Source of the DNA: Granulosicoccus sp.
GTDB lineage: Bacteria; Pseudomonadota; Gammaproteobacteria; Granulosicoccales; Granulosicoccaceae
DNA length: 64,000 nt
Direction of reading: 5' to 3'
Assembly (NCBI GenBank): GCA_023300375.1
Contig: JALZWO010000059.1
Span: forward strand, 1 to 64,000
Both the position numbers and the translations under genes were made by a program. Below, piece after piece: positions 1 through 64,000 of this stretch (position 1 is its first letter; each line of letters begins with the position of its first letter). Below the pieces are notes generated by a model. It was given only the letters and a program-made list of their open reading frames with translations. It was not told where the DNA came from and searched no databases.

Positions 1-539
1 ACACCTACTTCACGCTGATTAACAATACATTTCTTGTGAGGATGGACATATTCAACGGGATCCTCGATCGTGATGATATGACCACCAGCGAATGAATTTC
101 TGTGATCTATTAGCGCAGCTAATGAGGTTGATTTTCCAGATCCAGTTCCGCCAACAAATAATACCAAACCATTTTTTGCAGTGATAATATCCTTGAGTAT
201 TTCTGGTAAGCCTAAGTTGGCGAATTGTGGAATTTCGGTTTGAATGTTTCGGGCAACGAGAGATACTTCATTGCGCTGTTTGAATATATTTAAACGGAAT
301 CTGCCGATACCTTCTGGAGAAATAGCAAGGTTCATTTCCATTTCTCGGTCAAACTCTTCACACTGCTCCTGACTCATCATTTCACGGGCAATGGCTTCCA
401 CCTCTCCATGTGCCAACGGGGTATTGCTGAGTGCTGTTAGCTCTCCAGCAAATTTGGCGCTTGGTGGTGCCCCTGTGGACAAATAGAGATCAGATCCGTC
501 AAACTCCACGAGTCGCTTGAGAAGTGCGTATATATCCAT
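1..539 (-). CDS. pilU: PilU-type pilus retraction ATPase, 3' part cut by window
   Basis: This gene is absent from the ORF track because it runs off the left edge. Reading the minus strand from the ATG at 537-539 gives about 179 residues starting MDIYALLKRLVEFDGSDLYL. It has the PilT/PilU N-terminal domain, then the Walker A motif GGTGSGKST and the Asp-box region ITIEDPVEYVH followed by NQREVG. The family is the hexameric cytoplasmic ATPases that power type IV pilus retraction and twitching. The HPHKKCIVNQREVG stretch and the MSQEQCEEF segment resemble PilU more than PilT, which is a family-level judgement. The Walker B and C-terminal half lie outside the window. It is divergent from the AEC carrier at 689, with about 150 bp between them for both promoters. 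Confidence 0.85.
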   Translation of the reverse strand, partial: MDIYALLKRLVEFDGSDLYLSTGAPPSAKFAGELTALSNTPLAHGEVEAIAREMMSQEQCEEFDREMEMNLAISPEGIGRFRLNIFKQRNEVSLVARNIQTEIPQFANLGLPEILKDIITAKNGLVLFVGGTGSGKSTSLAALIDHRNSFAGGHIITIEDPVEYVHPHKKCIVNQREVG

Positions 540-688
540 AGAGTTGGTATGCGTATTGTCCAGATTTAGATATGGTTAGCGGCGGCAATGAACAACAATG
601 AAAGACAAAATGTGAGACACAGTTCTTTAAAATGCAGTGTGTTCTTCGCAAGTGAAAACATGGGTGATGCCATAGAGAGTTTTATTAA

Positions 689-1570
689 ATGCTAGAAAGC
701 GCTTTTCAAATACTCAATATTCTTGCCCCAAGTTTCATATTGGCTCTGATTGGTCTTGTCTGGTTTCATAAAGGGCCAGAATTCCCTGTTCCATTTGTCA
801 CCACGCTGGTGATCAACATCGGCATGCCCAGTCTGTTGTTTTATACATTGGTCAGCACAACTGTCGATCTACGTTCTATGGCGTTTTTGGCGCTGGCGGC
901 ATTGGTTACACAATTTGTGTTTTTTTTACTGGCTGTCGCTCTGCTTCTATTCGCAGGTAAAGATTGGCGTCAGTGTATAAGCCACGTGGTCGGCAATACA
1001 GGAAATCTGGGGCTGCCGGTGTGTCTTTTTGCATTTGGTGAAGAGGGTCTTGCATACGGTATTACTTTTTTTGCTGTTCAGTGTTTCTTGTTGTTCAGTG
1101 TGGGTGAAGTGATTATTTCCGGTTCACGGAACTGGAAATTACTACTGCGTTCACCCATATTGCATGCGCTCTGGCTGGCTGTTGTTGTACGTGTTACCGA
1201 TTACTCAGTGCCAGATGTTGTGCTTAATACGCTACAACTTGCGGGGCAAGTGGTCATTCCGTTAATGCTGATAACACTGGGTGTCAGTTTGGCGGGCATG
1301 CGAGCCGCGCAGTTTCGATCAACGCTTATTTGGTCGTGTGTACGTACGGCAGTAGCGTTACTAATTGGTATGGTCATAGCGCAAGCCTTCGGCCTTAGTG
1401 GTGTCGCACGCGGTGTTCTAATAATACAAACAGTGGTGCCAGTGGCAGTATTTAACTACTTGCTGGCGATAAAGCACAATAAAGATGCTAGCGAGGTGTC
1501 TGGCATGATTCTGATCACACACCTTGCAGCCATCGTGTACTTGCCGCTGGTATTAGCTTTTGTGCTTTGA
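689..1570 (+). CDS. AEC family transporter (auxin efflux carrier-like permease)
   Basis: The 293-residue protein is almost entirely hydrophobic, with about ten predicted membrane segments in two halves separated by a short loop near residues 145-155. The ILAPSFILALIGLVWF start, the NIGMPSLLFYTL stretch in the first half and the GNTGNLGLPVCLFAFGEEG motif are typical of AEC/MdcF-like carriers. Known members move malonate, malate or other small organic anions; the substrate here cannot be told. It stands alone, divergent from pilU and convergent with gnd, so context gives no further help. The start is the ATG just after a poorly conserved Shine-Dalgarno region. Confidence 0.8.
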   Translation: MLESAFQILNILAPSFILALIGLVWFHKGPEFPVPFVTTLVINIGMPSLLFYTLVSTTVDLRSMAFLALAALVTQFVFFLLAVALLLFAGKDWRQCISHVVGNTGNLGLPVCLFAFGEEGLAYGITFFAVQCFLLFSVGEVIISGSRNWKLLLRSPILHALWLAVVVRVTDYSVPDVVLNTLQLAGQVVIPLMLITLGVSLAGMRAAQFRSTLIWSCVRTAVALLIGMVIAQAFGLSGVARGVLIIQTVVPVAVFNYLLAIKHNKDASEVSGMILITHLAAIVYLPLVLAFVL

Positions 1571-1664
1571 AGGCTGTGTGGGTATTTAAATGTTGCACAA
1601 CAGGCAGGGGGTGATCTGCAAAAAATGGCGTGTCAGTTACCGGCTGTTTGTCTATATGAATGTT

Positions 1665-1692
1665 GCGCACAGACGTGTAGAGGCCTGTGCGC
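1665..1692. terminator. Hairpin between AEC carrier and gnd, possible terminator
   Basis: A perfect 8-bp inverted repeat (GCGCACAG / CTGTGCGC) with a 12-nt loop sits in the convergent gap, ten bases beyond the gnd stop codon. Neither strand has a clear T-run after the stem, so intrinsic termination is uncertain; it could instead protect mRNA 3' ends. Confidence 0.35.
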
Positions 1693-1701
1693 TATGGAGT
1701 T

Positions 1702-3150
1702 TCAGGCGTCGTAGCTAGAACTCGCAACCGATGAGCCACTGCCAATCCAGTCTGTGTGATGCCATTGCTGATCCCCATCAAGTAGCTGATAGGTATGCGC
1801 GCCAAAGTAATCACGTTGTGCTTGTAATAGATTGGCCGGTAGGCGTGCATTCCGATAGCCATCATAAAATGCTAACGCGGAGCTCATAGCCGGCATAGGG
1901 ATGCCCAAAGATATTGCTTTGGAAATAACGATACGCCAACTGTTTTGTGTCTTGTGAATCTGTTTACCAAAGTAGTCATCCAACAACAGGTTAGTGAGTG
2001 ATTCATCTTTGTCGAACGCCGCTTTTATGTCATCGAGAAAAGCTGAGCGGATGATACAGCCGCCACGCCACATCTGTGCGATTCCGCCATAGTTGAGCTC
2101 CCAGTTATATTCTTTTGCAGCGGCTTGCATGAGCATATAACCCTGCGTATAAGAGATGATTTTTGAAGCTAGCAATGCTTGTCCAAGTGGCTCAATCCAG
2201 TCTTCTGGTTTGTCATCTGAATTGATGACCGGTCCGTCGAGCACTCCTGATGCACGCACTCGCTCATCCTTGATGGCAGACAGCGCTCTGGCAAAAACCG
2301 CTTCACCGATCAACGTTAACGGAATGCCTAGCTCTAGAGCGTTGATGCCAGTCCATTTGCCAGTACCTTTTTGACCCGCCTTGTCCATGATTCGATCAAC
2401 AACATGACCTTGTTTGTCTTTAAAGGAGAGAATTTCAGCTGTTATCTCAATCAGGTAGCTGTCCAGATCACCTTTGTCCCAAGCGGTGAAAGTCTTGGCC
2501 ATGGCATTGTTATCCATGCCTAACGCGCTATGCATGAAATGATATGCCTCGCAGATAAGTTGCATATCACCGTATTCGATTCCGTTATGCACCATCTTGA
2601 CAAAGTGCCCAGCTCCGCCATCACCGACCCAGTCACAGCACGGTTCGCCAGAGTCAGTTTTGGCAGCTATTGCCTGAAAAATCGGTTGTATGAATGGCCA
2701 TGCAGCTCGATGACCACCAGGCATAAGCGAGGGCCCATGGCGGGCACCTTCCTCACCACCTGATACTCCGCTGCCAACAAATAACATGCCTTTTTCACCC
2801 AGTTCGCTTGCACGGCGCTCTGAATCATCGAATTTTGAATTTCCGCCATCAATAATAATGTCACCTTCGTCGAGTAACGGAACCAGCTGATTGATGACAT
2901 CGTCCACTGCTTGGCCTGCCTGCACCATAAGCATAATTTTGCGTGGGCTAGACAGTTTGTTGCACACCTCCTGTAAAGATTCAGCGCCCACGATAGAGGT
3001 CCCTTTCGCGGGTCCTTCTATAAAGGTTTGTGTTTTTGTGAAAGTTCTATTGTAGGCAACCACCTTGAAGCCATGATCACTCATGTTGAGGATGAGGTTT
3101 TGACCCATGACGGCCAAGCCGATTACCGCAATATCTGCTGTTTCACTCAT
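1702..3150 (-). CDS. gnd: 6-phosphogluconate dehydrogenase, decarboxylating
   Basis: This cytoplasmic enzyme of the oxidative pentose phosphate pathway converts 6-phosphogluconate to ribulose 5-phosphate and CO2 while reducing NADP. The 482-residue length matches the long homodimeric class. Visible are the N-terminal Rossmann motif IGLAVMGQNL (VMG where most members have VMGRN), the substrate-binding GVSGGEEGARHGPSLMPGG, the catalytic HNGIEYGDMQLI with its Lys and Glu, and the C-terminal tail ending in the HTDWIGSG region. It lies 25 bp downstream of gntK on the same strand, so the two probably form one transcript that feeds gluconate into the pathway through gluconate 6-phosphate. Confidence 0.97.
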   Translation of the reverse strand: MSETADIAVIGLAVMGQNLILNMSDHGFKVVAYNRTFTKTQTFIEGPAKGTSIVGAESLQEVCNKLSSPRKIMLMVQAGQAVDDVINQLVPLLDEGDIIIDGGNSKFDDSERRASELGEKGMLFVGSGVSGGEEGARHGPSLMPGGHRAAWPFIQPIFQAIAAKTDSGEPCCDWVGDGGAGHFVKMVHNGIEYGDMQLICEAYHFMHSALGMDNNAMAKTFTAWDKGDLDSYLIEITAEILSFKDKQGHVVDRIMDKAGQKGTGKWTGINALELGIPLTLIGEAVFARALSAIKDERVRASGVLDGPVINSDDKPEDWIEPLGQALLASKIISYTQGYMLMQAAAKEYNWELNYGGIAQMWRGGCIIRSAFLDDIKAAFDKDESLTNLLLDDYFGKQIHKTQNSWRIVISKAISLGIPMPAMSSALAFYDGYRNARLPANLLQAQRDYFGAHTYQLLDGDQQWHHTDWIGSGSSVASSSYDA

Positions 3151-3175
3151 ACTTAATAATTCTCTGAATTTACAA

Positions 3176-3748
3176 TTAGTGTGGGAGGTACTGGTGTTGG
3201 TCTAGCAGAATAACGGCATTGGCTGCCACGATCTTAGGTGTTGGCTCTACTGATACTGTGAGTACCATAGGCTCGCTACGAGGGTCGTCTAACGCTGCGA
3301 ATTGGCTGTCAAGTAAGCTATGTGGCATGAAATGCCCAGTGCGCTGATCCATCCTTGCAGAGATGAGCTCGTGGCTGCCGTGCAAAAATACGTAAACCAC
3401 GCGCCCAGCCGTATTAAGTGTTTCACGGTATTCGCGTTTGAGCGCGGAGCAGGCGATGACACAGATGCCATACTCAGAGGCTTTGTCTTGTGCATAGCGT
3501 GCGACATCCACAAGCCAAGGTTGCCGGTCTTTGTCGTTCAAAGCGTTGCCAGAGGCCATTTTTTGAAGATTGCTTTGCGGGTGCAGCTCGTCGCCGTCCT
3601 TGAAGTGCGCCGACAAGTTATTGTTCTCAAGTTCGGTGGCTATTAGCCTTGCAACGGTTGTCTTGCCACAGCCACTCACTCCCATAACAATCACAATCAG
3701 CGGTTCTGTGGTTGTCTTGAGAGTGGTGTGATTCTCCGTCGGGTTCAT
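3176..3748 (-). CDS. gntK: Gluconokinase
   Basis: This enzyme phosphorylates gluconate to 6-phosphogluconate with ATP, making the substrate for the adjacent gnd product. The P-loop MGVSGCGKTT is at the start of the conserved domain. FKDGDELHPQSNLQKMASGNALNDKDRQPWL is the gluconate-kinase signature, and CSALKREYRETL and GHFMPHSLLDSQFAALD complete the fold. The ORF track begins at 3847, but that adds 33 unconserved residues. The ATG at 3746-3748 gives a 190-residue protein, close to the family length, and leaves about 140 bp for a promoter region shared with the divergent lactonase. The ribosome-binding site before this ATG is weak, so the exact start is moderately certain. Confidence 0.93.
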   Translation of the reverse strand: MNPTENHTTLKTTTEPLIVIVMGVSGCGKTTVARLIATELENNNLSAHFKDGDELHPQSNLQKMASGNALNDKDRQPWLVDVARYAQDKASEYGICVIACSALKREYRETLNTAGRVVYVFLHGSHELISARMDQRTGHFMPHSLLDSQFAALDDPRSEPMVLTVSVEPTPKIVAANAVILLDQHQYLPH

Positions 3749-3891
3749 GTGATTGCTCGATAACACCGGTTTTAGCAGATGGCCACGGGTGGTAGTGTTG
3801 TTTGCGCTGCGAAATGGATGCGCGGTAAATGAAGTCGCTCGTGGCATTATGATACCGTTAACAATGGTGATACAGCAACGTTGAGTAATAC

Positions 3892-4815
3892 ATGTTCGGA
3901 GAGCTGGAAGGTTGTGGTTTCGAGGTGCTGCATGAGTCGTTTGCGCAGTGTTTTGTGGGGCATGCTCGAGTAGAGCGATTGTGGACCGGTGCTCGCTGGT
4001 CGGAAGGGCCTGCCTGGTTCGCTGCTGGCCGCTATCTTGTTTGGTCGGATATCCCGAATAACCGCATGCTGCGTTGGGATGAAACTGATGGCGTTGTTAG
4101 TGAGTTCAGATCCCCGAGTAATAACAGTAATGGCAACACGGTGGACTATTGTGGGCGTCTGGTAAGTTGCGAGCACCTTGGGCGCCGTGTTACCCGAACT
4201 GAATTTGATGGCAGTTTGTCGGTATTGGCTGACAGTTTCGAAGGCAAGCGCCTGAATTCTCCTAACGATGTAGTGGTAAAAACAGATGGCACTGTCTGGT
4301 TTACTGACCCCAGCTACGGCATTTTGTCGGATTACGAGGGAGATCGAGCTGATCCGGAGTTGCCCTGTTGTGTTTATCGGATTGATATAGACGGCACGAT
4401 TGCAGTGGTTGCCGATGATTTTTTTAAACCCAATGGGCTCGCTTTTTCTCCTGATGAGTCAATTCTCTACATAGCTGACACAGGGGTGACACACGATACT
4501 AATGGTCCGAAGCATATCCGCAGCATGCGTGTGAGTTCCGATGGTAAGCAGCTTGATGGTGGGACGGTGTTTGCTGAGTGTACGGAGGGGGTTTTTGATG
4601 GATTTCGTTGTGATAGCGCTGGAAGACTATGGAGTAGTGCTGCAGATGGTGTGCATTGTTATAGCGCTGACGGCACGTTGATTGGTAAGGTACGAATACC
4701 TGAAATTGTTAGTAATGTCACTTTTGGTGGAGCAAAGCGTAACCGCCTTTTTATCTGCGGAACCACATCACTCTATAGCGTATATTTGACAGTTAACGGT
4801 TGTGCACCTGGTTAG
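3892..4815 (+). CDS. SMP-30/gluconolactonase family protein
   Basis: This is a six-bladed beta-propeller sugar lactonase of 307 residues. The motifs EGPAWF, NGNTVDYCGRLVSCEH, NSPNDVVVKTDGTVWFTDPSYG and KPNGLAFSPDE supply the metal ligands expected in this family (Glu, Asn, Asn, Asp). It has no signal peptide, so it is probably cytoplasmic. Its place beside gntK and gnd supports hydrolysis of gluconolactone to gluconate as the local job, but the family also acts on other aldonolactones. It is transcribed away from gntK. The N-terminal 20 residues may be over-long. Confidence 0.85.
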   Translation: MFGELEGCGFEVLHESFAQCFVGHARVERLWTGARWSEGPAWFAAGRYLVWSDIPNNRMLRWDETDGVVSEFRSPSNNSNGNTVDYCGRLVSCEHLGRRVTRTEFDGSLSVLADSFEGKRLNSPNDVVVKTDGTVWFTDPSYGILSDYEGDRADPELPCCVYRIDIDGTIAVVADDFFKPNGLAFSPDESILYIADTGVTHDTNGPKHIRSMRVSSDGKQLDGGTVFAECTEGVFDGFRCDSAGRLWSSAADGVHCYSADGTLIGKVRIPEIVSNVTFGGAKRNRLFICGTTSLYSVYLTVNGCAPG

Positions 4816-4871
4816 GCAGTAGCTAGCTCTACTCCCTAGCGCACTTGTCCCTTAAGAAACGAATACCCTCT

Positions 4872-6047
4872 ATGCAACAACGAGTAGTTAATCGCACCGT
4901 TCTCGTACTGGTGCTTGTCCTGATTTCCCTGTTGTTTCTCAAGTTACTGCAGCCATTCCTGCAAGCCATCTTCGTTGCAGGGCTTTTCGCAGCACTGTTT
5001 ACGCCTTTTTACAAAAAGGTTTTGCATGTGGTGGGTGAAAGGCGAGTGCTTGCTTCCGCCTTGACGATGTGTATTGTGTTGTTTTTCGTTGTGGTGCCAT
5101 TAGGCTTCTTGTTGGCTGTATTGGCTTCTCAGGCTATCGACATTGCGCAGACTGCCACGCCATGGATACGTCAACATCTCGCCGAACCTGGTGCTACATC
5201 GCGTCTGTTTGACGCATTGCCATTTTATAAATATGTTGAGCCTTATCGTGATTTGGCTATTGAGAAGTTTGGTGATGTGGCAGGCGTTGCTAGTGGCTGG
5301 CTGGTAGATATCATGCAAAGTGCAACCTTGGGTACCTTCAGCGTATTGCTCAACACGATGATTGTGTTGTACACGTTGTTTTTCTTTCTAATTGACGGTG
5401 ATCGTTTGTTGTTCTATGTCTTATATTACTTGCCTTTAAATGATGAGGATGAGACTAAGTTACTCAAACGTTTTACCTCTGTTACACGCGCCACGCTTAA
5501 AGGCACCGCGGTGATTGGTGCATTGCAAGGTTCGCTTGCAGGCGCAGCTCTGTATTTTGCAGGCATACCTAGCGCATTATTCTGGGCTGTCACCATGATG
5601 GTGCTGTCGGTTGTTCCGGGCATAGGCGCAGCATTGGTCTGGATACCCGCCGTGATCTATCTGTTTGTCGGCGGCAGCTACGTGGCTGGTATAGCGGTTG
5701 CCCTGTTTTGCGCAATAGTGGTTGGTCTTGTCGATAATCTACTCAGGCCCAAGCTTGTGGGTAACGACACACAGCTTCACGAGTTGTTGATTTTCTTCAG
5801 CACCTTGGGTGGCTTAATAATGTTTGGCTTCATGGGGTTTGTTATAGGCCCCATCATAGCTGCATTGTTTGTGACGATCTGGGAGTTGTACGGTGATGAA
5901 TTTAAAGACTGGTTACCTTCTACAGCTTTCAAACCGTCGGGTGCTGAAATTGTCTTGCCACATCAGCGAATGAGTGAAATCGTCGATAGTGCCGCAGGTG
6001 AGAAAAAAGTTGGATCGGATACTGCGGATGGTGGGCCGGATAAATAA
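4872..6047 (+). CDS. AI-2E family transporter (PerM/YdiK-like membrane protein)
   Basis: This inner-membrane protein of about 391 residues has the AI-2E (UPF0118) layout: two N-terminal helices, a hydrophilic stretch near residues 90-150, then five or six helices. The signature GIGAALVWIPAVIYL and the LVDNLLRPKLVGNDTQLHELLIFFSTLGGL segment are clear family motifs. Known relatives include the putative AI-2 exporter TqsA and Na+/H+ antiporters, so the substrate is open. The ORF track begins at a TTG (4845); the ATG nine codons later gives a more usual N-terminus. The C-terminal 40 residues are charged and probably cytoplasmic. It ends 16 bp from the convergent Crp/Fnr gene. Confidence 0.85.
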   Translation: MQQRVVNRTVLVLVLVLISLLFLKLLQPFLQAIFVAGLFAALFTPFYKKVLHVVGERRVLASALTMCIVLFFVVVPLGFLLAVLASQAIDIAQTATPWIRQHLAEPGATSRLFDALPFYKYVEPYRDLAIEKFGDVAGVASGWLVDIMQSATLGTFSVLLNTMIVLYTLFFFLIDGDRLLFYVLYYLPLNDEDETKLLKRFTSVTRATLKGTAVIGALQGSLAGAALYFAGIPSALFWAVTMMVLSVVPGIGAALVWIPAVIYLFVGGSYVAGIAVALFCAIVVGLVDNLLRPKLVGNDTQLHELLIFFSTLGGLIMFGFMGFVIGPIIAALFVTIWELYGDEFKDWLPSTAFKPSGAEIVLPHQRMSEIVDSAAGEKKVGSDTADGGPDK

Positions 6048-6063
6048 CGTGCCAAGTTAGTGG

Positions 6064-6765
6064 TTACCAATTGCGTGGCAATTTGCGCAGTAAATGCAGG
6101 CGTCCCTCGCGCAATTCAACGTACTCCCCTTTAACCAGCTCTGACATGATTTTGCCCACCATTTCGCGAGAAGCACCGATCATGTTGCCAAGCTCTTGGT
6201 GTGAATATTTTCTAGCCAGTTGCGATGGTTGGTCATCATTGGCGTCAACCCCGATGTGAGGATCTAAACCTGCAAGTTCGTGCAGTTTGTCGGTCAATCG
6301 CCGATAGACATTGTCCAGTGCCAGTCGGCGACTTCCTTCCGTGGCCTCGCGTAGGCGTGTGGTTAACGATCGGATGATATTAATGGCAGTGTCGGGGCTT
6401 TGCCGAAGGCACCCAAGAAAAGCCTCTTTACTGATGATCATGACCGAGGTGGGCTCAAGAGCTATGACTGAGGCGGAACGTGGGGCATCATCCAGAAGTG
6501 CTATGTCGCCGATAGCGGATCCAACCCCTTGTTCATACAGAACCAGCTCACGTCCATCATCATCGCTGAGAAATATCTTGACCGAGCCACTTTTGATGAC
6601 GTACATTGAATCGCCCTGATCGCCCTCACTCATGATGACGGCATGCTTGCGAAAACTGGATTCGCGCGCTTGGAGTGCCAGCTGTTGAAGTTGCTCCTCA
6701 GTCAAGTGACTGAACAACTCCACCTCGCTGAGCAGGCTTTGATTGTTTTGCAGTTCTGTAGTCAT
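6064..6765 (-). CDS. Crp/Fnr family transcriptional regulator
   Basis: The protein of about 233 residues has a cyclic-nucleotide-binding-type beta-roll (about residues 15-130, with GDSMYVIKSGSVKIF and a GSAIGDIALLDDAPRSASVIA phosphate-binding-like cassette), a dimerisation helix, and a C-terminal winged helix with YSHQELGNMIGASREMVGKIM as recognition helix. The PRSASV stretch resembles the cAMP pocket of CRP (RSA), so nucleotide binding is plausible; no Fnr-type cysteine cluster is present. The ORF track start adds 34 residues; the internal ATG at 6763-6765 fits family length. It is divergent from the peptide-binding protein gene, so it may regulate that operon, which is inference from position. 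Confidence 0.85.
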   Translation of the reverse strand: MTTELQNNQSLLSEVELFSHLTEEQLQQLALQARESSFRKHAVIMSEGDQGDSMYVIKSGSVKIFLSDDDGRELVLYEQGVGSAIGDIALLDDAPRSASVIALEPTSVMIISKEAFLGCLRQSPDTAINIIRSLTTRLREATEGSRRLALDNVYRRLTDKLHELAGLDPHIGVDANDDQPSQLARKYSHQELGNMIGASREMVGKIMSELVKGEYVELREGRLHLLRKLPRNW

Positions 6766-6952
6766 AGCGCAGATCATACCAATACTTTGGACTTGGGTAT
6801 TCTCACGACGGGTTATTGTTGCCATCGTTTGCTGTTCACTATTGACAACAAAGGTTCTGAGGTACACTGAGGTCGAGCTTTGCTAAGGATTAGGCAGGTG
6901 AGAGCGTCAGACTAGGCGCGAGTAGATACCATATAAAAAAGGTGGAAAATCA

Positions 6953-8551
6953 ATGATCTTAAACAAACTACAGTTGCTGGGTTTGGCAGCGATTGGCATC
7001 GCCATGAGCTCGACATCTTACGCACAAGACACATTAGTCTATTGTTCAGAAGGCTCACCAGAGGGATTTGATCCTGCGCTCTACACGGCTGGTACGACTT
7101 TCGACGCATCATCGCGCCAGGTGTATAACAAGCTGGTTGAATTTGAACGCGGCACTACCGTCATTGCACCGGCACTCGCTGAAAGCTATGAAATATCTGA
7201 GGACGGTCTTGTTTACACTTTCAAGCTGCGATCTGGAGTGAAATTTCACACCACATCATTTTTCACACCAACGCGTGATTTCAACTCTCAGGACGTTGTA
7301 TTTTCATTTGAACGTCAGCGCCTTGCTGATAATCCTTACAACTTGGTCTCAGGTGGTACTTGGGAATATTTTAATGGCATGTCTATGCCTGATCTTATTC
7401 AATCCGTTGAAGCGGTTGACGATCTGACAGTGAAATTCACGTTGACTCGGCCTGAAGCTCCGATGATTGCCAATATGGGTATGGACTTCGCCTCCATCGT
7501 GTCAGAGGAATACGCAACAGCCTTGCTCGAGGCAGGTACACCAGAGAAATTAAATCAGGAGCCCATTGGAACGGGACCGTTCAAGTTCATCGCGTATCAG
7601 AAAGATGCTGTCATTCGCTACCAGGCACATGAAGATTACTGGGCAGGAAAAGCGTCTATCGATAATCTGGTCTTTGCCATCACTCCAGATAACTCAGTGG
7701 GTTATCAGAAACTACTGGCGGGCGAGTGTCACGTGCTGGGGTATCCTAATCCGGCCGATGTTGCCACCATGCAAGAGGATGATTCACTAACTGTTCTAGA
7801 GCAAGAGGGGCTAAACGTGGGTTATCTGGCATACAACACTACGGTGCCTCCTTACGATAATGTTAATGTGCGTAAGGCACTCAATATGGGCATTAACAAG
7901 CAGGCCATTCTCGATACTGTATTTCAAGGATCAGGGAAAGCTGCAAAAAATCCAATTCCACCCACTATCTGGTCTTATAACGACGCCACAGTAGACGACG
8001 AATATAATCCGGAAAAAGCCAAAGAAATGCTGGCAGCAGAGGGTGTTGAAGATCTGAAGATGAAAATCTGGGCAATGCCAGTTGTACGTCCATACAATCC
8101 AAATGCACGTCGTATGGCTGAAGTGATGCAGGAAGACTTTGCAAAAATTGGTGTTGAAGTAGAGATCGTATCGTACGAATGGGGTGAGTACCTGAAGCTG
8201 TCAAGAGAACTTGATCGTGACGGTGCTGTTCTTCTTGGCTGGACTGGCGACAATGGTGACCCTGATAACTTTCTTGCAGTTCTATTGGGTTGTGATGCGG
8301 TAGGCAACGGTAATCGTGCCCAGTGGTGTCATGAGCCGTTTGATGATTTGATTCAGCAAGCTAAGGTCGTATCAGATCAGGCAGAACGAACCGATCTGTA
8401 TGAGCAGGCGCAAACTGTTTTCAAAGAACAGGCGCCATGGGCAACAATAGCTCATTCCGTTGTTTACAAAACGATGCGTAACGAGGTGCAGGACTTCAAG
8501 ATAGATCCATTTGGTGGTCATATCTTCTACGGTGTATCGTTGGCTAAGTAG
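6953..8551 (+). CDS. Periplasmic dipeptide/oligopeptide-binding protein (DppA-like, SBP family 5)
   Basis: This 532-residue solute-binding protein starts with a Sec signal peptide (MILNKLQLLGLAAIGIAMSS, cleavage likely after SYA). The mature part opens with LVYCSEGSPEGFDPALYTAGTT, which is very close to DppA, and carries the family-5 signature region around APALAESYEISEDGLVYTFKLR. It should capture di- or oligopeptides (DppA also binds heme) and deliver them to the permease encoded downstream. A good ribosome-binding site (AAAAGGTGG) precedes the ATG. A strong intrinsic terminator follows the stop, so the binding protein is probably made in excess over the membrane components, as is common for such operons. 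Confidence 0.93.
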   Translation: MILNKLQLLGLAAIGIAMSSTSYAQDTLVYCSEGSPEGFDPALYTAGTTFDASSRQVYNKLVEFERGTTVIAPALAESYEISEDGLVYTFKLRSGVKFHTTSFFTPTRDFNSQDVVFSFERQRLADNPYNLVSGGTWEYFNGMSMPDLIQSVEAVDDLTVKFTLTRPEAPMIANMGMDFASIVSEEYATALLEAGTPEKLNQEPIGTGPFKFIAYQKDAVIRYQAHEDYWAGKASIDNLVFAITPDNSVGYQKLLAGECHVLGYPNPADVATMQEDDSLTVLEQEGLNVGYLAYNTTVPPYDNVNVRKALNMGINKQAILDTVFQGSGKAAKNPIPPTIWSYNDATVDDEYNPEKAKEMLAAEGVEDLKMKIWAMPVVRPYNPNARRMAEVMQEDFAKIGVEVEIVSYEWGEYLKLSRELDRDGAVLLGWTGDNGDPDNFLAVLLGCDAVGNGNRAQWCHEPFDDLIQQAKVVSDQAERTDLYEQAQTVFKEQAPWATIAHSVVYKTMRNEVQDFKIDPFGGHIFYGVSLAK

Positions 8552-8569
8552 GCCAACTATTTTTTGATA

Positions 8570-8603
8570 ACAACGGCCGCTTGTGCGGCCGTTGTCTTTT
8601 TTG
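8570..8603 (+). terminator. Rho-independent terminator/attenuator after the binding-protein gene
   Basis: An 11-bp GC-rich perfect stem (ACAACGGCCGC / GCGGCCGTTGT) with a TTGT loop is followed by CTTTTTT. It sits 19 bp after the dppA-like stop and about 100 bp before the M24 peptidase gene. It should end most transcripts there, with read-through or a second promoter supplying the rest of the operon. Confidence 0.88.
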
Positions 8604-8700
8604 CACTCAAGATCACGATCTCAGTTCCCATTTATAAGAGAAAGGGGTGTTACAGAAATAGTGTCTTGAAGCTGATAACTTTTCATGTGGAGTTCTTTGA

Positions 8701-9795
8701 ATGTCAGATCGTTTTGAATCACTACGAATCATAGCGAGACAGGAAGGTCTTGATGCCATAGCGTTAGTTCCAGGTGCTAATTTTGCACATCTGTTTAACA
8801 AGGGGTTCCATCAGAACGAACGCCCTATGATGATTTTAGTTCCGGCTGAAGGTAAGCCTTCGGCTGTGGTGCCAAATCTGGAATTGGCATCGTTCGCCGA
8901 TTTATCTTTTGAAGGTGAGGTATTCGACTGGCGTGACGAAACAGGTTACCAGTCAGCATTCGATGCGTTGATGCAGCAGCACAAGGTCAACACTCTCGGT
9001 GTTGAAGGGCAGGTGATGCGTGTTTTTGTTGATCAAGCGTTGCGTAAGAGCTCACCCTCCTTAGTCATTAGCGATGCCCAGCAAGCGATTGCCAGTTTAC
9101 GTTTGTGTAAAACACCCGCAGACGTCGATGCCATTCGTCATGCTATTGCGATAAGCGAAACAGCATTGGCCAACACCATCGATCAAGTAAAGATTGGCAT
9201 GACTGAAAGGGCGGTAGAAAGCATCCTTACACAACAGCTATTTGCTGCTGGCGCTCAGGATTTCGCATTTTCTCCTATTGTGGCTGCGAGCACTAACTCC
9301 GCACAGCCACATGCACATAGTCGCACCGACTATCAATTGCAGGCTGGAGATGCCTTGTTAATCGACTTTGGCGCACGCGCTGAAGGTGTCTGTGCGGATA
9401 TAACACGTACCTTTTTTATCAAGCATTGTGCTGATGCACATGCTGAAATCTACAATACGGTATTGGCTGCGAACAAAGCAGGTCATGCAGCATCACGCCC
9501 CGGAGCTACGGCTCATGATATCGACGATGCCACCACTCAGGTGCTGGAGTCATCAGCCTTTGCTGACAGAATCAGACACAAAACAGGTCATGGTCTTGGC
9601 CGTGATATCCATGAAGATCCTTATATTATGCGTGGTAACTCTGAGATTCTTCGTAGCGGCATGGTGTTTACCATTGAACCTGGATTGTATGAGCTATCAG
9701 AATTTGGTGTGCGTATCGAAGACGATGTATTGATCACTGATAGCGGTAGTGAGTCGTTGACTCACTTTGAAAAATCTTTAACACTCATTGGTTAA
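8701..9795 (+). CDS. M24 family Xaa-Pro aminopeptidase/dipeptidase
   Basis: The 364-residue enzyme has the creatinase-type N-terminal domain (about 1-130) and a pita-bread metallopeptidase domain. All five metal ligands are visible: Asp in LLIDFGA, Asp in CADITRTFF, His in KTGHGLGRDIHEDPY, Glu in FTIEPGLY and Glu in VRIEDDVL. It should remove residues adjacent to proline from peptides in the cytoplasm. Its position between the binding protein and the permease genes suggests it digests imported proline-containing peptides. No signal peptide is present. The stop codon overlaps the strong Shine-Dalgarno of the next gene. Confidence 0.9.
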   Translation: MSDRFESLRIIARQEGLDAIALVPGANFAHLFNKGFHQNERPMMILVPAEGKPSAVVPNLELASFADLSFEGEVFDWRDETGYQSAFDALMQQHKVNTLGVEGQVMRVFVDQALRKSSPSLVISDAQQAIASLRLCKTPADVDAIRHAIAISETALANTIDQVKIGMTERAVESILTQQLFAAGAQDFAFSPIVAASTNSAQPHAHSRTDYQLQAGDALLIDFGARAEGVCADITRTFFIKHCADAHAEIYNTVLAANKAGHAASRPGATAHDIDDATTQVLESSAFADRIRHKTGHGLGRDIHEDPYIMRGNSEILRSGMVFTIEPGLYELSEFGVRIEDDVLITDSGSESLTHFEKSLTLIG

Positions 9796-9801
9796 AGGAG
9801 G
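9794..9801 (+). promoter_or_regulatory. Shine-Dalgarno that fixes the dppB start
   Basis: AAAGGAGG overlaps the stop of the M24 gene and lies 10 nt before the ATG at 9812. This favours 9812 over the TTG at 9788 used by the ORF track. Confidence 0.8.
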
Positions 9802-9811
9802 GCTGTGTAGC

Positions 9812-10819
9812 ATGTTGGGATTTATCTTGCGAAGGCTAGGTACTTTTATACCCACGTTTATTGGAGTGTCGATCGTATCGTTTCTGTTTATCCGTTTGTT
9901 GCCGGGTGATCCTATTCTGCTGATGGCAGGAGAACGTGGTATGAGCGATGACCGCTACGCTCAATTGATGACGCAATTCGGTTTTGACAAACCTCTGTTG
10001 ACTCAGTACTGGGATTACCTCAATGGCCTTATTCGTGGAGATCTAGGACTATCGTTCAAAACCAAAAGGCCTGTATGGGATGAATTTTTTGCTCTGTTTC
10101 CAGCTACCTTAGAACTGTCACTGTGTGCTATCGCTTTTGCTATCGGACTTGGAATTCCAGCAGGTATTGTGGCTGCCGTTAACCGTGGTAAGTGGCCAGA
10201 TCAGGCGCTTATGAGTACTGCATTGGTTGGGTATTCCATGCCCATCTTCTGGTGGGCGTTGCTGCTCATCATATTTTTCTCTGGCACCTTAGGTTGGACA
10301 CCGGTTTCTGGTCGAATTTCACTGATGTTCTTTTTTCCCACTGATACAGGCTTTATGCTCATTGACAGTTTTCGAAGTGGTCAGGCTGGGGCGCTTGCCT
10401 CTGCGGTAGAGCATTTGATATTGCCCACTATAGTGTTGGGTACCATCCCGTTAGCCGTTATTGCGCGACAAACACGGTCCGCCATGCTTGAGGTACTCAG
10501 TGAAGACTACGTACGTACTGCAAAAGCGAAGGGTTTAAGTCCACTACGGGTTAACGGTGTGCACGCATTACGCAACGCCATGATTCCTGTAATTACCGTT
10601 ATAGGCTTGTCCGTGGGTACATTGATGGCAGGTGCCATCCTCACTGAGACTATATTTTCTTGGCCGGGTATCGGTAAATGGATGGTAGAAGGCATTGGGA
10701 GTCGCGACTATACGGCAGTACAAGGTGGGCTTCTCATGATCGCAGTTATTGTCATGGTGGTGAATCTGGTAGTGGATTTACTGTACGGTTTGATCAACCC
10801 AAAGATTCGTCAACGATGA
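9812..10819 (+). CDS. dppB: Peptide ABC transporter permease, DppB type
   Basis: This inner-membrane permease has 335 residues. It begins MLGFILRRLGTFIPTFIGVS, the classic DppB/OppB first helix, followed by FLFIRLLPGDPI. The EAA loop is seen as VRTAKAKGLSPLRVNGVHALRNAMIPVIT, which contacts the ATPases. The final stretch ETIFSWPGIGKWMVEGIGSRDYTAVQGG is the family's conserved C-terminal part. It overlaps dppC by four bases (ATGA), so the two are translationally coupled. It should form the channel with DppC for peptides delivered by the upstream binding protein. Confidence 0.92.
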   Translation: MLGFILRRLGTFIPTFIGVSIVSFLFIRLLPGDPILLMAGERGMSDDRYAQLMTQFGFDKPLLTQYWDYLNGLIRGDLGLSFKTKRPVWDEFFALFPATLELSLCAIAFAIGLGIPAGIVAAVNRGKWPDQALMSTALVGYSMPIFWWALLLIIFFSGTLGWTPVSGRISLMFFFPTDTGFMLIDSFRSGQAGALASAVEHLILPTIVLGTIPLAVIARQTRSAMLEVLSEDYVRTAKAKGLSPLRVNGVHALRNAMIPVITVIGLSVGTLMAGAILTETIFSWPGIGKWMVEGIGSRDYTAVQGGLLMIAVIVMVVNLVVDLLYGLINPKIRQR

Positions 10820-11715
10820 GTGCGCCATCTGATACGCCAGCAGCCGTTCAAAGGCGCGGGCGTTTTCTAGAGTTTTGGGGCTACTTCCGAGAGAACAGAG
10901 GAGCCGTTGTCGGTCTGGTAGTTTTTGCTATTTTTATACTGATTGCTATTTTTGCCGATTTGATTGCACCTCATTCGCCCACTGCGCAATATCGCGAAGC
11001 GTTGTTGCAACCCCCCATGTGGTTAGCAGGTGGTACCAGTGAATTTATGCTAGGTACTGATGCAGTGGGCAGAGATCTCTTATCGCGACTCATGCATGGC
11101 GCGCGCTATTCGTTTTTCATTGGCGTTATCGTCGTGGTGATATCGGCGGGTAGTGGTGTGATTATTGGTCTTGTCGCAGGTTTTGCGAGAGGTTGGCTGG
11201 ATACCATGATTATGCGTGTCATGGATATCCTGTTGGCATTTCCGAGTCTATTACTTGCGCTGGTGCTGGTGGCAATTCTTGGTCCGTCTCTGGTCAACGC
11301 TATGATTGCTATAGCCGTTGTACTTCAGCCGCATTATGTTCGTTTGACTCGTGCAGCCGTATTGCAGGAGCTACCTAAAGACTATGTGACATCAGCACGA
11401 GTTGTGGGTGCCAGTCGAATTCGCTTGATGTTTGTAACGGTCTTGCCCAATTGTTTGGCGCCCATAATAGTACAAGCAGCATTGTCATTTTCCACAGCAA
11501 TACTGGATGCGGCAGCGCTAGGTTTCCTTGGTCTAGGGGCGCAGCCGCCTACACCGGAGTGGGGCACAATGTTGGCCGATTCGCGTGAATTTGTTTTGCG
11601 TGCATGGTGGGTTGTTACCTTTCCAGGTTTGGCGATACTGATCAACGTGTTGGCTATTAATCTGATGGGTGATGGCTTGCGTGATGCACTCGACCCAAAA
11701 CTCAAACGCAGCTAG
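10816..11715 (+). CDS. dppC: Peptide ABC transporter permease, DppC type
   Basis: This second permease has 299 residues. The ORF track starts inside dppB at 10678, but the ATG at 10816 overlaps the dppB stop and gives the normal N-terminus: a short cytoplasmic tail, then a first helix at about residues 30-55 and the APHSPTAQYREALLQPP segment typical of DppC/OppC. The EAA loop is VTSARVVGASRIRLMFVTVLPNCLAPIIV, and the C-terminal LGFLGLGAQPPTPEWGTMLADSREF is a strong family signature. It pairs with DppB. Confidence 0.92.
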   Translation: MSAPSDTPAAVQRRGRFLEFWGYFRENRGAVVGLVVFAIFILIAIFADLIAPHSPTAQYREALLQPPMWLAGGTSEFMLGTDAVGRDLLSRLMHGARYSFFIGVIVVVISAGSGVIIGLVAGFARGWLDTMIMRVMDILLAFPSLLLALVLVAILGPSLVNAMIAIAVVLQPHYVRLTRAAVLQELPKDYVTSARVVGASRIRLMFVTVLPNCLAPIIVQAALSFSTAILDAAALGFLGLGAQPPTPEWGTMLADSREFVLRAWWVVTFPGLAILINVLAINLMGDGLRDALDPKLKRS

Positions 11716-11733
11716 AGTACGCGGAGAACGTAT

Positions 11734-12726
11734 ATGCCTCTACTAGATGTCCGCAACCTATGCGTAGAATTCAAAACTGCTGACGGATTGTTTAAAGCAG
11801 TAGATGGTGTCGATGTGCAGGTTGATGTTGGTGACGTGCTTGCTATCGTGGGTGAATCAGGCAGTGGAAAGTCGGTGTCTATGCTCGCAGTGATGGGTCT
11901 GCTTCCTTGGACCGCAAACGTGACGGCTGATGCCATTGTGTTCGATGGCGTGGATTTTACAACAGCGGGTGCAAAGCAAAGACGTTCAATCATCGGGCGC
12001 GATGTGTCTATGATTTTTCAAGAGCCTATGACCAGTCTTAATCCCTGTTTTACCGTTGGATTTCAGATCGGAGAGGCACTTAAGACGCACTTGGCATTAT
12101 CGCGCTCCGAGCGTCGTAAGCGATCAATAGAGTTACTGGAGCAAGTGGGATTGCCGGAGCCCGAGCGTCGCTTACGGGCATTTCCGCATCAGTTGTCAGG
12201 CGGTATGTCGCAGCGCGTCATGATCGCCATGGCAATTGCATGCAAGCCAAAATTATTAATTGCAGATGAACCAACAACAGCACTCGATGTAACGATACAG
12301 GCACAAATTTTAGAACTATTACTAGAATTGCAAAATGATACTGGTATGGCCCTAGTGCTGATAACTCATGATATGGGCGTGGTGGCAGAAACAGCTCAGC
12401 GCGTTAGTGTGCAGTATGCAGGGCAGAAGGTAGAGGAGCAATGTGTTCAGGATTTGTTTGTTGATGCACACCATCCTTACACACATGCCTTGCTGGCAGC
12501 TTTGCCAGAAAGAGCCACTACTCGCACATTGCCAAGCATTCCGGGTGTTGTTCCTGGGCAGTTTGACCGTCCACAAGGGTGTCTGTTTTCTCCTCGATGC
12601 GCCTTTGCTGATGCACAGTGTCAGAGCGCACAGCCGCTTGTTCAAAGTGAGTCCTTAGGTTTTGCGCGTTGCCATTATCCATTGTTAGATGGCAAGCCTT
12701 TGCAGGCTAGTGAGGTGCGAAAATGA
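11734..12726 (+). CDS. dppD: Peptide ABC transporter ATPase, DppD type
   Basis: The 330-residue ATPase has Walker A GESGSGKS, a Q-loop followed by EPMTSLNPCFTVGFQI (diagnostic for the Dpp/Opp subfamily), the signature LSGGMSQR, Walker B LLIADEPTTALD and the switch His in LITHDMGVV. The C-terminal oligopeptide/dipeptide transporter extension has the cysteine cluster GCLFSPRCAFADAQC that binds an Fe-S cluster in some homologues. It overlaps dppF by four bases (ATGA). It powers transport by DppBC as a heterodimer with DppF. Confidence 0.93.
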   Translation: MPLLDVRNLCVEFKTADGLFKAVDGVDVQVDVGDVLAIVGESGSGKSVSMLAVMGLLPWTANVTADAIVFDGVDFTTAGAKQRRSIIGRDVSMIFQEPMTSLNPCFTVGFQIGEALKTHLALSRSERRKRSIELLEQVGLPEPERRLRAFPHQLSGGMSQRVMIAMAIACKPKLLIADEPTTALDVTIQAQILELLLELQNDTGMALVLITHDMGVVAETAQRVSVQYAGQKVEEQCVQDLFVDAHHPYTHALLAALPERATTRTLPSIPGVVPGQFDRPQGCLFSPRCAFADAQCQSAQPLVQSESLGFARCHYPLLDGKPLQASEVRK

Positions 12727-13709
12727 ACGATGAAAATAGCCCTCTACTTATAAAAGCGTCGAATTTGAGTCGGCATTACCAGGTCTCAGGTGGCCTCTTT
12801 AAAAAAGACGTTTCGGTAAAAGCGCTTAACAATGCAAGCTTTGAACTCAGAGCAGGTAGAACACTGGCAGTGGTGGGTGAGTCTGGATGCGGTAAGTCGA
12901 CGTTAGCGCGTGTAGTTACCATGATTGAAACGCCAACAGAAGGTGCTTTGAATCTTGATGGCCATGTTATCAGTGGCGACAACCCGTTAAGTGACGAGCA
13001 ACGTGCACAACTGCGGGCGTCGGTTCAGATTGTCTTTCAAGATCCGTTTGGTTCGTTGAATCCCAGGCAAAGTATCGGTCGCATTATTGAAGAGCCCTTA
13101 TTAATAAACGAGCCAACACTGTCTGCATCGGAAAGAGAGAGTCGCGCCCGTCAAATGCTCAGTTTTACAGGTTTGAGGTCGGAGCACTATGAGCGCTATC
13201 CTCATATGTTTTCTGGCGGGCAGCGTCAGCGGATAGCGGTCGCTAGAGCATTAATGCTTAATCCTCGTATTCTGGTTCTCGATGAACCTGTCTCAGCGTT
13301 AGACCTATCCATACAATCTCAAATTCTCAATTTGCTGATCGAGTTGCAAGAGCGCTTGGGTTTGGCGTATTTGTTTATTTCTCACGATTTATCGGTAGTA
13401 AAGCACATGGCAGATGACGTGCTGGTCATGTATCTAGGGCGTATTGTTGAGTCGGGGCCTGCGGAGCAGGTTTTTGCCAATCCACGCCATCCCTATACCC
13501 AAGCACTCTTGTCAGCGACACCGGTAGCTGATCCTTCTCGGGTACAACATCGCATACGTCTAGAGGGTGAGTTACCCTCACCACTGAATCCACCAAAGGG
13601 ATGTGCATTTAATCCTCGTTGCTGGAGAGCTGAGGACCGTTGTCGTAGTGAAGCACCTGAACTAGCTATGCTCAATACACACAAGGTAGCCTGTTACTTT
13701 CCTTTGTGA
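12723..13709 (+). CDS. dppF: Peptide ABC transporter ATPase, DppF type
   Basis: The 328-residue partner ATPase has Walker A GESGCGKST, Q-loop QDPFGSLNPRQSIG, signature FSGGQRQR, Walker B ILVLDEPVSALD and switch His in FISHDLSVV. The C-terminal cysteine cluster GCAFNPRCWRAEDRC is present as in DppD. It is the last gene of the operon; the next gene is on the same strand but about 100 bp away with its own ribosome-binding site. No obvious intrinsic terminator follows. Confidence 0.93.
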   Translation: MNDENSPLLIKASNLSRHYQVSGGLFKKDVSVKALNNASFELRAGRTLAVVGESGCGKSTLARVVTMIETPTEGALNLDGHVISGDNPLSDEQRAQLRASVQIVFQDPFGSLNPRQSIGRIIEEPLLINEPTLSASERESRARQMLSFTGLRSEHYERYPHMFSGGQRQRIAVARALMLNPRILVLDEPVSALDLSIQSQILNLLIELQERLGLAYLFISHDLSVVKHMADDVLVMYLGRIVESGPAEQVFANPRHPYTQALLSATPVADPSRVQHRIRLEGELPSPLNPPKGCAFNPRCWRAEDRCRSEAPELAMLNTHKVACYFPL

Positions 13710-13807
13710 GTGGTTTCAGGCAAGTAGAAGGTGCTAGTGGGTGATCACAGCGGTGATGTTTACAAAACGAAAAATTATTTTATTTGTGTTTCATGGGGAG
13801 ACCCCTA

Positions 13808-14161
13808 ATGCCCAGTAACCTTAAAATCGACTATATAGAATTACCGGCTGCGGATCTAAATGCCGTTGAATCTTTTTATTCGTCTGTTTTTTCGTGGACC
13901 TTCGAAGACTATGGGCCAGAGTATCGAGCGTTTACTGACGGCCGGCTTGATGGTGGATTCTATCGTGCACCGCTAAGCTCATCTGCAGATAACGGTGCCG
14001 CTTTAGTGATCTTCTACGCTGAGGATCTTGAAAGTGTACAAACTGCTATCGAGAGTTCAGGTGGCAAGATAGTAAAGCCGATTTTTGATTTTCCAGGTGG
14101 TCGGCGATTCCAGTTCACTGACCCTGCTGGCAACGAGTTGGCAGTTTGGAGTGATCGCTGA
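13808..14161 (+). CDS. VOC family protein (glyoxalase/bleomycin-resistance fold)
   Basis: This small cytoplasmic protein of 117 residues has a single vicinal-oxygen-chelate domain. The start IDYIELPAADLNAVESFYSSVFSWTFEDYG and the end GGRRFQFTDPAGNELAVWSD are typical of the YjdN/glyoxalase-like subgroup that includes many uncharacterised proteins. Metal ligands are only partly matched, so catalytic activity is unclear. The ATG at 13808 follows GGGGAGA at good spacing; the ORF-track start eight codons upstream is less likely. It is convergent with the lipoprotein gene. Confidence 0.8.
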   Translation: MPSNLKIDYIELPAADLNAVESFYSSVFSWTFEDYGPEYRAFTDGRLDGGFYRAPLSSSADNGAALVIFYAEDLESVQTAIESSGGKIVKPIFDFPGGRRFQFTDPAGNELAVWSDR

Positions 14162-14190
14162 GATCGACGCTAGGCAGCAGGCTGTGGTAA

Positions 14191-14643
14191 CTAAGTGCAT
14201 AGTTGTATATCCATGGAGGTGAAGCTTGTGATCACGGTGCCTAGTACCACATTGCCATTGGCGGGTTCAATCCGTAGTGTTTCCGAACCCACTAGCGAAA
14301 TTATTGAGTCTTCTATATTGTTAACATCGTCGAGAAATACGCGATCACTGAATTCGTCTTTTGACGCAGTGCCGTTAAAGAAATCGGACTCAAAGCAGTT
14401 TCTGTTTAGGTCTTCACGCGAAACAATCACGTTTGCCTCTCCCGCCTCATTGGGAGTTTCTATCTCGAGAAAAGCTTCCGTATTGGTGCCATCCCAGTCC
14501 CTGGGTAGCGAGTAAAGACCTTCAAACGCAGAGACTAAAAACACAGCATCTGGATTGGCTTCGCTGTCACCTGCCGGGCCACCTGAACACGCCACAAGTA
14601 AAGAGGCGCAAAGGCAAGTGAAAATAACAGTTTGTTTGTTCAT
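14191..14643 (-). CDS. Putative lipoprotein of unknown function
   Basis: The 150-residue protein starts with a lipoprotein signal peptide (MNKQTVIFTCLCASLLVACSGG), with the lipobox LVAC giving Cys19 as the acylated residue. The mature part is acidic and rich in Asn, Asp and Glu, with two cysteines besides the lipidated one (NRNCFESDF and the C-terminal DIQLCT) that could pair. No domain is recognised. It is monocistronic, convergent with the VOC gene and divergent from the sugar kinase gene. It is probably anchored to the outer membrane, as the residue after Cys is Ser rather than Asp. Confidence 0.7.
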   Translation of the reverse strand: MNKQTVIFTCLCASLLVACSGGPAGDSEANPDAVFLVSAFEGLYSLPRDWDGTNTEAFLEIETPNEAGEANVIVSREDLNRNCFESDFFNGTASKDEFSDRVFLDDVNNIEDSIISLVGSETLRIEPANGNVVLGTVITSFTSMDIQLCT

Positions 14644-14745
14644 AGTGCTCCGACGTAGAAAAAGCGATTAATGCCAGTTACCCTAAGCATTATAGGTATA
14701 GCATGACAATATGGCAGATTTAGAGACAATACGCGTGCCGAAACA

Positions 14746-15597
14746 ATGACTCATATCGTTACAGTTGATGGTGGTGCAAGCCGGTGTCGCATGGCGCTGT
14801 TCACGGCTCAAGGTGAACGGCTTGCGCGAGTGATCGTTGATGATCACGCAAGTCTTTCAATGGGTGTTGATGCGGCCTGGCAACATATCCAGCAAGGGCT
14901 GGCCAATTTGCGAGTTGAACTGGGGTACGCCCCAGATTGGCTGCCATCTGTTCTAAGCATGGGGCTTGCGGGGTCGCTACGAGAACAAGAGCGAGGCGAG
15001 TTTCTCAGTTTAATGCCAAGCTCTATCGATGCTCGATTGTGCACCGATGGACTTGCCCAACTTTATGGTGCGAGTGCAGGCGGCCCAGCTATCTGCTTGG
15101 CAGTGGGTACGGGAAGTGTTGTCCATTGGCTAGCAGAAGATGGAACAAACTCGATGGCAGGCGGTTGGGGCTTTCCCGTGGGTGATCAAGGCTCTGGTGC
15201 ATGGTTGGGCTTAAGAGCAATGCAGCACCTGATCCATTGTTATGATCAAGGAGGGCAAGGTGGTGCATTATGCGCATCTATTCAACAGCGTACTGGCACT
15301 TCTGTGTCTCAGATACAAGGTTGGACCACGCAAGCCCGATCAAGTGTGTTGGCCCAATTAGCACCATTGGTGTTTGAAGCTGCGGAATCTGGAGATTCCG
15401 CAGCGCAGCAAATATTAATAGAAGCCGTAGATCACTGTTTGCACTTAATTGAGCACGCGCCAGCCTCGTTACCTGTGTTTGTTGTTGGGGGCGTAGGAGC
15501 GCAATTAAGCTCTCAACTCTCGCAACGATTAGGTGAACGACTGCAGGTGTCGCGTGGTGATGCCTTAAGTGGGCTATGGCATCTAGCAACACAATAA
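14746..15597 (+). CDS. BadF/BadG/BcrA-type amino-sugar kinase
   Basis: The 283-residue ASKHA-fold kinase starts with the phosphate-1 loop VTVDGGASRCRMALF, has the ICLAVGTGSVVHW phosphate-2 motif, AGGWGFPVGDQGSGAWLG for sugar binding, and the adenosine motif VFVVGGVGAQL. Related enzymes are GlcNAc kinase, the glucosamine kinase GspK and clostridial MurK, which phosphorylates MurNAc and GlcNAc. The immediate downstream gene is murQ, which uses MurNAc 6-phosphate, so a MurNAc kinase role is the best inference, with GlcNAc or glucosamine as alternatives. The gap to murQ is 42 bp, consistent with an operon. Confidence 0.8.
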   Translation: MTHIVTVDGGASRCRMALFTAQGERLARVIVDDHASLSMGVDAAWQHIQQGLANLRVELGYAPDWLPSVLSMGLAGSLREQERGEFLSLMPSSIDARLCTDGLAQLYGASAGGPAICLAVGTGSVVHWLAEDGTNSMAGGWGFPVGDQGSGAWLGLRAMQHLIHCYDQGGQGGALCASIQQRTGTSVSQIQGWTTQARSSVLAQLAPLVFEAAESGDSAAQQILIEAVDHCLHLIEHAPASLPVFVVGGVGAQLSSQLSQRLGERLQVSRGDALSGLWHLATQ

Positions 15598-15639
15598 CTC
15601 TTTTATCAAAAAATCAAAGCTCAAACGCGAAGAACTCAC

Positions 15640-16551
15640 ATGTCCAATGCAGAAACTGTGACTAACACTGAAGCCATTAATCGCTCTATGCTAGATTTGG
15701 ATCTTCGAAGTAATTCAGCTATATTGCAGGCACTTTTAGCCAGCCAACAATGCGCTGTAGATGCTGTTTCCCAAGTGGAGCCTCTACTTGATGCAGCTGT
15801 TGAAGCCGCTGCGCTTCGCCTGCGAGAGGGGAATGGTCGGATTGTGCTGGCAGGAGCAGGTGCCTCTGGACGCATTGCCGTTCAAGATGGCGCAGAGTTA
15901 TGGCCAACGTACAGTTGGCCCAACGAACGACTTCTTTGCGTAATGGCAGGTGGCAACGAGGCTTTAGTGGGCAGTATTGAAGGCGTTGAGGATGACGCAA
16001 TAGCCGCTGCAACACAGGTAGAGAAATTTGCCATCGGTGTGCAAGATGTTGTAGTTGGCGTTGCGGCCAGTGGCACATCTGCTTGGACATGTTCCTGGTT
16101 GAAAGTGGCGGCTGAGCGTGGAGCTTTGTGTATCGGTATCGCCAACAATGCGCAAACACCGCTCTTGGAGATTGCTAACCACCCATTGTTTCTTGATACC
16201 GGACCTGAAGTGCTAGCAGGCTCAACTAGAATGAGTGCGGGTACGGCGCAGAAAATTATTCTCAATCTTTTCAGTACCACGCTCATGATTCGCTTGAATA
16301 GAACCTACGGCAATCTGATGGTAGATATGGGTGCTGTCAACAATAAGCTCGACACGCGAAGAGTGCGCTTGTTGCAGGCCATTCTTCCAGATGTGTCGGA
16401 CGACAAAGCGCAGGAATCTTTAGTCAAGGCCGGAGGTTGGATAAAATTAGCGGTATTACTTGCTGCTGGAGGTTCGGAAGAACAATCACGCGAGTGTTTA
16501 ACGCGGTACTCGGGATCGTTAAGAGCCTCGCTGAAAGAGTTGGGCCAATGA
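15640..16551 (+). CDS. murQ: N-acetylmuramic acid 6-phosphate etherase
   Basis: This enzyme splits the D-lactyl ether of MurNAc 6-phosphate to give GlcNAc 6-phosphate and lactate in peptidoglycan recycling. The 303-residue protein has a SIS domain with GRIVLAGAGASGRIAVQDGAE, the catalytic Glu region MAGGNEALVGSIEGVEDD, GVAASGTSAWT for phosphate binding, and the signature GPEVLAGSTRMSAGTAQKIILNLFSTTLM. The position directly after the sugar kinase fits a two-step salvage of muramic acid. The C-terminal part carries a short helical region typical of the family. Confidence 0.95.
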   Translation: MSNAETVTNTEAINRSMLDLDLRSNSAILQALLASQQCAVDAVSQVEPLLDAAVEAAALRLREGNGRIVLAGAGASGRIAVQDGAELWPTYSWPNERLLCVMAGGNEALVGSIEGVEDDAIAAATQVEKFAIGVQDVVVGVAASGTSAWTCSWLKVAAERGALCIGIANNAQTPLLEIANHPLFLDTGPEVLAGSTRMSAGTAQKIILNLFSTTLMIRLNRTYGNLMVDMGAVNNKLDTRRVRLLQAILPDVSDDKAQESLVKAGGWIKLAVLLAAGGSEEQSRECLTRYSGSLRASLKELGQ

Positions 16552-16613
16552 TCTAAAGCTAGAGCCAATGTAGTCGTTACATGTGGTCAGAACGGTATTT
16601 CTGTGATAAGCAT

Positions 16614-16934
16614 ATGAGTGGTGGAAAACATAACGAATTACCTGTTAAGAATCCACTCAGTGACGCCAGAATTCGACACGATATTCGTGCATCTTTGGCT
16701 ATTTCCAAAGGCATGTGTCAGGCGTTGGGCATGTCTCTTGATGAATTATCTGAGGTAAGTGCCATTGCGGCACGTGAGGAGCGTCTCAATTGTGTAGAAA
16801 AACTCGAGAGAGATTACCGATTTTGTTTGTCCCGAATTCTACGATCACTCGACCAGCTAGATAGTACGGTTGAAGGGGCTGTTATTCGTCCGGCTCCTAT
16901 AGTGGAGTCCGATATTCAGGGCACGGCTCGATGA
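16614..16934 (+). CDS. Small helical protein with an H-box-like motif, chemosensory cluster
   Basis: No named family is recognised for this protein of about 106 residues. It looks like two long helices. The first contains RIRHDIRASLAISKGMCQAL, which resembles the H-box of histidine kinase DHp domains (HD-I/L-R followed by a hydrophobic helix). The second is LERDYRFCLSRILRSLDQLD. There is no ATPase domain, so if the His is phosphorylated it would act as a phosphotransfer partner. It overlaps the next gene, a receiver-domain protein, by four bases (ATGA), which suggests the two products interact. The ATG at 16614 is favoured over 16581 because the extra residues look unstructured; both are possible. 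Confidence 0.6.
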   Translation: MSGGKHNELPVKNPLSDARIRHDIRASLAISKGMCQALGMSLDELSEVSAIAAREERLNCVEKLERDYRFCLSRILRSLDQLDSTVEGAVIRPAPIVESDIQGTAR

Positions 16935-17404
16935 TTCATGCGCCGATGAGAAGTAGCAAGTCTGTCGATTGTCTGGATTTACTGATTGTCGATGATAACG
17001 ATCTTACGCTTGAGATTATAGCGTGGTCTTTACGTGATACCGACATAAGTTACCAGTTATGTAGCGAAGCTACAGAGGCATTGCAGGTCCTTTCAAAGAT
17101 TATTCCTCATATGCTTATCGTGGATTATCATATGCCCAAGGTGGACGGGCTTGAATTACTCGAGCAGTTCAATCAGCTACCACAATCTAACACGTGCGCA
17201 ACATTTCTTTGCACCTCCGCACACCTCGTCCCTGATCAACTGACCAGTCTTAGCAAACTAGGCATTCAGCTAATTGATAAAGATCAGTTATGCAATAAGG
17301 AGTCATTGCTTAATCTGGTGTTACAGCGAGGCTTGGCAGTTAACGGGGAATTTTGTGGTCCAAAGCAGCAGGGCATGGAGCACTTGTTGCAATATAGTGC
17401 GTGA
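16931..17404 (+). CDS. Single-domain response regulator (receiver)
   Basis: The 157-residue protein has a CheY-like receiver: acidic pair LLIVDDND near residues 18-24, phospho-acceptor Asp in LIVDYHMPKVDGLELL, a Ser/Thr switch in FLCTSAHL and the conserved Lys in LIDKDQL. No output domain follows, only about 30 extra residues. It is translationally coupled to the H-box protein and lies 56 bp upstream of the first cheB. It may take phosphate from that protein or from CheA. Confidence 0.82.
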   Translation: MIHAPMRSSKSVDCLDLLIVDDNDLTLEIIAWSLRDTDISYQLCSEATEALQVLSKIIPHMLIVDYHMPKVDGLELLEQFNQLPQSNTCATFLCTSAHLVPDQLTSLSKLGIQLIDKDQLCNKESLLNLVLQRGLAVNGEFCGPKQQGMEHLLQYSA

Positions 17405-17460
17405 CTAAAGCGGTAATTTTTTGGTCTAAAGGTTAAATCAATATTAATGAGACCCTTATT

Positions 17461-18567
17461 GTGATGCAAGCAGGCGCAGTTCAAACACAATCTTTACAAA
17501 AGATTAAAGTGCTGATCGTGGACGACTCGGTAACCATTTGCCGGTTCTTGGAAGCCACATTTAACGAAGAACCAGATTGCGAAGTGGTTGGCTATGCATT
17601 AGATCCATTTGAAGCGCGTGATAAAATAAATAAACTGCAGCCGGACGTCATAACATTAGATGTAGAAATGCCCAAAATGGATGGTGTTACATTTCTTAGA
17701 AATTTGATGCGTACGCATCCCATTCCTGTGGTCATGTTTTCTTCACTTACTAATTCAGGTACAACCGCAACTCTTGACTCTCTTGAGGCTGGTGCTATCG
17801 ACTTCATGCCAAAACACAGCGCAAGAAGCGGTGAAAAAATAGAAGATTACATTAAGGAGTTGGTTCGTAAGGTCAAGGCCGCCGCCGAGGTTCAATTGTC
17901 GGCACCTCAAGCTATCCAACACACAACACCTATCCCTGAGCTAGAGACATTGAAAAACAAGCTTGCTCAAGGTGTACGACTGAACACTGATATTAAACGC
18001 CTGATCGCAATAGGATCAAGTACAGGAGGGCCAGAAGCCCTTAGAAAAATACTGAGTCAATTAGACGCCAAAGACTGCGTTTTTGCCATTGCTCAGCACA
18101 TGCCTAGAATATTCATTGAATCGTTCGCAAAGCGTATGAATGAGCAAAGCGCGTTCACAGTCAGTGTTGCCGAGGATGGGCAACCACTATTACCTGGCCA
18201 TGGTTATATTGCTCCTGGTGGCCGACATTTAACATTGGATAACCGTAACGATGGACCTCACTGGAAAGTACTAGACAGCATGAAGATTTCAGGTCATAAA
18301 CCATCGGTAAATGTTTTATTTAAAAGTATGGCCATGCATGCACCAAAGCAATCTATCGGTGTTTTGCTGACTGGCATGGGAGAGGATGGCGCAGAGGGAC
18401 TTAAAGCGATGCGCGATTCAGGGTGTACAACGTTAATACAGAACGAGGCTAGTAGTGTTGTGTGGGGAATGCCAGGTAAGGCTCATAGGTTAGAGGCACA
18501 AGATGAGACTTTGCACCTTGATCAGATAGCCCCTGCACTTAATCGGCTATTACTAGATCTAGGCTAA
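17461..18567 (+). CDS. cheB: CheB protein-glutamate methylesterase (first copy)
   Basis: The 367-368-residue enzyme has an N-terminal receiver (VLIVDDSVTICRFLE; phospho-Asp in VITLDVEMPKMDGV) and a C-terminal methylesterase domain. The catalytic Ser is in AIGSSTGGPEAL, the His in IAQHMPRIF and the Asp in LTGMGEDGAEG. It removes methyl groups from, and deamidates, chemoreceptors when phosphorylated by CheA. GTG and ATG are adjacent at the start, so the protein may begin at either. A second full CheB is encoded 7 kb downstream in the same cluster; the two differ widely in sequence. A 217-bp gap with an inverted repeat separates it from cheA. Confidence 0.93.
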   Translation: MMQAGAVQTQSLQKIKVLIVDDSVTICRFLEATFNEEPDCEVVGYALDPFEARDKINKLQPDVITLDVEMPKMDGVTFLRNLMRTHPIPVVMFSSLTNSGTTATLDSLEAGAIDFMPKHSARSGEKIEDYIKELVRKVKAAAEVQLSAPQAIQHTTPIPELETLKNKLAQGVRLNTDIKRLIAIGSSTGGPEALRKILSQLDAKDCVFAIAQHMPRIFIESFAKRMNEQSAFTVSVAEDGQPLLPGHGYIAPGGRHLTLDNRNDGPHWKVLDSMKISGHKPSVNVLFKSMAMHAPKQSIGVLLTGMGEDGAEGLKAMRDSGCTTLIQNEASSVVWGMPGKAHRLEAQDETLHLDQIAPALNRLLLDLG

Positions 18568-18636
18568 GGTAGTTATTATTAAGATGGGTGCTCATTCAGA
18601 AAATTTTCGGAAAAATACACTAGATTTTATATAACT

Positions 18637-18741
18637 TATTCGTTAGCAAAACACGGTAAGCGCATTGTTCAGTCAATGAAACGGGTGTCGATAAATGTTT
18701 AGGAAAAAAACAAACTTTGACAAGTTGCCCGCTAACGAATA
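18637..18741. repeat. 11-bp perfect inverted repeat upstream of cheA
   Basis: TATTCGTTAGC (18637-18647) and its exact reverse complement GCTAACGAATA (18731-18741) flank 83 bp in the cheB-cheA gap. It could be a paired operator or the stem of a long leader structure; the arms are too far apart for a terminator and no T-run follows. Confidence 0.65.
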
Positions 18742-18784
18742 CGTGTAAGTAAACGGTCAAAGTGAGACACCGAGAACGTAAAGA

Positions 18785-21550
18785 ATGGTCGATATTCTCC
18801 AAGAATTTCTGTTAGAAAGTCGTGAAGGCCTTGATCAACTAGATCAAGATTTTATTGGCCTAGAGAAAGATCCCGGTGACATGGGAACCCTTGCCAGTGT
18901 GTTTCGAACCATACACACGATAAAGGGTAGTTGTGGCTTCCTTGGGTTTGCGACGTTAGAGGGCGTTGCTCATATGGGAGAAAATATCCTTGATCGATTA
19001 CGCAACAACGATTTTTCTCTGAATGAGCAGATGACCAGTCTTTTGTTGGAGATGGTCGATGCGATTCGTGAACAGTTAGATTTGATTGCCGCCACCGGCA
19101 GTGATGGTGGTGATTATCAGTCGCTGGTATCCCGGCTTGAAGCTCTAGGTAACGACCTACCTTTAGATGGCGCCCCTAATGAAATCAATGATAATTCAAA
19201 CGATGTGAGTACCCCTATCACAATGGCTACAGAAGTACTTGAGCTTGAGCTGGAAGAAAACGACACCGAGGAGCCGGTGGTTGTAGAACTTGACGAAGAA
19301 ATGAAAGAGGTTCTAAAAGATTTTCTCCAAGAGAGCTTTGAGAATCTTGACATTGTTGATAGTGAATTAATAGAACTAGAAGAGCAGCCTGATAATCGAG
19401 ATATGCTTTCATCGATATTTAGATCGATGCATACCATAAAAGGAACGTGTGGTTTCTTTGGGTTTGACAAGCTTGAAAAGGTAACTCACATTGGTGAAAA
19501 CCTGCTTGTGAAGCTACGTGATGGTGAATACAGCATGAATGAGCAAATCGCTACTGGATTGTTGGCGATGGTAGATGCAGTTCGCGCTATGCTGCATGAG
19601 ATAAGTGCTCATGGTCATGACGGAAGAAAGAACTACAAGCAGTTGATACAACTGTTGAGCGAGCTAAAGAGCAACGGCAAACTAGACACCGCTGAGCTAA
19701 TACAAAAGCCTTCTAAAACAACACCAGTTAATGCAACGCAAGAGCCTATAAAAGATATGTCTGGCTCAACTGTGGAGACATCAAAGCCTATAGAAGTCGC
19801 ATCCCCAGAGGCCTCGTCCACAGCCAAGCCGCAGGGAGCTGATAAAAGTACGGGTGCACAAGTTTCAGGTAATGCAGTTGAAGCTTCAATACGAGTAGAT
19901 GTGCCCGTGTTGGATTCATTGATGAATCTTGTAGGTGAGCTGGTACTGGCTCGAAATCAGATTGTTGAGTATGTGGGGATTCATGAAAACGTGCAAGTTG
20001 TTGCTGCAGCGCAGCGATTGAACTTGATCACCAGTGAGCTCCAAGAAGGTGTCATGCAAACCCGAATGCAACCTATACACAGTGTATGGGCCAAATTACC
20101 GCGGGTTGTACGCGATCTTTCACGCGCATGCGGCAAGCAAATTCGTGTGGAGATGGAGGGCAAATCCACCGAGCTCGATAAGTCACTTATTGAGGCCATG
20201 AAAGACCCAATAACACACCTGGTGAGAAACTCAGTGGATCATGGTATTGAGACACCGGAAGCCAGAGTGGCCGCTGGCAAACCAGCCGAGGGTGTTTTGA
20301 TGCTCAGAGCATTTCACGAAGGTGGTCAAGTACATATTGAAATATCAGATGATGGGGGCGGCATTCCAGCACATAGAATAAAAAATAAGGCCATAGAGAA
20401 CGGTGTGGTTAGTGCTGAACAAGCAAGCAAAATGACTGATTCGGAAGCTTGCAAAATGATCTTCCTGCCTGGTTTGTCAACTGCGGAGGAGGTCACTAAC
20501 ATCTCTGGTCGTGGTGTGGGAATGGATGTTGTAAAAACGAACATCGAGAAAATTAGCGGTACTATTGATCTGGACACAGAGATTGGCCGTGGCACTACCT
20601 TTAAAATTCGTGTTCCCCTAACGCTAGCAATAGTGCCCGCTCTCATAGTGTCAACGGGGCAGCAACGATTTGCTATTCCGCAAATTAATTTGATTGAGCT
20701 AATACGGGTCGATGAAGATCAGCAAAGTGATGCAATTGAAAACATTCAAGGTTGTCCGGTTCACAGGTTAAGAGGTCAATTGTTACCTCTAGTGTATTTA
20801 CAAAAAGAACTAAAATTACCTGATCAACGAAGTGGCGCTTTGAATATTGTAGTTTTGCAAGCTGAGAAGCGGCGATTCGGACTTGTTGTGGATCAGATAA
20901 ACGATACCCAAGAAATTGTGGTTAAGCCCTTGGCAGATGCCCTTAAAAGTATCCCAGTGTTTGCTGGTGCCACCATCATGGGAGATGGTCGAGTGGCGTT
21001 GATACTAGACACCTTAGGTATAGGCCATCGTGCTCGAGTTATAGGTGATGCCGCGAAGAACACATCTAAGAATGTTGCGCTAGAAGGTGGTGAGAATAGT
21101 CGACCGAGTGAATCGCTATTGCTTGTTAATACATCAGGTAAGAGCCGGCTTGCAATTCCCCTAAATCAAGTTGCACGTTTAGAACAGTTTGAAGTAGATC
21201 AGACTGAAATGGCCGGCAACATAAACGTTGTCCAGTATCGCGGTCAGATTTTACCTCTTATAAAATTATCAGATTTTCTACATGATAGGCGTGCATCTAA
21301 TGGAGATGAAGAGCCGCTTAGCGATCAGATACAAGTGGTGGTGTTTGGTGAAGAAGGTATGCAGGTTGGTTTAATTGTAAAAGAAATAATTGACGTGGTT
21401 GATGAGGTTTTGCAAGTAAGAGGCAAATCCAGTAGGCCAGGTGTGATTGGAACTGCGGCTATACAAGGGCAGGTTACTGAATTGTTTGATGCTGCTGCAT
21501 TTACCACTAGTTCTCAAGAACTGTTACTTGGACTTGGAGAAGCTGCGTGA
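18785..21550 (+). CDS. cheA: CheA histidine kinase with tandem Hpt and tandem CheW-like domains
   Basis: This 921-residue cytoplasmic kinase phosphorylates CheY and CheB in response to receptors. In order: Hpt1 (phospho-His44 in TIHTIKGSCGF), an acidic linker, Hpt2 (His216 in SMHTIKGTCGF), a low-complexity linker with no clear P2 domain, the P3 dimerisation helix (DSLMNLVGELVLARNQ), the P4 ATPase (HLVRNSVDHGIE, ISDDGGGIP, GRGVGMDVVKTNI), and two CheW-like domains in a row (about 625-755 and 775-915). The usual CheA has one Hpt and one P5. The Hpt copies are similar along their whole length, so they look like an internal duplication. It overlaps cheW by four bases (GTGA). Confidence 0.95.
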   Translation: MVDILQEFLLESREGLDQLDQDFIGLEKDPGDMGTLASVFRTIHTIKGSCGFLGFATLEGVAHMGENILDRLRNNDFSLNEQMTSLLLEMVDAIREQLDLIAATGSDGGDYQSLVSRLEALGNDLPLDGAPNEINDNSNDVSTPITMATEVLELELEENDTEEPVVVELDEEMKEVLKDFLQESFENLDIVDSELIELEEQPDNRDMLSSIFRSMHTIKGTCGFFGFDKLEKVTHIGENLLVKLRDGEYSMNEQIATGLLAMVDAVRAMLHEISAHGHDGRKNYKQLIQLLSELKSNGKLDTAELIQKPSKTTPVNATQEPIKDMSGSTVETSKPIEVASPEASSTAKPQGADKSTGAQVSGNAVEASIRVDVPVLDSLMNLVGELVLARNQIVEYVGIHENVQVVAAAQRLNLITSELQEGVMQTRMQPIHSVWAKLPRVVRDLSRACGKQIRVEMEGKSTELDKSLIEAMKDPITHLVRNSVDHGIETPEARVAAGKPAEGVLMLRAFHEGGQVHIEISDDGGGIPAHRIKNKAIENGVVSAEQASKMTDSEACKMIFLPGLSTAEEVTNISGRGVGMDVVKTNIEKISGTIDLDTEIGRGTTFKIRVPLTLAIVPALIVSTGQQRFAIPQINLIELIRVDEDQQSDAIENIQGCPVHRLRGQLLPLVYLQKELKLPDQRSGALNIVVLQAEKRRFGLVVDQINDTQEIVVKPLADALKSIPVFAGATIMGDGRVALILDTLGIGHRARVIGDAAKNTSKNVALEGGENSRPSESLLLVNTSGKSRLAIPLNQVARLEQFEVDQTEMAGNINVVQYRGQILPLIKLSDFLHDRRASNGDEEPLSDQIQVVVFGEEGMQVGLIVKEIIDVVDEVLQVRGKSSRPGVIGTAAIQGQVTELFDAAAFTTSSQELLLGLGEAA

Positions 21551-22017
21551 GCCAAACTACATCACAAAAATATTGTACTTTTTACCTTGATAAATACTAC
21601 TTTGGTATTGAGGTTGAACAGGTACAAGAAATCATTAGATTTCAGGAAATAACTCCAGTTGCGTTGGCACCAAAAGTTGTAAAAGGGTTGATTAATTTGC
21701 GTGGACAAATAGTGACGGCTGTAGATTTACGGTGTTTGCTAGAGCTACCAGATCGTGAAGAGGGTAAGGTCCCTATGAATATTGTCGTTAGAACCCCATT
21801 AGGTGCATTCAGTTTACTGGCTGATCGAATTGGTGACGTGCTGGGGCTCGCTGATGACAGCTTTGAGTCACCACCTGACAATCTCTCTGGCATGGCTGGT
21901 GAGTTGATTGAACGTGCCTATAAGCTTGACGGGAAACTATTGCTGACAATGGCTATTAGCAAACTTGTCAGCGCAGAAGTCTTGAATCGTACAGAAGTTG
22001 CTGCAGAAGCGGCATGA
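21547..22017 (+). CDS. cheW: CheW chemotaxis coupling protein
   Basis: The 156-residue adaptor links receptors to CheA. It reads YCTFYLDKYYFGIEVEQVQEII and VKGLINLRGQIVTAVDLRCLLEL, the standard CheW beta-barrel motifs. It starts at a GTG that overlaps the cheA stop, so it is translationally coupled and likely made in fixed ratio to CheA. The MCP gene follows after about 40 bp. Confidence 0.93.
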   Translation: MSQTTSQKYCTFYLDKYYFGIEVEQVQEIIRFQEITPVALAPKVVKGLINLRGQIVTAVDLRCLLELPDREEGKVPMNIVVRTPLGAFSLLADRIGDVLGLADDSFESPPDNLSGMAGELIERAYKLDGKLLLTMAISKLVSAEVLNRTEVAAEAA

Positions 22018-22058
22018 AAAACTTAGTGTCTGGCAGCTGGACAAAGGGAATTCATTAA

Positions 22059-24860
22059 ATGTTATCTCTAGGGATACGATCCAAGTTACTAGTAGCTTTT
22101 GGTTGTGTGATGGCAACAACCCTTGTGGCCAGTGCTATCGCATTTATTTCGTATGCCCGAGTAGGGGACTCGCTAGAAAACATCACTCAAAAGAGCGTTC
22201 CTCTTATGGTTGAATCCATGGAGTTATCGCAGCTTTCTGCAGAGTTTGGCGCCAGAATTCCATTGTTGGCACGTGCTACGACTATTGCTGAGGCTGAAAA
22301 TCAGCACCAGCTAATCATTGGATCCTTGAGAAAATCCTCTCGTATTATTGAATCAAAAATTGCGAACGGCATTAACTTGTCTGATTCAAAGCAAATTCAG
22401 CTTGATCTGGCTGAGCGAGAGAATAATGTAGAAAAATTATATTTCCTGACCAGAAATATGATTTCTGACACAAGCAAAGTTCAGGTGGCTGCAATAAATG
22501 CAGATGAGCAGCTGTTGGCAATTGATAAAAACTTGCTAACCATCGTTGATAAAACAACATCGAGATTTATGAAGTCAGCAAAACGTATTGCACAGCAAAG
22601 TGGTGCGGGAGTTGACATCGTACTTAATCAGTATATTGACTCAATGGTAGCAACTGTCAAATTAGAGGCTGAGGTTAGGCAGCTTGTGGAACATATAAGA
22701 ATACTACTTTCTGCAAACAGCGAAGTCGAAATTAGAGACGGTAAATTAGCAATCCCAGCGATGCTTAAAACTATTACTGAACTTGACTCAAGGGTAGATA
22801 AAACGAGAATTGAAAACAAGACTGAATACTACGATTTACTCATAAATTTGCGTAGTCTAGCCGAGGGCAAATCAGGTATTCAGAGTGTGGCCCCGGCAGG
22901 TAGAAAAACTCAGGAAGTACTTAATCTATCAACGGAATTAGATCAGATCCGGAACATCGCAGAAAGAATTCTTTTGCCCATTGTTGATGATATTTATGCT
23001 GATGCCCTTCGTATCGGCTCGACTCTTCACAATCGTGTCAATACAGAAATGCCACAATTAATGAGCTCCGGGGTTGACAACTTGGTGGCTTCTCTACAGC
23101 TTCGGGTTGAGTTGAATACCATTGCAGGTGTTGTTGCCCAAGTGCCCAATGTGGTTGATGTACAAGGCATTGAATTTTTAAAAGCAAGACATCTGAAAGC
23201 TGCTGAGGCTATTGCTACGGATAGGCCTTTGTTGGAACAAATTAGAGGTATGTCAGCAATATTCGATGACATCGATGTCGTTCTACAGCAATTTGATTCA
23301 GCTGAAAGCGTTGCCGTATTACGCATAAGGACGATTGCAACTGCCGGTGTGATCTCTAAAATGGTAGAAACTATTCTTGCTGAACAGACAGATGCAGTTA
23401 TTCGACTGGTTGGCAATGTGCGTGCAAGCCAAGCTGATGTAGATGATGCTGGCAATGCAGTTAACCGTTTAATCGTATCTAGCCAAATACAGCTTGTGTT
23501 AGTGGCATTTGTAAGCATGCTGATAACGGCTCTCGTGTATTGGCTTGTGGTTTCGCGAACCATTTTGCAGCGCTTAATTCGTATTATTGATGCGCTACGA
23601 GCTTTGGCTGAGGGAAACTACGACGTTAACGTTGATGGTCGTGGTGTCGATGAGCTCTCAAGTCTAGCGCGTACCGTGGAGGTCTTTAAGCACAATGGAC
23701 TAGAGGCATCGCGACTTCAGGAAGAACAAGTGACATTAGAAAAAGCCAAGAAGGCTCAGAAAGAACTTCAACTACAAGCTGAACGTCGTGAGCAAGCTGA
23801 TAGAGATCAACGACATTCAGATGAACGTGTGTTGGCCAAAAAACAACAAGAATCCGCAAATGAATTACAGCGCCGGGTAGATGAGCTTTTGGTGGCAGTT
23901 AGCGCTGCTGCCAATGGAAATTTAGAGCATCCTATAGATACAAGAGGTGAGGATGTTGCAGCTCAAATGGGTAGCGCACTAAATCAGCTTTTTACAGAGC
24001 TGCGTAGAAGTATGTCTGATATAGATGTAAATGCAACGCAGCTCGCAAGTGCCTCTAAAAGCCTGAATGCTTTGTCAGTCGATATGAACGAGACAGTGAG
24101 TTCGAATACACAGAGTGCTCGTGAAGCCACTCATATCACGAAAGAAGTGGGAGCAGGTGTGGACAGTGTGGCTGGTGCCACTGAGCAAATGAGCTCTTCA
24201 ATTAAAAAAATTGCCCAGAATGCGACGGTTGCAGAATCTGTTGCAAACGAAGCGGTGATAATCGCTAAGGATACAGATGCTACCGTTCGAAAGTTGGCAG
24301 AAAGTAGTGCTGGAATAGGAACAGTAATAAAGGATATTACCTCGATTGCTGAGCAAACTAATCTTCTAGCACTGAATGCCACTATCGAGGCGGCTAGAGC
24401 AGGAGATGCAGGAAAGGGTTTTGCGGTGGTAGCCAATGAGGTCAAAGAGCTGGCGAAAGAGACAGCAAAGGCTACTGAAAAAATTGAATCAAGAATCAGT
24501 GATATTCAAAGCGACACAGATTCAGCAGTAAACGCTATAGGTTCGATAGGGAATATCATCGAAAAAATTAGCACTATCCAATCAACCATTGCAATAGCAG
24601 TTGATGAACAAGCGACCGTTACGCAGGAAATTAGTCGTTCGATAATTAAAACTGCCGATGGCACCGAGGCCATAGCATCGGTGATTCAAGTCGTCGCAGA
24701 GAAGGCTTTGGTTAATCAACAAGCCTCAGATGACATTGGTGCGGCTGCAGCAGATCTTTCTGATACGGCTGGGCGGCTTCAACAATTAGTGAAACGCTTT
24801 ACAGCGTCAAAGCTAGAGGAACAAGATTCCTCTGATAACGCTTTGAGCAAGGTAGCTTAA
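22059..24860 (+). CDS. Methyl-accepting chemotaxis protein with large periplasmic sensor
   Basis: The 933-residue receptor has a first membrane helix at about residues 8-30, an unusually long helical periplasmic region of around 440 residues, a second membrane helix ([19 protein letters not shown]), a HAMP domain, a coiled coil rich in Glu, Gln and Arg, a second HAMP-like unit ([20 protein letters not shown]), and the signalling hairpin. The tip [31 protein letters not shown] is canonical. No C-terminal CheR-tethering pentapeptide is present. The sensor part has no recognised fold beyond helical bundles. It is co-directional with cheW and cheY and is probably the cognate receptor of this pathway. 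Confidence 0.93.
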
Positions 24861-24953
24861 GTACATACATATGAGCAGGAAATAATTGAATCTGTTGTCA
24901 GCGTAACCGGTAATACCGTTACTTTGTTATTAGACTAATTAGAGAAGTTCGTT

Positions 24954-25340
24954 ATGTCATTACCACAAGCTCATGCACTAATTATTGATGATTCGCGCGT
25001 AATGCGAGCGATCTTGAGACGTATTCTTACTAACACAGGTTTCAAGATATCAGAAGCTGTCAACGGCCTGGAAGGTCTAGAGCGCCTGACACTGAATGAC
25101 GATATTTCAATATGCTTGGTTGATTGGAATATGCCAGAGATGAATGGTTATGAATTTGTTAAGGCGGTTCGTAGCGATAAAAGTAACAAACATATCTGGC
25201 TAATGATGGTAACCACAGAAACAGAAATGTCGCGCGTAGTAAAAGCCATGGCTGCTGGTGCGAATGAGTATGTCATGAAGCCTTTTACTGATGATGTCAT
25301 CGTTGATAAGTTACGTTTACTTGGTTTAGTTGCGGCTTGA
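24954..25340 (+). CDS. cheY: CheY-type response regulator
   Basis: The 128-residue receiver has the acidic pair in LIIDDSRVMRAILRR, phospho-Asp in CLVDWNMPEMNGYEF, switch Thr in MMVTTETE and Lys in YVMKPFTDD. This is close to CheY. It should carry the signal from CheA to the motor or other output. It follows the MCP after 93 bp, which contain a weak imperfect hairpin (GTAACCGGTA/TACCGTTAC). The next gene, cheB, starts directly after its stop. Confidence 0.9.
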   Translation: MSLPQAHALIIDDSRVMRAILRRILTNTGFKISEAVNGLEGLERLTLNDDISICLVDWNMPEMNGYEFVKAVRSDKSNKHIWLMMVTTETEMSRVVKAMAAGANEYVMKPFTDDVIVDKLRLLGLVAA

Positions 25341-25341
25341 C

Positions 25342-26499
25342 ATGAAAAACAAGCGCGTGCTAGTTGTTGATGATTCCTATTTATATCAACAATTGTTTTC
25401 TAATGCTATTGACGCTGCGGATGGACTAGAGGTAGTCGGTATTGCCGCCAATGGAAAAATTGCATTAGAAAAAATACATCAATTAGTACCCGATCTTGTA
25501 CTGTTGGATATCTTAATGCCAGAAATGGATGGCATACAGACACTGATGGCGATCCGTAAAGACTGGCCATCGGTACGTGCCATTATGGTTAGCTCGCTAA
25601 CCTCCGAGGGGTCAGAGGCCGCATTGGATGCTTTGGCATTAGGTGCGTGTGAATACGCTAACAAACCTGATACAGCCAATGGTATTGAGAGCATTAAGTC
25701 CGAGTTGAAAATTGATCTTGTGCCCAAGGTATTAGCATTGTGTGGTGTTGAGGATTCTGCATTTAACAGGCTAAAAACTGTTGCTAGAAATAAGGGTCAG
25801 CAATTGGATTTGCTGCGGCAGAACACATCGTCTGCTTGCGGCCAGGGCGGCAATATTGATATCGTGGCTATCGGTATATCAACAGGCGGTCCTGATGCAC
25901 TGTCAAAAATACTGTCGAATTTACCGGCCGATATTGGTGTTCCTATTGTAATCGTGCAGCACATGCCGCCTCAATTCACTAGCAAACTGGCCAAGCGATT
26001 GAATTCGGTTAGTGCACTGGAAGTCGTGGAAGCCACGGCAAACGACAAGCTTCTAGCAGGAAAGGTTTTTATTGCACCCGGTGATTACCATATGGTTTTG
26101 ACCCAATCGGATGATGATGTCGTGATTGAATTGAACCAAGAGGCACTTGAGAATTCATGTCGTCCATCTGTTGATCCACTATTTCGATCGATTCCAAAAA
26201 TATATGGAAAAAAGTGTCTAGGAGTGATTTTGACAGGTATGGGTGGAGATGGTCTGTTCGGTTGTGAGGTATTGGTCAAGGCTGGGTGTCCGGTTATTGT
26301 CCAAGATAAAGAGACGTCGATTGTTTGGGGAATGCCCAAGTTGGTTTTAGAAGCTGGTCTTGCACAGCGGGTAGTACCAATAGAGCATATGGCAAATGAA
26401 ATTGTTCATTGGGTGGGTCGTCAACCGATAGTTGGGAGCCCATTTGATCAAACGCCTCCTCTTCGTTATCCCATAGGTAAGCCAGGGAGAGTCGCATGA
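25342..26499 (+). CDS. cheB: CheB protein-glutamate methylesterase (second copy)
   Basis: This second CheB has 385 residues with receiver (VLVVDDSYLYQQL; phospho-Asp in LVLLDILMPEMDGI) and methylesterase domains. The catalytic triad is intact: Ser in AIGISTGGPDAL, His in IVQHMPPQF and Asp in LTGMGGDGLFG. The ORF track begins at a TTG inside cheY; the ATG at 25342 just past the cheY stop is preferred. It overlaps cheR by four bases (ATGA). With cheR it forms the adaptation pair of the cluster, which makes the role of the first CheB an open question. Confidence 0.92.
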   Translation: MKNKRVLVVDDSYLYQQLFSNAIDAADGLEVVGIAANGKIALEKIHQLVPDLVLLDILMPEMDGIQTLMAIRKDWPSVRAIMVSSLTSEGSEAALDALALGACEYANKPDTANGIESIKSELKIDLVPKVLALCGVEDSAFNRLKTVARNKGQQLDLLRQNTSSACGQGGNIDIVAIGISTGGPDALSKILSNLPADIGVPIVIVQHMPPQFTSKLAKRLNSVSALEVVEATANDKLLAGKVFIAPGDYHMVLTQSDDDVVIELNQEALENSCRPSVDPLFRSIPKIYGKKCLGVILTGMGGDGLFGCEVLVKAGCPVIVQDKETSIVWGMPKLVLEAGLAQRVVPIEHMANEIVHWVGRQPIVGSPFDQTPPLRYPIGKPGRVA

Positions 26500-27311
26500 G
26501 TGAGATATCCGCTTCGGATTTTGATTTTGTTTGCTCGCTGGTTTATAAGTCATCAGCTATCGCCATCGATACTGATATGAAGTACTTGGTAGAGTCGCGT
26601 CTTACGTCTCTTTTGCGTAAAACTGATTTTGCTGATATACCCGCCTTGTTACTGGGATTACGCACAACCGCTAATCCAGAGCTAGCTGAGAGCGTGGTAG
26701 ACGCTATGACCACAAACGAGACATCGTTTTTTCGTGATTCGCATCCGTTTACTATGCTATGCGAGGATGTACTTCCAGACATTGCACGATCGCATTCGGA
26801 TACCATTACTATTTGGTGTGCCGCGTGTTCAACTGGTCAAGAGCCATACACCATAGCAATGTCAATTCTTGAAAATTGTCCGCAAATAGCGTCGCGTGTT
26901 CGAATCAAGGCAACGGATATTTCCAAAGAGGTCGTTACCAAAGCTGAGACTGGGCGATACAGTCGCCTAGAAGTTAACCGCGGCCTACCGGTGCAACACC
27001 TACCTAAGTACTTTGTACGGCAGGGGCTTCATTGGGACGTCAATAGTACGTTGCGCAATATGGTGAGCTTTAAACAATTGAATTTATTTGGCAACTGGGA
27101 TGATTTGCCCATGATGGACATCATATTTCTGCGTAATGTCTTAATCTATTTTGCTCCAGAGGATAAAGCCAAGGTTTTACAAAGTACTGCAAAAATACTA
27201 AAACCTGATGGCTGTCTTTTTCTTGGACTGTCAGAGACAACACTTAATTTGAATACTGACTACAAACGAGTTACGACAGATCACAGTCATTATTACAAAA
27301 TCACCGAGTAA
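26496..27311 (+). CDS. cheR: CheR chemoreceptor methyltransferase
   Basis: This S-adenosylmethionine-dependent enzyme methylates glutamates on chemoreceptors. The 271-residue protein has the N-terminal helical domain with TTNETSFFRDSHPF, then the SAM fold with IWCAACSTGQEPYTIAM, IKATDISKEVV and IFLRNVLIYF. It is coupled by a 4-bp overlap to cheB. With no CheR-tethering pentapeptide on the neighbouring MCP, it probably acts without tethering. Confidence 0.94.
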   Translation: MSEISASDFDFVCSLVYKSSAIAIDTDMKYLVESRLTSLLRKTDFADIPALLLGLRTTANPELAESVVDAMTTNETSFFRDSHPFTMLCEDVLPDIARSHSDTITIWCAACSTGQEPYTIAMSILENCPQIASRVRIKATDISKEVVTKAETGRYSRLEVNRGLPVQHLPKYFVRQGLHWDVNSTLRNMVSFKQLNLFGNWDDLPMMDIIFLRNVLIYFAPEDKAKVLQSTAKILKPDGCLFLGLSETTLNLNTDYKRVTTDHSHYYKITE

Positions 27312-27323
27312 GAGACTCACCTT

Positions 27324-27773
27324 ATGAGCATCATTAGCGAAGAAGACATACAGGAAATTGTTGAGACAGTCTGGATGACAGTGCTTGATCTACCCATACA
27401 AGTTAGCCGAGATTATGATTTATCAACGGATAACTGTCTGGGCGCCGAGATCAAAATCAGTGGTGCTTGGAATGGAGTTGTTGCTGTTAGGGCAAGCAGG
27501 GTATTCCTAGTCTATGCTGCGTCGTTGATGTTCAGCTGCGCGCAGAGCGATGTCAATGATAGTGATTGTGCAGATACCTTGACTGAGCTGACGAATATGT
27601 TGGGTGGTACGGTTAAATGTTTGCTCCCAGAAATTTGTGATTTATCTTTACCCACTATAGGAATTGATACGCTAAATACCAACGATGCGAGCTGGGTAGG
27701 ATTTGATTGCGCAGATAGCCTTGTAGCCGTGTGTGTTTCAGTGATGTCAGATGATCACGAAATAGCGGCATAA
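27324..27773 (+). CDS. CheX-like CheY phosphatase domain protein
   Basis: The 149-residue protein matches the CheX/CheC/FliY type: a short N-terminal helix, a beta-strand pair (EIKISGAWNGVVAVRASRVF) and the helix DTLTELTNMLGGTVKCLLPE, whose E-x-x-N and G-G spacing is the phosphatase motif that attacks phospho-CheY. It lies 12 bp after cheR and should terminate signalling, taking the place of CheZ, which is not in the window. The remaining C-terminal part is weakly conserved. Confidence 0.78.
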   Translation: MSIISEEDIQEIVETVWMTVLDLPIQVSRDYDLSTDNCLGAEIKISGAWNGVVAVRASRVFLVYAASLMFSCAQSDVNDSDCADTLTELTNMLGGTVKCLLPEICDLSLPTIGIDTLNTNDASWVGFDCADSLVAVCVSVMSDDHEIAA

Positions 27774-27941
27774 AGTCGTTATCGATACTGCTAGTTTTGG
27801 TTGATAAAATTCAAATAGAAAGACTGTAGCCCAAACACAACAGCTCTAAATACTCTAAACTTAAAGAGTCAGCACAGGCAATTTTTATTCTTGCTCGGCG
27901 CTGGCTGTTGACTTTACGTTTAGCATTTGTTGGAGAGCATT

Positions 27942-28832
27942 ATGGTTCAGAATGTCAAGAAGACACAATCTATTACTGGCAGCCACGTATTATTGGCTGT
28001 AATGAGTACGATATTGGTGGCGTGCGGGGGAAGCAGTGGAACCGAGACTGGTATTGGTACTGGCGTCGGTAGTGAGGGATTCCTTATCTTTGATTTTGAT
28101 AACGATGGTATCGAAGACTCTGCTGATTCGGATGCTGACGGCGATGGTCTTGAAGATTCAAACAGTAATGATCTTTTCATAGACCTAGATAACGATGGTC
28201 GTGACGACTTTTCCTTTAATAATCTAGGTGAGGCCTATTCTGGGGTCACAGGTGCAGAAGGTCTTGCCTCCGTCACTGAGTTCAATGTTTGCGGAAGTGT
28301 TCCGGGTACCGATGCTTTTTCTAGCACATCAGATTGGGCTGACAACTGCTTCGTAGAGCGGAGTATCAATGCGGGAGGTATATTCGCAGACAGCCTGTAT
28401 GCGGTGGGTATTCAGCGCATACTATTTTGTTCAGGATTTGGTGGGACTGCAGGGCAGTCCTATGACGATTTTGCTGATGGAGAATATGGACCCCTATCAG
28501 AAGCTGCGCTCAGGGATTTTCAAGCAAGCACGCCTAATGCACTGACTGATGATGGCATTGTTGGCAGAGACACTTGGGCAAAGCTACAGGATGTTTTGTT
28601 GAATACTGCAACAGTGCAAAGGTTCACGATGTCTATTTCAGGCGGTAATTCACGAGATGAATACAGCTTCAGGTCTGGCCCTTGTGCTGGCATCGCTCTG
28701 TTTTATCAAGACATTGTCGCTGATGGCGATTTTGAAGTTGTAGGCGGTTGGCGGTTGGCCAAAAACATACCTAACGAATTTGAGGCCGTAGCGTTCTCTA
28801 TAGAACCCCCATTCTCAGGACGTCTTGACTAG
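27942..28832 (+). CDS. Lipoprotein with Ca-binding-like acidic repeats and peptidoglycan-binding domain
   Basis: The protein of 296 residues starts with a lipoprotein signal (lipobox LVACGG). Next come acidic repeats of the DNDGIEDSADSDADGDGLED kind, similar to thrombospondin type 3 calcium-binding units. The C-terminal half includes YGPLSEAALRDFQASTP...GIVGRDTWAKLQDVL, a peptidoglycan-binding (PG_binding_1) fold. It is probably an outer-membrane lipoprotein gripping the cell wall. The ATG at 27942 follows GGAGAG; the ORF track start at 27927 is a TTG. It may be unrelated to the chemosensory operon upstream, which is separated by about 170 bp. Confidence 0.75.
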   Translation: MVQNVKKTQSITGSHVLLAVMSTILVACGGSSGTETGIGTGVGSEGFLIFDFDNDGIEDSADSDADGDGLEDSNSNDLFIDLDNDGRDDFSFNNLGEAYSGVTGAEGLASVTEFNVCGSVPGTDAFSSTSDWADNCFVERSINAGGIFADSLYAVGIQRILFCSGFGGTAGQSYDDFADGEYGPLSEAALRDFQASTPNALTDDGIVGRDTWAKLQDVLLNTATVQRFTMSISGGNSRDEYSFRSGPCAGIALFYQDIVADGDFEVVGGWRLAKNIPNEFEAVAFSIEPPFSGRLD

Positions 28833-28893
28833 GGGCATTGAGCTTCTCGCTTGCATCATGTTATTAACGATGCATCTGCCTTATGAGGGAGGC

Positions 28894-28925
28894 GGTTTGG
28901 CCAGTGTCGTGCCATTGGCCAAACC
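28894..28925. repeat. 10-bp perfect stem-loop just upstream of the HEAT-repeat gene
   Basis: GGTTTGGCCA and TGGCCAAACC are perfect complements separated by 12 nt and end 12 nt before the ATG at 28938. There is no T-run on the plus strand. It may act as a terminator-like end for the lipoprotein mRNA, or hide the ribosome-loading region of the next gene. Confidence 0.6.
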
Positions 28926-28937
28926 CCATTACAAGCC

Positions 28938-29948
28938 ATGAAAACCGTTTTGGTTGTTGGTGCAGCCGTTGCTTTCGTCATAGTATTGACAATCAGATTC
29001 TTTAATAGTCCTGATCTTACCGTTGTCGATTTGGACCCAGCATTATCGGGGTCTACGTCAAATCCGCTTCCCACTGAACCCTCCCCCTTCGACATTGTGG
29101 AGCAGGACTCTGTCGACAGCCTTGTTTTACGAAGAACTCCCACGCATCCGGCCAACGATGCCGTTAATGTCAATAAAGCAACCACTAACGATCTGCCAGT
29201 TAACACGGTTGTTGATTGGCAGCTGATACGTAGCGAAGATGAGCTTCTAGAACTAATTGACTCAATTAATGCAAATCCAGCTCTAAAACAACTTCTGATG
29301 GACACTTACCGTCAGGAGCTTGATCCCAAGCGTCGAGAAAAGCTGTCCTCCATTCTAGGTCTGGTTGGTGGAGAGCAAGTAACCTTATTGGCCAGTGAAT
29401 TGATTTTTTCTGGCGATGCAACTCAACGCGTGGAGGGAATGGATTTATTGCAAGCTGTGCAACCTGGTAACCCCATGGCTCGTGAGATAGTTTCGGGTAT
29501 GTTAGCTACCGAGGTTAATTCTGATGTCCTGATTGATGCGCTCACGGCCTTGGCAAAGCCTGGGCCCGTTGACGATCAAAGTCGTGCATGGCTCTCCGAA
29601 CAAGTGTCATTGTTGGCAAATCATGATGATGAAAGCGTACGTGGAATAAGCCTTGGCATATTGTCTCGCTGGGCTGATGGCGGTGCACACACTGATATTT
29701 TCGTGTCAGCTTTGGATGATACTTCGCAGCATGTACGCACAGCGGCGGTATACGCACTGCATGATCACGTGGAAAATCCAGCATTAGTGGTAGAGCGGTT
29801 GTTTAGCGTGCTAGAAAATACAGACGAACATCTACGCGTTAGAAGCGCAGCTCTACTATCACTTAAATCACAACAATTAACACCTGTGCAGTGGGATCAG
29901 CTGGAGCGCCTAGAACTCGAATTAAACACACGACCAAGACGACAGTAG
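28938..29948 (+). CDS. Membrane-anchored HEAT-repeat protein
   Basis: The 336-residue protein has one N-terminal hydrophobic anchor (VLVVGAAVAFVIVLTIRFF), then a Pro/Ser/Thr-rich linker, then alpha-helical repeats from about residue 110 to the end. The repeats read SVRGISLGILSRWADGG and HVRTAAVYALHDHVENPALV, which is the HEAT/PBS-lyase-like pattern. It probably scaffolds other proteins in the periplasm. No Shine-Dalgarno is evident and the start lies just past a stable hairpin. It is immediately upstream of the GAF-HlyD / M50 pair on the same strand, so a shared role in that machine is possible but not shown. Confidence 0.7.
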   Translation: MKTVLVVGAAVAFVIVLTIRFFNSPDLTVVDLDPALSGSTSNPLPTEPSPFDIVEQDSVDSLVLRRTPTHPANDAVNVNKATTNDLPVNTVVDWQLIRSEDELLELIDSINANPALKQLLMDTYRQELDPKRREKLSSILGLVGGEQVTLLASELIFSGDATQRVEGMDLLQAVQPGNPMAREIVSGMLATEVNSDVLIDALTALAKPGPVDDQSRAWLSEQVSLLANHDDESVRGISLGILSRWADGGAHTDIFVSALDDTSQHVRTAAVYALHDHVENPALVVERLFSVLENTDEHLRVRSAALLSLKSQQLTPVQWDQLERLELELNTRPRRQ

Positions 29949-30061
29949 TATTTCAACAGTAGCTGCTGGTTTCAAATAAATGTAAACCGGTACGGATTGG
30001 ATCACTAGTTGCAGGCCAGTGGCATTGCCTAGAAAAAGTGCCTCTGGTGCTATTTGGTTTT

Positions 30062-31912
30062 ATGCCTTCCGCCGTTTTTGAAACTCATCCACCAGCTAAC
30101 GAAAGCTCAGTGATACCTAAGGCACTCGAACAGAGTCAAACGGGTGTTGTAGATGGGTGTTATTCTTGGTTGCAGTGGATACAAAAGCTACTGTGTGCTG
30201 ATTCTCTTGTACTCTACCGCTGTAATACGCGTTTGGGTAAAGTTGCGCTGCGTAAATTAGGCGCCTTGCCGGCCGAAAAATCACTCAATCAGGTTCTGCA
30301 GCATCTAGCTCAGCGTAGCGCTGAGTCTGCTACGTTGGCGAAATTAGATATTGCTGGCGATGGCGTCAGCTCGGCCATTGCGATTCCTGATGTTGTTGGA
30401 AAAAAAGATAGCCCAGTACAGTATGTATTGGTCATCCAACGTGATATTGGCTCATCGTTGGATCTGCAAACACAGGTAAAACTGGTGGTTTGGGCGTTTT
30501 CTGTTTTCGATAAATTCAACCTCTCTACACAATCTTCAGGTTCACCGCGAAAGCTCGTTCAATGGCTTGTTGAGCGCTTGGCTGATACCAGTTCTGGCTG
30601 TGTCTATGCTGACCTTGTTAAAGAGGTCGCAAGACGTACAAACTCAGATAGCTGCTTGCTCGCTAAGCTTGAAATAACATCAGGTAGTGTTAGTCGGGCT
30701 TCATTAATTGCTGTGTCCGGACAGCCGCGCATAGATACTCGTCTTGCGGCGTCGCGTGCACTTGTGACAAATTTTGAAACCGCCTATCTGGGTAAAAATT
30801 TACCGTTAGTCGCGCTAAATCAAGCCTGCGTTGAGCGTACCCTGACGAAACAAACAGCAGTCACTAAGGCGCTTGAGCAGTGCGCGCGTTTAAGCTTACC
30901 GGTTTGTGTAGACCAAACTTGGTTTGTGGTTGCGCTTGAACGAGCTATCACGCAACCGTTTTGTGCCACCCAGAGCAAGAAACTACATGATGAAATCGCA
31001 GCTGCAATGCAGATATCTGAAATGGTGCAGGCGGGCAAGCTAGGGGTAAGAGCAGCGCTTGGGCGACGAGGTCGGCAGTGGTTTGCCTCCGTTGGTTCCA
31101 CGCGTGTACGCAAAGTGTGCGTGATAACGACGTTCTTGTTTTTCTTGTGGTTGTTTTTCTTCCCAATGGAGCACCGAATAAGTGCTCCATTGAATGTTGA
31201 GGCTTCTGAGCGACATGTTCTCATTGCACCCATTGACGGTGTTGTGGAGTCGATCGAAGTTAAGGCTGGAGATCAAGTGATTAAAGGGCAAACGCTTGCC
31301 TCTCTTGACGATCATGAATTGTTGGTGCAGCAGCAGAAGCTACAAAGTGAATCCCTCCAGAATGAACAGTCTTTTGCAAAGGCATTAGCAGGTCATGATC
31401 GAGTAGAGGTAACTCGGCTTAAAGAGCAATCATCGCAAATTAATGCTGAGCTTATGCAAATCGCATTGCAGCGCAGTAAGATGGTTTTGGTTGCTCCCAC
31501 GGATGCCGTGGTGCTCAGTGCCACTCTAGATGATTACTTAGGCGCCACTATATCCGCTGGCGAGACCCTATTTTCGCTGGGCTCTATCGATTCGCATCGC
31601 TTGGTTTTAAACGTATCTGAATACGATGTGCAAGACGTTCGGATTGGACAGAAAGTAGGCCTGAGGTTATCGGCAAATCCCTCACGCGTGCTGGCGGCAG
31701 AGGTTGTAGCAATCATGCCGCTGGTGGTCGCTAGCGCTGGTGCCAATACTGTTCAGGTACACGCAAAAATAGTGGAAGACGTGTCATTGAGGCCCGGTAT
31801 GCAAGGTCTTGGAAAAATACTGGTAGGTCGTCAAGCCTTAGGAGTTCAGTGGGTAAAAAGAGCGGGCTCTCGCCTGTTTTGGCTCGGCTGGAAGCTGGGA
31901 TTGTTGCGATGA
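30062..31912 (+). CDS. GAF-domain HlyD-type periplasmic adaptor
   Basis: The protein of about 616 residues is a fusion. The N-terminal half is cytoplasmic and contains a GAF-like fold (about 165-330, with ELVKEVARRTNSDS-type start and SLIAVSGQPRID). A single membrane helix follows at about 351-368 (ITTFLFFLWLFFFPM). The periplasmic part starts with a biotinyl-lipoyl hairpin (APIDGVVESIEVKAGDQVIKG), then a coiled coil and the HlyD/RND adaptor barrel. It overlaps the M50 gene by four bases. The start is uncertain: GTG at 30038 or ATG at 30062. No substrate is known; a GAF sensor fused to an export adaptor suggests ligand-gated or redox-gated assembly, which is inference. Confidence 0.78.
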   Translation: MPSAVFETHPPANESSVIPKALEQSQTGVVDGCYSWLQWIQKLLCADSLVLYRCNTRLGKVALRKLGALPAEKSLNQVLQHLAQRSAESATLAKLDIAGDGVSSAIAIPDVVGKKDSPVQYVLVIQRDIGSSLDLQTQVKLVVWAFSVFDKFNLSTQSSGSPRKLVQWLVERLADTSSGCVYADLVKEVARRTNSDSCLLAKLEITSGSVSRASLIAVSGQPRIDTRLAASRALVTNFETAYLGKNLPLVALNQACVERTLTKQTAVTKALEQCARLSLPVCVDQTWFVVALERAITQPFCATQSKKLHDEIAAAMQISEMVQAGKLGVRAALGRRGRQWFASVGSTRVRKVCVITTFLFFLWLFFFPMEHRISAPLNVEASERHVLIAPIDGVVESIEVKAGDQVIKGQTLASLDDHELLVQQQKLQSESLQNEQSFAKALAGHDRVEVTRLKEQSSQINAELMQIALQRSKMVLVAPTDAVVLSATLDDYLGATISAGETLFSLGSIDSHRLVLNVSEYDVQDVRIGQKVGLRLSANPSRVLAAEVVAIMPLVVASAGANTVQVHAKIVEDVSLRPGMQGLGKILVGRQALGVQWVKRAGSRLFWLGWKLGLLR

Positions 31913-34011
31913 ATGAACTGCATGTTAAACGAGCACTAGAAGGTTTCCCAGTGTTAAGCCAGCACTGCACAGTGACGCCTACCGTCGTGCGTAGTGAGCA
32001 CTGGCTGATTATCAAAAATACTATTAATGCTTGCCATGTACGGCTGCAAAGAGATTTGTGGCCGGCTTTACGTCAGTTAGATGGAAGTATACAACTACAA
32101 CAGTGGCTCCTTGAACATACGCCAGAGTTTGGCGATCAACGTCTGTTGGGTGCCGTAATGCAGTTGCAACGACAAGGCGTACTGAGTTCTGATGTGGAGT
32201 TATCTGACGGTGGGTCCTTAATGAGCCGCTTGTTTGCACAGAAGAACCCGTTAATGATTCGCTGCCCTTTGTTTAATCCTACACGTCTATTAGAATTTTG
32301 TTGTTTTGTATCCATTGCAATGTCAGGCAAGCTTATCCGTTGGCTATTTTTTAGTACTGTCTGCTTAAGCCTCTATCTGTTGTTCATGCATTGGTCAGCT
32401 GTTGCTCAGCAATTCACAGGTGCCACTGTCACAACTTATGTGTGGCATTTCTTTTTGCTTTATCCAATGTCCAAAGCGCTGCACGAGCTTGCGCATGGTT
32501 GGGCGTTGCAGCAATACGGCGGACAGGTCCCAGAGGCCGGTGTTTCGTTTGTCGTCTTATTTCCACTGCCGTATGTGGATGCTACGGATGCATGGACGTT
32601 AACACGTGAGCAGAGAATGCTTGTGACGGGGGCCGGGATGCTGATGGATTTATTTGTTGCAAGTATTGCCCTAATTCTATGGAGTGTACTGTCAGCTGGC
32701 GTTTTGGCTAATATGGCTTTTAGTGTAATACTAATGAGTGTGGCATCGATTCTGGTTTTCAATGCGAACCCCCTTTTGAAATTTGACGGGTATTACTTAC
32801 TTGAAGATGTGTTGGATAGTCCTGGGTTGGCGCGACGTGCAACTCTGTTCTATCAGTATTTATTCAAGAGATACATTCTCAAGATTCATGAAAGTGTTAA
32901 GCCTTTAGTGGCAAAGGGTGAGAAACCCTATATGTTGATCTACGGGTTTTTGAGTCCGTGTTATCGAGTGATGATTTCACTATTGATCTGTCTTTATTTA
33001 GTCAGTACATTCCATGAGCTTGGTGTTGTATTGTCGGCCTTCTCTCTCATACCACTTTTTGGTTTTCCAATTTTTCGTTCGTATAATTATTTTCGTAATT
33101 CTCGAGACCTAACGGAGCAACGGCTACGGGCTGTGAGTGTAACTGTCAGTATCCTGATTGCTGTAGTCGCTGTGTTGTTGCTATTACCGATGCCATCTAC
33201 AACACGCACTCAAGGTGTTGTATGGGTGGATGAGCAGGCTGAAATTTATGCGGCGCAGTCTGGCGAGCTGGAACAAATTCTAGTGGCAAACGGCGATATG
33301 GTAAAAAAAGGCCAGCCGATAATGGTCCTTAGCGATTTCTCACTGGATATGAACCTCAGCCGTAAGCAGGCGGCTGTGAGGTTGGCGAAACTAGATATTG
33401 AGCGATATCGCCAGAGTGATCCAAGCCTTGCAGTAACTGCACGTATCGAGTTATCTCAAGCTGATGTAGAGGTCGACTACGCTCAGCGTCAGATTGAGAA
33501 ATTGATTGTGAGATCTCCCAAGGATGGGCGTGTTGCCTTTAACGATGATTATAAAAATTCTGGGCAATATGTTTCACAGGGAGTGCTTTTGGCTTACGTT
33601 GTGAATGCCAGAACAAGGCTGATCCGAGCCGTGGTTGATCAGTCAGCGCTAGGCAGAGTTTCTGGTGATGTGGGTAATGTTTATGTCAGATTGGCGTCGG
33701 CTATGTCTCACAATTTCCAGGCCTCACTTGTACGACAGGTGCCTGCTGGCACAAATGAGTTGCCCAGTGCGGCATTAATTGACACAGGTTTTGGAGGATT
33801 TGATGTTGAGCAAATTGACGTTGAACAAGGTCCTCGAACACGTGAGAAAGTATTTCATCTTGAGTTGGCTATTCATGGTGATGAGAGCACTCCGATGAAC
33901 GTGCCTGTAGGTACTAGGGCTTTTGTTACGTTTCAACATGCCAATGAGCCGCTTGGGCCACGTTGGTTTCGTTTGGGACGACAACTGTTGCTGAAGCACC
34001 TAAATGTATGA
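31909..34011 (+). CDS. M50 site-2-type membrane metalloprotease fused to HlyD adaptor, PqqD-like N-terminus
   Basis: The 700-residue protein (ATG overlapping the previous stop; a GTG 20 codons upstream is possible) has three parts. The N-terminal cytoplasmic region ends in a PqqD-like RQLDGSIQLQQWLLEH segment. A multi-helix membrane core carries the zinc motif HELAH (about 192-196) and the third ligand in NANPLLKFDGYYLLED (about Asp293), as in M50 proteases. After the last helices a biotinyl-lipoyl HlyD domain follows (IYAAQSGELEQILVANGDMVKKG). Relatives are found with adaptor proteins in bacteriocin and peptide-export loci, but their function is not established. It is coupled to the GAF-HlyD gene and probably forms a complex with it. 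Confidence 0.8.
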   Translation: MNELHVKRALEGFPVLSQHCTVTPTVVRSEHWLIIKNTINACHVRLQRDLWPALRQLDGSIQLQQWLLEHTPEFGDQRLLGAVMQLQRQGVLSSDVELSDGGSLMSRLFAQKNPLMIRCPLFNPTRLLEFCCFVSIAMSGKLIRWLFFSTVCLSLYLLFMHWSAVAQQFTGATVTTYVWHFFLLYPMSKALHELAHGWALQQYGGQVPEAGVSFVVLFPLPYVDATDAWTLTREQRMLVTGAGMLMDLFVASIALILWSVLSAGVLANMAFSVILMSVASILVFNANPLLKFDGYYLLEDVLDSPGLARRATLFYQYLFKRYILKIHESVKPLVAKGEKPYMLIYGFLSPCYRVMISLLICLYLVSTFHELGVVLSAFSLIPLFGFPIFRSYNYFRNSRDLTEQRLRAVSVTVSILIAVVAVLLLLPMPSTTRTQGVVWVDEQAEIYAAQSGELEQILVANGDMVKKGQPIMVLSDFSLDMNLSRKQAAVRLAKLDIERYRQSDPSLAVTARIELSQADVEVDYAQRQIEKLIVRSPKDGRVAFNDDYKNSGQYVSQGVLLAYVVNARTRLIRAVVDQSALGRVSGDVGNVYVRLASAMSHNFQASLVRQVPAGTNELPSAALIDTGFGGFDVEQIDVEQGPRTREKVFHLELAIHGDESTPMNVPVGTRAFVTFQHANEPLGPRWFRLGRQLLLKHLNV

Positions 34012-34120
34012 TTACGATGATATGCAAATTAATTTGTAATCCAGTTCAGCCAGTTCAATATTGCGCTGCTATTCAGGCAATGAGCCTTGACCATGATTTT
34101 TGCACATGGGGAGCACATCC

Positions 34121-37100
34121 ATGAGTTTATCTTCGGCTCCAGTATCGGTCGATGTTTGGGCAAAGGCTACGGTTAATTTAAGGGACAGATTGGCGCGCTT
34201 GTGGCCGTTTCCACGTATGAGTGCTCGATTACATATCGTAGTTGGTCTCACATCATTGGTAGGCAGTAGTACGTTGTTAGCACTGTTTTTAGGTTTGATA
34301 CCGGACAGGCAACTTCAAGAGCTGCAATCCAGAATAACACTTGCAGAGTCAATAACAATTTTAAGCTCTGCGCTACTAAAAAATGGTGATCTTGCAGACT
34401 TACGTTTCTCGTTAGAATTTATCATCGAGCAAAACCCATCGATACATGCAGTGCGACTTGAACGTCGCTCAGGTGGTGAATACCAGTTCCTATCCGACAC
34501 TGCATCTTTAAATGATCCATCGGCGGCCCCTGTGCTGACTCAGGATATAAAAGTGCCAATTGTGCAGCGTAACCGCAACTGGGGAGAGCTAGTGGTGGAA
34601 TACGTATCAGAAGATAACAACCCGAATTATCAGCAATTGCTTAGCACACGTTGGGCGATTATCGGCTTCATGTCATTTGTCTGTTTTCCATTATTCTATG
34701 TTTTTTTGGGCAAAGTTCTTAAGGAGCTCAATCCCGCTTCAGCGGTGCCCTCAAGGGTGCGCTCGGCGCTAGATACTATTGCAGAAGCACTTTTGGTGCT
34801 TGATAAGCAAGGTAATATTGTCCTGGCAAACTTGGCATTTATTGAATTAACAGGCCAGTCCATGGAGCAATTGATAGGTCAACCTGCAGTGCAATTGCCG
34901 TGGGAAAAATCAGAGTCGTATGTCTGGGAAGAGGCTTTGAACGGGGCCGAGTCCACTCGTCACGAGAAGGTACGTTTTACTGATCTCGAAGGTCAGCAAC
35001 GCTCATTTATTGTGAACTGTTCGCCTGTCGTTACTGCCAAAGATGAGGTTGGTGGCGTTTTAGTTAGCATGGATGACATTACCCAGCTAGAAAAGCAGGA
35101 GGTACAGCTGCGTGAATCTATGCAGTTGGCCGAAGAGGCGAATAGTGCAAAAAGCAGCTTCTTGTCGAATATGAGTCATGAAATTCGTACGCCGATGACT
35201 GCGATATTAGGCTTCACCGAAGTGATGCGGCGAAATTCCAGACAAACAGAAGGCGAGCGACAAGAGTACCTCAATACCATTGCCAAGAGTGGTCAACATC
35301 TGTTGGAACTCATCAATGATGTACTGGATTTGTCCAAAGTTGAGTCTGGAGCAATGGAAGTCGAAGAGCTGCCTTGTCAGTGTGCAGAAATTGCCAGCGA
35401 TGTAATACGTGTTATGCAGGCAAAGGCCGATGAAAAAAGCATTGGCTTACATCTGGAAATTGCAACGCAACTGCCTGATGCAATAAACGCAGATCCGTCC
35501 AGATTACGCCAGGTCATCACAAATCTTGTTGGCAACGCCATAAAATTCACTGATAACGGCGATGTTGTTGTGAGGTTGTCTGCCAACGAATCGAATGCTC
35601 AGCATGAAGCGAATGTCATTATAGAAGTTGCTGATAGCGGTATCGGTATGAGCGAAGAGCAGCAACTAAAAATATTCGATGCTTTCGCACAAGCCGACAC
35701 GTCCATTGCCAGGCGTTTTGGTGGTACCGGCCTTGGTCTTTCTATTAGTCGTCAACTGACTGAAGCCATGCAAGGGCAATTGAGCGTGAGTAGTGAGCCG
35801 AATGTAGGCAGTACGTTTCGCATATCGCTGCCGTTTAACAACGAAAAATATGAGCTTGTTACACCTGAAGCCTTATTCGCGTTACTCGCTGAAGGTGAGC
35901 AGAAACTTAATGTTGTCTGGGACATCAACCCCTCACGTATTTTAGTGGTTGATGATGGCCCAGAGAATAGACAACTGCTCAGTATTGTTCTTGGTGATAT
36001 GGGATTGAGTGTCGATCTAGCAAACAACGGCCAAGAAGGTGTGGATGCACTTTTCAATGCTACAGATGAGCAGGCCTACGACGCAGTACTTATGGATATT
36101 CAGATGCCAGTGATGGATGGATATACCGCGGCTTCAACTATGCGTGAGCGAGGTGCCACTTTGCCTGTGGTCGCACTCACAGCGAATGCTATGAAGGGGT
36201 TCGAAGAGAAAGTGCTTGCCTCGGGCTTTTCGCACTATATGCCAAAACCCATTGACATCGACAAGCTGGGTGCTCTTTTAGCTAAGCTGCTTGGCGGTGT
36301 TGAACGTCAAGAGCCCCAAGTAGTGGCAGCTAAAGCACCGCGCGAACAAACATCGCAGGATAAAATCGATCAAACTCACACTTTGATTAGTGATTTGGCA
36401 CGATCAGACAGTCGCTTTATTCCAATAGTTGAGGATTTTCGTACTCGGCTTGCGCAGCGATCTAAAGAGCTGCGGGCAATGATTGAATCCGAGGATTGGC
36501 AGTCAATTCATGATTTTGGTCATTGGCTCAAAGGTTCTGCCTCTAGCGTTGGTCTCAATGCATTAGCTGAGCCTGGTGTTGATCTCGAAATGGCTGCTGA
36601 TGCGCAAGACAATGAAGCCTGTCGTCAGATACTTTCTGTTATTGACCGTCTGCAGCAATTAATTATTTCAGATCCTTCGGAGAGTCTGTTGGATGCTGGT
36701 GTTCAGGCTGTAGCGGTTTCCTCTGAGGAGCATTCTGGCGCCTCAAATGTGAGTGCCATCGATGAAAATGAGCCAGTTTTTTCAGACTTACCTGTCGAAT
36801 TACCCGAATTTTATGAAGTGGTTAGCCTATTCATTGATAAATTAGATCAACAGATGCGATCTTTACGTACAGCGGTCGCTAACAAGGATACGAAGGTTAT
36901 TTTAGATATCGCTCATTGGTTGCGTGGTTCTGGCGGCAATGTGGGTTACTTGGAGTATTTGACCTTATGTGACCAGATAGAGGTCAGTGCGCAACAATCC
37001 CTGCCTACTTTGAGTGAAGACTTAGCGACTTTGGAAAAATTTAATCAACGAGTGCTAGCGGGTTGGCAGGGGACGCTAAGGCCTGCAAATCGTGGTGTGG

Positions 37101-37123
37101 CAAATAATAAGCCCGTCAAATGA
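34121..37123 (+). CDS. Hybrid sensor histidine kinase with receiver and two Hpt domains (BarA-like)
   Basis: The 1000-residue inner-membrane kinase has, in order, membrane helix 1 (about 37-61), a periplasmic sensor of about 120 residues, membrane helix 2 (about 182-204), a PAS domain, HisKA (FLSNMSHEIRTPMTAILGF), HATPase (NLVGNAIKF, DSGIGM, GGTGLGLSI), a receiver (ILVVDDGPENR; VLMDIQMPVMDGY), and two Hpt domains (FGHWLKGSASSVG and IAHWLRGSGGNVG). GGGGAG seven bases before the ATG at 34121 selects this start over the TTG and ATG upstream. Phosphorelay should end on an external receiver; the next gene, which overlaps by four bases, supplies one. Confidence 0.92.
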   Translation: MSLSSAPVSVDVWAKATVNLRDRLARLWPFPRMSARLHIVVGLTSLVGSSTLLALFLGLIPDRQLQELQSRITLAESITILSSALLKNGDLADLRFSLEFIIEQNPSIHAVRLERRSGGEYQFLSDTASLNDPSAAPVLTQDIKVPIVQRNRNWGELVVEYVSEDNNPNYQQLLSTRWAIIGFMSFVCFPLFYVFLGKVLKELNPASAVPSRVRSALDTIAEALLVLDKQGNIVLANLAFIELTGQSMEQLIGQPAVQLPWEKSESYVWEEALNGAESTRHEKVRFTDLEGQQRSFIVNCSPVVTAKDEVGGVLVSMDDITQLEKQEVQLRESMQLAEEANSAKSSFLSNMSHEIRTPMTAILGFTEVMRRNSRQTEGERQEYLNTIAKSGQHLLELINDVLDLSKVESGAMEVEELPCQCAEIASDVIRVMQAKADEKSIGLHLEIATQLPDAINADPSRLRQVITNLVGNAIKFTDNGDVVVRLSANESNAQHEANVIIEVADSGIGMSEEQQLKIFDAFAQADTSIARRFGGTGLGLSISRQLTEAMQGQLSVSSEPNVGSTFRISLPFNNEKYELVTPEALFALLAEGEQKLNVVWDINPSRILVVDDGPENRQLLSIVLGDMGLSVDLANNGQEGVDALFNATDEQAYDAVLMDIQMPVMDGYTAASTMRERGATLPVVALTANAMKGFEEKVLASGFSHYMPKPIDIDKLGALLAKLLGGVERQEPQVVAAKAPREQTSQDKIDQTHTLISDLARSDSRFIPIVEDFRTRLAQRSKELRAMIESEDWQSIHDFGHWLKGSASSVGLNALAEPGVDLEMAADAQDNEACRQILSVIDRLQQLIISDPSESLLDAGVQAVAVSSEEHSGASNVSAIDENEPVFSDLPVELPEFYEVVSLFIDKLDQQMRSLRTAVANKDTKVILDIAHWLRGSGGNVGYLEYLTLCDQIEVSAQQSLPTLSEDLATLEKFNQRVLAGWQGTLRPANRGVANNKPVK

Positions 37124-38916
37124 ACTCTGTTATTACGGACGCCACTGATCAAGCTTTGGAGCTTGATGATGAGATGTTGTGCTTAATGCGCAGCGCCAAG
37201 ATTATGATGGTTGATGACGAACCGATTAACATGCGTGTGTTGCAGCTTCATCTTAATGTTGAGGGGTACGAGCGATTCGTTTCGGTTAGTGATTCCACAA
37301 TAGCAATGAGCGTACTGCGTGCTGAGAAACCAAATGTTTTATTGCTGGACCTAAATATGCCTGAGGTCTCAGGGTTAGAGATTCTCGAGCAAATTCGTGC
37401 GGACGAAGAGCTCAAGCGCTTACCGGTTATTGTATTGACATCATCCAACAGCGAAGATATCAAGTTCAAAGCGTTGCAATGTGGTGCAAACGATTTTCTA
37501 CCCAAACCTGTACACGCCAGTGAGTTAGCTTTGCGCATGCGCAATACCTTAGTGGCAAGATCGTACGAACAAAGAATCATGCATGTAGATTCTCTGACAG
37601 ACCTACCTAATCGTTTAGCACTGGCGGACTATATAGAGCAACATGTAGCCAATAACGAGCTAGGTGCTGACTCTCATGCTCTGGTGCTAATCAACATTCA
37701 TCGTTTCAAGACCATTAACGATAGTTATGGCTCTGCTCGTGGCGACGACGTGTTGTGGGCATTCAGCCAGCGCTTGCGTCTAGCATTTGTGGAAGCTGCG
37801 GCTGAGGAGCATGGTTCAGGTGATTCTGTGTTGGTTGTGCGTTTAGGTGGAGATCGCTTTGGTGTGTTTGCCAATTTGTTAGAGAATCCCTCTGCTCAAT
37901 CAGTATTACAGGGACAACTGACTCAGTTGTTAAAGTCTCTTGAGCAGCCCTTTGCCGTTGAATCTAGTGATGTCTACATTAATGTAGGCATCGGCGCTTC
38001 ATATTTTAATACGACAACAAAGACCGTTGAGGCTTTAATCAGTCACGCTGAGACGGCGATGAGAAATCACGATCAGAATTCAGGCTATCCCTGTACCTTT
38101 TTTAGTGCTGAGATGACTGATGGTGCTCGACGCTTACTTGATATTGAAAATGGTCTTAGAACTGCCATTGAAGATAACGCTTTGTACCTGACCTACCAGC
38201 CAAAAGTTGACGTGCAAACTGGGTTGATAACTGGCGCTGAAGCGCTGTTGCGTTGGCGAGATGCAAAGTTAGGCGAGTTGTCGCCGGTAGAATTTATTCC
38301 TGTGGCAGAAGCGACCAATATGATTGTGCCCATCGGGCTATGGGTTCTTGAGCAGGCTTGTCATCAAGCTGCCAATTTGCGGCGTACTGTGGCACCTCAT
38401 TTTAAAATTGCAGTGAATGTATCTGTAGCGCAGTTGGCTGAACCGCATTTCACTGACTTTGTGCTAGCTGCCTTAAAGAGTAGCGGGTTACCAAGTCGTG
38501 CACTCACGCTTGAGCTCACTGAGAATATGATCATGGACGATGTGGAAGCCAGCATTGCTAAGTTGGCAGCTCTACGTGAGCTTGGCATATCAATATCCAT
38601 TGACGATTTCGGCACTGGATATTCCTCGCTGAGCTATTTGCATCGATTCAGCGTTGATCAATTGAAAATTGATCGCTCCTTTATCATGCAAATTGAATCT
38701 CTCGAGGTGGGCTCTCCCATTGTTAAGGCTGTGGTTATGCTAGCTAACGACTTGGGTCTTTCCATTGTCGCAGAAGGCGTAGAAACCGAAATTCAGCTCG
38801 CCTACATTCAAACTCTGCCCCGCATGGAGTATCAAGGCTACTACATGAGTCGCCCATTGATAGCTACAGAGTTCGAAAAGCTAGTGATAGTAAACATGCA
38901 GAAACTCGCCGCTTGA
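37120..38916 (+). CDS. Response regulator with GGDEF-like and EAL domains (c-di-GMP turnover)
   Basis: The 598-residue protein has a receiver (MMVDDEPINMRVLQ; phospho-Asp in VLLLDLNMPEVSG), a GGDEF-type domain and an EAL domain. The GGDEF active site reads GGDRF, so cyclase activity is probably lost. The EAL domain looks intact: GAEALLRW, the ENMIMDD metal-site segment, SIDDFGTGYSSLSYLHRF, KIDRSFI and AEGVETE. It is therefore most likely a c-di-GMP phosphodiesterase controlled by the upstream hybrid kinase, to which it is translationally coupled. Confidence 0.9.
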   Translation: MNSVITDATDQALELDDEMLCLMRSAKIMMVDDEPINMRVLQLHLNVEGYERFVSVSDSTIAMSVLRAEKPNVLLLDLNMPEVSGLEILEQIRADEELKRLPVIVLTSSNSEDIKFKALQCGANDFLPKPVHASELALRMRNTLVARSYEQRIMHVDSLTDLPNRLALADYIEQHVANNELGADSHALVLINIHRFKTINDSYGSARGDDVLWAFSQRLRLAFVEAAAEEHGSGDSVLVVRLGGDRFGVFANLLENPSAQSVLQGQLTQLLKSLEQPFAVESSDVYINVGIGASYFNTTTKTVEALISHAETAMRNHDQNSGYPCTFFSAEMTDGARRLLDIENGLRTAIEDNALYLTYQPKVDVQTGLITGAEALLRWRDAKLGELSPVEFIPVAEATNMIVPIGLWVLEQACHQAANLRRTVAPHFKIAVNVSVAQLAEPHFTDFVLAALKSSGLPSRALTLELTENMIMDDVEASIAKLAALRELGISISIDDFGTGYSSLSYLHRFSVDQLKIDRSFIMQIESLEVGSPIVKAVVMLANDLGLSIVAEGVETEIQLAYIQTLPRMEYQGYYMSRPLIATEFEKLVIVNMQKLAA

Positions 38917-39033
38917 ACAGCATCTGATTTTTCGGCTTCTGGCCTATTCATGCCGTGTCTATCTTTACACCACAACTTACAGCCAAAAAACGTAGTTTGC
39001 AGTTTTATTTTGCTTTTTAAGTGCGCCTATTTA

Positions 39034-40158
39034 TTATGCCTTTACAGGCGCGTTTTCTTTCAATGCATCGGCCAGTTGCTTTGAGATTTGTAATTCATTA
39101 TTCACAAGCTGCTGATCGCGAGCAGCGTCCGCTTCAGGCCACCCTTGCGCATGTTGTTCTATAAGATCACCTAGAAAGCTAACAAAGTCAGGCCGGTCAT
39201 TTAGGCAGGCAATGTATTGATAACGTTCCCCTCCATGTTCCTCAAAATATTCTCGGTTCTCTCCGCTAATTTCTTCTATGGTCTCGAGGCAATCGGCGGC
39301 AAATGCTGGGCATAGTACGTCGATGTTCTTGATGCCGTTTTGTGGCAGTGTCTTCATGGTCTCATCACAGTAAGGACGAAGCCATTCTTCACGACCAACG
39401 CGCGACTGGAAAACAACGAGAATTTTGTCTGCTGCGATGCCAAGCTCTTCGCCCAATAATCTGGATGTTTTGTGGCACAAGCAGTGGTAGGGATCGCCGT
39501 TGGTAAGATAGCGTTTGGGAATACCGTGATAGGAGGTTACAAGAAGATCTCCTCGTCCATTGGCATCCCAGCTTTCGCGCACGCTGGCAGCCAGCGATTG
39601 AACAAATGCTTTGTGGTCACAGAACTGGTTGATAAATCGAAGCTCTGGAATCCAGCGCGTTTTTTGCAAGCGGTCTGTGACTGCATCAAATACAGAGGCC
39701 GTGGTGGTTCCGGAATACTGAGGATACATAGGTAGCACGATCATGCGCCGCACGTTAGCAGATTCAAGCTCAGCAATAGCAGAATCTATGGAAGGCTCAC
39801 CGTATCGCATACCCAGCGCCACACGCACGTGATCGCCGAATCGCTCTGTCAGTTCTTGGCGCAGGGCGTGCTCTTGTTGGCGAGAAATGCTCAACAAAGG
39901 GGAGCCTGTCTCATCGGACCAGACCTCACGGTAGGCTTTTGCGCTGCGTGACGGCCTGAAACGCAGAATGATGCCGTGTAGCAGAATATTCCAGAGCCAG
40001 CGTGGCAACTCGATAATACGAGGATCGCTAAGGAATTCGGCCAAAAAGCGTCTTACAGCGCGTGTTTCAGGAGCTGTAGGGGTGCCTAGATTGACAACCA
40101 ATACACCCAATTTTTCAGTTGTACCGTGCTCAAAATTAGGTGTGCCAATGTATTTCAT
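39034..40158 (-). CDS. hemH: Ferrochelatase
   Basis: This enzyme inserts Fe2+ into protoporphyrin IX in the last step of heme synthesis. The 374-residue protein has LGVLVVNLGTPTAPE at the start, GMRYGEPSI, MIVLPMYPQYSGTTTAS, the catalytic His in LLVTSYHGIPKRYL, and the Glu loop EEISGENREYFEEHGG. It starts at an ATG on the minus strand opposite the transhydrogenase operon, with a 233-bp divergent promoter region between them. The gene ends convergent to the REC-GGDEF-EAL gene. Confidence 0.95.
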   Translation of the reverse strand: MKYIGTPNFEHGTTEKLGVLVVNLGTPTAPETRAVRRFLAEFLSDPRIIELPRWLWNILLHGIILRFRPSRSAKAYREVWSDETGSPLLSISRQQEHALRQELTERFGDHVRVALGMRYGEPSIDSAIAELESANVRRMIVLPMYPQYSGTTTASVFDAVTDRLQKTRWIPELRFINQFCDHKAFVQSLAASVRESWDANGRGDLLVTSYHGIPKRYLTNGDPYHCLCHKTSRLLGEELGIAADKILVVFQSRVGREEWLRPYCDETMKTLPQNGIKNIDVLCPAFAADCLETIEEISGENREYFEEHGGERYQYIACLNDRPDFVSFLGDLIEQHAQGWPEADAARDQQLVNNELQISKQLADALKENAPVKA

Positions 40159-40391
40159 GTGTTTTTTCGGGAGTGCGTACTTGTGTATACGTATTGAATC
40201 GCTTGGCGGTGCGTGCGCCTTAACGAGCAGGTTGACGATTTATATAGAATAAGACGGTAATGAATTGAAGCTAGATCTGAGGTTGACACAAGGCTTGGTC
40301 AAATTTGGAGGTTAGAAAGCCTGAGTTCGTGATCGAGATTACGTTATTATACCGGACACTAGTTACTACTCCTTGTTCCCAGAGGTAAGCC

Positions 40392-42080
40392 TTGTCTCTT
40401 ATCATTGCCTTACCGCGAGAGCGGCGCCCCGGTGAAAGACGCGTAGCCTTAGATCCGTCGCGAGTTGAGCGATTGGTGCAGGCGGGGATAAAAGTACGCA
40501 TCGAGACCGATTGTGGACATTCTGCGAGCTTTCATGATGCTCACTACAAAGATGTCGACGTTTGCAGTAGCTTTGCAGATGTGGTCCGTGATGCAGACAT
40601 TGTCACTAAGGTCGTATGCCCCACGATAGAAGAAATCGCCCACATGAAGCCAGGGTCAGTGCTGATCTGCACTATGTCTGCTTTCCAGCACTTGAAGGAA
40701 GTGGAACAGCTAAAACGTGCAAATATTACTGTTCTAGCCATGGATCACATGCCCAGAACCACGCGTGCTCAACCGATGGATGCATTATCGTCGCAGGCAA
40801 CAGTCGCTGGCTATAAGGCTGCGTTGCTTGCTGCGGAATTATCACCACGATTGTTTCCCATGTTAACTACAGCTGCCGGCACCATACGTCCCGCGCGAGT
40901 GCTGGTGATTGGCGCAGGTGTGGCCGGATTACAGGCTATTGCTACTGCTAGACGTCTTGGCGCACAGGTAGAGGCCTACGACATACGACGTGCTGCCAAA
41001 GAACAGATCGAGTCGTTAGGCGCACGTATGGTGGATACTGGCGTTGAAGTCGCAGGTGCTGGTGGATTTGCAAGGTCTCTGCGCAAAGATGAAAGGCAGA
41101 AACAACATGATGTGCTGGCTGATCATATGGCGCGAGCACATGTGGTTATCTGCGCCGCCTCTATTCCTGGGCGTCTTGCACCTCGTATCATCACTGAAGA
41201 CATGGTGAATGGCATGTTGCCCGAATCAGTCATCATTGACATGGCTGCCTCGTCTGGCGGCAATTGTGAACTTACCCGTATTGGAGAGCACTACCATCAC
41301 AACGATACGCTGATCGTTGGCCCTCTAAATCTACCCAGTCATGGCGCTGTGAATGCCAGTGAGATGTATTCACGTAATGTGCACAGCATGTTGCAACTGA
41401 TCATTCTTGACAATGCGGTTGTTTTGGATAGTGAAGACGACATTATCAGACGATGTGTGGTTTGCCATGCAAACGAGATCAATCATGGTCCGACGGCTGG
41501 TTTGCTAGAGTGCGTCCACACCCCATTCGGTGACGCCGTGTATTCGGACACCGTGCATAAGACAGTTGCGCACGAGGCCGATATTTCGCACGATAGCAGT
41601 ATTGATTGGTTAGAAGAACCTGAAGAGCTGCCAGATATGCTTGATAAATCGCCAGATGAAAATCGCGATAGCAAGGCGACTCGAGAGGGTTTTGCAGCAT
41701 TAGCCGAAGCGGTTAGCGCTAAAGGCGATGGATCATCTTCGGCTAGTGGTTTAGTAAAAAACAACCAGGCTGATAGGGCTGCAGATTTCGCATCGCAGGT
41801 GGCTGTTCTAGCAACTGATGCATCGGCAGTTGAGAGTGAGGACGCTCAGGCGCACCTTGACGAAGTGAGCGCTGTGGATGACTTAACGCTGATAGATGGC
41901 GTTGGTCCTGCTTTGCAAGAACGCCTGTATGCCTTTGGTTTCAATAACTTTGAAGACATCGCCTCTCTTGATGCGCAAGGTGTAGAGAAACTTGCCGTAC
42001 AACTTGAATTAGATGATGAAGTGGAAAAGCAGGCTTGGCCCGCGCAGGCTAGCGCATTGATGCAGGAGCGTATCAAGTGA
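40392..42080 (+). CDS. pntA: NAD(P) transhydrogenase alpha-1 subunit with helix-hairpin-helix tail
   Basis: The 562-residue protein is the soluble NAD(H)-binding domain I of proton-translocating transhydrogenase (LIIALPRERRPGERRVALDP, RVLVIGAGVAGLQAIATARRLGA, VIIDMAASSGGNCELT). Membrane helices, fused in the E. coli PntA, are on the separate gene downstream. An acidic linker (about 385-485) leads to a C-terminal helix-hairpin-helix unit, DLTLIDGVGPALQERLYAFGFNNFEDIASLD, not part of the classical enzyme. The start must be the TTG at 40392: no ATG exists upstream of the conserved N-terminus, and AGAGGT precedes it at good spacing. It overlaps the next gene by four bases. Confidence 0.9.
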   Translation: MSLIIALPRERRPGERRVALDPSRVERLVQAGIKVRIETDCGHSASFHDAHYKDVDVCSSFADVVRDADIVTKVVCPTIEEIAHMKPGSVLICTMSAFQHLKEVEQLKRANITVLAMDHMPRTTRAQPMDALSSQATVAGYKAALLAAELSPRLFPMLTTAAGTIRPARVLVIGAGVAGLQAIATARRLGAQVEAYDIRRAAKEQIESLGARMVDTGVEVAGAGGFARSLRKDERQKQHDVLADHMARAHVVICAASIPGRLAPRIITEDMVNGMLPESVIIDMAASSGGNCELTRIGEHYHHNDTLIVGPLNLPSHGAVNASEMYSRNVHSMLQLIILDNAVVLDSEDDIIRRCVVCHANEINHGPTAGLLECVHTPFGDAVYSDTVHKTVAHEADISHDSSIDWLEEPEELPDMLDKSPDENRDSKATREGFAALAEAVSAKGDGSSSASGLVKNNQADRAADFASQVAVLATDASAVESEDAQAHLDEVSAVDDLTLIDGVGPALQERLYAFGFNNFEDIASLDAQGVEKLAVQLELDDEVEKQAWPAQASALMQERIK

Positions 42081-42499
42081 ATATTGTTGATGCACTTTAT
42101 CTTGTGCTTCTTGCGGCGGTGGCAGGCTATGTTTTGATCAGGCGTATACCCTCGCTGTTGCATACGCCCATGATGTCAGGTTCAAATTTTATACACGGTA
42201 TTGTGCTGGCAGGTGCCATGCTTGCTTTATCGACCGCTGATGGGACTGTTGAGCTGACCATCGGATTTGTGGCTGTCATGGCAGCGTCGGCTAATGTTTT
42301 TGGTGGTTTTGTTGTCACCGATCGAATACTTAAAATCTTTGATGAAAAAGGGTTTCGCAATTCTGGTTTTTTATTATCTGAGGCAGGCAAAAATAATAAA
42401 AAGGAAAGAACCCTCGACAACCCTGATACAGGCGTCGATAGGCCTTTGTCTGATGAAGAAAAGGGCACGCCGACTGTCTCTGATAAGGGTGTCGAATAG
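42077..42499 (+). CDS. NAD(P) transhydrogenase alpha-2 subunit (membrane)
   Basis: This 140-residue membrane subunit (PntAB type) forms domain II with PntB and the proton channel. Three or four helices are visible, with FIHGIVLAGAMLAL and GFVAVMAASANVFGGFVVTDRIL. It starts at GTG overlapping the upstream stop (GTGA), so it is translationally coupled. The C-terminal 40 residues are charged and unconserved. pntB starts three bases after it. Confidence 0.88.
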   Translation: MNIVDALYLVLLAAVAGYVLIRRIPSLLHTPMMSGSNFIHGIVLAGAMLALSTADGTVELTIGFVAVMAASANVFGGFVVTDRILKIFDEKGFRNSGFLLSEAGKNNKKERTLDNPDTGVDRPLSDEEKGTPTVSDKGVE

Positions 42500-42502
42500 A
42501 CT

Positions 42503-43906
42503 ATGTCGGAACTTGCTATCACACCTTCAGTTGCGATTCCCATTCAGCTAGTTTGGTTTGTGGCTACAGTTTTATTTGTTACCGGTTTACGTAAGTTAAG
42601 TATCCCGGCGAAGGCGCGCGGTGGTATCTGGCTTGCGGGTGTTGGCATGCTCTTGGTCATTTCGTCCATGCTTTTTCACCCAGGGCTGAATTCCAACTTC
42701 ATGCTGATTGCCATAGCGTTGGTCTCTGGGGGTTTGTTGTCCGTAGCCCATGCACGGCGGGTAGACATGAGCAACACGCCGCAAATGATTGCGCTTTACA
42801 ACAGTCTTGGGGGTTTGGCTGCAGCTTGCGTTGCAACACTTGTCTTGTTGCATGCATCCGAACATACCTCGGCGGTAAAGTCTCTGGCGGTTTTGGGTGT
42901 TGCGATTGGGTGTGTTGCATTTGCCGGTTCATTATTGGCATTTTTACGACTGCATGGCAAGTTCACCAAGCATGATGGCTTTGCTAAAAAGCAGGTAGCG
43001 TATCTGGCTAATGGTGCGTTGGTGCTGCTGCTGGGTCTTATTATGGCGACGTCCGCCACAGCCCACCCTGGTCTTCTAGCGGTATTTGTCATACTGGCCA
43101 TGAGCTTTGGCGTCATGATCACGATGCCAACTTCCGCTGCAGATATGCCGGTTCTGGTGTCGTTCTACAACGCTCTTACGGGGCTGGCAGTGGCATTCGA
43201 TGGATTCATCATTGCAAACCCGGCCATGATTGTTGCTGGTACTCTCGTGTTTGCGGCGGGTTCCTTACTCACACGGCTCATGGCACGTTCTGTTAACCGT
43301 CGGTTGAGTGAAATCATGTATTCCGGATTTGGTTTATCCTCGAGTTTTGTGGCGGTGCAGTCGAGCACTGATCACATCAATACCATCGACGCCCGCGATG
43401 CTGCAGTGGGTATGGCGTACGCCAGACGAGTAGAGATCGTTCCCGGATATGGCATGGCAACGGCCCAGGCTCAGCACAAACTTCGGGAGCTCACACAGTT
43501 ATTGGATGAGCGTGGCGTGGAAACGGGTTTTGCGATACACCCAGTGGCAGGCAGGATGCCCGGTCACATGAACGTGCTGTTGGCTGAAGCTGGCGTACCC
43601 TACGAAAAAATTCGAGATCTCGGAGAAATAAATGCTGAATTTTCCGATGTAGATGTAGTTCTGGTTGTAGGGGCGAACGACATCGTCAATCTGGCGGCTC
43701 GAACGGACCCTGAGTCACCACTGTTCGGCATGCCCGTCCTCGATATCGATAAAGCGAAGCGGGTCATTGTGCTCAAGCGAGGAGACGGTGCTGGCTATGC
43801 CGGTGTAGAGAATTCTTTTTTCTCCCAACCGGTGACGCGGGTCCTGTTGGGGGATGCCAAAGACAGTGTTCAGGACCTTATTACCTCTATCAAAGGGATG
43901 GACTGA
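42503..43906 (+). CDS. pntB: NAD(P) transhydrogenase beta subunit
   Basis: The 467-residue subunit has an N-terminal membrane part of eight or nine helices and the C-terminal NADP(H)-binding domain III with VEIVPGYGMATAQAQHKLREL, IHPVAGRMPGHMNVLLAEAGVPY and VLVVGANDIVNLAA. It couples hydride transfer from NADH to NADP with proton movement, supplying NADPH. It completes the three-gene operon and is followed by a likely terminator. Confidence 0.95.
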   Translation: MSELAITPSVAIPIQLVWFVATVLFVTGLRKLSIPAKARGGIWLAGVGMLLVISSMLFHPGLNSNFMLIAIALVSGGLLSVAHARRVDMSNTPQMIALYNSLGGLAAACVATLVLLHASEHTSAVKSLAVLGVAIGCVAFAGSLLAFLRLHGKFTKHDGFAKKQVAYLANGALVLLLGLIMATSATAHPGLLAVFVILAMSFGVMITMPTSAADMPVLVSFYNALTGLAVAFDGFIIANPAMIVAGTLVFAAGSLLTRLMARSVNRRLSEIMYSGFGLSSSFVAVQSSTDHINTIDARDAAVGMAYARRVEIVPGYGMATAQAQHKLRELTQLLDERGVETGFAIHPVAGRMPGHMNVLLAEAGVPYEKIRDLGEINAEFSDVDVVLVVGANDIVNLAARTDPESPLFGMPVLDIDKAKRVIVLKRGDGAGYAGVENSFFSQPVTRVLLGDAKDSVQDLITSIKGMD

Positions 43907-44321
43907 ATTCCACGAGCTTGTAGGTAGGCCACGTGCTACCAGTGAAGCCCATTGAGACAATTTTTTGTCACTTCACCAGATAGTGACAGATTTTTAGTCC
44001 ATAGTTTATGCACAAGAGCGAATTCTGCTTGAACGATGGTTGGTTTTGAGGTACCGCATAAGGGTTGTTTTGTAAGAATACTCTTTAAGTTACTGATAAA
44101 TATACATATGCCCTGATTGTTCAAAGATTGCACATTTTGTTACAGGCCACTGGTTGTCAGACTGTCAGCATTATTTGATGTTCTTGTCCACATACTTATC
44201 CACAGATTTTGTTGATAACATTCTTTTTTTTGACGCGACTTTGGAGTTTTCTACTGCTGTGCGTCAATTTTATGAAACGATAGCTAAGCAGCATAATGCG
44301 TCAGAAAAGGCTTGAAATCAG
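43907..44321. other. 415-bp AT-rich gap with DnaA-box-like sites upstream of priA
   Basis: This is the only long gap without a gene. It holds the pntB terminator at its left end and three matches to the DnaA-box consensus TTWTNCACA or a one-base variant: TTATGCACA (44006-44014), TTGTCCACA (44184-44192) and TTATCCACA (44196-44204). The last two are three bases apart. AT-rich stretches (TTCTTTTTTTTGAC) follow. No RNA gene or ORF of note is seen. The sites may regulate priA by DnaA; a replication origin is conceivable but not supported by neighbours such as dnaA or mnmG. Confidence 0.5.
43966..43996 (+). terminator. Likely terminator after pntB
   Basis: TGTCACT and AGTGACA form a perfect 7-bp stem with a 9-nt loop, followed by GATTTTTAG, 60 bp past the pntB stop. 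A T-run before the stem (TTTTTTGTCACT) could also let it work on the other strand. Confidence 0.6.
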
Positions 44322-46514
44322 GTGACGTCTTTGGTTCAAGTTGCCATCCCAACTCCGCTGTACCGAGTGTTTGATTACCGATGGAACTCAAGCCTGCCAA
44401 TCACGCGCGGTGTGAGAGTAGGTGTGCCCTTTGGCCCCCGAAAAGTGGTGGGCATAGTACTCGGAGCCATAGAGTCATCTGAGGTGGCTGAAAACAAGCT
44501 GCGAGCGGTCAGTCAGGTGTACGACACCGAGCCTGTGATCGCCACAGACCTTATGGAATTGTTGTGCTGGGCCAGTCGCTATTATCATCACCCTCTGGGG
44601 GACGTGCTCTCAACCTCGCTGCCTGTTCTACTCAGGAAAGGTCAGCTGGCCACTATTACCGAGCGAGAGTTCTACCGCTGGATAGGGCCTAGCCCAGTGC
44701 CAGAGACACTTAATCGTGCCCATGTCCAGAGGGCACTTGCACACTACCTTGAACATTTGTCTGGCAAGTTGGCTGGTGCTGACTCACTGGCGCGCATTAG
44801 CCCTCGCTGGCGCAGCTCCATAGCCGGACTCATCGACAAAGGCTGGGTAGGAGCAGAGACTGCCTTAAAAATCCCTGACAATAAAGCGCGCGGTTCTGCA
44901 CCCACCTTGTCAGAGGAGCAGCGTGTTGCGGTGGAGCAAGTGGTCGACTCATTGAGTCAGAAAACGGCGAAGCGATTTCTGCTTAACGGGGTGACTGGCA
45001 GTGGCAAGACGGAGGTCTACTTGCGTTGCATTGCCAAAGCGCAAAGCATGGGTCAACAGGTGCTTGTTCTGGTGCCGGAAATTTCGCTCACGCCGCAACT
45101 CATGAGTCGCTTTGAGCAACGCATAGACGGCTGTCTGGTGTGCTTGCACTCAGGGCTGAATAATACGGAGCGCTTGCAGAACTGGCTATGCGCTTCGCAA
45201 GGGCATGCTGACGTGGTCATTGGCACTCGCTCTTCTATTCTTGCGCCCATGCCAAACCTTGGTTTGGTGATTGTTGATGAGGAGCACGACGGCTCTTTTA
45301 AGCAACAAGATGGTTTTCGATACCATGCGCGTGATCTTGCGTTGATGCGAGCCAATGCCCGCCAGTGCCCAGTGCTATTGGGTAGTGCAACACCCTCACT
45401 TGAGAGTCTTAAGAATGTGGCTATTGGCAAGCTTATCGAACTGTCACTAACCCAACGTGCTGGCGGAGCTGTACCTCCTTCGATTGGTTTGATGGATATT
45501 CGGCGACGAAAACTCAAGGAAGGACTGAGCGATCGAATGTTAGATGCCATACGTGAACATCTGGACAATGCAGGTCAGGTGCTGATGTTTATCAATCGAC
45601 GAGGGTTTGCACCCACCTTATTGTGCAACGACTGTGGTGCGGCGGCTGACTGCAAGCGTTGTGATGCACACATGACAGTTCATGCTCGGACGAATCGTCT
45701 GCGTTGTCATCACTGTGGCGCTGAACGCGCTATGCCAAGTAGTTGTGAAAGTTGCCGTTCACCAGAGCTGGATCGTGTTGGATACGGTACGGAGCGCATA
45801 GCCAATGTGCTTGCCGAGGAATTCCCTGATGTGGCCATTGCGCGTATTGATCGTGACACCACACGACGTAAGGGGGCATTGGAAGAACAGCTGGCATTAG
45901 CCATTAGCGGTGAGGCTAGAATTCTAGTGGGTACTCAACTACTGGCCAAAGGGCATCATTTTCCTAAGTTAACACTAGTTGGCATTTTGGATGCTGATAG
46001 AGGATTATTTGGTACTGATTTTCGTGCTCTTGAACACATGGGACAATTGGTGCTGCAAGTGTCTGGTCGTGCTGGCCGAGAAACCAATCGAGGGACTGTA
46101 TTGGTGCAGACGCGCAATCCGGACAATCCTCTGTTGCAGACGCTGGTCAAAGAGGGGTATGCGCCGTTCGCGCACATTTTGATGGATGAGCGGCGTTTAG
46201 CGATGTTGCCCCCTTACTCTTTCATGGCTGTGGTGCGTGCGGAGGCTACCAACGCGCATGAACCCCATGAGTTTTTGAGGCAAGTGGCCAGTTCTCTTGA
46301 AACTGACAAGACAGGCCAGCTTGATGTGCTTGGCCCAGCTCCTGCGCCAATGGAACGATTAGGCGGGCGTTTTCGGGCACAACTGCTGCTTCAATCAGAC
46401 AAACGCTCTTCACTGAACGATAGCTTGTCAAGATTATCTACGCTCATTGACCAATTGCCTGGTGCCCGTCGTTGTCGTTGGTCTATTGATGTTGACCCAG
46501 TAGACCTTTTCTAG
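44322..46514 (+). CDS. priA: Primosomal replication-restart helicase PriA
   Basis: PriA binds stalled forks and reloads the replicative helicase. The 730-residue protein has the 3'-DNA-binding domain (VQVAIPTPLYRVFDYRW), helicase motifs GVTGSGKTEVYLR, VIVDEEHDGSFKQQDGFRYHARDLA and GSATPSLES, the zinc-binding cysteine pairs (LLCNDCGAAADCKRCDAHM, LRCHHCGAERAMPSSCESC), and the C-terminal helicase part (VGTQLLAKGHHFPKLTLVG; QVSGRAGR). It starts with GTG. Upstream DnaA-box-like sites are of interest for regulation. argS follows after a 168-bp gap. Confidence 0.96.
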   Translation: MTSLVQVAIPTPLYRVFDYRWNSSLPITRGVRVGVPFGPRKVVGIVLGAIESSEVAENKLRAVSQVYDTEPVIATDLMELLCWASRYYHHPLGDVLSTSLPVLLRKGQLATITEREFYRWIGPSPVPETLNRAHVQRALAHYLEHLSGKLAGADSLARISPRWRSSIAGLIDKGWVGAETALKIPDNKARGSAPTLSEEQRVAVEQVVDSLSQKTAKRFLLNGVTGSGKTEVYLRCIAKAQSMGQQVLVLVPEISLTPQLMSRFEQRIDGCLVCLHSGLNNTERLQNWLCASQGHADVVIGTRSSILAPMPNLGLVIVDEEHDGSFKQQDGFRYHARDLALMRANARQCPVLLGSATPSLESLKNVAIGKLIELSLTQRAGGAVPPSIGLMDIRRRKLKEGLSDRMLDAIREHLDNAGQVLMFINRRGFAPTLLCNDCGAAADCKRCDAHMTVHARTNRLRCHHCGAERAMPSSCESCRSPELDRVGYGTERIANVLAEEFPDVAIARIDRDTTRRKGALEEQLALAISGEARILVGTQLLAKGHHFPKLTLVGILDADRGLFGTDFRALEHMGQLVLQVSGRAGRETNRGTVLVQTRNPDNPLLQTLVKEGYAPFAHILMDERRLAMLPPYSFMAVVRAEATNAHEPHEFLRQVASSLETDKTGQLDVLGPAPAPMERLGGRFRAQLLLQSDKRSSLNDSLSRLSTLIDQLPGARRCRWSIDVDPVDLF

Positions 46515-46682
46515 GCCTCGATATTTTTTGTGAGTTTGCCAAGTTGGGTCATTTACGCCGTACGCGCTTAATACTTATGGGTTACATCGACAGTAATTCA
46601 GCTCATTAGCTTGTGTAGTGGTAAACGAAGCAGCGCAATTGCACTAAACTCCTAGCTCGACGAATACGTGTGGAAGTAGCCT

Positions 46683-48446
46683 GTGATATCCCTTGTTCCG
46701 CTGATAGAAGAGCAGATAGGTTTAAGCCTTGAGTCCCTGAAAGCTCAGGGCATTGTGCCTATGGATGTAAATCTGAAAATTAGCGTCACCCGAACTCGCG
46801 ATTCCAGCCACGGTGATTTCGCCACAAACGTTGCCATGCTGTTGGCAAAACCCTGTGGGCGAGCGCCACGCGATATCGCTACAGCGATCATTGAGGCCTT
46901 GCCAGGCTCAGACGCCATAAAAGAGGTGGCTATTGCAGGCCCTGGGTTTATCAATTTCTTTCAGGCAGATGACGCATCCTCTGCGGTCTTAGGTCGAGTG
47001 CTTGAGCAAGGCGAGGCATTCGGACGAAGTGATGTGGGGGCGGGAAAGCGCATACAGGTGGAGTATGTGTCGGCTAACCCGACGGGCCCCTTGCATGTTG
47101 GCCATGGCCGTGGTGCCGCCATGGGTGCCACAGTGTCTAATTTGTTATCAACGGTGGGTTTTGATGTAGAGCGTGAATACTATGTCAACGATGCAGGGCG
47201 GCAGATGGATATTCTGGCGACTAGTGTCTGGCTTCGATACCTTATTTTGTCTGGAGTAGATTTGACGTTTCCGTCCAATGGCTACCAAGGTGAATATATC
47301 ATCGCCATTTCCCAACGCTTGCTTGATGAGCATAAGGAGGCATTTAAGCATGACGTGGCTGCTGTTTTTGACGGTGTTGTTGACGACGAGCCTGCAGGTG
47401 GCGATAAAGAAAAGCACATTGATGATTTGATTGAGCGTGCGAAGCAGCTTTTAGGCGAGCCACACTATCGCGTAGTGTTCGATGCAGCGCTTGATTCCAT
47501 ACTTGGCGATATTAAGGACGATCTATCTGAATTTGGCGTCGATTACGATTGCTGGTTCAGCGAGCGTAGCCTCACCGACGATGTGCAATCGGTCGTCAAA
47601 CGCCTTGAAACGGCGGGCCATACGTATGTGAAAGAGGGTGTCACCTGGTTTAAGTCGTCTGAATTTGGTGATGAAAAGGACCGGCCTATTGTGCGCTCTA
47701 ATGGCTTGAGTACCTATTTCGCCTCTGACATCGCGTATATCGAAAACAAGATTCAGCGTGGCTATGACGAGGTGCTCTATTTGTTTGGAGCCGATCACCA
47801 TGGGTATACCGCGCGCATGCTGGCTGCTTGTGAGGCGCTAGGGCATCCTCGAGAAAAGCTACAATTTGTGCTCATTCAGTTTGCCAATCTATTTAGAAGC
47901 GGCGAACGTGTGCAGATGTCGACACGCTCTGGCTCGTTTGTCACTATTAGAGAGCTGCGCGATGAGGTCGGTAAAGACGCTGCGCGGTATTTTTACGTGA
48001 TGCGTAAATATTCTCAGCACATGGACTTTGACTTGGATTTGGCAAAATCCCAATCCAACGACAATCCGGTTTACTACGTGCAATATGCGCACGCGCGAAT
48101 TTGCAGTGTTATGCGTCAGCTTAAGCAGAAAGAACTTGAATTTGATCAGGCTGCAGGGCTGGCAGCACTGAGTCGGTTGAACGAACAAGCTGAAGCGGAT
48201 TTATTGACACTGCTGGCCACCTATCCTGAGCTATTGGTTCGCGCTGCACAGGCGCATGAGCCACATCAGCTCACAGGTTATTTGCGAGATCTCGCAAATG
48301 CGCTTCACAGCTACTACAATGCCCACAAAGTCTTAGTAGATGATGTTGAACTCCGGCACGCAAGAATCTGCTTGCTGCTTGGGGTCAAGCAAGTGCTTGT
48401 CAATGGTTTGTCTATTATTGGTGTCTCCAGTCCTGAGGTTATGTAG
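46683..48446 (+). CDS. argS: Arginine-tRNA ligase
   Basis: This class I synthetase charges tRNA-Arg. The 587-residue protein has the N-terminal additional domain, the HIGH motif as VEYVSANPTGPLHVGHGRGA, RQMDILATSVWLRYL, and the anticodon-binding domain with YVQYAHARICSVMRQ near the C-terminus. The KMSKS region is degenerate, seen as VQMSTRSGSF, as is normal in many ArgRS. It begins with GTG. Gene order priA-argS-SPOR is conserved in gammaproteobacteria. Confidence 0.95.
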   Translation: MISLVPLIEEQIGLSLESLKAQGIVPMDVNLKISVTRTRDSSHGDFATNVAMLLAKPCGRAPRDIATAIIEALPGSDAIKEVAIAGPGFINFFQADDASSAVLGRVLEQGEAFGRSDVGAGKRIQVEYVSANPTGPLHVGHGRGAAMGATVSNLLSTVGFDVEREYYVNDAGRQMDILATSVWLRYLILSGVDLTFPSNGYQGEYIIAISQRLLDEHKEAFKHDVAAVFDGVVDDEPAGGDKEKHIDDLIERAKQLLGEPHYRVVFDAALDSILGDIKDDLSEFGVDYDCWFSERSLTDDVQSVVKRLETAGHTYVKEGVTWFKSSEFGDEKDRPIVRSNGLSTYFASDIAYIENKIQRGYDEVLYLFGADHHGYTARMLAACEALGHPREKLQFVLIQFANLFRSGERVQMSTRSGSFVTIRELRDEVGKDAARYFYVMRKYSQHMDFDLDLAKSQSNDNPVYYVQYAHARICSVMRQLKQKELEFDQAAGLAALSRLNEQAEADLLTLLATYPELLVRAAQAHEPHQLTGYLRDLANALHSYYNAHKVLVDDVELRHARICLLLGVKQVLVNGLSIIGVSSPEVM

Positions 48447-48449
48447 CAC

Positions 48450-49310
48450 ATGGCAAAGCGAAAAACCGCATCAACAGCCTCTGAAAGTCGCCTGTTTGTA
48501 TTGGCGTTGGGATTGTTGGTGGGTTTTGTTATCGCATTTGTTCTGGTTTTGTCGCGCATGCCCGTCGATGGAATTATCAGTCAGTACAACAGTGGTACTG
48601 TAAAAGAGGCGGAAGTAGCTGCCATGAATTTCGACTACTACGCGGTACTTGAAGAGCAGAGAGCTGCGCGACGAAGCGTGGCGGTAGAGCCTCCTGTGAT
48701 CTTCATGGAACCGCCCAGAGACGTTCTGCCAAGCACTCAGCCGTTACCCGCTGAGCCACGTGCGCTTGAACAGGTGCAGCCGCCGGTGCAAGAGCAGCTA
48801 ACTGTTGCACCGGCGCCAATCCCTGCGCCCACAGTTGCGCCCGCACCAGTGCCTAAAGTAGAACCATCCGTTGAATTGCCGCGCATAGAGAGAGTGCCCG
48901 AGCAAATAACAGTACAGCCGCAAGTACAGCCGCAAATACAGCCGCAAATACAGCCACAAATACAGCCACAAATACAGCCACAAATACAGCCACAAATACA
49001 GCCACGGGTGCAGCCACGCGTGGTTCCACAACAGCCTCGGGTGCGTGAGATACTAGCGAGTGAAGGCGCGCAAGACACCTACTTCATTGAAACGGGCAAT
49101 TTCCCCAACAATGAGCGAGCTCTGCGAGAGCAGTCAACGCTTCGCGGTATTGGCCTCGACGCATTTATTGTTGTTCGCCAAGACAATTCGGGAGTCTTTG
49201 GTCATAGGGTTCGGATTGGACCGTTCCTAGAGCAATCTAGACTTGATGCAACGCGTAATGCTTTACGCTCCAGCGGTATCAAGCCAAAGCTTATCCGCGT
49301 AAAGCGTTAG
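48450..49310 (+). CDS. SPOR-domain (FtsN-like) cell-division protein with QPQI repeat
   Basis: The 286-residue bitopic protein has a short cytoplasmic tail, one membrane helix (about 15-38), a long periplasmic linker rich in Pro and Gln, and a C-terminal SPOR domain (about 207-280, starting DTYFIETGNFPNNERALREQ) that binds denuded glycan strands at the septum. The linker includes nine tandem four-residue units of the QPQI/QPQV/QPRV type. The place after argS matches ftsN-type genes of gammaproteobacteria, although hslV, the common next neighbour there, is not present. Confidence 0.85.
   Translation: MAKRKTASTASESRLFVLALGLLVGFVIAFVLVLSRMPVDGIISQYNSGTVKEAEVAAMNFDYYAVLEEQRAARRSVAVEPPVIFMEPPRDVLPSTQPLPAEPRALEQVQPPVQEQLTVAPAPIPAPTVAPAPVPKVEPSVELPRIERVPEQITVQPQVQPQIQPQIQPQIQPQIQPQIQPQIQPRVQPRVVPQQPRVREILASEGAQDTYFIETGNFPNNERALREQSTLRGIGLDAFIVVRQDNSGVFGHRVRIGPFLEQSRLDATRNALRSSGIKPKLIRVKR
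48915..49022 (+). repeat. 12-bp tandem repeat (9 units) inside the SPOR-protein gene
   Basis: Nine in-frame units of CAGCCRCAAATA type encode Gln-Pro-Gln-Ile. The first three use CCG for Pro, the next four are identical with CCA, and the last two end in CGGGTG or CGCGTG (Arg-Val). The array is in frame, so unit gain or loss only changes linker length. Confidence 0.95.
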
Positions 49311-49511
49311 TCCGTCTGGCCAACGATTGCACTGTTCGCTCCTGAGTAGGGTTGCACGACGTGGATCTTGGCTTCCCTCATCTGGTTGTTTTTCCTATTT
49401 CCCTGTTCAGTATTTGTACAGGTGTGATCGTCCAATATACGTCCTAAGAGTCTTGCACTAGTGAGCAGATTCTTTGGCTCAATGAGGAGCCATTTGACAG
49501 ATCCATAGTCC

Positions 49512-49518
49512 AAGGAGG
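49512..49518 (+). promoter_or_regulatory. Near-perfect Shine-Dalgarno for the transposase gene
   Basis: AAGGAGG lies seven bases before the ATG at 49526, an unusually strong site for a transposase gene. Confidence 0.8.
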
Positions 49519-49525
49519 GACTTCT

Positions 49526-50239
49526 ATGTCAACTGTGACGGCAAAAGGATATGCCAGAGTGGCCCATGGTCATGTCTGGCACATCACTCAACGATGCGAC
49601 AAAAACGAGTTCTTGTTAAGCGAAGAACCAGAGCGTCGTCGATGGCTGTACTGGCTATATCAAGCGAAGCGTCGCTATGGGCTGAGTGTTCTTAACTATG
49701 TGGTGACATCCAATCATGTGCATTTGCTAGTGCACGATGATGGTGGTGAGCACTACAAACAGGCCATGAAAATGATAAACGCTAAAACACAAGGCGAATT
49801 CAATCGTCGACAAGGAAGGCGAGAGCCTTTTTGGGCAGCAGAATTTCAGAGTACCGCAATCCAGACTGACGCTCATCTAGCCCGTTGTGTGACGTATATG
49901 GATTTGAATATGGTTCGCGCCGGCGTCGTTGATCATCCAGAGAAGTGGCGTTGCGGTGGATACTATGAATCCATGAATCCCCCCACTAGAGGTGCACGCC
50001 TTGATCGTGTGAAGTTGCGTCAGTTATTACAATTTGACACAGAAAAAGCACTGCAGGATGCAAGAGATCGCTGGATAGTTGAAAAGGCAGATGTGCCTTC
50101 TAAGACTCGAGAAACCTATTGGAGTGACAGTATTGCCGTGGGTGATCTTGCGTTTGCGTTGCACATGAAACGTGCGCTGGCGTTCACACATCCGGGTCGC
50201 CGTGCACAACGTGAGCGTGGGTGTTTTGCGGTTCGCTAG
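49526..50239 (+). CDS. REP-associated tyrosine transposase-like protein (Y1_Tnp)
   Basis: The 237-residue protein belongs to the single-strand HUH transposase family (IS200/IS605-like, RAYT branch). It shows HGHVWHITQRCDKNEFLL at the start, the HUH motif in VTSNHVHLLVHDD, and a Tyr-containing helix near RCVTYMDLNMVRAGVV. Such proteins usually stand alone and process REP hairpins rather than move as an IS. No flanking IS ends were found; short hairpins lie 34 bp upstream (TGGCTC/GAGCCA) and at its stop codon (near-palindrome around AGGATCCT). It marks the left edge of an accessory patch beside the Septu remnant. Confidence 0.88.
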   Translation: MSTVTAKGYARVAHGHVWHITQRCDKNEFLLSEEPERRRWLYWLYQAKRRYGLSVLNYVVTSNHVHLLVHDDGGEHYKQAMKMINAKTQGEFNRRQGRREPFWAAEFQSTAIQTDAHLARCVTYMDLNMVRAGVVDHPEKWRCGGYYESMNPPTRGARLDRVKLRQLLQFDTEKALQDARDRWIVEKADVPSKTRETYWSDSIAVGDLAFALHMKRALAFTHPGRRAQRERGCFAVR

Positions 50240-50511
50240 AGGATCCTTCTAGGATGGTGATTGTGGCAAGAGGGTGAAAATTCAGGTCAGGTTTTTGTGT
50301 CCGTCCAAGTGAGCTGATGTTTTGTGTTCTGAGGTTTGCTTCTACATCCGCCTAGGCTGCCAAATTCGAGGGGCTGATTGGATTCATCCCCTGTCGATCC
50401 AGAACCAATCACTCATACCTAGGTTTGGTGAAATTGATCACGTACTGTGCTGACAGAAACTGCACGCAGCTTGTGTGCTACTCAAATACTGAGATCTGCA
50501 AAATCAATTTG
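50240..50511. other. 272-bp gap between transposase and PtuA remnant
   Basis: No gene is seen. It contains a near-palindrome at the left end, and AGGGG/CCCCT around a 14-nt loop near 50370-50393. Both are weak. The ORF-track extension from 50425 looks like spurious read-in to the ATPase. Confidence 0.4.
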
Positions 50512-51149
50512 ATGAAACTTGAGAATCTGAACATAAAGGATTATCGCGGCATTGAAGAGCTGGATATCAATTTCCATCCGAATGTTACGGTTGTTGTCGG
50601 GAGAAATGGTTCAGGTAAGTCAACTATTTTGGATGCGATTGCAGCAATGCTGCGACAATTGCTTGTGCATTGGTCGACTGAAAAAGGTAGCCCTCATTTC
50701 GTGAGAAAGGAAATTCCTCAAGACGATATCCGAGTGGGTTGCGAAGTATGTAGTTTGTATTTGGAGTACAGAACAAGTGAAAATTCAGATGAAAAATCTC
50801 AGGGTCTAGAGCTTAAACGTAACAAGGTCGGTAAAGCCCCAACAATTAAAACGCTAGCTGAATTGGTAAATAGAGTACAAGAATTAGTTTATGTAGAACC
50901 TGAGAAAGCGCTTTTTGTTTATTACCATCAAGATCGAGGGTTTAGTGGGAGCAGAGCAGAATCAAAAGACGTATTCAATGTTACTGCTCTGAAAGAGGCT
51001 TCTCTTCAAGTTGACCTTAAATCTATCAACGATTTGATAAGAATGAAGCAGATCGACTCCTAGAGCAAATAAAGAAACAAGTCGAAGGACAAGGTCCAGA
51101 TTTAATTGTTTTGAAAAAGCGACTGAATAAGTTCGAGTTGGGTACGTGA
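50512..51149 (+). pseudogene. Decayed PtuA-like (Septu) ATPase, internally deleted
   Basis: The fragment starts MKLENLNIKDYRGIEELDIN and has Walker A VVGRNGSGKSTILDAI, the N-terminal half of an SMC/RecF-type AAA ATPase as in PtuA of Septu. After about 183 codons it stops (TAG at 51061-51063) with no ABC signature or Walker B. In the next frame, RLLEQIKKQVEGQGPDLI followed by LKKRLNKFELGT then TGA reads like the tail of such ATPases, so a large internal deletion with a frame change near 51035 is the likely cause. The ORF-track start at 50425 is a TTG outside the family match. It is directly followed by a PtuB-like HNH gene. Confidence 0.65.
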
Positions 51150-51183
51150 AGGGGCTCGCAAAACTGAGCTACCCCGTGAGTTA

Positions 51184-51846
51184 GTGAGCTGGTTGCAGCA
51201 AGCAAACGAGAACTGGGAACCTAGCTATTCTGATCTGCGCGGAGACGAGCGTCAGGCTGTCGTCAAAAGTCTCAAAAGTCTCAAAAGTCTCAAAAGTCTC
51301 AAAAGTCTCAAAAGTCTCAAAAGTCTCAAAAGTCTCAAAAGTGAGCAGAGAGGGTTGTGCGTTTACTGCGGCAGGCAATTGGATTTTACGAGACCCGGAA
51401 ATTCATTCCATATCGAGCATTTTCGGCCACAGCAAGGTCCGAATGGTCGGCCAGATCTGCAGCTTGATTACAACAATTTGTTTCTCAGTTGCGGGCAGCA
51501 AGACAACCACAAACACAAACACAGGTCACAAATTTGCGGGACTAAGAAAGATGATTGGTTCGACGAAAGTCGATATGTTGCACCTGCTTATCCTGCGTGT
51601 ACAAAACGCTTTAAGTTTAGATTGAGTGGTCCTGTTGAACCCAAATCGACTAATGATATTGCCGCAGGCAAGATGATTGAGCGATTAGGCCTTAACCATC
51701 CAGAATTAATAGTCGATAGAAGGGATACTCTCGTCACATTGGATAATGGTGAAGGCGATGCCGACGACTTCTATGACGAAAAGCATCAATTGGCGGACAA
51801 CTTTGCGCATGTGGCTTTTCAACACATGAATCGTGAAATTCCTTAG
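51184..51846 (+). CDS. PtuB-like HNH endonuclease (TIGR02646-type) with KSL expansion, probably 5'-disrupted
   Basis: The 220-residue reading frame has the HNH-type core QRGLCVYCGRQLDF, SFHIEHFRPQQ, DYNNLFLSCGQQ and ICGTKKDDWFD, as in PtuB of Septu and retron-linked effectors. Residues before the GTG (KTELPRELVSWLQQ) also look homologous, yet no start codon lies in that frame. A GTG at 51146 that overlaps the ptuA stop would give MKGLAKTELPRELV if one A were added in the AAAA run at 51160-51163, so a one-base deletion probably broke the start. Residues 28-54 are eight Lys-Ser-Leu repeats plus a partial. The nuclease core residues look intact. The C-terminus may be shortened. Confidence 0.7.
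   Translation: MSWLQQANENWEPSYSDLRGDERQAVVKSLKSLKSLKSLKSLKSLKSLKSLKSEQRGLCVYCGRQLDFTRPGNSFHIEHFRPQQGPNGRPDLQLDYNNLFLSCGQQDNHKHKHRSQICGTKKDDWFDESRYVAPAYPACTKRFKFRLSGPVEPKSTNDIAAGKMIERLGLNHPELIVDRRDTLVTLDNGEGDADDFYDEKHQLADNFAHVAFQHMNREIP
51265..51342 (+). repeat. 9-bp minisatellite in the ptuB-like gene
   Basis: Eight exact copies of AAAAGTCTC and a ninth partial (AAAAGT) run in frame, encoding Lys-Ser-Leu. The identity of all copies implies recent expansion by replication slippage. Length change keeps the frame. Confidence 0.97.
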
Positions 51847-51924
51847 CATATTCCCAAACCAGATCTACCGAGCCTCCGTGCAAGTACAATACACTCACTA
51901 AGTGCTATTACTCATCGGAACCCT

Positions 51925-54900
51925 ATGACCGCCCAGGCTGGCAGTGAGCAGGATAAGAACGGCCCATCTGCAAAGTCGCTTCATCGTTTGATCGATGATT
52001 GTCTGCAGCTTGATCAACCCAAACTGCGGCGGCGTGTAAAGTCGCTGGCGGGTAAGGCTGTTGATGACGAAAAACTGAAAGGTTTTGTGCAGCAAGTTGA
52101 GAGCTCACGAGCCAAACGTGCTCAGCGTTTACAAAACGTGCCCAAGCCAGAGTATCCGGCAGAGCTGCCAGTGGTTGCGCAGCGTGATGAAATCCTAGCC
52201 GCTATCAAGGCGCATCAGGTCGTCATTCTGTGTGGTGAAACCGGTTCAGGCAAAACTACACAGTTACCGAAAATTTGTCTGGATGCCGGGCGCGGTGTGG
52301 CAGGGCTTATAGGGCACACTCAGCCTCGACGTATAGCGGCACGTAGTGTCGCTGCACGTATTGCCAGTGAGCTCAACACCGCCATTGGTGAGGCGGTGGG
52401 TTTTAAGATTCGATTTAGTGATCAGGTTAGTGATCGTAGCTACATCAAGCTAATGACCGACGGCATATTGCTCGCTGAAATCCAGAACGATCCATGGCTC
52501 AACCAGTACGATACGTTGATTATTGACGAGGCCCATGAGCGTTCTCTGAATATAGATTTTCTTCTGGGCTATTTGAAGAACCTTCTGGCCAAGCGACGGG
52601 ATCTGAAACTGATCATAACGTCAGCCACCATCGACCCCGAACGCTTTGCTGAGCATTTTGACGGTGCGCCCATCATCACCGCTGAAGGTCGCACTTATCC
52701 AGTGGAGCTTCGTTACGTGCCACCTGAAGCCGCTGAAGATGCCAATGGTGATTCGCTCGACGACATCGATATGCCAACGGCCATCGTGCAAGCCTGTGAA
52801 ACCTTGTTAACAGAACGCCAGCATGACATTCTGGTGTTTATGGCAGGTGAGCGTGATATTCGCGAGTTGGCAGATCTTCTAAGTAAGCAAACAACCCATA
52901 ACCGCACCTTTCGTGGCGTGGAAATCCTGCCACTATTTTCTCGGTTATCCAACGCCGAACAGAATCGTATTTTTGCCAAACACACCACGCCGCGTATTGT
53001 GCTGGCGACTAATGTGGCTGAGACCTCACTGACGGTACCAGGAATTCGTGCCGTTATTGACCCGGGCTATGCACGCGTATCTCGCTATAGCGTGCGTAGT
53101 AAAGTGCAACGATTGCCTATCGAGAAAGTCTCGCAAGCTTCGGCTAATCAGCGCATGGGGCGCTGTGGACGTGAAGCTCCGGGGGTGTGCATTCGCTTGT
53201 ATTCAGAGGAAGACTTCGATACGCGCGCAGAATTCACTGAACCAGAAATACTACGAACAAACCTATCAGCCGTTATTCTGCAGATGGCTTCTATGAAGCT
53301 TGGCAACATAGACGACTTTCCGTTTGTTGAAGCTCCAGACGATAGATATATCAATGATGGCTATCGTACCTTGCAAGAGCTGGCGGCTTTAGATGATCTA
53401 CGTCAACTGACAACGCTGGGCCGTCGCCTTGCGCGCCTGCCTATCGATCCACGCCTTGGTCGAATGTTGTTAGCAGCCGCTGATGAAGGTTGTGTAAACG
53501 ATGTGCTGACGATCGTCAGTGCCTTATCGGTACAAGACCCACGTGAGCGTCCATTCGATAAACGCCAGGCCGCTGATGAAATGCACAGCGATTTTAATCA
53601 TGAATCATCAGATTTCATGGCTTGGTTAAATTTATGGAATTTTGTTACGGTGCAAAAAGAGGATTTGTCTAATTCGCAGTTCCGCAAAATGTGTCGTCAA
53701 CGTTTTCTATCGGCGCTGCGGATTATTGAATGGATGGACGTACGGCGTCAGTTGCAACGCGTGTGCAAGGATCTGGACTTGCCCATCAGTTCAACTGAAG
53801 CAAAACCTGACAATGTTCATCGTGCGTTGCTAGCGGGTTTGCTGGCCAATGTGGCTGTGCGTACTGAGAAAAAAGGTTATCTAGGAACACGCAACCGTCA
53901 CCTCGATATCTTTCCGGGTTCAGGTTTGTTTAAAAAAGGTCCGAAGTGGATGATGGCTGCAGAGGTTGCCGAAACATCCAAACTTTATGCGCGTCAGGTT
54001 GCTGCAATAAACCCCGACTGGATAGAAGCACTTGCAGAGCATTTGCTGCACTACAGCTATCGGGATGCGCACTGGCAACGCAAAAAAGGCACTGTAGGCG
54101 CATGGGCACAGTCCACTTTGTACGGACTCATTATTAATCCCAAAAAGGGTGTGGATTACAGCCGCATCAATCCAGCCGAATCTCGGCAAATATTCATTCG
54201 TGAAGCACTAGTTAATGGCGAGCTGATAACACGGGGTGAGTTTCATCGCTATAACCAAAACTTGCTAGAAGAGGTGACAACGCTTGAAGAGAAATCCAGA
54301 CGACGCGATATCGTTGTGGACCCGGAAGAGCTTGTGCGCTTTTATGACACGTTGATCCCTGACGATGTGTGTACAACCGGTACTTTTGAAAAATGGCGCA
54401 AAGGCTATGAAGTGTCCAGCCCGCGCGGCTTGTATTTTGTGCGAGAGCAACTTATTGCAAACGATGGGGTTGATGTAACCGCACGTGACTACCCTGATCA
54501 GATAGAAATGCAAGGTATGGTTTTGCCTTTGCGATATCACTTTGCACCGGGTGAGGATGATGACGGTGTGACGCTTGTTTGCCCTGTTGAAGTTCTGAAC
54601 AGGGTTTCGGTGGCGCGATGTGAGTGGTTGGTGCCTGGCATGCTCAATGAAAAAATCACATTGCTCATCAAATCCTTACCCAAAACCTTGCGCAGAAATT
54701 TTGTACCCGCCCCAGATTTTGCGAGCGCGGCCGCAGAGAGTATGCAACCCGATAACGGTTCACTGCTTGGTGCATTGTCCAGAGAACTGCAAAGGATGAC
54801 AGGCGTCGCTGTGACTAGAGACGACTGGGATTCCAGTAATTTGCCGGTGCACCTAAAAATGCGGTTTAGTGTTGTGGGCAATGAGGGCACAGAACTTAAA

Positions 54901-55866
54901 AGTGGCCGAGATCTGGAATTATTACAGGCTAATTACGTGGGAGAGGTCGAAGAGACTCTCCTAAAATTTAGCGACAACAGTATTGAGCGTGACAGTGTCA
55001 CAGACTGGAACTTTGGTGATTTGCCAGAAACCGTGGACATTGAAAAAAGTGGTATGACAATGTTGGGCTATCCAGCACTGCAGGCCAATGCCGGGGGTGT
55101 TGGTATCAAATTGTTCGCCAGTCAAAGTGCTGCCCAGTCTTCAATGCCCGCTGGGCTACGCGCCCTGTATCGTCGGGTGCTCAAGGATGAAATGAAATAC
55201 TTGCAGCGCAAACTGCCGAACATCAATGTGCTGAGTTTGCGATTCACACCGTTTGGCAACAAACAAACGTTGATAGATGACATTCTGAATGCCGCTATCG
55301 ATGAAACCTTTATTCTCGGGCATGAGCTGCCTCGTACACGTGATAGCTTCATGAGGCTGTTGCACGCGAATCGTTCAAACCTTGTTGCAGTGGCAGGCGC
55401 ATTCTGCGACACAGTGGGTCAGGTGTTCGAGCAACATCGACAAGTTGCCAAGCGTCTGGAAGGCTCAATATCTCTCAGTTGGATTGAACCCGCAGGTGAT
55501 ATCAAAGATCAGGTTGCTGAACTGATATTCCCGGGCTTTGTAAGTGCAACAGGGCAGAAACGTCTGTCCAGAGTGCCTATTTACTTTCAGGCAATGGATA
55601 AGCGTTTGGACTCAATAGATCAAGCGCCTGATAAGGACCGACGTCGCCGTGCTGAGTTCTTGCCGATTTGGGAGCGTTTTAAGGCGCTACCGAATGATAA
55701 AAATGACGATCCTGCCTACAGAGTGGCTCATCAGGCCTTGCGCTGGTCATTTGAGGAGCTGCGCGTATCGTTATTTGCACAAGACTTGGGAACTCGTGAA
55801 AAGGTCTCGGTATCAAAGTTAGAGAATAGAGTGCAAGAGCTGGCGCAGTGGCTGCCAAAATTATGA
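51925..55866 (+). CDS. hrpA: DEAH-box ATP-dependent RNA helicase HrpA
   Basis: The 1313-residue helicase is full length for HrpA. Motif I is LCGETGSGKTTQLPKI, motif Ia TQPRRIAARSVAARIA, motif II DTLIIDEAHERSLN, motif III ITSATIDPERFA, motif V VLATNVAETSLTVPGIR and motif VI ASANQRMGRCGREAPG. Helicase-associated domains, the OB-fold and the long C-terminal DUF3418 region follow. HrpA acts on mRNA and stalled ribosomes. It starts at ATG 51925, about 80 bp beyond the defence remnant, so the patch has been inserted just upstream of this core gene. Confidence 0.96.
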   Translation: MTAQAGSEQDKNGPSAKSLHRLIDDCLQLDQPKLRRRVKSLAGKAVDDEKLKGFVQQVESSRAKRAQRLQNVPKPEYPAELPVVAQRDEILAAIKAHQVVILCGETGSGKTTQLPKICLDAGRGVAGLIGHTQPRRIAARSVAARIASELNTAIGEAVGFKIRFSDQVSDRSYIKLMTDGILLAEIQNDPWLNQYDTLIIDEAHERSLNIDFLLGYLKNLLAKRRDLKLIITSATIDPERFAEHFDGAPIITAEGRTYPVELRYVPPEAAEDANGDSLDDIDMPTAIVQACETLLTERQHDILVFMAGERDIRELADLLSKQTTHNRTFRGVEILPLFSRLSNAEQNRIFAKHTTPRIVLATNVAETSLTVPGIRAVIDPGYARVSRYSVRSKVQRLPIEKVSQASANQRMGRCGREAPGVCIRLYSEEDFDTRAEFTEPEILRTNLSAVILQMASMKLGNIDDFPFVEAPDDRYINDGYRTLQELAALDDLRQLTTLGRRLARLPIDPRLGRMLLAAADEGCVNDVLTIVSALSVQDPRERPFDKRQAADEMHSDFNHESSDFMAWLNLWNFVTVQKEDLSNSQFRKMCRQRFLSALRIIEWMDVRRQLQRVCKDLDLPISSTEAKPDNVHRALLAGLLANVAVRTEKKGYLGTRNRHLDIFPGSGLFKKGPKWMMAAEVAETSKLYARQVAAINPDWIEALAEHLLHYSYRDAHWQRKKGTVGAWAQSTLYGLIINPKKGVDYSRINPAESRQIFIREALVNGELITRGEFHRYNQNLLEEVTTLEEKSRRRDIVVDPEELVRFYDTLIPDDVCTTGTFEKWRKGYEVSSPRGLYFVREQLIANDGVDVTARDYPDQIEMQGMVLPLRYHFAPGEDDDGVTLVCPVEVLNRVSVARCEWLVPGMLNEKITLLIKSLPKTLRRNFVPAPDFASAAAESMQPDNGSLLGALSRELQRMTGVAVTRDDWDSSNLPVHLKMRFSVVGNEGTELKSGRDLELLQANYVGEVEETLLKFSDNSIERDSVTDWNFGDLPETVDIEKSGMTMLGYPALQANAGGVGIKLFASQSAAQSSMPAGLRALYRRVLKDEMKYLQRKLPNINVLSLRFTPFGNKQTLIDDILNAAIDETFILGHELPRTRDSFMRLLHANRSNLVAVAGAFCDTVGQVFEQHRQVAKRLEGSISLSWIEPAGDIKDQVAELIFPGFVSATGQKRLSRVPIYFQAMDKRLDSIDQAPDKDRRRRAEFLPIWERFKALPNDKNDDPAYRVAHQALRWSFEELRVSLFAQDLGTREKVSVSKLENRVQELAQWLPKL

Positions 55867-55948
55867 AGCTTAAACAGATGAAGGCTTGCCAGAGACCAAA
55901 ACACGTCTAGACTGTAGGCATAATAATCAGACCGATAAGGGGTGCAGT

Positions 55949-56557
55949 ATGAAAATTCTTGCTGCAGCAGTTACTCTGCTGTTGGCGCCTACAGCTTTGT
56001 GGGCGGGTGCGTTAGACCTGTCGTTAAGCGATGAGTCCGCCAATGTTTCCTATGTGTTCAACAATGACCCGCTCAATCCTGAGCGTCTGCCTGCTAGAGG
56101 TGGGTCAGAATTGTCAGCTGGTATCTTTTTTAATGAAGATGAGAGCCGGATAGTTCACGGTACGCTTCTGGCTCGTGGATATCGACAAACCAGCACGACG
56201 CAGTATCAGGTCAGTGCAGGCATGCGCCTACTGGGTGGCGAAGTCAATGTTGATGGCAGAGGCGCTTCAGATGATGAATCGGTGGGTGCTTTAGCGTTAG
56301 GATTTCAAGCAGGTCTGTTGTTGCGCTCTGCAGACTACAATCCGGTAGAGCTGACTTTTGAAGGATTCTACGCTCCTAGCATCACTAGTTTTTCTGATGC
56401 CGAACGGTACGGACACATCTCTGTTCGTTTACAGATGGAAATCATACCGCGGGCAAGTGCGTACATTGGTTACCGACGAATCCGTATAGATACCAACGAT
56501 TTCGATGATCTGACGCTAGATAGAAGCGCACATGTGGGTTTAGTGATCTCTTTCTGA
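55949..56557 (+). CDS. YfaZ family outer-membrane protein
   Basis: The protein of 202 residues has a signal peptide (MKILAAAVTLLLAPTALWAG) and alternating beta-strands that end in HVGLVISF, with a C-terminal Phe as in outer-membrane barrels. The sequence LDLSLSDESANVSYVFNND is like the YfaZ family, putative porins of unknown substrate. AAGGGG lies six bases before the ATG at 55949, so the 21 extra residues in the ORF track are not used. Confidence 0.8.
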   Translation: MKILAAAVTLLLAPTALWAGALDLSLSDESANVSYVFNNDPLNPERLPARGGSELSAGIFFNEDESRIVHGTLLARGYRQTSTTQYQVSAGMRLLGGEVNVDGRGASDDESVGALALGFQAGLLLRSADYNPVELTFEGFYAPSITSFSDAERYGHISVRLQMEIIPRASAYIGYRRIRIDTNDFDDLTLDRSAHVGLVISF

Positions 56558-56632
56558 TGCTGCTGTTTCGAATCGCCTGACTTCCATCAGGTGTTAGCCT
56601 AACGTATCGACCCTATCAAAGAGCTTCTCGCC

Positions 56633-57460
56633 ATGAATACTGAGATTGCACGGCTCAGACAAATTATGTCTGACTTGCGAGATCCTTTTACCGGTTGCGA
56701 ATGGGATCTCAAACAAGACTTTCGCAGTATCGCCGTCTTTACGATTGAAGAGGCCTATGAGGTGCTCGATGCGATAGAGCGTGAGGATATTGACGATCTT
56801 AAGGACGAGTTAGGCGACTTGCTTTTACAAGTTGTCTTTCATTCTCAGATAGCCAGTGAGCAAGGCTTGTTTACTTTTGATGATGTGGCGCAAACTATCG
56901 CTGAGAAAATGCTACGCCGGCATCCTCATGTATTTGGTGATACTGTCTTCAACTCAGAGGCTGAGCTGAAGGCCTCATGGGAGGCCATTAAATCTGAGGA
57001 GCGTCGACACAAGCTTGCGAAAAAAACGGACTCAGACTCCGATGATGGTGTTCAAATTGATCACAAACCCTCAGCAGTGGATGGTATTGCGACCAATTTG
57101 CCAGCGCTTAAACGCGCTGACAAAATTCAAAAGCGAGCAGCCCGGGTAGGCTTCGACTGGCCTGATATTGAGCCGGTCTGGGAAAAACTCTTCGAAGAAA
57201 TTGCGGAGGTGCGAGAAGCCGTTGAACTGGGTGAAGCAGCTGCGATTCAGGATGAGATTGGGGATTTGTTATTCACAGTGGTTAATCTTGCCAGACATTG
57301 TGCTGTTGATTCTGAGACTGCGCTGCGCCAAGCTAGCGCCAAATTCGAGAAACGTTTTCGCTGTGTTGAAGCTCTGGCGACAAAGTCAGAGGAAACTCTC
57401 GATAACATGGATCTTGTTGCGTTGGATGCGCTCTGGGTAAAAGCAAAGACGCAAACATAG
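56633..57460 (+). CDS. mazG: Nucleoside triphosphate pyrophosphohydrolase MazG
   Basis: The 275-residue protein has two MazG domains. The first has CEWDLKQDFRSIAVFTIEEAYEVLDAI with the EExxE-like metal motif and DDLKDELGDLLLQVVFHSQIA. The second has FDWPDIEPVWEKLFEEIAEVREAVELGE and IQDEIGDLLFTVVNLARH. It hydrolyses NTPs to NMPs and pyrophosphate, helps clear abnormal nucleotides and lowers ppGpp indirectly in E. coli. A short charged insert (residues 125-142) separates the domains. Confidence 0.93.
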   Translation: MNTEIARLRQIMSDLRDPFTGCEWDLKQDFRSIAVFTIEEAYEVLDAIEREDIDDLKDELGDLLLQVVFHSQIASEQGLFTFDDVAQTIAEKMLRRHPHVFGDTVFNSEAELKASWEAIKSEERRHKLAKKTDSDSDDGVQIDHKPSAVDGIATNLPALKRADKIQKRAARVGFDWPDIEPVWEKLFEEIAEVREAVELGEAAAIQDEIGDLLFTVVNLARHCAVDSETALRQASAKFEKRFRCVEALATKSEETLDNMDLVALDALWVKAKTQT

Positions 57461-57500
57461 CTTAGTTTTTGCAACGTCTGGCAACACGGGGATAAACAGA

Positions 57501-58376
57501 ATGTTTGAGCAATGCAGCTCGTTTGAGCTAGATGTTGGTGGTCACACAATTGTTGGTGTGACAGGCGGTACAGGGCCTGCGTTACTGTTGTTACACGGAT
57601 ATCCACAGACGCACGTCATGTGGCACAAAGTAGCGCCTTTGCTCATGCCACATTTTACGTTGGTAGCCGCTGATTTAACAGGTTATGGTGCATCTGGAAA
57701 ACCGATAACTGACGCATCACACACGCCGTACAGCAAGCGAGCCATGGCGGCTGATATGCACAGTGTCATGCAGCAGCTAGGGCATTCACACTACTTTGTG
57801 GCAGGACATGATCGTGGCGGCAGGGTGGCCCATAGATTAGCAGTGGATCATGCGTCCAGCGTATCTAAGTTAGCTGTTCTAGATATAGCACCAACGCGTG
57901 AAATGTATGCAAATGTGACTGATCAATTTGCGCGTGCCTATTGGCATTGGTACTTCCTGATTCAGCCAGCACCTTTTCCTGAGAATTTGATTCAGTCAGA
58001 TACGGACGCGTATCTGGAATTCAAATGTGGATTATGGTCAGGGGACATGAGCATTTTTACACCCAGTGCGCTAGCGGCCTACAAAGAAGCATTCAACAAT
58101 CCGGATACAGTGCATGCCTCATGTGAAGATTATCGTGCAGCAGCCACAATAGACATCGCCCATGACAATGAAGATGATGCTTCTGGTCGAGAGCTTGTGT
58201 GTCCATTACTGGTCTTATGGGGCAAGGATGGTGTCATAGAGCGTTGTTTCGAGCCTTTGGAATTGTGGAGACAACGTGCGACTCAGGTACACGGGCATGC
58301 AATTCCTGGCGGACACTTTCTCGCCGAGCAGTACCCTGATTTAGTGGCTGAAGAATTTATCAGGTTCTTTGCTTAA
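57501..58376 (+). CDS. Alpha/beta hydrolase, haloacetate dehalogenase-like
   Basis: The 291-residue hydrolase resembles fluoroacetate/haloacetate dehalogenases: LLLLHGYPQTHVMWHKVAPLL, the nucleophile Asp in VAGHDRGGRVAHRLA, LAVLDIAPT, the halide-binding region ARAYWHWYFLIQPAPFPE, and the catalytic His in PGGHFLAEQYPD. It is cytoplasmic. The presence of Asp rather than Ser at the nucleophile site and the His-Trp pair favour dehalogenation, although these enzymes can also act on other small esters. It lies 40 bp from mazG. Confidence 0.82.
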   Translation: MFEQCSSFELDVGGHTIVGVTGGTGPALLLLHGYPQTHVMWHKVAPLLMPHFTLVAADLTGYGASGKPITDASHTPYSKRAMAADMHSVMQQLGHSHYFVAGHDRGGRVAHRLAVDHASSVSKLAVLDIAPTREMYANVTDQFARAYWHWYFLIQPAPFPENLIQSDTDAYLEFKCGLWSGDMSIFTPSALAAYKEAFNNPDTVHASCEDYRAAATIDIAHDNEDDASGRELVCPLLVLWGKDGVIERCFEPLELWRQRATQVHGHAIPGGHFLAEQYPDLVAEEFIRFFA

Positions 58377-58464
58377 CGAATCGCTTGGGCTTCAAGCTCG
58401 TGCGTCTCTGGTACCACTTGAGTTGATTTTATATTCACTAAACGTCGATTGTAGAGTAGATAAA

Positions 58465-59130
58465 TCAGACCATTGTGAGTACTTCATCAAGGCTGAGTTT
58501 ACTGACGTCGGGCACCTCCAGCGGTGTAACCGGGTGACCAACAACCAAGAGCAGATACGGTTTTTCGTAATCTGGTCTGTCGAGTAATGTGCGCAAAAAA
58601 CCCATTGGGCTTGGCGTGTGCGTGAGGGTACCTAAGCCTGCGTAGTGAAGGGCAGCGATGAGTAAGCCTGTGGCAATGCCAACTGACTCAGGGGTGTAAT
58701 AGTGTTTTAGCTTTTCACCGTTTTCGCTAAGGGTGTATTTGCGAGCAAAAATGGCTATTAACCAAGGAGCGGTTTCTAGAAAAGGTTTTTGTGCGTCTGT
58801 CCCCAAAGGCGCCAAGGCTTCCAGCCATTGATCAGATGCTCTTCGTTCGTAAAGAGTGCGTTCCTCAGCCTCTGCCGCAAGACGAATTTGGTTTTTGATG
58901 TTGGGGTCTTGTACTGCGACAAAGTGCCAAGGTTGTCTATTAGCCCCACTTGGCGCACTGTTTGCGGTGGCAATCGCGTTTCGGATGACGTTCTCGTCAA
59001 CTGGCCTATTAGTAAAGTGCCGTACGGACCGCCGCGTTTTCATGGTGGCATGAAAATCTGCTGAGCGTGTTTCAAGTTCTGTAGCCGATCTAATATTGAA
59101 CTCAATGGTCTTTGGTTTGTATTCACTCAT
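58465..59130 (-). CDS. Nitroreductase family flavoprotein
   Basis: The 221-residue protein has the FMN-binding signature MKTRRSVRHFTNRPVDENVI, ANSAPSGANRQPWHFVAV, GIATGLLIAALHYAGLGTLTHTPSPMGFL and the C-terminal PYLLLVVGHPV. Such enzymes are homodimeric FMN oxidoreductases that use NAD(P)H. The length and DVSKLSLDEVLTMV tail suggest a member close to the BluB/iodotyrosine deiodinase-like group, but the substrate is open. It is convergent with the hydrolase and transcribed apart from the transpeptidase. Confidence 0.82.
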   Translation of the reverse strand: MSEYKPKTIEFNIRSATELETRSADFHATMKTRRSVRHFTNRPVDENVIRNAIATANSAPSGANRQPWHFVAVQDPNIKNQIRLAAEAEERTLYERRASDQWLEALAPLGTDAQKPFLETAPWLIAIFARKYTLSENGEKLKHYYTPESVGIATGLLIAALHYAGLGTLTHTPSPMGFLRTLLDRPDYEKPYLLLVVGHPVTPLEVPDVSKLSLDEVLTMV

Positions 59131-59227
59131 GATTTTTCTAACATCTAGCCCACTGCTTATGTCAGAGCATAATACGTAATTAAAATGTGTGCACTGATGT
59201 CAAGATCAGTCACGCAAAATCGCGATA

Positions 59228-59260
59228 GACCCAACCCCACAACGACGGAAGGATTGGGTC
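59228..59260 (-). terminator. Possible terminator after the L,D-transpeptidase
   Basis: GACCCAA and TTGGGTC form a 7-bp stem, extended by two pairs after one mismatch, with a roughly 13-nt loop. On the minus strand a weak ATTTTG stretch follows. It lies 34 bp beyond the transpeptidase stop. Confidence 0.4.
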
Positions 59261-59293
59261 ACTCTCATGGATAGAGATCAGGTCAGCGGCGGC

Positions 59294-61075
59294 TTAGGTA
59301 GCCGATTTGCTTTTGTCGCGCAAGCTACTGGCGTCTGTCAAACTGCTGAGTAGGGTATCTGCTGTTCGTAGTGATTCAAGTAGTTTCTGATCATTACGGT
59401 AGATATCTGGTCGATGTTGCAACACATTGTTTTCATCAACCCATGTGGTCAAGTACACCAAATGTGTAGGGATAGGTTGCCTGAACTTAATACGATGAGT
59501 TCGTTTCGAGGCAAAGGCTGCATCTATCTCTTTCTGTGAATAGCCATCGTTTGCCATTAAGTGTTGAGCCAACGCATCTGGATCGCTGAGGCGAATACAA
59601 CCATGGCTGTACGCGCGTTCATTGAGTGTAAAGTGTTTTTGCGATTGAGTGTCGTGTAGGTAAATAGAGTATCTGTTAGGCATCATGAACTTCATACGCC
59701 CAAGGGCATTAATAGAACCACCGCGCTGGCGTAGTGTGTACGGGAATCGTGGCGCATTGAATTCCTCAGGCGTAATTGAACTGCGTGGCACCTTAGTGAC
59801 TTTGTTGCCAACTACCTTCAGAAAATCGAACTGCCTAGATTCGAGATAACCTGGGTTTTTGCGCTCTTTAGGGATGAGTTCGGCATTGGTAATGCTAACG
59901 GGTACAGTCCAAGTCGGATTGAACTCCATATAGCTCATATCTTCACTGAACGATGGAGTTTGGTGTCTGTATTTTCCTACAACACCCGGCATCGTCAAGG
60001 TGGTTTTGTTGTTTACAACAAGGTCAATCTGAAACTCAGGAATATTGACAAAGATATGGCTGTCTCCTAAATCACGCGGTAGCCAGCGCCAGCGTTCTAG
60101 GTTCAGAGCAACTGAATCAATGTCCGCGTTAACACTTTTATTCAATGCGGCACGTGTTTTTGTGTCGGCAATATTACTGGGTTCAATGCCGTGGCGACTT
60201 TGAAATGCACGAAGGGCTTTCAATAGTTCGGCATCCGAGTTCGAAGCCATGTTGGCCTCAAAGCTCAAGTCGCCAGTTTCGAGCAGTCGTGTGCGTATTT
60301 GTTGCTTATCTTCTTCCTTTGAAATAATAGGCGATTCATCGGCAGTGGCAACCTTGGTTCTCTGTATGCCAGTTGATTGTTCAGTCAACAGATCGCGCAT
60401 CACCTGAGTTAAGCGTTTGTAGCCTTCGTGCTTAGGGGCCACTGAATTTATCACTTGATGAACACTAAGCTGGGCATCGCTGACCGATACCAGCAAATTG
60501 AACGCGTTTACTTCAGGGGCGTCTCGGTATAGCTGTTTCTGGTTTGACTTGCCGTCGACGATACCTTTACCAAGATGTTCGACCAGCTTGATGAAATTAG
60601 TATCCAGAAGCTGATTCAAGCTAAATCGCAGTGCGTTTTGATCGTTTGAGAGTTGCGTTTTTTGCGGTGAGGCATCAGCTGCTCTTTTTTCATCCAGAGT
60701 GTTTAGGTTGTCAACTACACTGAGTATGCGATTTAATCCGTACGATTCTGGTTGAAGGCCATGTATTTTGGCGTCTTGAATGGCACGAATGAGCACTTGT
60801 GCATTGGGAGAGATTCCGTTATCGCTAAGCCAAGGACCGTGCTTATGTATGGCTACTATTTCACGTTGTGAGTAAACACTGTGAAGCTCACTCGTTAAAC
60901 TGACTGCATGTGCTGCCCCCAATTGAAGAGTCGGTAAATCAAGCTGTTTAGCCGTGTGTTCTGAATAAATGAATCCAGGGGTCGTGCCACTTTCAGTGCT
61001 CGCAAGGGCTGGTTGCGCCACTACTATAGCGAGCAAAGCGCTGGTGAGAAAAATACGAGAGCCGTCTTTTATCAT
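59294..61075 (-). CDS. L,D-transpeptidase, YcbB/LdtD type
   Basis: The 593-residue periplasmic enzyme has a signal peptide (IFLTSALLAIVVAQPALAS), a long N-terminal helical region, a peptidoglycan-binding domain (ELLKALRAFQSRHGIEPSNI), and the YkuD catalytic domain. The active-site motif is SHGCIRLSDPDALAQHLM, with His and Cys. It makes 3-3 cross-links between meso-diaminopimelate residues in peptidoglycan or attaches lipoproteins. The length and domain order match LdtD (YcbB). It lies upstream of DUF1841 on the same strand but with a 225-bp gap. Confidence 0.9.
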   Translation of the reverse strand: MIKDGSRIFLTSALLAIVVAQPALASTESGTTPGFIYSEHTAKQLDLPTLQLGAAHAVSLTSELHSVYSQREIVAIHKHGPWLSDNGISPNAQVLIRAIQDAKIHGLQPESYGLNRILSVVDNLNTLDEKRAADASPQKTQLSNDQNALRFSLNQLLDTNFIKLVEHLGKGIVDGKSNQKQLYRDAPEVNAFNLLVSVSDAQLSVHQVINSVAPKHEGYKRLTQVMRDLLTEQSTGIQRTKVATADESPIISKEEDKQQIRTRLLETGDLSFEANMASNSDAELLKALRAFQSRHGIEPSNIADTKTRAALNKSVNADIDSVALNLERWRWLPRDLGDSHIFVNIPEFQIDLVVNNKTTLTMPGVVGKYRHQTPSFSEDMSYMEFNPTWTVPVSITNAELIPKERKNPGYLESRQFDFLKVVGNKVTKVPRSSITPEEFNAPRFPYTLRQRGGSINALGRMKFMMPNRYSIYLHDTQSQKHFTLNERAYSHGCIRLSDPDALAQHLMANDGYSQKEIDAAFASKRTHRIKFRQPIPTHLVYLTTWVDENNVLQHRPDIYRNDQKLLESLRTADTLLSSLTDASSLRDKSKSAT

Positions 61076-61301
61076 GGTGAGTCAGTGCGTAGTTTATGGG
61101 GCGCACATTGATGACGCTTTATGCGTTGCAACTTGTGCGTTAACCCATGAGCGACCTTGGCACTACGCGTCTTTAGAGCACAACGCAGGATAGAATTGTT
61201 GATTGCTTCCTTGAGTCTCTAAAGTGTTGCTCTGTTGTTAACTGCGTCTCGAAACAGTAGCGTTTACCACAAGCATGCTTTCTGTTTATCTCGCCATGCA
61301 A

Positions 61302-61730
61302 CTACAGAAGCTCATGCAGGCTTTCAAGATAAGCAGCTTCGTCAGGTGCGCGCTTCTGTCGTTGCGCCTCCCATAGATACAAACCCAGTTTCTCTATCAT
61401 GAGATGCTCAACCGTGTGCCCATCCCCGTGCTTTAATAATAGAGAACGGGTAAGGGAGGCAATGCCCGCTGGACGATTGGTGCCTACCTGTTCGCGAAGC
61501 GCCAAATGCAAGCTCAGGTGAAGGAAAGGGTTTTCATGTCCATGTTCTGCGGTGAAGTCGTGATCGAGAACAGCGTCGTCAGATGTGAGCAGTTTGTGGT
61601 ATTCCGGATGTTCTTCCAGCAAGCTCACTATCTGCTTTTCTAAAGGCTCTAGCGGTTCGTCATTTAATCGCTTTTGCCAAGCACTTCTGAAAAGCTGACG
61701 AGTGCGAGTCCTGTCTTGTGTGAATAGCAT
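61302..61730 (-). CDS. DUF1841 family protein
   Basis: The 142-residue cytoplasmic protein matches DUF1841: FTQDRTRTRQLFRSAWQKRLNDEPLEPLEKQIV, LLEEHPEYHKLL, NPFLHLSLHLALREQVGTNRPAGI and HLMIEKLGLYLWEAQRQ. Conserved histidines suggest metal or cofactor binding, but no function is known. It is found in many proteobacteria, often near rnf or nth genes; here it follows rnfE by 60 bp on the same strand. Confidence 0.85.
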   Translation of the reverse strand: MLFTQDRTRTRQLFRSAWQKRLNDEPLEPLEKQIVSLLEEHPEYHKLLTSDDAVLDHDFTAEHGHENPFLHLSLHLALREQVGTNRPAGIASLTRSLLLKHGDGHTVEHLMIEKLGLYLWEAQRQKRAPDEAAYLESLHELL

Positions 61731-61789
61731 GGTGAGATAGGTGCTCTTTGTTGGCTGTTGTTACGCGGTCATTTATTTTCAGTAATGGT

Positions 61790-62467
61790 CTACGATGCAC
61801 GTTGGTCTATTAAGTTCTTGATGGCGAGCAAGAAGCCAAGCACCAAAAATGCACCGGGCGGCAGTAGGGCAATGAGTACAGTGTAGTCCTGCGGTATAAG
61901 TGTGACAGACCAGAGACTGGCATTGTCGCCAAATAGCAGCGTCGCGTCACCGAGAAATGTGCCACGCCCTATCAGTTCGCGTATTGCCCCAAGACAGATC
62001 AGCACAGCCGTAAATCCTGCTCCCATGGCCAATGCATCAACAGTTGCGTAAGGTAAAGATTGTCTGGACGCAAAGGCCTCGGCACGTCCTATGATTAAAC
62101 AATTGGTGACTATGAGGGGCAGGAATATGCCCAATGATGCGTGTAGCGCTGGCAGATGGGCTTGCATCAACAGTTCAATGGCCGTGACTGAACTTGCGAT
62201 GATCAAGACATACATTGGCAATCTGATGGATGGCAATAGAAGCTGACGAGAGGCTGATACGACACAGTTGCTTACTAATAGCGTTATTGTGGTGGCCACT
62301 CCCAAGGCCAATGCATTGATCAACGTATTGCTGACAGCCAATAAGGGACAGAGCCCTAGTAGTTTTACCAACGCGGGGTTCTGCTGCCACAGTCCTTGTA
62401 TCCATAGTTGTCGATAAACTGTGGTGGATTTAAACGAACTAGAGCCATCGGCAGCAGCCTGAGTCAT
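61790..62467 (-). CDS. rsxE: Rnf/Rsx electron transport complex subunit E
   Basis: The 225-residue integral membrane subunit has about six helices, with LWIQGLWQQNPALVKLLGLCPLLAVSN at the start (VxxLGLCPxLAV is the RnfE signature, with a conserved Cys) and GAGFTAVLICLGAIRELIGRGT. RnfE works with RnfA at the membrane in Na+/H+-coupled electron transfer from NADH to ferredoxin, or in SoxR reduction in E. coli. It overlaps rnfG by four bases. Confidence 0.92.
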   Translation of the reverse strand: MTQAAADGSSSFKSTTVYRQLWIQGLWQQNPALVKLLGLCPLLAVSNTLINALALGVATTITLLVSNCVVSASRQLLLPSIRLPMYVLIIASSVTAIELLMQAHLPALHASLGIFLPLIVTNCLIIGRAEAFASRQSLPYATVDALAMGAGFTAVLICLGAIRELIGRGTFLGDATLLFGDNASLWSVTLIPQDYTVLIALLPPGAFLVLGFLLAIKNLIDQRAS

Positions 62468-63087
62468 GTTGTAAACACCGTGTCTTTGTTAATAGAGAAC
62501 CACTTCACAGCTCTGTAAATGGCCTGAATGACGGCCCTAGAGGTGATAGTTGCGCCCGTTGCTGCGTCAAAGCTGCCACCATTACGTTTTGTTTGCCAGC
62601 TTGAAGGTTGCCAGTTGTTCGGTGCGGAAAAAGCGATAGCTTGACCATTGAACTGCGTGATCCAGTCAGATCGGCGATAGTCGATGAAGTCGCCAAGGCC
62701 CGGTGTCTCACGGTGCTCGATAACTCTGGCAGCAATCACCTGACCATCAACACGCAAACCCAGCAGTAGCCGAATTTCACCGCTATAGCCGTCGAATGCA
62801 ATAACCTCCAGCACTGCGGCCATTGGCTGATTTTGCCGGTACGCTGTGTAGATTTCTACCATCTGCTGTCCACCCAGTTCGGGTGCAACATGCGTTCGTA
62901 GTGATTGCACTGGATTGGAGTCGTACGGCCCTGTTGGTAGCACAGCACTAAGATTGTCCAGTCGCCATTGCAGTTGTGCTTCGCTGATTTGTGTCTGCGT
63001 AGCGCTGTTGACCAACGCCAGTAGGCTAATAGCGAGCAGTGCAGCTACGGCTAAAGAGAGTGCACTTTTGTAAGGGAGTGCCATCAT
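62464..63087 (-). CDS. rsxG: Rnf/Rsx electron transport complex subunit G
   Basis: The 207-residue subunit has one membrane helix at the N-terminus and a periplasmic FMN-binding domain. The flavinylation motif is visible as DAATGATITSRAVI, where Thr carries covalent FMN. LRVDGQVIAARVIEHRETPGLGDFIDY is the FMN-domain core. It receives electrons from RnfD and passes them to the complex. It overlaps both neighbours by four bases. Confidence 0.93.
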   Translation of the reverse strand: MMALPYKSALSLAVAALLAISLLALVNSATQTQISEAQLQWRLDNLSAVLPTGPYDSNPVQSLRTHVAPELGGQQMVEIYTAYRQNQPMAAVLEVIAFDGYSGEIRLLLGLRVDGQVIAARVIEHRETPGLGDFIDYRRSDWITQFNGQAIAFSAPNNWQPSSWQTKRNGGSFDAATGATITSRAVIQAIYRAVKWFSINKDTVFTT

Positions 63088-64000
63088 GTCGAATCGCGCT
63101 TTGCGTTGTCAGTGCGAAGCGAATTTCGCACAAACGTATGATCAATGAGCGGTACGCACATGTTCATCAGTAACACCGCAAAGGCGAAACCTTCCGGGTA
63201 ATGACTGAACTCCCTGATAAAGAAACACAGCAAGCCAATACCGACGCCGTAAAAAAGCTTACCCGGATGGCTCGTTGCACTGCTGACCGGATCAGTGGCA
63301 ATGAAAAATGCACCGAATAAAATGGCGCCAGTGAATAACGCCATGGTTGCAGGTATGACAGTGGACGACGATAAACTGCCGTACGCCAGATAGGCTAGCC
63401 ACAGGGTGGCCAGTACTGATACAGGGATGCGCCAGTTAATGACTTTAACTGCCAATAGGTACACGCCACCTAGTAGCCACATGAATGCCAGTAACGTCCA
63501 GTTCGATTGCTTGAGTACATCCGCGGCCAACTCTTTATCAATGGACGTTGTGTTTGTAGATTCAAACAGTTTGTTTTGTAACGTTGTATCGAGACGTTCT
63601 AATGGAGTGGCACTGGTAAGGGCATCCCAATGAATGGGTGCCGAGTCAAGTAAGCCAAGCTCGGTATTCCACTGTGTCATGGTTTGTGGAAAACTGATGA
63701 TTAAAACTGCGTAAGCGACCATGGCAGGATTAAAGGGGTTGTGGCCCAGTCCGCCGAATACGTGTTTCCCTAGTGAGCACATAACAACGATGCCCACTAT
63801 CAATTGCCAGAGGGGTAAGCTTTGCGGCAAACTCAAAGCAAGCAGTGCTGCAGCTACTATTATACTGCCATCCTTAAGTGTTGTTATTACAGGGCGCCGG
63901 CGTAGTGCCAGCATAGCGGCCTCACATAGTGCAGCTATAATAACGGCAATAAAAATATTCTTTATGACTCTGGCATCAATGAATAATGCGTAGACAATAA
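63084..64000 (-). CDS. rsxD: Rnf/Rsx electron transport complex subunit D, 5' end outside the window
   Basis: The ORF track starts at an internal ATG (63914), but the frame continues to the window edge without a stop (about YALFIDARVIKNIFIAVII before it), as expected for the first helices of RnfD. Visible are LRRRPVITTLKDGS, FGGLGHNPFNPAMVAYAVL, the flavin-attachment motif DALTSATPLE (Thr), and several helices ending in PLIDHTFVR. The membrane subunit carries covalent FMN. Confidence 0.92.
   Translation of the reverse strand, partial: IVYALFIDARVIKNIFIAVIIAALCEAAMLALRRRPVITTLKDGSIIVAAALLALSLPQSLPLWQLIVGIVVMCSLGKHVFGGLGHNPFNPAMVAYAVLIISFPQTMTQWNTELGLLDSAPIHWDALTSATPLERLDTTLQNKLFESTNTTSIDKELAADVLKQSNWTLLAFMWLLGGVYLLAVKVINWRIPVSVLATLWLAYLAYGSLSSSTVIPATMALFTGAILFGAFFIATDPVSSATSHPGKLFYGVGIGLLCFFIREFSHYPEGFAFAVLLMNMCVPLIDHTFVRNSLRTDNAKRDST

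Follow-up and report, generated by a model that had tools for sequence, protein, structure and literature searches.

A coupled GAF-HlyD adaptor and M50 protease-HlyD fusion as the candidate core of an ABC-free apparatus for giant bacterial surface proteins

In the genome of Granulosicoccus sp. (assembly GCA_023300375.1), contig JALZWO010000059.1 carries, within the stretch of 64,000 nucleotides analysed here (positions 1 to 64,000, termed 'the window'), a pair of coupled genes that probably provides the inner-membrane and periplasmic core of an ABC-free apparatus for handling (that is, exporting, trimming or releasing) giant LEPR-XLL surface proteins, and that in the window's lineage would act in trans on a giant encoded beside phaC. 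The support for this reading is sequence-based, and comprises the domain anatomy of the two proteins, the conservation of catalytic residues, operon linkage elsewhere, co-occurrence across genomes, and an orthologous giant in seven of seven genomes with a window-type pair. The link of the pair to giant substrates is well supported; the apparatus looks undescribed, most giants appear to be encoded away from the pair, and control is probably exerted by two-component and c-di-GMP signalling. Marine bacteria widely carry LEPR-XLL giants (to 10,900 aa), for which the pair represents a candidate apparatus and a shared C-terminal tail a candidate address. Because enzyme and substrate are separately deletable in one genome, the question of how these giants cross the envelope is directly testable.

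Anatomy of the pair and its surroundings

Both reading frames are open and conserved, the first extending from 30038 (GTG) or 30062 (ATG) to 31912 and the second from 31849 or 31909 to 34011; the start at 30062 (ATG) is shared with a sister species (L041). The translational coupling proposed in an earlier, sequence-only reading of this DNA is borne out by an ATGA junction at 31909-31912, in which the TGA stop of the first gene (31910-31912) shares bases with the ATG of the second (Table 1).

Table 1. Features of the gene pair and its neighbours in the window
Feature	Position	Strand	Basis or conservation
Lipoprotein with D-x-D-x-D-G repeats and PG_binding_1	27927..28832	+	6/7 window-type loci
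Membrane-anchored HEAT-repeat protein	28938..29948	+	6/7 window-type loci
MFP1: cytoplasmic GAF-GAF, one TM, periplasmic HlyD/MacA-like adaptor	30062..31912	+	Pfam, AlphaFold, Foldseek, homologues
Two GAF-fold units (aa 40-165, 171-334 of 30038 frame)	30155..31039	+	AlphaFold; Pfam GAF in homologues
TM helix of MFP1 (aa 356-374)	31103..31159	+	AlphaFold and sequence
HlyD/barrel-sandwich adaptor region of MFP1	31169..31837	+	Pfam HlyD_D23 8.5e-19; Foldseek MacA/EmrA/MexA
M50-HlyD fusion, ATGA-coupled to MFP1	31909..34011	+	
PqqD/RRE-like N-terminal domain	31942..32202	+	Family profile matches, AlphaFold
HELAH zinc site	32482..32496	+	HExxH invariant in 77 homologues
NANPLLKFDGYY second M50 motif (N285, N287, P288, D293 invariant)	32761..32796	+	
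HlyD/MexA-like adaptor region of M50 fusion	33187..33954	+	
Hybrid histidine kinase (periplasmic sensor, PAS, HisKA, HATPase, REC, 2x Hpt)	34100..37123	+	
REC-GGDEF-EAL response regulator	37120..38916	+	Kept in 7/7 window-type loci

The domain observations of that same reading were confirmed as a whole. The first protein, recognised there as a GAF-HlyD adaptor, folds in its AlphaFold model (pLDDT 86.5) into two GAF-like alpha/beta units, followed by a transmembrane helix and then by the HlyD region; Pfam GAF gives no match in the window protein itself, and matches 31 of 75 members of its family (best 2.2e-08).

The second protein, read as a site-2-type zinc protease with a PqqD-like N-terminus and a second adaptor domain, carries the HExxH and NxxPxxxxDG motifs in transmembrane helices and is, on sequence and model, a predicted M50 protease. 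The residues of its HExxH, NxNP and FDGY motifs (H192, E193, H196, N285, N287, P288 and D293) are invariant across 77 homologues, and its transmembrane core is modelled with pLDDT mostly above 90; Pfam PF02163 scores 17.3 bits, below the cut-off of 27.2. The adaptor domain matches Pfam HlyD (6.6e-09), and both proteins display the barrel-sandwich and alpha-hairpin fold of MacA, MexA and AcrA (Foldseek E 1e-12 to 1e-15); for the M50 model, solely adaptors appear among the matches listed, and these outscore the M50 and PqqD parts. Pfam PqqD does not match the window fusion alone, but PF05402 matches 10 of 20 family members (best 2.1e-05), a family profile has PqqD 3g2b (9e-4) and PqqC/D 5sxy (0.018) as its top matches in the PDB, and the modelled region consists of strands (20-47) plus helices. 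The domain is PqqD/RRE-like at the level of the family, with a putative role in leader binding.

As had been stated, no ABC or RND gene lies near the pair (24-42 kb of the window). The HEAT-repeat protein noted upstream does exist, but its association with the pair is not conserved: in the sister G024, neither it nor the PG-binding gene is found upstream of the pair, which rules out both as essential parts.

Distribution of the pair and its link to giant proteins

The pair is present in 43 of the 48 genomes of the source order, and is widespread in Proteobacteria and Desulfobacterota. At other loci, many of them inside and many outside the order, its operon also encodes a third adaptor, a giant LEPR-XLL/DUF4347 protein (1,500-10,900 aa) and often a SecA-like ATPase. 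The third adaptor is present at most surveyed loci, and at many there is a giant, a SecA-like ATPase, or a hybrid kinase accompanied by a GGDEF-EAL regulator. The earlier proposal of a self-contained system that processes and exports peptides survives as a fair guess with respect to processing and export, but not with respect to self-containment, given these additional components, or to peptides, the linked proteins being giant LEPR-XLL/cadherin surface proteins; envelope sensing may be a side function of the pair. Nor is the pair always placed beside a known ABC exporter, an outcome named beforehand as speaking against the proposal: a crude regex motif scan found an ABC exporter in the operon at 0 of 138 surveyed loci, as would not be expected of type I secretion.

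TolC adjoins the pair at some loci (L040, L104, L108-L112), and the window-type loci are without a third adaptor and SecA. That a dedicated SecA is a universal component was ruled out by five genomes (G013, G016, G018, G033 and G037) that hold giants and the pair with SecA solely of housekeeping length (frames of 920-998 aa). The source genome itself contains a second copy of the pair on contig C170 (L033), ordered MFP1-M50-SecA-MFP3-giant (3,414 aa). At L078, whose M50 belongs to the sister clade of the window clade, MFP1, M50, MFP3, giant, kinase and GGDEF/EAL form one cluster; this is an intermediate locus.

The association with giants was also evident across 319 genomes of the class sampled outside the order, 46 with M50-HlyD and 273 without it. 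LEPR-XLL was found in 28/46 of the former versus 4/273 of the latter, DUF4347 in 32/46 versus 9/273, and both together in 22/46 versus 0/273. Counting against the link, 8 of the 46 M50 genomes carry neither, and 13 genomes have LEPR-XLL or DUF4347 without M50. LEPR-XLL was present in 10/10 outside-order genomes tested, in at least eight at the head of a frame of 7,000-10,900 aa.

Among the papers searched, LEPR-XLL is mentioned in just two, one of which calls it a novel giant protein. In the same literature we found no account of the route of these giants across the envelope, no description of M50-HlyD joined to DUF4347, to PqqD/RRE, or to SecA plus giant adhesins, and none of a peptide zinc metalloprotease joined to HlyD.

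The C-terminal tail, the window-type lineage and rival readings

Many of the giants share an uncatalogued C-terminal tail (invariant PxW...DP), consisting of a PxWxxxDPLPVL motif and a charged end, for which neither Pfam nor NCBIfam holds a matching model, including any known CTERM signature. In the class sample outside the order, all 19 tail-bearing genomes (13 families) carry M50, and the tail occurs in 0 of the 273 M50-less genomes, the pattern of a tail family accompanied by one intramembrane protease; within the order, M50 is missing from each of the four genomes without the tail. Genomes with a single giant-free pair can hold several scattered tails (four in G016 and G013, five in G018). 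Distances of M50 and tail encoded in cis are correlated (Mantel test, r=0.38, p=0.002, n=14), but not significantly within the order only (r=0.32, p=0.07); the mirror signal is modest, and the trans pairings were put forward after the trees had been inspected. The tail is not universal, since the giants handled in many M50 lineages have different C-termini, and its only moderate hydropathy leaves a membrane-spanning role uncertain.

It is unlikely, in our estimation, that M50-HlyD acts instead as a regulated intramembrane protease sensing the state of the envelope, with the giants as regulated genes and not substrates. S2P/M50 proteases are classical RIP enzymes, MFP1 bears cytoplasmic GAF domains, and the hybrid kinase, conserved 3' of giant-free pairs, is together with GGDEF-EAL their most constant neighbour within the order, all of which would suit signalling; however, most loci outside the order lack the kinase yet keep giant/SecA/MFP3, a set of three HlyD adaptors with a SecA-like ATPase suits transport and not sensing, and the tail never appears without M50 in the class sample.

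No giant adjoins the window pair. The giants of the source genome lie on contigs C20 and C170, both tail-bearing; that on C20 (L213), a cadherin-type protein cut by the contig end, adjoins phaC, and tail tree and synteny place an orthologous tail-bearing giant beside phaC in 7/7 genomes with a window-type pair. As the C-terminal 466 aa of the C20 giant also match paralogous giants, synteny and not sequence was used for window-type exclusivity. In L214, the ortholog of the C20 giant, the leader is divergent (LDQRLLFSAE) and DUF4347 is missing. The tail tree of the window-type clade repeats its M50 tree, a match for which vertical descent accounts in part. Were the window pair a degenerating paralogue, catalytically intact with its cargo lost, the complete system on C170 would do the work, and the missing giant, SecA and third adaptor beside the window pair would be explained; this is quite improbable, given that the catalytic residues are invariant, that pair, kinase, response regulator and phaC-linked giant are kept together in 7/7 genomes, and that several genomes rich in giants have a giant-free pair as their sole M50 system. 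Least probable is a RiPP-like unit for peptide maturation and export, as served by daptide and epipeptide M50 proteases, since the PqqD/RRE-like domain and matches over the M50 part to NF041824 daptide_HExxH (E 1.3e-38) and NF058609 LiaK (E 6e-12) are offset by scores far under the cut-offs (133.1 versus 300 and 45.7 versus 225 bits), by operons free of ABC exporters, and by linked frames that, in a systematic search of frames of 80 aa and more, are giants.

Under the preferred reading of a giant-handling apparatus, the pair in the window lineage would serve at least one giant in trans, namely the cadherin-type protein with the tail that is encoded beside phaC. A TolC-type pore would be reached through two or three HlyD adaptors; on the cytoplasmic face, the PqqD-like domain may recognise the LEPR-XLL leader or a C-terminal peptide; the M50 site would cut the leader or tail within the membrane or close to it, or license either, such that the giant is released or matured; and the GAF domains, with the adjoining hybrid kinase/GGDEF-EAL pair, may gate the apparatus by a cytoplasmic or c-di-GMP signal. 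Put more boldly, and tentatively, this could be a new envelope-crossing secretion/sorting machine, in which no ABC transporter takes part and giant adhesins would be exported by HlyD adaptors coupled to an intramembrane zinc protease whose PqqD domain binds the leader (joined in one branch by a private SecA), the new tail serving as address label and the window type as the general trans-acting form.

Relation to known systems

Elements of several systems are recognisable in the pair. It shares its M50 core with YydH/LiaK and daptide proteases, the NF041824 match extending into the N-terminal PqqD-like part, but scores under their cut-offs, bears a C-terminal HlyD, and is associated with giants instead of peptides. 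As in type I secretion and tripartite efflux (PMC8277102), HlyD/MacA/MexA-like adaptors are present, with TolC adjoining at some loci; unlike type I secretion, no surveyed operon has an ABC energiser, its place being taken by an M50 protease, joined in many operons by a SecA-like ATPase. The dedicated ATPase of SecA-type loci (NF006630 449 bits; TIGR03714 388 bits) recalls accessory Sec (SecA2), but all scores are under cut-offs, the hosts are Gram-negative, and the ATPase is tied to adaptors and M50 and is missing from the window type. As with LapA/LapD/LapG (PMC6890996), a giant adhesin, a protease and c-di-GMP enzymes share one regulatory neighbourhood; neither LapG nor LapD was seen in the neighbourhoods of the pair, and a metalloprotease with an adaptor domain stands here where the Lap system has the periplasmic cysteine protease LapG.

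There is a further parallel with GlyGly-CTERM/rhombosortase and MYXO-CTERM/myxosortase (PMC3237569, PMC6219818, PMC11980579), in which a tail on many scattered surface proteins is likewise accompanied by one co-occurring intramembrane protease (many to one). Unlike those systems, the protease here is a zinc M50 enzyme fused to an adaptor and not a rhomboid or myxosortase, the tail is of a different and uncatalogued kind, and the giants also carry a LEPR-XLL leader; if the proposed function is correct, the principle of pairing a tail with an intramembrane protease would extend to zinc proteases.

Anatomy and gene neighbourhoods of the pair

AlphaFold models, built on alignments of 75-77 rows, predicted a GAF-GAF-TM-HlyD architecture for the first protein, MFP1 (pLDDT 86.5), and a PqqD-like domain, a membrane M50 core and an HlyD part for the second (pLDDT 91.7), with MacA, MexA and AcrA as Foldseek matches of the adaptor parts of both. 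The GAF assignment was made at family level (31 of 75 MFP1 members), and the PqqD assignment through 10 of 20 M50-HlyD family members and PDB PqqD, neither from the window protein alone. The zinc-site and second-motif residues of M50 were unchanged across 77 homologues. The sequence-only reading of a GAF-HlyD and M50-HlyD pair with a PqqD-like N-terminus is borne out.

Within the window's order, where 48 genomes were searched, 43 encode the M50 protein, in up to seven copies, and its loci display four gene orders (see table). The source genome's second pair (locus L033, contig C170) belongs to class B, and L078, from the sister clade of the window's clade, unites pair, giant surface protein, kinase and GGDEF-EAL protein. 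A crude motif scan found an ABC exporter in the operon at 0 of 138 surveyed loci, and SecA-less lineages contained only a SecA of housekeeping length.

Features and gene-order classes (MFP3, third HlyD adaptor; L-numbers, surveyed loci)
Item	Position or occurrence	Description
MFP1	window 30062-31912	ORF of window pair
M50-HlyD fusion	window 31909-34011	ATGA overlap with MFP1
Chemosensory cluster	window 16931-27773	directly upstream; CheA-like kinase (Hpt, CheW domains), CheW, two CheB-like, CheR-like, CheX, methyl-accepting protein
Lipoprotein	window 27927-28832	D-x-D-x-D-G repeats, PG_binding_1
SecA-like ATPase	L033 5982-8135	717 aa, adjoins second pair
DUF4347	L033 9062-10562; L078 5228-10606	conserved SHG and YGCD motifs
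Class A	window type and relatives	MFP1-M50-(MFP3)-hybrid kinase-(REC-GGDEF-EAL), without giant
Class B	alpha-, beta-, gammaproteobacteria, Desulfobacterota; Nitrospira MAG (MFP1-M50-SecA)	MFP1-M50-SecA-like-MFP3-giant, giant upstream or downstream
Class C	L078, L143, L060	MFP1-M50-MFP3-giant, kinase after it in some (the loci named)
Class D	L040, L104, L108-L112	TolC-MFP-GAF/HlyD-M50-giant

Parts of the long chemosensory cluster are kept beside window-type pairs; the lipoprotein gene accompanies the HEAT gene at six of seven window-type loci, and the sister species showed neither gene upstream of its pair. The SecA-like ATPase scores under all SecA/SecA2 cut-offs and is a dedicated Gram-negative SecA paralogue. 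The class D loci represent a divergent subfamily, a deep branch in the midpoint-rooted M50 tree, with its own TolC and giants bearing a variant leader, LExRIMLD.

Giants and a new C-terminal tail

The giants open with a LEPR-XLL segment (NF012209, above cut-off) and contain, in most cases, DUF4347, as well as cadherin-, Ig- or lectin-type repeats. LEPR-XLL was found in all 10 genomes tested outside the order, and heads a frame of 7,000-10,900 aa in at least eight. Among 319 class genomes outside the order (M50-positive: best match E < 1e-60), LEPR-XLL occurred in 28 of 46 M50-positive versus 4 of 273 M50-negative genomes, DUF4347 in 32 versus 9, and both jointly in 22 versus 0. The SHG and YGCD motifs of DUF4347 resemble a caspase-like His/Cys dyad, and the domain could conceivably process its own protein.

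The C-terminal tail shared by many of the giants consists of a moderately hydrophobic stretch, SxGxSVGYxxWLxRxGxLxxSxLSxxPxWRxxDPLPVL, and a charged end; the corresponding regular expression matched 20 of 2072 ORFs, each of them a giant or a fragment of one, at 18-63 residues from its C-terminus, and the tail profile had no counterpart in Pfam or NCBIfam. A near-terminal (D/E/G/S)E(S/T)LExxV peptide was present in 13 of 25 complete tails (10 by regular expression, 3 by eye), and its regular expression matched 0 of 2110 other ORFs. All 22 tail-bearing genomes of the class sample were M50-positive, including the 19 of them outside the order (13 families), versus no tail in 273 M50-negative genomes. 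Within the order, 44 of 48 genomes carried the tail, and the four without it (G028, G035, G046, G047) also lack M50; in G036 (68% complete) tails were present and M50 was not found.

Other C-termini, with short GLIDW- or GxxGW-type motifs that are perhaps further address tails, were seen in giants upstream of the pair at L147, L155, L160, L164, L183 and L192 (7,000-10,900 aa where measured). Giants of L161, L184 and L185, outside the order, differ near the terminus: their motif AExMF takes roughly the position that ESLExxV has in relatives of the window.

Proposed action of the window pair in trans

Several genomes have a giant-free pair as their sole M50 pair, yet hold several unlinked tails (G016, four; G018, five; G013, four), and genomes with only such a pair also hold orphan LEPR-XLL giants. 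The source genome has two tails, one on the C170 giant and one on contig C20, in an ORF of 1813 aa as read that is cut by the contig end; its full ortholog in the sister species (L214) has 2136 aa. A C20-type giant adjacent to phaC was found in all seven genomes with a window-type pair, the neighbouring PhaC being 76-95% identical. The tail and M50 trees share the topology ((G025,(G000,G024)),(G020,(G043,G044,G045))) and also agree in several other paralogue clades. In G020, with two giant-free pairs and two orphan giants, the proposed assignment gave r=0.50 (rank 37 of 720) versus -0.20 when swapped. The clean test, with cis pairs only, gave r=0.38 (p=0.002, n=14; order alone, p=0.07) for M50-tail distances. 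The trans pairings were picked with the trees already in view, and vertical descent contributes to the match between the trees. Gene content and phylogeny together suggest that the window pair works in trans, and the earlier suggestion that it is self-contained found no support, since most loci add MFP3 and many a SecA-like protein or a giant.

Proposed mechanism and comparison

The sequences show the anatomy, a conserved active site, linkage, co-occurrence and, for each window-type genome, an orthologous giant as candidate substrate. In the proposed scheme the adaptors would form the periplasmic path, the PqqD-like domain would recognise the giant's leader or the end of its tail, M50 would cut leader or tail in or at the membrane, and the GAF domains, with the neighbouring kinase and GGDEF-EAL protein, may set the timing. 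The processing and export half of an earlier proposal comes near to this; its peptides found no support, the linked proteins being giants. A literature search, with most subscription papers outside its reach, returned no description of such a combination, in which the pair appears to behave like a tail/intramembrane-protease sorting pair grafted onto HlyD adaptors.
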